The notes under the pieces: model-generated
The model's input: only the letters and a program-made list of their open reading frames with translations
What the model was told of the DNA's origin: nothing
Database searches by the model: none
Made by a program: the position numbers and the translations under genes
Assembly: GCA_025454475.1 (NCBI GenBank)
Contig: JALOOJ010000020.1
Span: 1 to 32,346, forward strand
Source: Anaerolineae bacterium
GTDB lineage: Bacteria; Chloroflexota; Anaerolineae; B4-G1; SLSP01
Reading direction: 5' to 3'
DNA length: 32,346 nucleotides
Shown: piece by piece, positions 1 to 32,346 of the stretch
Numbering within the stretch: position 1 is the first letter of the stretch
How the letters are laid out: every line of letters starts with the position of its first letter

Positions 1-717
1 ACCAAGCGACCGGTTCCAGAGGGTGAATGCAAACGCCGAGTTGACGACCGCCAGCCAAGCAATGACGCCCCAAGTGCTCAAGCTGATAGCGGGCCAGCCC
101 TCGATGGCGATCCCGAGTGTCAGCATCACCAAGGCGCCAACGCTCATGCTGATCCCGGTGACGACGACCGGCGATAGCCTCTGGCCGCGGTTGACCCAAC
201 GCCCCAGGAGGGCGGACCCGGCGTTTGCGCACACGGTGAGCGCGGCCATCGTCATCCCCAGGGCACGCCCAGCAAGGATGGTACTGCCAGCGAAGTAGGC
301 CAGCGCTCCACCGATGAAGACGGCCATTCCGAGCCACTGCATACCTGAAGGCAGTTCGTGCAGCGTGACGATGCCCGCAAGGGCAACAAGGACGGGGGAG
401 AAGCTGAACATAAGGCTGAAGGTGACAGCCTCTAGATGACGCAACGTGACGAACTGGCCGCCCTGGGTGAGCGCGTAGAACAGCAGCCCCAGCGCTACGA
501 GCCGGCCCCAGCCCGCTCGCGTCAGCGCATGCACTTCGGTTCTACGCCGCAGCACCGCGGGCAGCAGAACGACTGCTGCAAGCGTGTAGCGGAGCCCAGC
601 GAAGAGCAGCGGTGGGAGCACGGTTAGGGTGCGCTTGATCAATACCCATGAGGTCGACCACAAGAAGGTGACAAAGAGTGCTTGCAGAAGCGCAAGAGTG
701 TGCGGCGCGAATCTCAC
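1..717 (-). CDS. EamA/DMT-family transporter (3' part runs off window start)
   Basis: GTG start at 717 behind AAGGAG with a 5-nt spacer. Reads VRFAPHTLALLQALFVTFLWSTSWVLIKRTLTVLPPLLFAGLRYTLAAVVLLP... and is still open at base 1 (...NSAFAFTLWNRSLG), the typical DMT C-terminal motif. Confidence 0.85.
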   Translation of the reverse strand, partial: MRFAPHTLALLQALFVTFLWSTSWVLIKRTLTVLPPLLFAGLRYTLAAVVLLPAVLRRRTEVHALTRAGWGRLVALGLLFYALTQGGQFVTLRHLEAVTFSLMFSFSPVLVALAGIVTLHELPSGMQWLGMAVFIGGALAYFAGSTILAGRALGMTMAALTVCANAGSALLGRWVNRGQRLSPVVVTGISMSVGALVMLTLGIAIEGWPAISLSTWGVIAWLAVVNSAFAFTLWNRSLG

Positions 718-859
718 GAGAGAGCTCCTTCATCGCGATGCTCTAGCCGATCACACTCCAGGCCCGCGGTCGTTCTCGTGGCGACCGTGCAGATCGGTGC
801 GTGAGGGGTAGGCCGACGAGCCACTTCGCCGCGTCACGGTCTGGTCAATGCACGCATCT

Positions 860-868
860 ATGATACCA
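860..868 (-). promoter_or_regulatory. candidate extended -10 (TGGTATCAT) upstream of the EamA gene
   Basis: Minus strand reads CTATGGTATCATAG about 143 nt upstream of the GTG start. No convincing -35. Confidence 0.35.
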
Positions 869-1056
869 TAGGTCATCAGGCCGATCTCGCAGGCTCTCCG
901 TCTACGCGCAGAGTGCGTGCCAGGATGCTAACATGAACCCGGTGAACCCTCAACGAACAGCACGCCGCTATCTGCACGCCTCGCTCCATGCTCTTGCGTG
1001 GCCTTCGTGCTGACGAAACTCGCCTGCGTCGGCACTGAGCGGGTTGCACTGCCCCA

Positions 1057-1650
1057 ATGCTGAGCGCTGAAGAGCCTGAAGCCAAGACCACGACTGGCGA
1101 TCGCAGGAAGAAGGCGCTCAGTCTGGGGATTCTGGCTGCTTTGGCAGCGTTCCTGGTCGTCGCCATTCTATGGCGAGACAGGCTGAATCTTGCCTGGTTC
1201 CGGACGCTAGGCTACGCCGGCGTCTTTCTGCTCGCGCTGATCGGCAGTTCGACCGTACTCCTCCCCATTCCACATCTGGCCTTCACCTTCGCTATGGGCG
1301 CCGTGCTCAACCCATGGCTTGTGGGCCTTGCGGCCGGAGCGGGCGACGCCCTTGGTGAGATCACGGGCTACGTTGCCGGCTACGCCGTTGAAGATTTTGT
1401 GAACCGGAAGAAGCTCTATGTCAGGCTGAAACACTACATGGAACGCAACGGCGACCTAACCATTTTCCTGCTCTCTGTCTTCACGGTGCCGTTCTTCGAC
1501 CTGGCTGCGATGGCCGGTGGGTTCGTGGGCTACCCCTTGTGGCGGTTTATGCTGGCTACGTGGACAGGCAAGACGATGAAGGCATGCGTCTTTGCGTGGG
1601 CCGGACATCTGGGTCTGGCGTGGGTCGCCCCACTGCTGGGAACCCCATAG
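1057..1650 (+). CDS. VTT/DedA (SNARE-associated) family membrane protein
   Basis: 197 aa with multiple hydrophobic segments. The core LLALIGSSTVLLPIPHLAFTFAMGAVLNPWLVGLAAGAGDALGEITGYVAGY is VTT-like. Confidence 0.75.
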   Translation: MLSAEEPEAKTTTGDRRKKALSLGILAALAAFLVVAILWRDRLNLAWFRTLGYAGVFLLALIGSSTVLLPIPHLAFTFAMGAVLNPWLVGLAAGAGDALGEITGYVAGYAVEDFVNRKKLYVRLKHYMERNGDLTIFLLSVFTVPFFDLAAMAGGFVGYPLWRFMLATWTGKTMKACVFAWAGHLGLAWVAPLLGTP

Positions 1651-1665
1651 CTCAGCACTGCGGGC

Positions 1666-2478
1666 TCACGAGGACAGGCGCGGCAGAGATCGCGCGTCAT
1701 TAAGATCGAACGTCGTCACCAGGAAGGTATGATCGGACGGACGGTCAACGCGGCGAGCGTCGAGGTCAATCCATGCCCGCGTCGATACCGCCGCAAGCGG
1801 TGGGGTCGCCCAGACGTGGTCGATGCGCCAGCCGATGTTCCGCTCGATCGGGTTCCGCGCACGGTAGTCGAAGTAGGTGTACTGGTTGGGTTCGTCAGGA
1901 TGATGCTGGCGGAAGACGTCGACAAGGCCCCAAGCGCGCACGTGTTCCAGCGCCGCTTGCGCATCCGGGTGGAAGTCCACATGGTTACGTAGCCCCACCG
2001 GGTCATAGAGGTCGATGTCGGCGGGCGCCACATTTAGGTCGCCGAGCCAGACCACCGGGTCCGCAGGCGTAAAGCGAGCTTCTAGCCATTCCCTGAACTG
2101 CCTGAACCACGTCAGTTTGTGTTGGAACTCGCTGTGGTCCAACTCGCGACCCTGGGGGACATAGGTGTTCACGATGTTCAGACCCGCGATCCGCGTGTAC
2201 AGCAAGCGCGGCGCGTCGACCCCGTCATCAAATCCGGCCTGCGTCAGCGTCGGAACAGTCTTGCTGATTGTGGCGACGCCGGCATGCGCCTTCTGTCCCG
2301 CGTAGACGACGTTGTAGCCCGCGGCCTCGATGGGGTCACGGGGGAAGTCCGGATCCTGCACTTTGGTCTCTTGCACACAGAGAACGTCGACCTGTTCGCG
2401 GGCCAGCCAATCAAGGATCTGGTCGAGACGAGCGCGTATTGAGTTGGCGTTGAACGTGGCGATGCTGAACTGGGTCAC
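1666..2478 (-). CDS. xthA: Exodeoxyribonuclease III
   Basis: 270 aa. ATFNANSIRARLDQILDWL, CVQETKVQD, WLGDLNVAP and PSDHTFL are ExoIII/EEP-family motifs. Confidence 0.93.
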   Translation of the reverse strand: MTQFSIATFNANSIRARLDQILDWLAREQVDVLCVQETKVQDPDFPRDPIEAAGYNVVYAGQKAHAGVATISKTVPTLTQAGFDDGVDAPRLLYTRIAGLNIVNTYVPQGRELDHSEFQHKLTWFRQFREWLEARFTPADPVVWLGDLNVAPADIDLYDPVGLRNHVDFHPDAQAALEHVRAWGLVDVFRQHHPDEPNQYTYFDYRARNPIERNIGWRIDHVWATPPLAAVSTRAWIDLDARRVDRPSDHTFLVTTFDLNDARSLPRLSS

Positions 2479-3023
2479 GATCCGTCTCCTTCGCTAGTGC
2501 CTGGACCCTCGATCTCCGAGATAGCTTGCTCTGGGGTCTTGTTGCCATACATAACGGAGAGCAACCCCGGCAGGTAGAAGTCCATCGTATGGACTGCCGG
2601 ATAGATGGCGTTCCTCATCAAGCCCGGCGTGAGGGTCTCGCCTTCGAAGTCGAGGCTGCTCCTGAAGCGGACCTCGCCGTCAACGTGGTCGAGCTCGAAG
2701 CAACCGATGCGCAGCCCGTAGTTCGCGCGGGTGATGTACTCGACAACGGCGGACAACACCTGTGCCGGCGCTTTGATCGGAGCAATCACATAGAACAGAA
2801 ACTGCTCCAGGTCCACGCGGATCTGTGCGTAGCAACGGACGTCGCCGTGCTCTCCCGAGTAGTAGACGCGGTAGATGGGTTGATCGTCCATCCGCTGTGG
2901 GTGCCAATCATCGTCACGCAGGAACTCACCCAGCGTGGCGAAGGCGTGCCAGCCACTCGCGTGATCCGTAGCAACCGATGGGGAGACCTGCACGTCGCCG
3001 TCGGAATCCGTCGGCTCAACCAT
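2475..3023 (-). CDS. YbjN domain-containing protein
   Basis: 182 aa. The pattern YRVYYSGEHGDVRCYAQIRVDLEQFLFYVIAP...RANYGLRIGCFELDHVDGEVRFRSSLDFEG resembles YbjN. It overlaps the xthA start by 4 nt (ATGA). Confidence 0.65.
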   Translation of the reverse strand: MVEPTDSDGDVQVSPSVATDHASGWHAFATLGEFLRDDDWHPQRMDDQPIYRVYYSGEHGDVRCYAQIRVDLEQFLFYVIAPIKAPAQVLSAVVEYITRANYGLRIGCFELDHVDGEVRFRSSLDFEGETLTPGLMRNAIYPAVHTMDFYLPGLLSVMYGNKTPEQAISEIEGPGTSEGDGS

Positions 3024-3061
3024 ACGACGTCTCCATTCTTAGCCCTGTCGTGAGACCGTTC

Positions 3062-4060
3062 TCAGGAGGTGGGCCAGAACTCGAAGAGCGAGCCGACCGA
3101 CTCCCCCTGCACATTGCAGCGGATCACCTCGCCGAAAATGCGGGCGACAGACAGCACCTTTAACCGTTCGGGCCAACGGTCAGCGGGGAGCGGGACCGTG
3201 TCCGTAATGATGATCTCATCGATAGCATCGATGGCGTTGAGCCGCTCGACGGCGGGACCGGTGAACAGCCCATGTGTGCCCACCACAGTCACTCGCCCGA
3301 TGTTGTGTTCGCGCTGCATCTTGGCGACGACCTCGGCGATCGTACCCGCGGTAGCGATCTCGTCGTCGACCACGATCACGTCCTTGTTGCGAACGTCCCC
3401 CATGATCCCGGTGATAGCGACCGTGTTGTCACTGAGGCGTATCTTCTCGCCCGCAGCCATAGGCACGTTGAGCGCCTTGGCGAGCTTGCCGGTGCGCTTG
3501 GCATGGCCCACGTCCGGCGCGACGAGCACCGAGTTGCTCAGGTCTTTTTTGCGCAGGTGCTCAAGGAAGGCCGAGTGTGCAGTCAGGTGATCTGTCGGCA
3601 CGGTGAAGAAGCCGTGTACCTGGGGCGAGTGCAACGTCATTGTAATCACCTGCGTGGCGCCCGCGGTCACGAGCATGTCGGCCACGAGGCGGGCGGCGAT
3701 TGATATGCGAGGCGCATCCTTCTTGTCGGATCGTGCATAGGAATAGTAGGGTATTATGGCGCAGACATCCTTGGCTGCCCCGCTACGGGCGATGTCCAGC
3801 ATGAGCAGGAGCTCTAGCAGGTTGTCGCTGCAGGGCGGCGACAAGGGTTGCACAATAAAGACCTGTTTGCCCCGGACGCTTCTTCCGAGCTGAACGTAGA
3901 AGTCATCGTTGGAGAACTTGCTGATTGTGGTTGGCGAGAGTTCAAGCCCAAGGTAAGTGGCGATCGCCCGCGCCAGGTCGGGGTGGGCTGATCCGCTGAA
4001 CATAAGGACGTCGTGAAGCGCGGAGTTGGGCTGGGTGCTGATGGGGGTGTCTTGACTCAA
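3062..4060 (-). CDS. prs: Ribose-phosphate pyrophosphokinase
   Basis: Contains MFSGSAHPDLARAIATYLG, the IPYYSYARSDKKD active site, and VIVVDDEIATAGTI (PRPP loop). The TTG start at 4060 sits behind AAGGAG. The longer ORF-track start at 4111 lies at the predicted transcription start and is less likely. Confidence 0.93.
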   Translation of the reverse strand: MSQDTPISTQPNSALHDVLMFSGSAHPDLARAIATYLGLELSPTTISKFSNDDFYVQLGRSVRGKQVFIVQPLSPPCSDNLLELLLMLDIARSGAAKDVCAIIPYYSYARSDKKDAPRISIAARLVADMLVTAGATQVITMTLHSPQVHGFFTVPTDHLTAHSAFLEHLRKKDLSNSVLVAPDVGHAKRTGKLAKALNVPMAAGEKIRLSDNTVAITGIMGDVRNKDVIVVDDEIATAGTIAEVVAKMQREHNIGRVTVVGTHGLFTGPAVERLNAIDAIDEIIITDTVPLPADRWPERLKVLSVARIFGEVIRCNVQGESVGSLFEFWPTS

Positions 4061-4119
4061 TGCTCGCTCCTTCTGTCTGGGCCGTCCGGCGTCCTCGGAG
4101 CCCGGGGGCACCTGCTCCT

Positions 4120-4147
4120 ATTCTACGGTTCAATTCCTCAGCGTCAA
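4120..4147 (-). promoter_or_regulatory. Candidate prs promoter (TTGACG-16-TAGAAT)
   Basis: Minus strand reads TTGACGCTGAGGAATTGAACCGTAGAAT. The -35 overlaps the stop codon of the upstream S9 peptidase. Confidence 0.6.
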
Positions 4148-6090
4148 CCGAGATTGCGGATCGGCACGGGTTCGATGGCGTCGGCGGGCTCAAAGCCGAA
4201 GATTCGCCCATAGAACCACAGTTCCGCATCGAGGGCGCGTTTGATGTTGTCGGCGCGACGGAAGCCGTGTTGCTCGCCCTCAAAGGCCAGATAGGCTACG
4301 GGGATGCCCTTACGATCTAGTGCCGCTACCATCTCCTCAGCCTGGGCGGGCGGAACCACCTTGTCCTCTAGCCCCTGGAAGAAGATCACGGGGCAGTTGA
4401 TGCCATCGATGTGGTGTATCGGCGAGCGAGCGGTGTAAAGGTCGAGCCGCTCGGGATAGGGACCGACAAGGCGATCGAGGTAGCGCGACTCAAACTTGTG
4501 CGTGTCGCGCGCCAACCCGGCGAGGTCGCCGACGCCATAATGGCTGGCGCCGACGTGGAAGACGTTGCGGAAAGCCAACGCGCTCAAGGTTGTGTAGCCA
4601 CCGGCGCTGCCACCCCGGATTGCGAGCCGGCTCCCATCGACGCGATCGTGCGCTACCAAGTGTCGCGCCCCGTTAATGCAGTCGTCGACGTCAACGATGC
4701 CCCACCGATCCCGAAGCAGGTTGCGGTAGGCACGACCGTACCCAGTACTGCCGCCGTAGTTGACGTCAAGTACTGCGAAGCCTCGGCTTGTCCAGAACTG
4801 GATGCCCAGGCTTAGCGCACTAGAGGTAGCACCCGTGGGGCCGCCGTGGGAGAAGACGATGAGCGGTGGCCTGTCGCCCTCGGGTGCGGCGAAGTCGGGA
4901 TTCACCGGTGGATAGAAGAGACCATACGCGGTGCGGTCCTCCTCTGAGGGGAAGGCCAATGACTCCGGCGCCGAGAGGTAGGTTGCGTCGATCTCAAGCG
5001 CGGTTGTACTTCTGAGAACAGTATGGGCACGGGTCGCTAGATTGATGGCGACGATGGCACCTGGGAGTGTCGGAGCACCACCCCGGAACACGACGCGCTG
5101 CCCATCGGTCGCGACCCCGCTGAGACTGGTGTAGGGTGTAACGATCTCTGTTGGCGTGCCCGTGCCGACGTCTATCAGCGCGAGGTGGTCGATGCCCTGG
5201 TTGGTGTAGATGCACACGATCGTAGTGAGGTCAACGTAAGCGTAGGTCGCTAGACCGAAGACCCACTGGGGCAAACCGAACTCCGCTTCCATCTGCAGGA
5301 CGCATCGCACGGTGTCTCGCTCCCATCGGTAGATATTCCACCAATCAGTACGATCTGACACGAAGGTCAGGATGCCATCCGGCGACCAGGTGGGGCAGAA
5401 GATTGACTCGTCAACGCCCCCGGCTACGAGCTGCGCGTCTACACACCTCCCGTCTCCATCAATGCGAGCGACCCAGAGCTCGGTTCCATCCCAGGGCATG
5501 TTGGGGTGGTTCCAGGTGAGCCAGGCCAGGCAGCTGCCGTCGGGGCTCAGCCTGGGAGCGGCGTAGAAGTCGTTGCCCGTGACCAACACCTCGTGAGATC
5601 CGTCGGAAAGTGACACCGCGATCACTGCATTGGCAGGATAGCCGCCATTGGACCTCAGCGTTGCATCGCTGTGGTCCTCGCCAATGCAGATGATGCGGCC
5701 GCGCCCTGCGTCCATCGTTCCATCGGCGAAGCGCATCGGCGCGGACGGTGTGAGCGGCTCCGGGGTCTCTCCGGGAAGCGCTCGATAGAGCCGCTGATCC
5801 GCGTAGTTTGAGAAGTAAGTGGCACTCTGATGGATCAGAACGGCGCCCCCGCCGTACTCGTGGACCCGCGTCCGTGCATTGAAGGGCGGCGGCGTCACCT
5901 CGGCGACGAGGCCGTCGCCGGTGCGCTTGACGACAACCTGGCGGCCACCTTCAGCTGGGCGGCCCTCCAGCCAGTAGGTGTCGGCACCATCCAGCAGGGC
6001 GGAGCCAAGGCTGATCGTGCTTGAGACGATCAGGTCTGAGGTTATCGGCGATACCCATTCACCATAGGGGGAAATCCTGCGTTGGGACAT
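4144..6090 (-). CDS. S9-family prolyl oligopeptidase-like peptidase
   Basis: 648 aa: beta-propeller-like N-terminal part, then an alpha/beta-hydrolase with VFSHGGPTGATSS, the GGSAGGYTTL nucleophile elbow, QGLEDKVVPPAQAEEM and EGEQHGF (His). Confidence 0.92.
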   Translation of the reverse strand: MSQRRISPYGEWVSPITSDLIVSSTISLGSALLDGADTYWLEGRPAEGGRQVVVKRTGDGLVAEVTPPPFNARTRVHEYGGGAVLIHQSATYFSNYADQRLYRALPGETPEPLTPSAPMRFADGTMDAGRGRIICIGEDHSDATLRSNGGYPANAVIAVSLSDGSHEVLVTGNDFYAAPRLSPDGSCLAWLTWNHPNMPWDGTELWVARIDGDGRCVDAQLVAGGVDESIFCPTWSPDGILTFVSDRTDWWNIYRWERDTVRCVLQMEAEFGLPQWVFGLATYAYVDLTTIVCIYTNQGIDHLALIDVGTGTPTEIVTPYTSLSGVATDGQRVVFRGGAPTLPGAIVAINLATRAHTVLRSTTALEIDATYLSAPESLAFPSEEDRTAYGLFYPPVNPDFAAPEGDRPPLIVFSHGGPTGATSSALSLGIQFWTSRGFAVLDVNYGGSTGYGRAYRNLLRDRWGIVDVDDCINGARHLVAHDRVDGSRLAIRGGSAGGYTTLSALAFRNVFHVGASHYGVGDLAGLARDTHKFESRYLDRLVGPYPERLDLYTARSPIHHIDGINCPVIFFQGLEDKVVPPAQAEEMVAALDRKGIPVAYLAFEGEQHGFRRADNIKRALDAELWFYGRIFGFEPADAIEPVPIRNLG

Positions 6091-6233
6091 AGCGCTGCTC
6101 CTTTGCTTGTTACGAGAGCCACAGTCTAGTCCTCAATGGCGCTATGTCCAGCAGTTGGCTGACGGCCTGGTGCCGCGGACGTGCTGAAGCGCCCTGGAAT
6201 TCAGCGCGAGCCTCGTTACGGATCCGGCTCGTC

Positions 6234-6261
6234 TTGACATGGGTCGGATACCGGTTATAAA
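6234..6261 (+). promoter_or_regulatory. Sigma70-like promoter TTGACA-16-TATAAA for the methyltransferase
   Basis: TTGACATGGGTCGGATACCGGTTATAAA; the predicted TSS is about 17 nt upstream of ATG 6285. Confidence 0.7.
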
Positions 6262-6284
6262 CGCGGGATAGGCTCGCTAGCGCC

Positions 6285-7385
6285 ATGGCACAGAACACCT
6301 CGGACCCTGAGATCAGCTACACGAAGGTTGACCGGCACGCGCTTCAGGCCCTGCTTGAGGCGTGTTTGGCGGCAACAGAACTCGCACAGGTGCGTGAGCT
6401 TGTCGCAGCCTATCGCCTTGCCACTGTAGGCGCTGCCGCGATGCTGCGCCCCGAGTTTGCGCCCCAAGACCCGGACACTGTTCTGCTGCAGCGTGACGTT
6501 TTCATACGCGAGCTCGATCAGGTTCTGGAAGCTCGTACGCTGGGACGTGCGGCATACTACCTACGGCGGCTGGAAAAGAGCACCGGCGAGGCCCGCACCT
6601 GCGAGGTCAATGATGTCAACCTGAACCGCTGGAAAGAGTACGACGAGATCCTCACCGACAGCCTGTGGGTGATGGATCGCCGCGACACGTCAGGTGCCCA
6701 CCGTGGCTGGTATTGGGGCAATTTCGTCCCGCAGATCCCGCACCAGATGATGCTGCGCTACACGAAGGCCCGCGATTGGGTGCTCGACCCCTTCGCGGGA
6801 AGCGGGACCACACTGATCGAGTGTCGGCGGTTGGGGCGTCACGGGATCGGCGTCGAACTCAACCCCGAGGTGGCTGCTCGTGCGGCTAAGTCGTTGGCGA
6901 GCGAGCCCAATCCTCATGCAATAACCACGGATATCGTGGTGGGCGATAGCGCCGCGATTGACTACACGTCGTTGCTCAGGGCTTACGAGATTGAGTATGT
7001 GCAGCTTCTGATTCTCCACCCACCGTACCACGACATCATCCAGTTCTCGCGCCACGACGCGGACCTATCGAATGCCGCAAGCGTCGACGCCTTCGTCGAC
7101 CAATTCGCCGCGGTTGTGGCGCGTGCGCGAGCAGCACTGGCACCGCGGCGCTATCTTGCGGTGATAATTGGTGACAAGTACCAGGATGGAGAATGGATTC
7201 CGCTCGGTTTTCGTGCGATGCAGGCAGTGATGGCCCAGGGGTGTACGCTGAAGAGCATTGTGGTCAAGAACCTTGACCGAACTAGAGCGAAGCGCGAGCA
7301 GCAGGCGCTATGGCGGTATCGGGCGCTTGCCGGGGGCTTCTATGTTTTCAAGCACGAGTACATCTTTGTGTTCCAGACGCCATAG
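6285..7385 (+). CDS. Amino-type DNA methyltransferase (N4-cytosine/N6-adenine)
   Basis: 366 aa. NFVPQIPHQMMLRYTKARDWVLDPFAGSGTTLIECRRLGRHGIGVELNPE (motifs X-I), LILHPPYHDIIQFS (motif IV), KHEYIFVFQ near the C-terminus. Confidence 0.88.
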   Translation: MAQNTSDPEISYTKVDRHALQALLEACLAATELAQVRELVAAYRLATVGAAAMLRPEFAPQDPDTVLLQRDVFIRELDQVLEARTLGRAAYYLRRLEKSTGEARTCEVNDVNLNRWKEYDEILTDSLWVMDRRDTSGAHRGWYWGNFVPQIPHQMMLRYTKARDWVLDPFAGSGTTLIECRRLGRHGIGVELNPEVAARAAKSLASEPNPHAITTDIVVGDSAAIDYTSLLRAYEIEYVQLLILHPPYHDIIQFSRHDADLSNAASVDAFVDQFAAVVARARAALAPRRYLAVIIGDKYQDGEWIPLGFRAMQAVMAQGCTLKSIVVKNLDRTRAKREQQALWRYRALAGGFYVFKHEYIFVFQTP

Positions 7386-7388
7386 GGT

Positions 7389-7416
7389 TTGCACGATTTG
7401 GGAATCATCCTAGAAT
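7389..7416 (+). promoter_or_regulatory. Candidate promoter TTGCAC-16-TAGAAT for the histidine kinase operon
   Basis: TTGCACGATTTGGGAATCATCCTAGAAT lies just after the methyltransferase stop. Confidence 0.5.
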
Positions 7417-7483
7417 CGGCATCGACGGCGTGTCACGGATGCAAATGAGCCGTCCCACAACGACCGCAAAGGAGCGGTGGACA

Positions 7484-10400
7484 ATGGATCTGAGTCCCGT
7501 GGATACCTCGGACGGCGAGCTTCCTTCCGACGCGGATGCGCCTGCCGGGGACACGTCCCTTTCACGTATATTGCGGGTGGCGTCAGAGATTTCCGAGCAG
7601 GCCGCCGCGATCCTGGACCCTGATGCACTATTGAGCGCTGTCGTCCCACTGCTGAAGGGGGCGTTTGGTTTCCAGTCCGTCTATGTCTACACTGCTGACC
7701 CTGAGAGCCGAATACTGCGCCTGGTATCCGGGTGCGGTCTGGCAGGGCCAGAGGGGCCATCCCGCGGCCATCGGGTTCACACGGATAGTGAAGATAGCCC
7801 GGTCGCTCAGGCGGTTCGCACTCGAGCGCCTGTGGCGTCAAGTGCCGCGACTGAGGCGATGGCTCCTTCGCCGAACGCACTGCCTTCCGAGGCGTGGTCT
7901 GGGCTGGCGCTGCCGATGATCGCGGGCCACGATGTGCTGGGGGTCCTGGACGTGCAGCATGCTGGTACCGAGTTGGCTCTGCCGGCTTACCAGGATGTGC
8001 TGGTTTGGCTTGGCGGGCAAATCGCCACAGCGCTGCGAAACGCTCGGCACGTGCAGCACCTGTCGCAGAAGCTTGAGGAGACGCAGGATCGGCTGGAAGT
8101 TGCCCAGGCCTTCAGTGGAGCTCAGACTGAGCGAGCCGTCGTCGACGCGCTGATGGCACACGCGCTCGCGCCCGAGGGTGTGTCTGCGCTGCTCGGGCTC
8201 GTACTTGATTCCCCGGACGGGACTCGATTCCGAGCCGCCCGGCACGTTCCCACCGAAGGCGCCTCGAGGCGGCAAAGCGCCGACCCGGTGCTCTTGAGCG
8301 TGCTGGAAGATGAGGATCTCACCAAGCTTCTCGGAAGGAGCGGCGAGTTCCTTACCGAGCGCGGACCCGACGACAGACGGCTGCCCGAGGTGCTTCGGAC
8401 CCGCTTGGGGGCTGCGGGAGTGGATCAGCTTCTTGCGCTGCCGCTGCGGATTCGGGACCAGTGGCTGGGTGTGCTCATCGTCGCTGCGCGGGTTCCTTTT
8501 GTCCTAGTCGACCAGGTGCGCCGGAGATACCGCGCGCTGGCAGAGCAGGGCGCCCTGGCCCTGCAGCAGGCTCAGCTTCGTGATCGCCTGAGCCTGACGC
8601 AGTTCTCGGTGGACCAAGCCCCGACCGCGATTCTGTGGATCCGACCCGACGGGACGCTCTCTTCGGTGAATGCCACTGCTTGTGCACTGCTGGGGTATAC
8701 GCGGGCGGAGATGCTGGCTCTGCCGTCGATCGCGGCGCTTGACCCCAAGATGATCGCGCGCGCATGGCAAGCGCACTGGGCCAAAGTGAAGCAGGAGCGC
8801 CGGTTCACAATTGTGACCGACTACCAGACCAAAGACAAGGCGCTAATCCCGGTTGAGGTCACTGCGAACTACTTGCGCTATGCAGGTGAGGAGTTCAACT
8901 GCGTCTATGTTCAGGATGTGTCCGAGCGGCTTGCCGCGCAGAAGACAGCGGAGCGGTTCACGGTGCAGTTGCGTACAGCAGCGGAGATCGCTGAACAGAT
9001 CGGCACTATTCTGGACACCGATGCCCTCCTTGCGGCCGTGATTCCGCTGCTCAAGGAGCGGTTTGGGCTGTATCACGCGCACTTCTACCGGCTGGAGGCC
9101 GACACCCTGGTATTGCGCGCAGGTTATGGGCGGATCGGAAAGATCATGGTCCAGCAGGTGCACGCCATTCCACTGGGCCACCCACACAGCCTTGTGGCGC
9201 GAGCGGCGACCACGCGAGAGCCAGTGCTGGTCAATGATGTCACGAAGTCGCCGGACTTTCTGCCCAACCTGCTCCTGCCGCAGACGCAGGCTGAGTTGGC
9301 TGTTCCCATCGTCTTCGGTGAGCAGGTGCTGGGCGTGTTCGACGTACAGTCGGATGAGCGGGATCACTTCACGCTGTCGGATCTCGATGTGTTCCGAAGC
9401 TTGGCCGGGCAACTCGCCAACGCCCTTACCAGCGCGCGGCTTTTCGAGCAGCAGGTGGACATGCAGCGCGAGCTGCGCAGATCGGTGCAAACGGTCCGCG
9501 CGATCTTTGACGCGATGACTGAGGGCATCCTGGTCACTGACATGATGGGCCGGATCAGTGACCTGAACGAGGCTGCGTTGCGGCTGTTCGGTTATGAGAC
9601 GCGTGACGAGTTGTTGGGCCGAAGTGCAATGGACCTCGTGACAAAATCCGGTTGGTCACGAATGGCCGAGGCCACTAGCACGGCCCTGGCATCGGGCTGT
9701 GGGCAGAGCCAGGAATATACGATGGTGCGCCGCGATGGCACAACGTTCGACGCGGAGCAGAGCGCAACGCTGCTATGGGACGCAAGTGGCGAGCCTCAGG
9801 GTGTGGTGTCCATCACGCGTGACATCACAGACCGGCGGCGCGCTCGCCGTGAGACACTTCGGTTCCAGGCGCTGGCCGAGAATGCCGTCGACGCCATCAT
9901 GTTGGCTGACTTCGCCGGGCGCATTTCCTATGCGAACGCAGCGTGCCTGGACCTATTTGGCTACGTCCATGCGCCCTACGACTTGCTGGGTCGGAGCATC
10001 GCCAACTGCTGGCCTGAGGATCAGGTCTTGGTCCTGTTAGAAGAGGTACTCCCGGCAGCCGGCGCTGGAGGGTGGCGCGGCGAGGTAACACAGATGCGTC
10101 GCGATGGGAGCTCATTCGATGCTTCCCTCACCTTCTTTGCGGTGAGTGGCGAGAGAGGTGAACCCCTGGGCGTGGCGACGATCGTGCGCGACATCACCGA
10201 GCGCAAGCGTGCTGAGACCGATCTGCGCCGGTTTGCGATCCAGCTGCGCACGGCTGCGGACGTCTCGGCTCAGGTCACGACAATCCTTGACCCGACCCGG
10301 CTGTTGGAGGCCGTGGTACCGCTGGTTCAGGAGCGCTTCGGACTCTACCATGTACACGTCTATACGCTCGACCCTGAGACCCGGCGTCTGGTAATGCGCG

Positions 10401-11485
10401 TCGGTTCGGGCGAGGCCGGACGCCTGATGCGCGAGGCCGGACACACGATCGGGCTGGACCAGGAGCCTAGCCTGGTGGCGCAGGCAGCACGCAGTGGCGC
10501 GATCGTGTGGGTCGATGATGTCACTCAGTCGACCGCGCACATGTTCAATCCGCTGCTGCCCAAGACACGCTCAGAGGTCGCGATTCCCATGATCACCGGT
10601 GACGCGGTCATCGGTGTGTTCGACGTGCAGGATGCCGCGCCGGGGCGTTTCGATCGGTCTGAGGTCGATGTCTTCAGCGCGTTGGCGGGCCAGATCGCTG
10701 TCGGGTTTCGCAACGCCCAATACTTTGAGGAGCTCCAGCAGGTCGCCGAGCGGCTACGGGAGGTCGATCGGCTGAAGAGTGAGTTCCTCGCCAACATGAG
10801 TCACGAACTGCGTACACCACTCAACTCGATTCTGGGGTATGCAGAATTGCTCCAGATGGGCATCGATGGCGCGCTCTCGCCTTCGATGTTGGAGGACGTC
10901 AACGCGATTTTCGAGAACGGTCAGCAGCTTCTGCAACTGATCAACGATATCCTCGATCTGACGAAGATCGAGGCTGGACGCATGAACCTGACGATGATGC
11001 CAGTCGCCATTGCTCCCCTGCTCGAAGAGGCCCGGGTCAGCTGTATGGGCCTGCTCCACAGGCAGCCTAAGCCCGTGGAAGTGGTGGTGGATGTTGAGGA
11101 CGCACTACCACCCGTGGTTGCCGATCCTATGCGGCTCGCACAGGTCCTGAACAACCTGTTGTCCAACGCGATCAAGTTTACCGACACGGGGGAGATTCGC
11201 CTGCACGCGAGGCACGATCCGGCGGGCCAGTGCGTCCTGATCGATGTCGTGGACACCGGCATCGGAATATCTGCCGAGGATCTAGCTCGGCTTTTTGAGC
11301 GTTTCCGTCAGATTGACGGCTCGACCACGCGGCGCGCTGAGGGGACGGGACTGGGCCTCGCCATCTCACGCCACCTCGTAGAGATGCACGGCGGTACGTT
11401 GACAGCGACGAGCGAGCTGGGCTGTGGGAGTGTATTCACCGTGAGCCTACCGCTGAATCAGCCTGCACCAGATACGAGCCAATAG
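7484..11485 (+). CDS. Soluble multi-domain sensor histidine kinase (GAF-GAF-PAS-GAF-PAS-PAS-GAF-HisKA-HATPase_c)
   Basis: The start at 7484 has AAGGAG 9 nt upstream, giving about 1333 aa; the ORF-track start at 7310 overlaps the methyltransferase. H-box SEFLANMSHELRTPLNSILGYAELL, N-box NNLLSNAIKFT, DTGIGIS, GTGLGLAISRHLVEMHGG. Repeated GAF modules and PAS cores are visible. No obvious TM segment. Confidence 0.93.
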   Translation: MDLSPVDTSDGELPSDADAPAGDTSLSRILRVASEISEQAAAILDPDALLSAVVPLLKGAFGFQSVYVYTADPESRILRLVSGCGLAGPEGPSRGHRVHTDSEDSPVAQAVRTRAPVASSAATEAMAPSPNALPSEAWSGLALPMIAGHDVLGVLDVQHAGTELALPAYQDVLVWLGGQIATALRNARHVQHLSQKLEETQDRLEVAQAFSGAQTERAVVDALMAHALAPEGVSALLGLVLDSPDGTRFRAARHVPTEGASRRQSADPVLLSVLEDEDLTKLLGRSGEFLTERGPDDRRLPEVLRTRLGAAGVDQLLALPLRIRDQWLGVLIVAARVPFVLVDQVRRRYRALAEQGALALQQAQLRDRLSLTQFSVDQAPTAILWIRPDGTLSSVNATACALLGYTRAEMLALPSIAALDPKMIARAWQAHWAKVKQERRFTIVTDYQTKDKALIPVEVTANYLRYAGEEFNCVYVQDVSERLAAQKTAERFTVQLRTAAEIAEQIGTILDTDALLAAVIPLLKERFGLYHAHFYRLEADTLVLRAGYGRIGKIMVQQVHAIPLGHPHSLVARAATTREPVLVNDVTKSPDFLPNLLLPQTQAELAVPIVFGEQVLGVFDVQSDERDHFTLSDLDVFRSLAGQLANALTSARLFEQQVDMQRELRRSVQTVRAIFDAMTEGILVTDMMGRISDLNEAALRLFGYETRDELLGRSAMDLVTKSGWSRMAEATSTALASGCGQSQEYTMVRRDGTTFDAEQSATLLWDASGEPQGVVSITRDITDRRRARRETLRFQALAENAVDAIMLADFAGRISYANAACLDLFGYVHAPYDLLGRSIANCWPEDQVLVLLEEVLPAAGAGGWRGEVTQMRRDGSSFDASLTFFAVSGERGEPLGVATIVRDITERKRAETDLRRFAIQLRTAADVSAQVTTILDPTRLLEAVVPLVQERFGLYHVHVYTLDPETRRLVMRVGSGEAGRLMREAGHTIGLDQEPSLVAQAARSGAIVWVDDVTQSTAHMFNPLLPKTRSEVAIPMITGDAVIGVFDVQDAAPGRFDRSEVDVFSALAGQIAVGFRNAQYFEELQQVAERLREVDRLKSEFLANMSHELRTPLNSILGYAELLQMGIDGALSPSMLEDVNAIFENGQQLLQLINDILDLTKIEAGRMNLTMMPVAIAPLLEEARVSCMGLLHRQPKPVEVVVDVEDALPPVVADPMRLAQVLNNLLSNAIKFTDTGEIRLHARHDPAGQCVLIDVVDTGIGISAEDLARLFERFRQIDGSTTRRAEGTGLGLAISRHLVEMHGGTLTATSELGCGSVFTVSLPLNQPAPDTSQ

Positions 11486-11521
11486 GTCCTGATGCGACCA
11501 CACATCGTGCCAGGAGGTAGT

Positions 11522-11905
11522 TTGAAGCGGACAGTGCTCTACATTGAGGATCAGTACCACAACCGGCGCCTCGTCGAGAAGGCGCTGACCTCCCGCGGCT
11601 ATGAGGTTCTGTTGGCCGAGGACGGTGTGGTCGGTTGGGAGATGGTGCGGGCGTACCATCCACCACTTCTGTTGCTCGATATTGCGCTTCCCGGTGCGCT
11701 TGACGGCCTGGCGGTCGCGGCGCGGGTGAAGGAAGATGCGGCGTTGGGCGATATCTGGATCATCGCAGTCACGGCCTCCGCGATGCATGGCGACCGCGAG
11801 CGCTTCCTGCGCCACGGGTGTGATGACTACCTGTCCAAACCGCTCCAGATGCAGCAGCTGCTGGCCAAGGTGGATGCGTTCTTTGAAAGGCAGGTTCAGG
11901 CATGA
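11522..11905 (+). CDS. Receiver-only response regulator
   Basis: TTG start at 11522 behind AGGAGG (ORF track starts at 11492). LKRTVLYIEDQYHNRRLVEKAL, LLLLDIALPG, DDYLSKPLQ. Confidence 0.9.
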   Translation: MKRTVLYIEDQYHNRRLVEKALTSRGYEVLLAEDGVVGWEMVRAYHPPLLLLDIALPGALDGLAVAARVKEDAALGDIWIIAVTASAMHGDRERFLRHGCDDYLSKPLQMQQLLAKVDAFFERQVQA

Positions 11906-12282
11906 AGACGATCCTGATTATGGAAGACAATGCGCACCAGTCCCGCCTCATGCGACGGTTACTGGAGCATGCTGGATACACGGTGTTGGAAGCGGCGGAC
12001 GGCGAGAGTGGCCTCCGCACTGCAATGGCTGCCGTTCCGGACCTGATTCTGCTCGACATGGGCCTTCCGGATCTCGACGGTCAGACTGTTGTGGGCCTGT
12101 TGAAAGGCTCGACGTTGCTTTCCCAAACGCCTGTGGTTGCCGTCACCGCGTGGCCTGAGGACTATGCCGCTGCGATGGCCACGGCCTATGGCTGTGACGG
12201 GTATCTCTCCAAACCGATTAGCGCGCACCTTTTCGCCGAGCAGGTTGGCGCTTACCTCGCGCCCACGGCTGGGGAGTCCTGA
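11902..12282 (+). CDS. Receiver-only response regulator
   Basis: 126 aa. MKTILIMEDNAHQSRLMRRLLEHAGYTVLEA, LILLDMGLPDLDG, GYLSKPIS. ATGA overlap with the preceding gene. Confidence 0.92.
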   Translation: MKTILIMEDNAHQSRLMRRLLEHAGYTVLEAADGESGLRTAMAAVPDLILLDMGLPDLDGQTVVGLLKGSTLLSQTPVVAVTAWPEDYAAAMATAYGCDGYLSKPISAHLFAEQVGAYLAPTAGES

Positions 12283-12286
12283 GAAC

Positions 12287-13165
12287 GTGTCGTCTGCAGC
12301 GGTTTCGTTACTCGGACAGCCTCCGTGTGAGCTTGTGCCTGCGTCGGCATACACCGTTGAGGCGCTGACCGAAGCCTACAACCAGACGCGTGTGGACTAC
12401 ATCGTGCCGATGCCGATGAACCCGGCACGCTTGCAGGCCTACATCGATGACTATAGCGTTGACCTGGACCGATCGGTCGTCGCTCGAGACGGCGAAGATA
12501 TCCTCGGACTGGCGATGCTGGGCACGCGGCCCGGGCGTACGTGGATCACGCGCCTGGGAGTCCTGCCCGTGCGGAGGCGTGGTGGCACGGGCGAGGCGAT
12601 GATGCGCTATCTGGTCGCCCAGTCACGTGATCTCGGTGCCGAAAGTATCATCCTCGAAGTCATCAAGGATAATGAACCCGCCCACCAGCTCTTCCTCAAA
12701 CTGGGCTTTGTCGAGACCCGCGAGCTCCTGGTACTGCGACGTCCCCCCGGCGCGCCGCGCGAGCCTGCACCGACCTACAGAGCATCCTATGGCAGCCACG
12801 ACAGGGCGCTGGCGCTGCTGGAGCGACGGCGAAGCATACCGTCGTGGCTCGACGACATACCTACGATGCAACGGGCCAGGAACCTGGGGTGCGTCCAGGT
12901 CGAGCTGTCCGACGGAGCGAGTGGCTGGCTCACCTACCAGAGTGAGGTCTTTCAGATAGGCAGGCTCGTGGTTCAGGCGGAGGAAGGTGATCCGGCACAC
13001 GTGGCGCAGGCACTGACGCACGCACTTCATACCACGCACCCCACCCAGGACACCAAGACCGAGAACTTCCCTGCGTCCGATCCGCACCTGGCCGGGCTTG
13101 TCGCGATGCGTTACCTCGAGTCGTTCCGGCGCATCGAGATGCGTCTGGATCTGCCCCGGCCATAG
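12287..13165 (+). CDS. GNAT-family N-acetyltransferase with a C-terminal degenerate GNAT-like half
   Basis: GTG start at 12287, 4 nt after the upstream stop. ITRLGVLPVRRRGGTGEAMMRYLVAQSRDLGAESIILEVIKDNEPAHQLFLKLGFVETREL is the GNAT core. The C-terminus ends ...MRYLESFRRIEMRL. Confidence 0.85.
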   Translation: MSSAAVSLLGQPPCELVPASAYTVEALTEAYNQTRVDYIVPMPMNPARLQAYIDDYSVDLDRSVVARDGEDILGLAMLGTRPGRTWITRLGVLPVRRRGGTGEAMMRYLVAQSRDLGAESIILEVIKDNEPAHQLFLKLGFVETRELLVLRRPPGAPREPAPTYRASYGSHDRALALLERRRSIPSWLDDIPTMQRARNLGCVQVELSDGASGWLTYQSEVFQIGRLVVQAEEGDPAHVAQALTHALHTTHPTQDTKTENFPASDPHLAGLVAMRYLESFRRIEMRLDLPRP

Positions 13166-13169
13166 GGCG

Positions 13170-13198
13170 GGCGCGCCCCGTCCCCGGGCAGGCGCGCC
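13170..13198. terminator. GC-only stem-loop between convergent genes (possible bidirectional terminator)
   Basis: Two GGCGCGCC palindromes (13170-13177, 13191-13198) can pair across a 13-nt loop. There is no T-tract. Confidence 0.3.
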
Positions 13199-13276
13199 AC
13201 TCCGCACGGCTCCCTGTCGCTCAGCCGGGACGCCACCCTGGCTTACATCCGTAGCGCTATGGCGCGTCGGACCTCG

Positions 13277-14452
13277 CTAGGCTTCGTGTATGTCGTCCAG
13301 AACAACGTCCGGCGCGATGCGACGGAGCCCTTCGGCGCTGGCTGGTGGGAATCCGACACCCAGAGCGGTGCCCACGACAACCACGGCACTTGGGCCGACA
13401 CCGCCGGCATGGACTGCTGCTGCGGCTGTGCCGTCGTGGATTACGGTGAGCTCAGGCCGCCAGCGACACGCTGTTGCCACGCCGGCGGCGATCAGTGGGC
13501 GCACATCGTCGGCAAGCGTGCTCATGCGGGCATACATTCCGTTCCCCAGAAGGCGGCCGCCGTCTACGTAGGCGGCGATACTCATCGCGATCCTCGAGTC
13601 CACCTGCCAGCCCTGCCGGGCGGCGTCATCCATGGTGGCACAGATCACGCTTACCACGAAGTCCAGGACCTGGTGCCCATCGATGTCCCTCGAGGCATCG
13701 GGGCTGTTACGCCATCGCCACGCCACCGGTACCGCGGGGAGGTAAGCCACGTGTACCACGGCATCGTCGCTGTAGGTGAGAACTCCGCGCTTGACCGAGG
13801 TGTGGCCCAGATCGAATATCAGCGCCCGTTGCGCCTTCGTCGCGTCCGTGGCGCGCGGCAGATAACGCGCAGCTCCCAGGACAGCCATGTGTAGCTGGTG
13901 AATCGTCAAGTCGAGTTGCATATCGGCGCATCCGGATTCTGCCAGTACGGTACGGGCGTGGTGCAGCATCGCCCTGCCCAGATCACCACTGACTATGCCG
14001 CCACCGAGCCAGACGTGCCGGATACTGTGCCAGTGGGACCATTCCGCTTCCGTCCAGTCGGGCCGTGCGGCCCGGTTCACCGCGTCGCCACGGTGAAGCG
14101 CAACGAGCACGTACCCAAGGTTGCGTCCCAGCCGTTCGGCAATGCTCCATGCGGCCGAGTGAACCTCGGGGTCTGCACTGCTCAAGGCCGCGTCGACCCA
14201 GCGGGGAACGTCGCGGCGGACTGCGGGGAGCTCTGGGTCGGCAGAGCGCAGCGCTAAGGGAAGTTTCAGCGCTGCGGCACGTTCAAGGGCATACCGGATC
14301 AGAGTCGGTAGGGAGAGCAGGTGGTAGGCCTGCTCTCCACGAACGGTGCTATCGACCGCGAGTCCCGGAAGGTCGACGATCACGACGCGGTTGATCGACG
14401 CCGTCGACGGCGTGCGCGGAGGGTCTGGCACACCGGAGCGCGTGGTAGCCAC
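13277..14452 (-). CDS. ROK-like ASKHA-fold protein with apparently circularly permuted halves
   Basis: Motif order in the translation: LPTLIRYALERAA, AERLGRNLGYVLVALHRGD, VWLGGGIVSG, AVLGAARYLP, ALIFDLGHTSVKRG, IAMSIAAYVDGG, VIHDGTAAAAVHAGG, AVVVVGTALGVGF. The start is uncertain (GTG 14452, 14431 or 14383). The ORF-track start at 14632 overlaps the nitroreductase. Confidence 0.7.
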   Translation of the reverse strand: MATTRSGVPDPPRTPSTASINRVVIVDLPGLAVDSTVRGEQAYHLLSLPTLIRYALERAAALKLPLALRSADPELPAVRRDVPRWVDAALSSADPEVHSAAWSIAERLGRNLGYVLVALHRGDAVNRAARPDWTEAEWSHWHSIRHVWLGGGIVSGDLGRAMLHHARTVLAESGCADMQLDLTIHQLHMAVLGAARYLPRATDATKAQRALIFDLGHTSVKRGVLTYSDDAVVHVAYLPAVPVAWRWRNSPDASRDIDGHQVLDFVVSVICATMDDAARQGWQVDSRIAMSIAAYVDGGRLLGNGMYARMSTLADDVRPLIAAGVATACRWRPELTVIHDGTAAAAVHAGGVGPSAVVVVGTALGVGFPPASAEGLRRIAPDVVLDDIHEA

Positions 14453-14459
14453 CTTCAGG

Positions 14460-14480
14460 CGGGGCGGCGCCGCCGCCCCG
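14460..14480. repeat. 9-bp GC stem with 3-nt loop (CGGGGCGGC-GCC-GCCGCCCCG)
   Basis: Perfect inverted repeat between the nitroreductase stop and the candidate GTG 14452 start of the ROK-like gene. Confidence 0.6.
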
Positions 14481-14495
14481 GCATCCTCTGTCTCG

Positions 14496-14999
14496 CTACC
14501 AGGCGTTGCGATGGACGATCGCGTCGGCCCAGCGCTCGACGCGGCCTCGGTCCTCAGCCGGATGGCCAAGAGCCAACAGTGCAACCGGCACGAAGGGATC
14601 AGGTATGCCGAAGACGTCGCGCAGGCCGGCAACGCGCCCCTCGTCGGGATAGACCCCCGTCCAACATGTGCCGAGACCGAGCGCTCGCGCGGCTAGAAGG
14701 ATGTTCTCGATCGCTGCGGCACAGTCCTGCTGGAAGAAGCGAGGTGATCGGCTCGTATCGGCCACGACCAGAATCCCGATCGGCGCCTCAGCGAGCATCC
14801 TGGCGTAAGGGTGGACCGTCATCATGGCGTCTAGCTTGTCGCGACCATCGACGATGACGAAATGCCACGGCTGGCGGTTGTTGGCCGATGGGGCGTTCAT
14901 CCCGGCTTCCAGGACAGTTCGAAGGTCCTCTTCGGAGACGGGATCTCCTGTGTACTTGCGAATGCTTCTGCGGGTGAAGATAGCCTCGAGTGCGTCCAT
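14496..14999 (-). CDS. Nitroreductase family protein
   Basis: MDALEAIFTRRSIRKYTGDPVSEEDLRTVLEAGMNAPSANNRQPWHFVIV, AAIENILLAARALGLGTCWTG. ATG 14999 follows AGGAGG; the ORF-track start is 15065. Confidence 0.92.
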   Translation of the reverse strand: MDALEAIFTRRSIRKYTGDPVSEEDLRTVLEAGMNAPSANNRQPWHFVIVDGRDKLDAMMTVHPYARMLAEAPIGILVVADTSRSPRFFQQDCAAAIENILLAARALGLGTCWTGVYPDEGRVAGLRDVFGIPDPFVPVALLALGHPAEDRGRVERWADAIVHRNAW

Positions 15000-15027
15000 A
15001 TGTTTGCCTCCTAGGGCTTGGTGATGG

Positions 15028-16800
15028 CTAACTGCTCTTGAACTGGACTTCCATGACTGTTGCATCGATCGCGGCCTGAAGCGCGGCGAGTCGAGTCTTC
15101 ACGCTGGACACCACGTCGGGCAACGGGACGAACTCACGCGCCGGACTGGTACGGAGCTTGAACTCCACGGCCTTCTCGGCCAGTCCGCGACGGGCAACCG
15201 TTATGCGTAGTGGCAACCCTATCAGGTCGGCGTCATTGAACTTGATCCCAGGGCTTCTGTCGCGGTCGTCATAGAGCACCTCAACGTCTGCGGCGACCAG
15301 GTCGGCGTATAGCTGATCCGCTACCGTCTCGGCCTCCGATCCCATTGGGCCCAGATTGGTCAGATGGACGTGGTAGGGTGCGACCGAGACGGGCCAGATG
15401 AGGCCCTGCGCGTCATTGTGTGTTTCGGCGACGCACGCTAGCGCGCGCCCTATGCCGATACCGTAGGAACCCATCACAACGGGGTGAGGTGCACCATTCT
15501 CATCGGCAAATGCGGCGCCCATCGCGGCGCTGTAGCGGGTGCCCAGCTTGAAGATGTTACCCACTTCGACGCCGCGCTCGGCCCGCATCGGCGTGCCGCA
15601 GTTCGGGCAAGCGTCGCCGTCTTCCGCCGCAGCGATGTCGCAGATCATCTCGGGCTGGAAGTCCCGGCCCGTGTTGACGTTCAACAGATGGTAACCCACT
15701 TCGTTGGCGCCCGCAACGAGGTTCGGCGAGGTGGCGACTGCATCATCGATGACGACAAGACAGTCGTGAACGCCGACGGGCGATCCGTAGCCTGGCTCTG
15801 CCCCGATTGCGCGGATCTCCGCTTCGGTCGCGGGACGCAGCTCCTTGGCCTTCACGGTATTGGCAAGCTTGGTCTCGTTGAGGGTCATGTCGCCACGCAC
15901 GACAGCGAAGACGAAGCGCTCTACATAGCGGTCATCCTGGCTGATCGTGGCAACCATAAAGACGGCCTTGGCAGTCTGCGCGGGCGTCAGGCTGAGAAAC
16001 GCGGTCAGATCCTGGATAGTGGTGATCGCCGGGGTCGCGATCTTCTCAACAGGCCGCAGGGGCTCGATGGGGGAGGCGGGCTTGCGGAATCGAGCCACCT
16101 GCCGGTTGGCTGCGTAGCCGCACGCTGAACACAACAACAAGGTATCCTCGCCGATCGGGGTCAGCACCATGAACTCGTGGGCCATGCTCCCGCCCATCAT
16201 CCCGGTGTCGGAACCCACTGCGATGGGCTGCAGGCCACAGCGGCGGAAGATGTTGAAGTAGGCTTGGTAGTGCGCTCGGTACTGGCGGTCGAGCCCGGCT
16301 TCGTCGGCGTCGAGACTGTAGCTATCCTTCATCGTGAACTCGCGAACACGGATCAGGCCCGCCCGCGGACGGGGATCGTCGCGCCACTTCGTCTGGATGT
16401 GGTAGACGAGAACAGGAAGATCGCGGTAGGACTGGATCTCCTGACGTACCAGGTCGGTCATGACCTCCTCGTGGGTCATCGCCAGGACCATGTCCCGGTC
16501 GGTACGGTCCTTGAATCGGCCCATCTCGGCCCCAACCGTGTACCAGCGCCCGGTCTCCTGCCAGATCTCGGCGGGATTGACGACGGGCATCTTGATCTCT
16601 TGCCCGCCGATTCGGTCCATTTCCTCGCGCACGATCTGCTCGATCTTGGCAAGGGCCCGTAATCCGAGCGGGAGCGCACTGAAGATCCCGGCCGCGTGCT
16701 GCCGGATGAGCCCTGCCCGCAACAACAGCTGGTGGCTCAGCACCTGGGCCTCCGATGGGGCCTCGCGCAACGTGTTGCCGAAGAGTCTGGTCATGCGCAT
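15028..16800 (-). CDS. proS: Prolyl-tRNA synthetase (bacterial type with editing insertion)
   Basis: 590 aa. LLLRAGLIRQHAAGIFSALPLGLRAL, RDDPRPRAGLIRVREFTMKDSYSLD, VVMGSYGIGIGRALACVAE. Confidence 0.97.
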   Translation of the reverse strand: MRMTRLFGNTLREAPSEAQVLSHQLLLRAGLIRQHAAGIFSALPLGLRALAKIEQIVREEMDRIGGQEIKMPVVNPAEIWQETGRWYTVGAEMGRFKDRTDRDMVLAMTHEEVMTDLVRQEIQSYRDLPVLVYHIQTKWRDDPRPRAGLIRVREFTMKDSYSLDADEAGLDRQYRAHYQAYFNIFRRCGLQPIAVGSDTGMMGGSMAHEFMVLTPIGEDTLLLCSACGYAANRQVARFRKPASPIEPLRPVEKIATPAITTIQDLTAFLSLTPAQTAKAVFMVATISQDDRYVERFVFAVVRGDMTLNETKLANTVKAKELRPATEAEIRAIGAEPGYGSPVGVHDCLVVIDDAVATSPNLVAGANEVGYHLLNVNTGRDFQPEMICDIAAAEDGDACPNCGTPMRAERGVEVGNIFKLGTRYSAAMGAAFADENGAPHPVVMGSYGIGIGRALACVAETHNDAQGLIWPVSVAPYHVHLTNLGPMGSEAETVADQLYADLVAADVEVLYDDRDRSPGIKFNDADLIGLPLRITVARRGLAEKAVEFKLRTSPAREFVPLPDVVSSVKTRLAALQAAIDATVMEVQFKSS

Positions 16801-16825
16801 CGTGTTGTGGCCTTTCGTCAGCCCA

Positions 16826-18388
16826 CTAGAAATGACCCTTGGGGTGGGCCCGGATAAGCCTGGCAGCGTCGCGCGCGCCGACCATAACGTTCTGGATGCC
16901 GCCGCCGCTCTTGCTCTGGCTGCCTATGAACCAGAGTCCCTTGACGGGTGTCTCGTAGCCCGGTGCGTCCTGACCCAGCACCGGGACGCGACCGCCGAAG
17001 GCGTGGTGGTCCTGGTGGGTGCGCCCGCGGAAGTCCTCCGGGGTCAAGATGATCTGAGCCCTCACATGATCGCGCAGATCAGGGATCACGTTCTCGGCGT
17101 AGGCCACGAGTTTCCCGGCCAACTCGTGCTTGCGGCTCTGCCACGTGCCCTCACTCAACTCGTTGGGGGCGATGGTGTAGATCGTGATCGAATGCTGATT
17201 CCGCGGCGCCATCGCCGGCGAGTGCATCGATGGGAAGTAGAGCACGAACCCATCAGCGCCCTCGTGATACTCGCCGCGTCTACAGGCCGCGACGCTCGTC
17301 TCGATGTCGTAGGTCCCATAGTAGTAGCCCAGCGGATCAGGCTGGAATGGCCGTGGGTCCATGTCGACGCCAAGGTGTACCATCAGCACGGATTCCATCA
17401 GTTCCAGCTCGTCGACCAGGTAGGCGAAGTCAGCGGTGAGGTACTCCCGGCCGACCAGCTTCAGGAAGGTCTCGCGGGCGCCACCGGAGGCGATCACGAT
17501 GTCCGCCAACTCGACGTGACCGCCGGCAAGCTCCACCCCCCTGACGCGGTCGCCCTCCACGAGGATCTTCTCAACGGTGGCATTGGTATAGATCCGAACA
17601 CCGTTTCGGCGCAGGGCTGTACCCAGCGCCTTTACCAGCGAGCCACAGCCGTCAGCAACGAACTGGTAGCTGGGGCGCCTGCCCGCATTGGAGAGCCGAC
17701 GCGGGATGCGCTGGTCGAAGCTGTTCTCCACGTTAAGCACCGGCACTGCGAGCCCCGGAAAGGTGCTTGGGCGGGCCACGAAATCGGCGAGGATCGAGGT
17801 GAAGATGGCCTTCAGCCGCTTGTCGACGAAGTAGTGATCCATAAGCTTCTGCGCCGACCAGGCCTCACGCTGTCTGACGCGGTTGTACGCGCGCCAGAGC
17901 TGCATCTTTACCAGGCTCTTGCGCGGCTCGCGCGCGACGTCGGCGCGTACATTGAGCGCCACGACGTTGAGCATGCGGTTGTAGAAGGTGTAGTAAGCGT
18001 CGATGGACGCCCGTTCGGCGGGGAATAGCGCTTTCAGACGCTCGCGGCGCCAATTCGGACCCTCATAGGACTCGGGCCGCCAGAGGCTGAAGTCGGGGAA
18101 GACATAGCCGCGGTTGCCCATCTTGAGCCCGACCTGGTCTGCGATCCCCAGGTCTTTGAGGATGTGGCCGCCGCGCTCATCGGGGGCTAGGCCCTCGACG
18201 AGGAGTGGCCCCAGGTCCCACGCGTAGCCGCTCTCACGCAACGTCGCGGTAACGCCGCCGATCTCATCAGCCTGCTCGTAGAGCGTAACGGGATACCCAG
18301 CCTTCGCAAGGTAAGCCGCTGCGGTCAGGCCGGACAGCCCGGCCCCGATGACGACGACCTTATTGTGGACCTGATTCCTCTTGCGCAT
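16826..18388 (-). CDS. Phytoene-desaturase-like NAD(P)/FAD-dependent oxidoreductase
   Basis: 520 aa. VVVIGAGLSGLTAAAYLAKAGYPVTLYEQADEIGG dinucleotide fold; C-terminal GLWFIGSQSKSGGGIQNVMVGARDAARLI. Confidence 0.9.
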   Translation of the reverse strand: MRKRNQVHNKVVVIGAGLSGLTAAAYLAKAGYPVTLYEQADEIGGVTATLRESGYAWDLGPLLVEGLAPDERGGHILKDLGIADQVGLKMGNRGYVFPDFSLWRPESYEGPNWRRERLKALFPAERASIDAYYTFYNRMLNVVALNVRADVAREPRKSLVKMQLWRAYNRVRQREAWSAQKLMDHYFVDKRLKAIFTSILADFVARPSTFPGLAVPVLNVENSFDQRIPRRLSNAGRRPSYQFVADGCGSLVKALGTALRRNGVRIYTNATVEKILVEGDRVRGVELAGGHVELADIVIASGGARETFLKLVGREYLTADFAYLVDELELMESVLMVHLGVDMDPRPFQPDPLGYYYGTYDIETSVAACRRGEYHEGADGFVLYFPSMHSPAMAPRNQHSITIYTIAPNELSEGTWQSRKHELAGKLVAYAENVIPDLRDHVRAQIILTPEDFRGRTHQDHHAFGGRVPVLGQDAPGYETPVKGLWFIGSQSKSGGGIQNVMVGARDAARLIRAHPKGHF

Positions 18389-18452
18389 TGCTGCTGTCAG
18401 CTCCTGAGGCGACCACCGCTACCTGCGGTGGCCCCTGGGGTGAGAGGTGGCG

Positions 18453-19499
18453 CTAGCGCACCTTGAACAGGAGGACAAGCAAAATCGGCGTGCCGATTGC
18501 CTGGAGCAGGACGAACCGGACCAGAACCTGTGTGTTCGACCACCCGAGGGTATGGCGGACGTGGTCGTGAAGCGGGTAGCGCACGCCCTTGAAGATGCTG
18601 ATCTTCAGAAAGCGGAGCAGCGTCACCTTGAGAAGGCCTGTGGCGCCGTTCACGAGCACTACGCCGGTCACGACGAAGATCAGGAAGGGATTGCCTGAGG
18701 CCATCACCAGTAAGCCCAAGAGGAGACCCATGGGTCTGGAGCCGGCGTCGCCCATCAACACGGCGCTTGGGAGGCTGTTGTGCCACAAGTAGCCCGCGAG
18801 GCAGCCCACCATGATGAAGGCCATCAGCGCCCAGTTGGCGCCGTCGGGGTAGTGGGGCACCAGCAGGTAGCGCGAGATATCGCTATGGCCGACGACGCCG
18901 TAGAGAATGCCACCGAGATAGATGAAGGCCAGAATCGCGAGGCTTGCGGAAAGCCCGTCCACGCCGTCGGTGCAGTTGGTCGCGTTGATCATAAGCCAGA
19001 GCACGACTGTGGTCAGGGGAATGAAGAGCCAGGGCGACAACGTGAGGGGAGTCTTGAAAAGCGGCAGCCAGATGACGTAGTCGTGCAGTTGGCACAGCGT
19101 CACTGCGCCGAGAACTGAAATGCCCAGGTCTAGCGCCCCAAGCTTGTACTCACTCCATCCGGGACTCCGGTCGTCAAGGTACCCCTCAAGCATGGAGAGC
19201 ACGATGCATCCGACGATACCCACGACGCGCCAGTCGAAGGGCATAACGAGCAGGGCGACGGCGGAGAAGATCGAGACGAAGATCAGCCCCGCGCCGACGG
19301 GTTTTCCCTTGGCCTTCTCGCCGTCGACGGCGAACACGCGACCGTGATCGTGTGGGAGCCGATCCCAGAATCTGGGCAACGCAGCCCAGGTACCAATCGC
19401 GGCCATAGCCGCGCCAATGCTGGCGAGAAAGAGATAGGAGTTGAACAGCCGGAAGGGGCCCCAGAACTGCTCGAGGTGCTCACCAATCCAAGGAAGCAA
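18453..19499 (-). CDS. MraY-like phospho-N-acetylmuramoyl-pentapeptide transferase / GT4 polyprenyl-P transferase
   Basis: TTG start at 19499 behind AGGAG. GYLDDRSPGWSEYKLG, NCTDGVDGLSASL, MGDAGSRPMGLLLG, PLHDHVRHTLGWSNTQVLVRF match the MraY/WecA motif series. Multi-TM. Confidence 0.8.
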   Translation of the reverse strand: MLPWIGEHLEQFWGPFRLFNSYLFLASIGAAMAAIGTWAALPRFWDRLPHDHGRVFAVDGEKAKGKPVGAGLIFVSIFSAVALLVMPFDWRVVGIVGCIVLSMLEGYLDDRSPGWSEYKLGALDLGISVLGAVTLCQLHDYVIWLPLFKTPLTLSPWLFIPLTTVVLWLMINATNCTDGVDGLSASLAILAFIYLGGILYGVVGHSDISRYLLVPHYPDGANWALMAFIMVGCLAGYLWHNSLPSAVLMGDAGSRPMGLLLGLLVMASGNPFLIFVVTGVVLVNGATGLLKVTLLRFLKISIFKGVRYPLHDHVRHTLGWSNTQVLVRFVLLQAIGTPILLVLLFKVR

Positions 19500-19529
19500 G
19501 GTCGATCTCCTTGTGTATGCGATGTGCGT

Positions 19530-19538
19530 ATTATACCA
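19530..19538 (-). promoter_or_regulatory. Extended -10 TGGTATAAT upstream of the mraY-like gene
   Basis: Minus strand CCCTGGTATAATACGCACATC, about 31 nt upstream of the TTG start. No recognisable -35. Confidence 0.6.
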
Positions 19539-19749
19539 GGGCTCCCGTTTCCGCCAGCCGACCTCCGGCATAGGGGCAGCGTCGCCTTGTGAGGATTCAT
19601 GGTCAGTGTATGTCGGACTGCGGCGCAAGGCTCGAGGCATCGGCCCCACGTGGGTCGGCGAGAGGTCTCAGGGGGCTCTTGGTGGTGGCGCCGCGCGAGG
19701 CGGCAGATGCCTTCGCAAGGTTTCCGCAACTTGCGTAGAAGAGAGCTCG

Positions 19750-21150
19750 CTAGATGTCTACCTCAGGCGGTGGAGGCGAGAGCGGAGTGACCGCAATGTC
19801 GCTGAACGTCACGGGGCCGTCCTGAGCGTAGAAGAAGAGCCGATCGCCGGCGAGCTGCGGCAGGCGGTTGATGATGCAGCGCTGCCCGCCGGGGGTCCCG
19901 GCGTCGATACAGACGTCTAGCAGGTCCTCACGGGCGATGATGTCGAGCCCGAATGGACGATCGAGTCCACGTACGAGTGTTAGACTGACGTCGCCAAGAC
20001 TGACGGTGCTCTCCAGCGGACTGAAACGCAGGTCATAGCCGGAGGCGAAGGCTCCGGTGCCCCGGAGTCTCAGGCCGAACGTATGAGCGCCCGCGGGCTC
20101 GACGCGCAACGTGGTCCGTGCGTTGTGTGGCAGGCCACAGAACATTGCGACCTCGATCCCCAACGGCGCGGTCAGGGTGATGGCGCTGTCGCTGACAAGC
20201 GCCTTGCCGGTCAGGGCTTTGGCAGGTGGAGCTAGCCGCGGCCCCGTCGGTGGCACCATCTCGGGCACAAAGCGAACTCCCAGCGTCCCATCGGGGTGCT
20301 GGATCAACTCGCGGACCACGAGGGCGCCGCCCCACTGGCGGTTGCCTCGGTCCACGTCGTCCTCGCGCGTCCCCACCCAGGCCACGCCCAGCCGCCGGTC
20401 CGGGCCGAAGGGCGCCGTTTTCATCACCGCAGCCATCGCGCCGTCGAACGTGTCAACGGCGGGGCGTTGCCAGGGCCCCAGTGGCCCGCGGGCCATCCGA
20501 TAGTGGGCGACGAGCCCGTGGCTGAAGATCAGGTACCACCAGCCATTCCACTCGAACAGGTCCGGACACTCCGGAGCGCCAGGATAGGCCGAGAGGAAGA
20601 ACGGCTCCTGCTCCTCCCAGCGCACCAGATCGGCTGATGTGAGGTGAGCCAGGCAGCCGCCGAAGCCTGTGAGCGGTGGCTCCGCCAGCGCCGAGGTGAC
20701 GAGCATGTGAAAGAGGCCTGTCTCCGGCTCTCGGAAGACAAACGGGTCGCGGTAGTCAACGCGCGAGTAGCGCGGGCTGGGCGATGCGAGCGGCGCGTGC
20801 TTGGTGAAGGTCACCCCATCACCGCTCGTGGCGACGCCCAGGTGCTGCGTCCAGTCGGGCCGTCGCGTTGCGTAGAAGGCGTAGAAGGTGCCCGCATGAA
20901 AGAAAGGCGACCCCGTGCAGATCGAGCCCTCCCAGGGCTCAGTGATCGCCAGAGCCAGTGGATGGTGTTCCCAGTGGATAAGGTCAGTCGTCGATGTGTG
21001 GGCCCACTGATGTCCACCCAGCCCGCCGAGGCTCTTGTGGTGGCCCCGATCGTGAAGGTAGAACAGGTGGAAGACGCCGTCGTGGTAGAACGGCATCGCG
21101 TCGCCGGCGAAGGTGTCGTCGTCAGAGGGGGTATAGTATTGCATGCTCAT
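19750..21150 (-). CDS. GH32-like (clan GH-J) glycoside hydrolase
   Basis: 466 aa. FYHDGVFHLFYLHDR...STTDLIHWEHHPLAL, CTGSPFF, VDYRDPFVF (RDP), APECPDLFEW (EC). The canonical WMNDPNG is replaced by TFAGDAMPF. Confidence 0.8.
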   Translation of the reverse strand: MSMQYYTPSDDDTFAGDAMPFYHDGVFHLFYLHDRGHHKSLGGLGGHQWAHTSTTDLIHWEHHPLALAITEPWEGSICTGSPFFHAGTFYAFYATRRPDWTQHLGVATSGDGVTFTKHAPLASPSPRYSRVDYRDPFVFREPETGLFHMLVTSALAEPPLTGFGGCLAHLTSADLVRWEEQEPFFLSAYPGAPECPDLFEWNGWWYLIFSHGLVAHYRMARGPLGPWQRPAVDTFDGAMAAVMKTAPFGPDRRLGVAWVGTREDDVDRGNRQWGGALVVRELIQHPDGTLGVRFVPEMVPPTGPRLAPPAKALTGKALVSDSAITLTAPLGIEVAMFCGLPHNARTTLRVEPAGAHTFGLRLRGTGAFASGYDLRFSPLESTVSLGDVSLTLVRGLDRPFGLDIIAREDLLDVCIDAGTPGGQRCIINRLPQLAGDRLFFYAQDGPVTFSDIAVTPLSPPPPEVDI

Positions 21151-21216
21151 AGGCTCGCGCGGACATGGTATGAGGGAAAAGCAAATGAAGTCCAGCCTTC
21201 TCCCTTGGCCCTGTCC

Positions 21217-22176
21217 CTATTCCTCCATGGCTTCTGCGATACGCATAGAGTTCACGGCGTTCTGAAAGGTGGAGCGCGCCACCTTGCCGGCACAGGTCTT
21301 GGTGAGGAACTCGATGTACTCCTCGACAATGCCGATGCGCACAATCTCCGGCGCGACGGGCTCCGTGTCAGACTCAATGAGCTCCCGGATCCGGCCCCGA
21401 TCGATGATGATCTGTCCGGCCTCCGCCTCGTAAGGGCCTGTGAAGTAGATCGACTGGCTCGCGCTATGGACCTCCAGGCGCTCAACCTGAGAACCGGCGC
21501 AGGGGAAGACTTTGAGCAGACCGCGGAGACCCCCGGCAAAGGTCAGGTGCGCGACCGTGTTCAGGGTCTCGTTCTCCGGGCTGGCGAAGCGCTCCACGGT
21601 GACATCCTGAATCCGTCCACACACGTACTCCATATAGTTGATCCAGTGAACGGCGGTCTGGGTGATGAAGGCCGGATCGTGGCGCTCGTGGCGCAGAAAG
21701 TGACCTTCGACGTAATAGGCACCCTCCATCCCGTTCACCAGTGTCCGAAACCGGTTGTTCAGCGGCGCAAACCGCCGGTTAAATGCGACGAGGTTAGGGA
21801 CGGTGATCAGCTCAGCCAGTTCCTGCGCTTCGGCCGCGCTCACGCCAGGTGGTTTCTCGCTGAATATGGGGACGCGGTTCGCCGCCGCGCGCCGGACCAC
21901 GGCGCCCGTTGCTTCCGGCACCACAGCGACTGCAATGGCGTTGACGGAACCGTCGGCAAGCAGATCGTCCAGGCTGTCATAGACCCGCGTGAAACCGACC
22001 CGCACCGCTACAGCTCGGGCCATTTCCGGTTCTAGGCTGTAGATGCCCTGCAGGGACAGCTGAATCCCGGGCAGCTTGTCAGGGTGCTCAAGCAGGTAGG
22101 TGAGGGCCGGAAAGTGTTTGCTCCTGGCCCAACTGCCGGTGCCGATGAAGGCGAGCTTGACAGGGCGTGTGGTCAC
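21217..22176 (-). CDS. Gfo/Idh/MocA family oxidoreductase
   Basis: GTG start at 22176 in a GTGA overlap with the upstream gene. VTTRPVKLAFIGTGSWARSKHFPALTYL, FSEKPPGVSAAEAQELAEL (EKP motif). The ORF-track start at 22473 lies inside the upstream gene. Confidence 0.9.
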   Translation of the reverse strand: MTTRPVKLAFIGTGSWARSKHFPALTYLLEHPDKLPGIQLSLQGIYSLEPEMARAVAVRVGFTRVYDSLDDLLADGSVNAIAVAVVPEATGAVVRRAAANRVPIFSEKPPGVSAAEAQELAELITVPNLVAFNRRFAPLNNRFRTLVNGMEGAYYVEGHFLRHERHDPAFITQTAVHWINYMEYVCGRIQDVTVERFASPENETLNTVAHLTFAGGLRGLLKVFPCAGSQVERLEVHSASQSIYFTGPYEAEAGQIIIDRGRIRELIESDTEPVAPEIVRIGIVEEYIEFLTKTCAGKVARSTFQNAVNSMRIAEAMEE

Positions 22177-23048
22177 AGCCTCCGGCCCTGCTGCTGGGCA
22201 GCGCCCGACACGATTGACTTGAGGAATGCGATGCTTCGGCGGGTGCCCTCGCGGAAACTCTCGCCGCCCTCGTACTCGCTGTAAACGGGGCCGTCGTAGC
22301 CCTGGGTCCTGAGTCGCGCCAGCAGCCACGCAAGTGGCAGATCTCCCTCGCCGGCGGGCACAAAGACGAAGCCCTGATCCGTCCACTTGCCATCCTTGAC
22401 GTGGACGCTGACGACGTGGGGCAGCACGGCCTCGAGATCGGCCCGAACCTCGTCGGGACCGTGCCCGGCCCAAGCAAAGTTGCCCGTATCAAGCGTGAAG
22501 CCAAGGTTGGAGGCTCCGACTTCCTGCACCAGCGCCACGAGTGCGGGGCCGTCGTTGATGAGACGCCCGTGGTTCTCAATGCCCAAGGTTACCCCCAGCA
22601 CGGCGGCGAGCGCGCTTGCCTTGCGCAAGGCGGCAACGATACCGCGGCGCGTGCCCTCGAGGGTTATGCCCGGTTTCACATCACCCACGAAGGTGCGCAC
22701 GATGGGCACCTCCATCTCCGACGCCGCCCGGCAGGTTGCCATAAGGCGCGCGACCTCTGCATCCAGGGCTACCTCGGCGTTGGCATCCAGTGCATGCGTG
22801 ATGGCGAAGTCGCAGTAGCCGCTCAGGCTCCTAATCATCAGGCCGGATTGCTTGGCCCACGTCAGGATCTGCGGGATCGTGCTGCTATCGAGGGCGATGT
22901 CGTGATGCCGTTGGGCGTTGCCGTTGATCTCGATCACGGTGCCGCCCATCGTGGCGAGCTCCTCAAAGACCTGCGGCAACGGCGTGCCGCTCCATCCAAG
23001 ACTAACTGCGCCGACGTCGCGCAGCGCAAAGCCGTCTAGCATTTGCAC
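22173..23048 (-). CDS. Sugar phosphate isomerase/epimerase (xylose-isomerase-like TIM barrel)
   Basis: 291 aa. LGVTLGIENHGRLINDGPALVALVQEVGASNLGFTLDTGNFAWAG, VVSVHVKDGKW, GYDGPVYSEYEGGE. Confidence 0.9.
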   Translation of the reverse strand: MQMLDGFALRDVGAVSLGWSGTPLPQVFEELATMGGTVIEINGNAQRHHDIALDSSTIPQILTWAKQSGLMIRSLSGYCDFAITHALDANAEVALDAEVARLMATCRAASEMEVPIVRTFVGDVKPGITLEGTRRGIVAALRKASALAAVLGVTLGIENHGRLINDGPALVALVQEVGASNLGFTLDTGNFAWAGHGPDEVRADLEAVLPHVVSVHVKDGKWTDQGFVFVPAGEGDLPLAWLLARLRTQGYDGPVYSEYEGGESFREGTRRSIAFLKSIVSGAAQQQGRRL

Positions 23049-23061
23049 GATAGGTCTCCTG

Positions 23062-23784
23062 TCACTGGCTTGGGGTGGACTTGGCCTGAAGCATAGCCAG
23101 GACCTCGTTCGCCTGGGTCACAAGGCCCGGTAGCTCATCGGCCTTGGCTACCTTATCGAAGGCATAGAGGACCACAACGGAACCGCTGGCCTCGAGGCAA
23201 AGGGTGGCGTTGCTGTCGAAGAGCGCGACAAACGCATCATCGAACAGCGCCTGGACGGCCAGCCTGTCGTAGCCGTGGATATGGGTTCGTTCGGCAAACG
23301 AGGGGTACTGCGGTAGCTTGATCTGTGGCGACCCGAGCACCATCTCGCGCAGCTCGGGATCGCGCGCGCGTGTCGCCAGTGCTTCGAAGACCCTCTGCGG
23401 CATCACCGAGAATGCCGGTAGCGTCAGCGTATCGGACGAGATGCGTACCACCGTCTGTCGCCAGTTCTGTAGGTAGCGCCCAAATCGCACGTTGAAGCCA
23501 TACTCGAACACCGCGAGCTCAGGCGCCGCGTAGCCAGCCTCTGTGGGCGCACTCCACGGACGCTGAATAGCGTTCTTGGTGCCGCTCGGTACGCCTTGCG
23601 CGAACAACAGAAAGCCGGCGGGCAGGGCGAGCAGCCGGGGATCACCGTCCTCGGAATAGGTGAAGCCCATCGCCTCAGCTTGCCGGCGCAGGCTCGCATT
23701 GCGTCGTTTGTCCTTCAGGTCCTGGACCCCGTTCACCAGCAGCACGAACAGGAGCAGGACACCCACACCGATTAGCAGTGGCAT
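23062..23784 (-). CDS. Hypothetical protein with a single N-terminal TM helix
   Basis: 240 aa. MPLLIGVGVLLLFVLLVNGVQDLKDKRR, then a soluble domain I do not recognise. It sits tightly between genes of the minus-strand cluster. Confidence 0.75.
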   Translation of the reverse strand: MPLLIGVGVLLLFVLLVNGVQDLKDKRRNASLRRQAEAMGFTYSEDGDPRLLALPAGFLLFAQGVPSGTKNAIQRPWSAPTEAGYAAPELAVFEYGFNVRFGRYLQNWRQTVVRISSDTLTLPAFSVMPQRVFEALATRARDPELREMVLGSPQIKLPQYPSFAERTHIHGYDRLAVQALFDDAFVALFDSNATLCLEASGSVVVLYAFDKVAKADELPGLVTQANEVLAMLQAKSTPSQ

Positions 23785-23798
23785 TGTTGCCTCCGACC

Positions 23799-24569
23799 CT
23801 ACTCTACGCCCATCGCGCGCAAGTTGTCATAGCTGATCCTCAGGCTCTCGAAGGGGTCGCGGCGGCAGACATCCTGCTCGATGGCATACCACTCGACGTC
23901 GGCGAGATCGCAGGCCTCCAGAATCCCCTCCCAGTTGAGGTTACCCTCACCGATCTCGGCCATGATCTGCTGTCCCTCATGGATGACCATATCCTTGAAG
24001 TGTATCACGGGCATACGATCCGCCATCTTGTCGATCCAGGAGATTACGTCGCCGCCGCCGTGCTGTACCCAGTACGTATCGATCTCGGCCTGAAGATAGG
24101 CGGGGTCGCTCTCGTCATAGATCACATCGAGCCCCGTGCGGCTGCCGAAGCGGACGAACTCGAAGCTATGGTTGTGATAGCTGAAGGTGAGCCCGGCGTC
24201 GGCGAGTTTCCGGCCCACTTCGGTCGCGTCGTGGGCGAACTGCACGAAGCCTGCCTCGCCGCCCTCACGATAGACCGCCGGCATGCTCCCGATGGCCACG
24301 TTGGGGCACTCCCAGAGCTTGTGCTGCGCGATAGCGGCATCGAGGTCGTTCTGGAGGTAGTCGAATCCGACGTGAGTGATGCAGATCGACAGCCCGTGGG
24401 CGTCGGTGATCGCCTTCACCTCCTCGTGGGGGATTGGGCCAATCCCTGACACCTGCACGGCGGTATAGCCGATCTTGGCGACCTTCGCCATACTCGTGCG
24501 GAAATCCTCCGCGGTCCTGCAGAAGTCACGAACGGTGTAGAGCTGAGCAGCCAGTCTTGGGTGGGTCAT
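23799..24569 (-). CDS. Sugar phosphate isomerase/epimerase (TIM barrel)
   Basis: 256 aa. AQLYTVRDFCRTAEDFRTSMAKVAKIGYTAVQVSGIGP, GLTFSYHNHSFEF, VIHFKDMVIHEGQQIMAEIGEGNLNWEGIL. Confidence 0.92.
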   Translation of the reverse strand: MTHPRLAAQLYTVRDFCRTAEDFRTSMAKVAKIGYTAVQVSGIGPIPHEEVKAITDAHGLSICITHVGFDYLQNDLDAAIAQHKLWECPNVAIGSMPAVYREGGEAGFVQFAHDATEVGRKLADAGLTFSYHNHSFEFVRFGSRTGLDVIYDESDPAYLQAEIDTYWVQHGGGDVISWIDKMADRMPVIHFKDMVIHEGQQIMAEIGEGNLNWEGILEACDLADVEWYAIEQDVCRRDPFESLRISYDNLRAMGVE

Positions 24570-24663
24570 GGGGTCCTCCTATAGGGTCGAAAGGCGCAAA
24601 GGCGTAGAGACTCTGAGCCGTATCCCCACACGTTGAACGGTAGCTCTTCGCCTGATCGCTCGC

Positions 24664-25410
24664 TCATGCGCTCACTCGCTTGAGCGTTGCCGCGTCCGCA
24701 AGGAACTGCTCGGGGCTGTCGCCACGGACGAACTCGATGAGCGCGGTGTGGTCGTGGCCCGTGGACGCGACCGCCGCGAGGATCTGAACCCAGGCCTGTT
24801 CCAAGGCGAAGAGCGGCGTGCGCTGCCCGCCCTGGGAGGCCTGGACGTGCACATGTGTGAGCCAGGGCAGGACACTCCCCAGACTCGCCAGGTGCTCGTC
24901 GAAGGACGCGCCGTCCCGCATCTGCCAGTAACTGCGCACGCCCGGATGATCGACAGCAGCCAACAGCCTTACGGCGGCCTCATTGGTGTCCGTCAGGGTA
25001 TTCGGGTGGTACTCATACGCGACCACGAGGCCGCCAGTCTGCGCCATATCGGCGATGCGGCGCGTGTCGTCAACTACACTGGCCCACGTGACCTCGTCCG
25101 CCTGCGCCGAACCGACGGTGCCCGCCCAGACGCGCACTACGGGCGCGCCAAGCTCCGTCGCGCTTGCCAGGACATCTGCGAATGCCTCCGGCGCCTGACC
25201 CACGCGGTAGTATGACCCGTAGGATGAGATGCGCAACCCCGCATCGAGCGTCATCCCGCGCACGGCCCTGGCCGTCACGACATCGCCGTGCGGCACGTGG
25301 ACATCGCCACCCCACTCGATGGCGTCGAGCCCCGCCCGGCGCACGAGCGCCACGATGGCTGCGGCGTCCAGGCTGCGAAACGTGACCGAACAGAGTCCTG
25401 TATGGATCAT
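24664..25410 (-). CDS. Sugar phosphate isomerase/epimerase (TIM barrel)
   Basis: The ATG start at 25410 (behind GGAG) gives MIHTGLCSVTFRSLDAAAIVALVRRAGLDAIEWGGDVHVPHGD, then VVAYEYHPNTLTDTNEAAVRLL and WLTHVHVQ. The ORF-track start is 25611. Confidence 0.88.
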   Translation of the reverse strand: MIHTGLCSVTFRSLDAAAIVALVRRAGLDAIEWGGDVHVPHGDVVTARAVRGMTLDAGLRISSYGSYYRVGQAPEAFADVLASATELGAPVVRVWAGTVGSAQADEVTWASVVDDTRRIADMAQTGGLVVAYEYHPNTLTDTNEAAVRLLAAVDHPGVRSYWQMRDGASFDEHLASLGSVLPWLTHVHVQASQGGQRTPLFALEQAWVQILAAVASTGHDHTALIEFVRGDSPEQFLADAATLKRVSA

Positions 25411-25473
25411 GTCACTCCGGGAACCATGGTAGCGCAGGCGGGGAAAAAGGCGAACGCGCACGCGACGTGCGTA

Positions 25474-25482
25474 TGGTACAAT
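25474..25482 (+). promoter_or_regulatory. Extended -10 TGGTACAAT upstream of the phosphotransferase
   Basis: GTGCGTATGGTACAATCCGTGGTGAGGAAACGATG. A TG-extended -10 about 16 nt before the ATG, with no clear -35. Confidence 0.5.
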
Positions 25483-25498
25483 CCGTGGTGAGGAAACG

Positions 25499-26509
25499 AT
25501 GCTTGAGAAACCCGATGTCCAGAACCAGGCCATCATCTCCGTCCTTGCGGCTGAGTTCGGGCTCGATATAGCGGATCTAGCCTTCCTTCCCCTGGGAGCT
25601 GACCGGAACACTGCGGCTTACCGCGCGCTTGCGTCGGATGGACAGGCCTACTTCCTTAAGCTGAGACGCGGCGCATTTCACGAAGCCTCCGTGACCTTAC
25701 CGAAGCTGCTCAGCGGCCAGGGCGTCAAACACGTCGTCGTGCCCATCGAGGCAAGAGGGGGCCGCTTGTGGGCCGATCTCGACTCATACACCTTGGTTCT
25801 CTATCCCTTTCTCGAGGGGCGAGATGGCTATGAGGTGGCTCTATCGGACCGTCAGTGGGTTGAGCTCGGTCGGGCGATGCGCGGCATCCACTCGGCGGCG
25901 CTCCCGGAGAGCCTGAGGTACTCGATCCGGTCGGAGGCGTACGCGTCGCAGTGGTGCGGCTTCCTGAGACGAGTTCTGGCTCGCGTTCCCACGATCTCGC
26001 CAACCGAAGGTGTGGTGGCGGACCTGATCGACTTCCTTGAGGCCCACCGTGGCACGATCCTGCAGCTCATCGGTCGAACCGAGCGGCTGACACAGTCGTT
26101 GAAAGCAGATCCGCCGGAATGCGTTCTGTGCCACAGCGACATTCACGCGGGCAATGTCTTGATCGAGCACAGCGGGGCGTTCAGTATTGTCGACTGGGAC
26201 GAGCCGATTCTGGCCCCTAAGGAGCGCGATCTGATGTTCATCGGTGGGGGCTACTGGGGCGAATCACAGACGCCCGAGGCGGAAGGCCTCTTCTACAAGG
26301 GGTATGGTCCGACGCACATCGAGGCGCGGGCTCTTGCGTACTACCGGCATGCGCGTGTGGTCGAGGACGCGGCCCTCTTCTGCGAGCATATCCTCGACGT
26401 GGGCGGCGGGCTTCCGGACCGTGAGCAGTCGCTGAGGTACCTCGAATCCAGTTTCGGTCCTTCGGGCGCGGTTTGGGTGGCCCAGACGTCGGACGCGGGG
26501 GACGATTAG
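25499..26509 (+). CDS. Phosphotransferase family protein, APH(9)/spectinomycin phosphotransferase-like
   Basis: 336 aa. VLCHSDIHAGNVLIEHSGAFSIVDWDEPILAPKERDLMFIGGG (catalytic loop plus metal-binding D). AGGA Shine-Dalgarno. Confidence 0.85.
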   Translation: MLEKPDVQNQAIISVLAAEFGLDIADLAFLPLGADRNTAAYRALASDGQAYFLKLRRGAFHEASVTLPKLLSGQGVKHVVVPIEARGGRLWADLDSYTLVLYPFLEGRDGYEVALSDRQWVELGRAMRGIHSAALPESLRYSIRSEAYASQWCGFLRRVLARVPTISPTEGVVADLIDFLEAHRGTILQLIGRTERLTQSLKADPPECVLCHSDIHAGNVLIEHSGAFSIVDWDEPILAPKERDLMFIGGGYWGESQTPEAEGLFYKGYGPTHIEARALAYYRHARVVEDAALFCEHILDVGGGLPDREQSLRYLESSFGPSGAVWVAQTSDAGDD

Positions 26510-26653
26510 TGTTCGCTCACCTGCTCCAGTAAGGAACTGGCGAGCGGGCCTCCGCCTTCCTGCACAACTGCGTGCTTTCACGGCTGCTGTAGGCGAAGCA
26601 CAACTCCGGCCTACGCAGAGAGCGCCTGCCGACGCAGCACTTCTGGCCATTCG

Positions 26654-26670
26654 CACGGCACCTTGCCGTG
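26654..26670. repeat. 7-bp stem, 3-nt loop hairpin (CACGGCA-CCT-TGCCGTG)
   Basis: Perfect inverted repeat in the intergenic region after the phosphotransferase. No T-tract. Confidence 0.5.
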
Positions 26671-26776
26671 GGCGAGCAGAATAGCCCGCCCCACACAGAG
26701 AGCACCTGCAGCAATCCGACCGGACGCGGCACGCACGACGGGGAGGGATCAAGGATCCCCGGTTGGCGATTCTCGT

Positions 26777-26805
26777 TTGACAATTCTAACGAAATCGGCT
26801 ATTAT
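26777..26805 (+). promoter_or_regulatory. Consensus sigma70-type promoter TTGACA-17-TATTAT
   Basis: TTGACAATTCTAACGAAATCGGCTATTAT with exact 17-bp spacing, directly before ATG 26812. Confidence 0.75.
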
Positions 26806-26811
26806 GGTCGA

Positions 26812-29454
26812 ATGTTCGTTAGGGACCAGGGCGAGTATCGGCCTGACTGTGGACGTCGCCCACCATTCTGCCCGGCGCGACCTCTCTTGGCGGCCTATCC
26901 TAGGGGCACGAGGCGGTTCACCGGGCGACCGCGCCTGTTTCTGGCGATGCTCATCGCGTGCACCTTCGTCGCAGGGCTCGGCAATCCCGCGTTTGCAGCT
27001 CCGGTCCCCACAGAGCCACCCACCGGCCTCTCGAGCGCGTCATCCGGCCCAGCACTCCCTTCACAGAGCTTTCGAACGAATTTGGCTGACTACGCCCTTG
27101 GGCAGGTCCCGCTCTACAGCAAGTTCGAGCTCGCATTCCACATCACCGGTTCAGTGGCGACACCCTATTTCCCCTATGATCCAGACCCGCCGCCTGGCGT
27201 TCAGGCGGCTACGGGCATCAGCGTTGATATGCTGCTGCTGCCGCCTGGCGAGACAGCTTGGGCCGAAGCCCGGATGCTGCCGTGTTTTATCTATCAGCCG
27301 GTGCAGGAGGCGGGGACTGGCAGCGGGATTGCGCTCTTGCCGGTGGGTGAACAGGACTGGCGCTGCCGTTTCGCCCCTGATCGGGTGGGCACGTGGAGCT
27401 ACAAGGTCCGCGCCACCGACGCCGGCGGTAGCACCGAGAGCACGGTCTGGCAGTTCGTCAGCGTCCCTTCGGATAGCCGGGGCTTTGTCAGGGTAAGCGC
27501 AAGCGACCCGCGGTTCTTTGAGACTTCGGACGGCACACCGTTCGTGACGCCGCTGATCAATGTGGAGCAGGGCAGCCCGTTCAACACGTTGGCGTCCATT
27601 CGAGAAACCATATCGGCGATGGGGGAGGGCGCCATCCGGTTCGTGCGCTGGTTCCCGACCGGAGAGGGCGCGAATACCGCCCTGGCATCGTTCGCCGACA
27701 GCATCCGCATCAACTGGGCATTTGGTAACGGATCAACAACGGCGGAGGACGCCGATGTCGCATCGGGCAAGCTGTTCAGCTTTGCTCCCTACTACTACTC
27801 GTCACAGACGCTGCCGGTCCGGCCCAATTCCCACTACCGGCTCAGTTTCCGGGCTAAGGTCGACGGCGAGCAGGTGCTACGCCCCCAACTCGGGAGCCTC
27901 GCCGGTGGTACGATGGACATCTGTTCGCCGACGAGCACCTACCACGCCGCGCACGGCGGGATCTGCTCCGTCAAGGCTGAAGGGTGGCAAGATTACACGC
28001 TCGTGGTCGAGACAGGTCCGACGACGACTTCGCTGAACGTGGGCCTGCGCGGGCTCTACGTCGCGACAGATGCTCCGGCTCCCTTCAACGACCCGCAGAC
28101 GGGCAGCGCCAAGCTTCACTCGCTCGCCCTGCAACTCGATGAGACAGGTGCGGGCGTGTGGGGTCCTAACCTGCTGCTGCGCTCCGATCCGGACAGTCAC
28201 GTTTATGTCGACCAGCGCGCCGCCGCCCAACTGGACGAGATCATGCGGCTGTCGGAGCAGGCTGGCGTCTACCATAAGCTGACGCTCTTCCACAAGAACG
28301 ACGATCTGTTGGCGCGCTTTCAGACAGATGGCACGGTGGGCGACTGGGCTGTTGCGAACTTCTACGCCACGGAGGACCAGGCGGCCCGCTGGTACCAGGA
28401 AGCCTACGTCCGCTACTTTGTGGCGCGCTGGTCCTATTCGACAGCGCTACATTCGCTGGAGCTGGCAAACGAGAACTACTTTGACGCCGCGGCGCTTGAT
28501 GCCGCGTTTGAGATCGCCCAGGTTGTCAGGGATCTCTCGCCTCGGCACATCCTGATGACCAACTCCTTCTGGGGGTGGTGGGTGGCGAGCTTCTGGACCG
28601 ATCCGGTACGCGGCGACCTGATAGACTACTCGGACAAGCACTGGTATGCGAACGAGAGCGGGTCGTCCTGTGATGCCACAGGCGAGTCCTGCGAGCTCAT
28701 CAGCAATGTCTGGGACGATTCAGCCGCCTACGTTCGTGAATGCGCGCTGCGATTCGACGAGTACCGGCAGGCCTTTGGCTACGACAGACCGATCGTGCGG
28801 GGGGAGGGGGGCGTTGCCGTGGCCACAACCGGCCCCCAACACCCGCTGATTGCGGGGGACGCCGGGGGCATCTACTACCATAAGAAGCTCTGGGCCCACC
28901 TTGGAGTCCTGGGCTCGACGTGTGATGGGGAGTGGTATCCCAATCTGGCCGCCGAGTACGCCTTGGACGGCGAAGCGTACGACCTGTACGGAATGTACGC
29001 CGCCTACGAGTCCTTCGTAGAGGGCGAGGCGCTCTCAAATGGTCGATACGTCGAGATCGGGACGGATCTTGCGGAGGGCCGGCGGATCGCTGTGACCCAG
29101 ACGAGCGGCACCCTGCGTGCGTGGGGCGCGCAAGATAGCCTGACGGACCGCACATTGTTGTGGATCGACAACGCCGACCATACGTGGCTGCGCGTCGCCG
29201 AAGGGGAGATGGTCCAGCCGGCGTCGGGAACGTTGAGTCTGCCAGGCTTCGCGCCCGGCAAGACGTATGAAGTCCAATGGTGGGATCCCTACACCACGGC
29301 AGCGCGCGGTGAACCGATGTACACGACTTCCCTTGCGACGGGTCGCGCCGACGGCACCCTTGCGCTCGCGATAGACGGGTTGGCACGTGACGTCGCGATC
29401 AAGGTGTCCGGGATCAGCCCACACCGGTGCTACCTGCCGTCGGTGCTTCGCTGA
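26812..29454 (+). CDS. Secreted DUF5060-type glycosidase-like protein (clan GH-A barrel with inserted beta-sandwich)
   Basis: RPRLFLAMLIACTFVAGLGNPAFAAP signal-like segment. N-terminal PLYSKFELAFHITGS...FAPDRVGTWSYKV is DUF5060-like. The barrel has LELANENYF (acid/base) and IVRGEGGVAV (nucleophile). The start is set from the promoter; the ORF-track start is 26668. Confidence 0.75.
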   Translation: MFVRDQGEYRPDCGRRPPFCPARPLLAAYPRGTRRFTGRPRLFLAMLIACTFVAGLGNPAFAAPVPTEPPTGLSSASSGPALPSQSFRTNLADYALGQVPLYSKFELAFHITGSVATPYFPYDPDPPPGVQAATGISVDMLLLPPGETAWAEARMLPCFIYQPVQEAGTGSGIALLPVGEQDWRCRFAPDRVGTWSYKVRATDAGGSTESTVWQFVSVPSDSRGFVRVSASDPRFFETSDGTPFVTPLINVEQGSPFNTLASIRETISAMGEGAIRFVRWFPTGEGANTALASFADSIRINWAFGNGSTTAEDADVASGKLFSFAPYYYSSQTLPVRPNSHYRLSFRAKVDGEQVLRPQLGSLAGGTMDICSPTSTYHAAHGGICSVKAEGWQDYTLVVETGPTTTSLNVGLRGLYVATDAPAPFNDPQTGSAKLHSLALQLDETGAGVWGPNLLLRSDPDSHVYVDQRAAAQLDEIMRLSEQAGVYHKLTLFHKNDDLLARFQTDGTVGDWAVANFYATEDQAARWYQEAYVRYFVARWSYSTALHSLELANENYFDAAALDAAFEIAQVVRDLSPRHILMTNSFWGWWVASFWTDPVRGDLIDYSDKHWYANESGSSCDATGESCELISNVWDDSAAYVRECALRFDEYRQAFGYDRPIVRGEGGVAVATTGPQHPLIAGDAGGIYYHKKLWAHLGVLGSTCDGEWYPNLAAEYALDGEAYDLYGMYAAYESFVEGEALSNGRYVEIGTDLAEGRRIAVTQTSGTLRAWGAQDSLTDRTLLWIDNADHTWLRVAEGEMVQPASGTLSLPGFAPGKTYEVQWWDPYTTAARGEPMYTTSLATGRADGTLALAIDGLARDVAIKVSGISPHRCYLPSVLR

Positions 29455-29635
29455 CGGCGGACGCCGTATAGCCATCTCGCGGTCTCGCGCCTCACGCTCA
29501 GTGCCCAAGCGGCGACTGTGGCGCATCGAGGTCGGCGTAGCGGAACTGAGGTTCCCAGCCGGCACGCTTGGAACAGGCGCCTAGCTTTCTGGTACGCCTT
29601 CGCATCGGCCGCCAGCGCAGCGACTGCACGGCAGC

Positions 29636-31600
29636 CTATGCCATCTGCTTGAGCTGCGCGTCGATCTCTTGGCGCAGGCGGTCGATCTCGGCATTGGCCT
29701 GCGTCTCGTGTTGGCCGAGCTCCTTGAGCTCGCGCTCGCTCTGCTCGAGTTGCTCGACGTACTGCGCGCGCAGCGCGCCCTCCTTGCCCGCCTGGCCCAG
29801 CGCCTGCATGTTGCCCTGGATCTGCTGTTGTGCCTTGTAGATCCGCTCGCGCTCCTTGGTCAGCTCGCTCAGCCGGGTCTCGTTGTTGCCGATCTGTTCC
29901 CAGAGCGAGAGCAGCCGCGCAAGCCTGTCCAGGTCCTTCTGCCTGAGCAGCCCCTGCTTGAGGTAGCGCTCGAGCCCGCTGTAGGACTGGCGTTGGATCT
30001 CCTCGTGGCGCCATTTGAGCAGACGCTCCTGGACCCTGAGCTTGGTCTCGCCGCGGGGTGGGGCAGTGACCTCGAAACGCACGTGCTCGTCAGTGTGTTC
30101 TTTGGGCTCCGGCGTGTCGAAGAGGGTATATTGGGTCAAGCGCGGGTGCTCGACCAGCACGGCGATCGGGTCTGCCGTCGCGTTGCTGAGCCGATACTCA
30201 CGCCAGCGGATCTCCCATTCCTCGAACTGCAGGTAGGCGCCCTTGATCTCAAGACCGCGGATCTCACGGGACGTGCCGCTCTCCTCGCTGACCTTGACGC
30301 CTAGCTCGACCGCGTAGGGCACGACGAGCTCGCTATCAACGACGGTGAACGGCAGGAGCGCCTCTCCGACGTACTCGCCGCGCTCGATCACGGTCACCGG
30401 ACCGCGCTCCAGCGTGAGCCCGGTCTCGTTCTTCAGCCGCAACGTTGCCACGGGGTGGGCTGCCATCTTGCTTCCGTTGTAGAGGAGGTCCTTGCGGTAG
30501 GCCAGCGTGGCCTGAGCGATAGGGACCATCGCGGATTGCCCACGGCCCACCGTGACGGGTGTGGCAATGATGTACTGGAAGAGCTCGCCCAGCGCGGCGC
30601 CTGTGGACTCGACCGCCGCCGCTTGCTGCAGCGCGTCGATGGCGATCGCCCGCTTTGGCTCGCGGGCCGAGGCGAACGACGCCGTGCGCATCATCTCCGC
30701 CATCGGCGCGGCGGCGGGCGGCGGCAGGGGGGCGCCCATACTGGCGCCAAGGCCCTCGATGCCGCTGGCGAAGGCCACCGGGCCCTTGGCCACACGGGCC
30801 TCCTCCTGGACGGTGGGGCGCTCCGGTGTGAATGGGGTGTACAGGTTGTAGATAAACGAGATGGGCATCCCGGCGACGAGCGACAACGCGATGCCATCAA
30901 GATCCTCCTCCAGGCGGTTGTCGAAGATGCCCCAGCCCTGAAGGAGTGCACGCCCCGTACCGGGCGTCTCAGCGCCCGCGGGCTCGGCGACCAGCCGGTA
31001 GCTCACTCGCCATGTGGGCGCAGGCGCGATGTAACTCACCGACAGATCATGCTCACCCGGCGTCATGCGGATCGTGACGCTGCGGAACGCCTCCTGACTC
31101 AAGGCTGTCTGAAGGAAGAAGCGGAGGTCGCCTGAACCGCGCTCGTCAAGGATCTCCACGCCCTGAACGCGCGCCAATGCCACCACCTGCACCTGCTCCG
31201 TACCCTCGCCCAAGAGCGAGACCAATGCGCTTGCCAGCGGCTGGCGCTCGGGAGCATCGTCCATCCCCAGGAGCGTGCCGGTGAGGGACTCTCCCTGATC
31301 GAGGCGGAGCGTGATCCGGCGACCGCGCAGGCTCACGAGAAGATCCTGCAGGCTGCGGGTGTCACTTAGCCTGATCGAGCATCCCGCCAGCCGCTCGTCA
31401 CGGCTCTGCGGCGTGGCATAGTCGATTCCGAGCACCTGCCCGCCGCCCCAATCTATGGCTGTGAGGCTCTTCAGGATATCGTTCATCTCCTCCACACGGA
31501 AGGAGAGCTCGACTCTGTCTGTGGCAATCGCCGCGCGGCGCTCAAAAAAGCCGACGCCGTGCTTGTACAACGTCATTCGTGTGATCGGCAGATGTGACAT
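29636..31600 (-). CDS. DUF4139-type domain protein with a C-terminal coiled coil
   Basis: ATG 31600 with GGAGGTACCA upstream. SVSYIAPAPTWRVSYRLVAE, GWGIFDNRLEEDLDGIALSLVAGMPISFIYNLYTP. Charged, heptad-like C-terminus. The ORF-track start is 31783. Confidence 0.7.
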   Translation of the reverse strand: MSHLPITRMTLYKHGVGFFERRAAIATDRVELSFRVEEMNDILKSLTAIDWGGGQVLGIDYATPQSRDERLAGCSIRLSDTRSLQDLLVSLRGRRITLRLDQGESLTGTLLGMDDAPERQPLASALVSLLGEGTEQVQVVALARVQGVEILDERGSGDLRFFLQTALSQEAFRSVTIRMTPGEHDLSVSYIAPAPTWRVSYRLVAEPAGAETPGTGRALLQGWGIFDNRLEEDLDGIALSLVAGMPISFIYNLYTPFTPERPTVQEEARVAKGPVAFASGIEGLGASMGAPLPPPAAAPMAEMMRTASFASAREPKRAIAIDALQQAAAVESTGAALGELFQYIIATPVTVGRGQSAMVPIAQATLAYRKDLLYNGSKMAAHPVATLRLKNETGLTLERGPVTVIERGEYVGEALLPFTVVDSELVVPYAVELGVKVSEESGTSREIRGLEIKGAYLQFEEWEIRWREYRLSNATADPIAVLVEHPRLTQYTLFDTPEPKEHTDEHVRFEVTAPPRGETKLRVQERLLKWRHEEIQRQSYSGLERYLKQGLLRQKDLDRLARLLSLWEQIGNNETRLSELTKERERIYKAQQQIQGNMQALGQAGKEGALRAQYVEQLEQSERELKELGQHETQANAEIDRLRQEIDAQLKQMA

Positions 31601-31679
31601 TGGTACCTCCCTATCGGTTCTGCCCTTGCGCATGCCCGAAAACCTTCGCAAGGGGAAGACGGCGCCGCGGGGGAACGCT

Positions 31680-32346
31680 CTACCGCTCCACCCACGCCGC
31701 CAGATGGCTGAGCAGCGCCTCGGTGTAGGCGCGGCCCGCGTCCGCCGATGCGTGGGCGCGCGGGTCGATACCCACGAGGCCATAGTTCGGGTGACCCGCG
31801 AACTCGGGCCCCATCCAGTTGATCGCCTCGTTGGGTCCGCCCAGGTCGTCCTGGCGGCCCGTCTGGAGCCGTGCCATATCTACCAGTTCCGGTAGAAGAT
31901 GGAGCATATAAGATGTCTCGGCCTTTGCGGCGTGGTCGCCCGCGGCCCCTGGAGCCTCGTTCTCCACAAGGGCAAGCACATCCATTGTCCCTCCCTCCGC
32001 CAGGTAGGCTGTCCGGGCAGCGTCCAGATACTCCGTGCGGTTGGGGTAGTGGCCCGAGAGCAGGATGGCCTTACGGTAGCCGTCGCGTTCGAAGCCGTGC
32101 AGCAGCTCGGTGACGATCCGTACCATGGGCTCAGAAGGGACCATGAAGGAGCTTGGCCAATCAGTGTGTCCGCCTCCGGCGCCGAAGTAGACGGGCGGGT
32201 AGACCACGCCGCCGACGCGCGATGCCAGACCCACCAACTGCTCATGCGCCTTCACGGCGTCGAGCCCCACCGGGTTGTGATAGCCGTGCCACTCGATCGA
32301 GCCGAACGGGACGTAGATCGCGGGTTGCGCTTCTCTGGCTCTGGCC
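31680..32346 (-). CDS. Creatininase (creatinine amidohydrolase) family protein, 5' end truncated by the window
   Basis: The open frame beyond the ORF-track start reads ...PAIYVPFGSIEWHGYHNPVGLDAVKAHEQL..., then YFGAGGGHTDWPSSF, ILLSGHYPNRTEYL, DHAAKAETSYML. Confidence 0.87.
   Translation of the reverse strand, partial: ARAREAQPAIYVPFGSIEWHGYHNPVGLDAVKAHEQLVGLASRVGGVVYPPVYFGAGGGHTDWPSSFMVPSEPMVRIVTELLHGFERDGYRKAILLSGHYPNRTEYLDAARTAYLAEGGTMDVLALVENEAPGAAGDHAAKAETSYMLHLLPELVDMARLQTGRQDDLGGPNEAINWMGPEFAGHPNYGLVGIDPRAHASADAGRAYTEALLSHLAAWVER

Follow-up and report, generated by a model that had tools for sequence, protein, structure and literature searches.

The window, a term used here for the whole stretch of DNA analysed (32,346 nucleotides), carries on its minus strand a gene encoding a putative circularly permuted ROK-like protein, whose features are collected in Table 1. 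A nitroreductase gene (14496-15065, Pfam Nitroreductase) adjoins it on the same strand, and on the other side a convergent GNAT acetyltransferase gene ends at 13165. The permuted gene closes a collinear minus-strand run (13277-25611) with ProRS, nitroreductase, FAD oxidoreductase, GT4, a GH32-like hydrolase, a GFO/IDH/MocA oxidoreductase and three xylose-isomerase-like TIM barrels, and another genome of the genus (L077) largely preserves the order of this run. Synteny of the permuted gene was observed within the genus only; since the neighbours differ outside it, the gene does not belong to a widely conserved operon. Elsewhere in the window, a large multi-domain histidine kinase, GAF/PAS-like, and two response-regulator-like genes after it (7310-12282, plus strand) were recognised by reading the sequence only, and a 692-aa protein without a Pfam match at E 0.001 is encoded at 29639-31714 on the minus strand. 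Rfam and tRNA scans of the window returned nothing.

Table 1. Features of the permuted gene (coordinates refer to the window, residues to the encoded protein).
Feature	Residues	Coordinates	Strand	Remarks
Circularly permuted ROK-like protein (putative), whole gene		13277..14452	minus	391 aa; GTG start at 14452, stop at 13277
SINR (S19-x-N21-R22)	19-22	14387..14398	minus	SxNR near the new N-terminus; without detectable ROK counterpart
ROK C-terminal-half equivalent (putative)	45-199	13856..14320	minus	ROK profile 188-317; moved to the front of the chain
LPTLIRYALERAA	48-60		minus
IAERLGRNLGYVLVALHRGD	104-123		minus
RGDxxNRxxRxxW....W..W	121-141	14030..14092	minus	Family-specific insertion preceding the adenosine motif; many invariant columns
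VWLGGGIVSG	147-156		minus
LGGG adenosine motif (ROK iViGGG)	149-152	13997..14008	minus	Aligned to ROK GGG
MAVLGAARYLP	189-199		minus
LGAA (ROK C-terminal helix llGAA counterpart)	192-195	13868..13879	minus	Gapless match
ALIFDLGHTSVKRG	210-223		minus
DLGHTSVK phosphate-1 motif (ROK DxGGTxxK)	214-221	13790..13813	minus	Gapless match
IAMSIAAYVDGGRLL	288-302		minus
VIHDGTAAAAVHAGG	337-351		minus
IHDGTAAAA catalytic-Asp segment (ROK vNDANAAA)	338-346	13415..13441	minus	D340; aligned to ROK ND
AVVVVGTALGVGF	356-368		minus	23 residues, then C-terminus
GTALGVGF phosphate-2 motif (ROK GTGIGGGI)	361-368	13349..13372	minus	Aligned to ROK phosphate 2

Reading of the translation revealed that the ROK/ASKHA motifs are all present in the protein, with the two halves in swapped order. 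This order had been proposed in the initial annotation of the DNA, and every motif quoted there was found, in the order quoted, as was the end of the protein shortly after the last of them. The absence of the zinc motif CxCGxxGC, also claimed there, extends to the aligned homologs. On the other hand, the protein does not start with LPTLIRYALERAA, as had been stated, because about 47 residues precede this segment, among them the SxNR motif.

The correspondence with ROK proteins is supported by the individual segments. The top gapless match of the LGAA segment is ROK 296-317 (z 4.9), and that of the DLGHTSVK segment is ROK 8-28 (z 4.8), with its D, G and K conserved in 25/25 homologs. The aspartate D340 of the catalytic segment is likewise D in 25/25, and the G and T of phosphate 2 are found in all 25, this motif lying 23 residues before the new C-terminus. 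In the homolog alignment, the adenosine motif has G in 24/24 sequences at three columns. The S and N of SxNR are conserved in 23/23 and its R in 22/23, and the RGDxxNR...W insertion coincides with the stretch left unaligned in the comparison with ROK.

Full-length homologs with the same order, whose existence in other genomes had been put forward as a check, were found in about two dozen Chloroflexota genomes, which represent several families and extend to one further class or more. Whole-genome searches detected relatives in 10/60 close genomes, 21/396 genomes drawn from the class and 7/400 drawn from the phylum, some of the latter outside the class; these samples overlap and include the genome under study. 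A separate scan of genome contigs gave one record (Chloroflexi MAG GSL.Bin35), and no relative was detected in viral contigs, nor any match in plasmids. The mean column identity among ten aligned members is 54%, and in the outlying members phosphate 1 reads DFGGS, closer to the canonical DxGGT.

Some incomplete or additional copies were also observed. In L072 (G669:C63, 2246-3399, minus strand), whose phosphate 1 is DFGGSSVK, the halves are encoded in separate but overlapping frames, owing either to a frameshift in sequencing or to a natural split of the gene. Another match (L070/L086, G610:C16:3528-3722) is a fragment with only LIGVAR...VMDFGHTSVKRG that a stop interrupts; WD40-like sequence comes next in the frames, and the fragment is probably a remnant pseudogene near the contig end. 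A short second match (L011/L035, G008:C105:1831-1944) lies in a 58-aa open frame and covers no more than the N-terminal ~38 residues with SxNR; its genome has a full copy of the permuted protein elsewhere.

The values of dN/dS between homologs range from 0.12 to 0.28, the larger distances being rough owing to dS saturation. The permuted gene is under purifying selection and, since the homologs keep the motif order at full length with these ratios, this order is far above chance. An alternative to a permutation would be a fusion, by chance or by an assembly error, of two incomplete ASKHA domains or of halves of adjacent genes. The two overlapping frames in L072 could be taken in this sense, but in all the other full-length homologs found there is a single frame with the same order. 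Several homologs have a total open frame of only 370-385 aa, which leaves no space for an upstream phosphate-1 segment, the feature that would have revealed tandem partial domains according to the initial annotation. Moreover, a rotated profile detected no canonical-order relative of the permuted subfamily in 199 genomes of the class and matched only permuted proteins, in two pieces and in swapped order. The conserved single-frame architecture already rules out such a fusion for most members, and as a general explanation it is extremely improbable.

Regarding family libraries, nothing was found for the window protein in Pfam, NCBIfam or PDB sequence searches, and the gathering score of PF00480 was not reached (0 Pfam matches). 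Nine homologs gave only chance matches against Pfam, four rotated sequences gave no ROK match, and the family profile against the PDB gave one chance match to a helical repeat protein (E 0.12). As both native and rotated sequences escape the Pfam ROK model, the case for homology depends on profile-profile comparison. It should be noted that a conserved protein family is thereby exposed which current family libraries leave unnamed.

The comparison was made with hhalign using profiles of 25 permuted proteins and 57 ROK proteins, the latter from Chloroflexota genomes. Against a single ROK copy, the C-terminal half (permuted columns 186-349) aligned to ROK 5-151 with a score of 44.6, and the N-terminal half (columns 35-181) to ROK 188-316 with a score of 34.1. 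Hence, the proposal that the old C-terminal half precedes the old N-terminal half, and its suggested check of each half against complementary ROK parts, were borne out in an equivalent profile-profile form. Scanning rotations against a single ROK copy gave no information, since the phosphate-1 segment dominates the local score, a problem solved by tandem duplication of the ROK profile. With the duplicated profile, one alignment (columns 35-349 to 188-475) crossed the junction with a score of 68.5 and a probability of 94.7. When the columns of the N-terminal half were shuffled, the tandem score fell to 44.0 +/- 1.8 with a maximum of 57.7 (n=500). The N-terminal half alone scored 34.7 against ROK, versus 14.9 +/- 2.6 and a maximum of 24.0 in its null (n=500), and 17.5 when reversed. 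Three disjoint subsets of the family each gave a junction-spanning alignment (52.7, 77.1 and 48.6). The canonical-order controls Glk and BadF gave alignments confined to one ROK copy, and ROK compared with itself showed no internal repeat. The result was weaker in an earlier comparison on smaller sets (22 and 25 sequences), where the observed score of 50.6 was matched by the highest-scoring of 300 shuffles (51.0).

Structure prediction contributed little. AlphaFold was given only two sequences, the window protein and one homolog (L013), which took turns as the query, and the mean pLDDT was 45.7 and 45.4. In these weak models the first half contains helices, strand, helix, strand and helix, and the second half three strands, helix, strand, two helices and two strands. 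This order is compatible with a permuted ROK fold and with the two RNase H-like domains expected of an ASKHA protein, although models of such low confidence prove nothing. Foldseek gave no significant match with either model (all E > 0.03), and ASKHA proteins, including ROK 2hoe and 3htv, were prominent among the non-significant matches. The poor models, together with the lack of any Pfam, NCBIfam or significant PDB sequence match, could mean that the protein has a different, canonical-order fold that resembles ROK by chance or convergence. Nevertheless, the ROK parts matched by the two halves are complementary, the N-terminal half exceeds all 500 shuffles and the junction is crossed in the three disjoint subsets, so that a different fold is considered very unlikely.

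It could also be argued that the permuted protein is nearer to another ASKHA family (Glk PF02685, BadF/NAGK PF01869, FGGY or CoaX) than to ROK. The permuted family did give a weak junction-spanning alignment with tandem Glk (30.2), as would be expected within one superfamily, but tandem ROK scored far higher; BadF reached 18.7 as a single copy and 26.9 in tandem, with an alignment of only 12 sequences. In this comparison, limited to ROK, Glk and BadF, ROK is closer to the permuted family than Glk or BadF, and an affiliation elsewhere in ASKHA remains unlikely, if less so than a different fold. The score of ROK against Glk (61.1) sets the scale for an accepted distant relationship, and by this measure the profile similarity between the permuted family and ROK is as strong as that between ROK and Glk.

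Taken together, the protein is very probably a circularly permuted homolog of ROK, an inference that rests on comparison of sequences. It is described as a permuted ROK homolog and not as a ROK protein, owing to the Pfam threshold it fails, its swapped motif order and its lack of the zinc motif. The permutation would have connected the ancestral C-terminal helix (LGAA) to the ancestral first strand, which bears phosphate 1, by means of a short linker, with new termini opening past the phosphate-2 hairpin. In a canonical ROK kinase the C-terminal helix is part of the N-terminal small domain (PMC10031466), which would place the old ends close together and allow them to be joined without disturbing the fold; such a joining is inferred to be structurally plausible. 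The break had been placed after phosphate 2, and this location is right, but the exact cut cannot be fixed within ROK profile ~152-187. ROK 152-187 is unaccounted for in the permuted family, and no counterpart in ROK could be detected for the first ~34 alignment columns. As a separate observation, SVNRVRIVDLPGLPL was tested as the equivalent of the ROK strand AGEIGHM...PL and was not supported.

The ASKHA superfamily is recognised by its adenosine motif and its two phosphate motifs, phosphate 1 and phosphate 2 (PMC1079889), and all three are invariant at key positions in the permuted family. In the ROK kinase PsNagK, D6 is a metal ligand, T10, K11 and T132 touch the phosphates, D105 is the catalytic base, and the sugar is held by S78, N104, D105, E154, H157 and D187 (PMC10031466). 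The counterparts of D6, D105 and T132 are D214, D340 and T362, all invariant (25/25). T10 corresponds to T218, which is Ser in some members, and K221 is invariant. The position of N104 is occupied by His (H339), and those of E154, H157 and D187 lie within or next to the unalignable stretch, where no recognisable counterpart of the E154/H157 segment was found in the permuted family.

According to these correspondences, the protein would most likely keep the same two-domain cleft and bind Mg-ATP between phosphate 1 (D214, T218, K221), phosphate 2 (G361-T362) and the adenosine GGG (150-152), and D340 would act as the general base in the phosphorylation of a small molecule. It is probably an ATP-dependent small-molecule kinase, with fold, ATP use and catalysis all inferred; catalysis itself, for which there are no activity data, is regarded as somewhat more credible than its absence. 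It is possible, though rather doubtful, that the permuted ROK fold no longer phosphorylates and that the protein, with its nucleotide site retained, senses or regulates by binding ATP or a ligand. This would concern only the kinase part of the interpretation and not the permutation. The replacement of the GlcNAc-contacting Asn by His, the Glu/His and zinc segment being absent or unrecognisable, and the lack of a conserved metabolic operon partner outside the genus are in line with a sensor. However, the invariance of the metal Asp, the catalytic Asp, the phosphate-1 Lys and the phosphate-2 GT in 25 homologs is usual for catalysis, and the protein has no partner domain, DNA-binding or otherwise. 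If the protein is a kinase, as preferred here, its inferred substrate is probably not glucose or GlcNAc, given the lost zinc site, the change of Asn to His before the base and the new SxNR and RGDxxNR...W segments. These two motifs suggest another substrate.

To our knowledge, the core motifs follow a single order in all known ASKHA proteins (hexokinases, actin, Hsp70, FGGY and ROK kinases). In agreement with the initial annotation, which knew of no permuted ROK protein, the open-access literature yielded no case of a ROK kinase, or any other ASKHA kinase, permuted in nature (subscription papers were not covered). The classification of kinases allows permutation within fold groups, and the part of it considered names none for this group (PMC1079889). 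By a small margin, we favour the view that these Chloroflexota proteins are the first case of natural circular permutation within the ROK/hexokinase branch of ASKHA, and that they are kinases whose phosphate 2 lies close to the C-terminus and whose SxNR and RGDxxNR...W segments recognise a new substrate. A permutant that keeps the whole ATP site would imply that the fold tolerates new ends beside the phosphate-2 loop, and the permuted family would be a natural experiment on folding and domain closure.

Concerning known systems, the ROK kinases (PF00480; GlcK/GlkA, NagK, NanK, allose kinase) have the same phosphate-1, catalytic-Asp, phosphate-2, adenosine and LGAA segments, in matching halves. 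Their order is phosphate 1, ND, phosphate 2, GGG and LGAA, whereas in the permuted family it is GGG, LGAA, phosphate 1, HD and phosphate 2. The permuted family also differs in having HD for ND at the base and GTA for GTG, in lacking CxCGxxGC, in carrying the extra RGDxxNR...W insertion and the SxNR N-terminus, and in falling below Pfam detection. Glucokinase Glk (PF02685) belongs to the same ASKHA superfamily with the same motif set, but its order is canonical and its similarity much weaker. The BcrAD/BadF/BadG and GlcNAc kinases (PF01869) share the ASKHA phosphate-1 motif, in canonical order and without real profile similarity. FtsA/PilM actin-like proteins have the ASKHA fold with an altered topology, as subdomain 1C of FtsA is relocated; this departure is a relocated subdomain and not a circular permutation of the kinase core.
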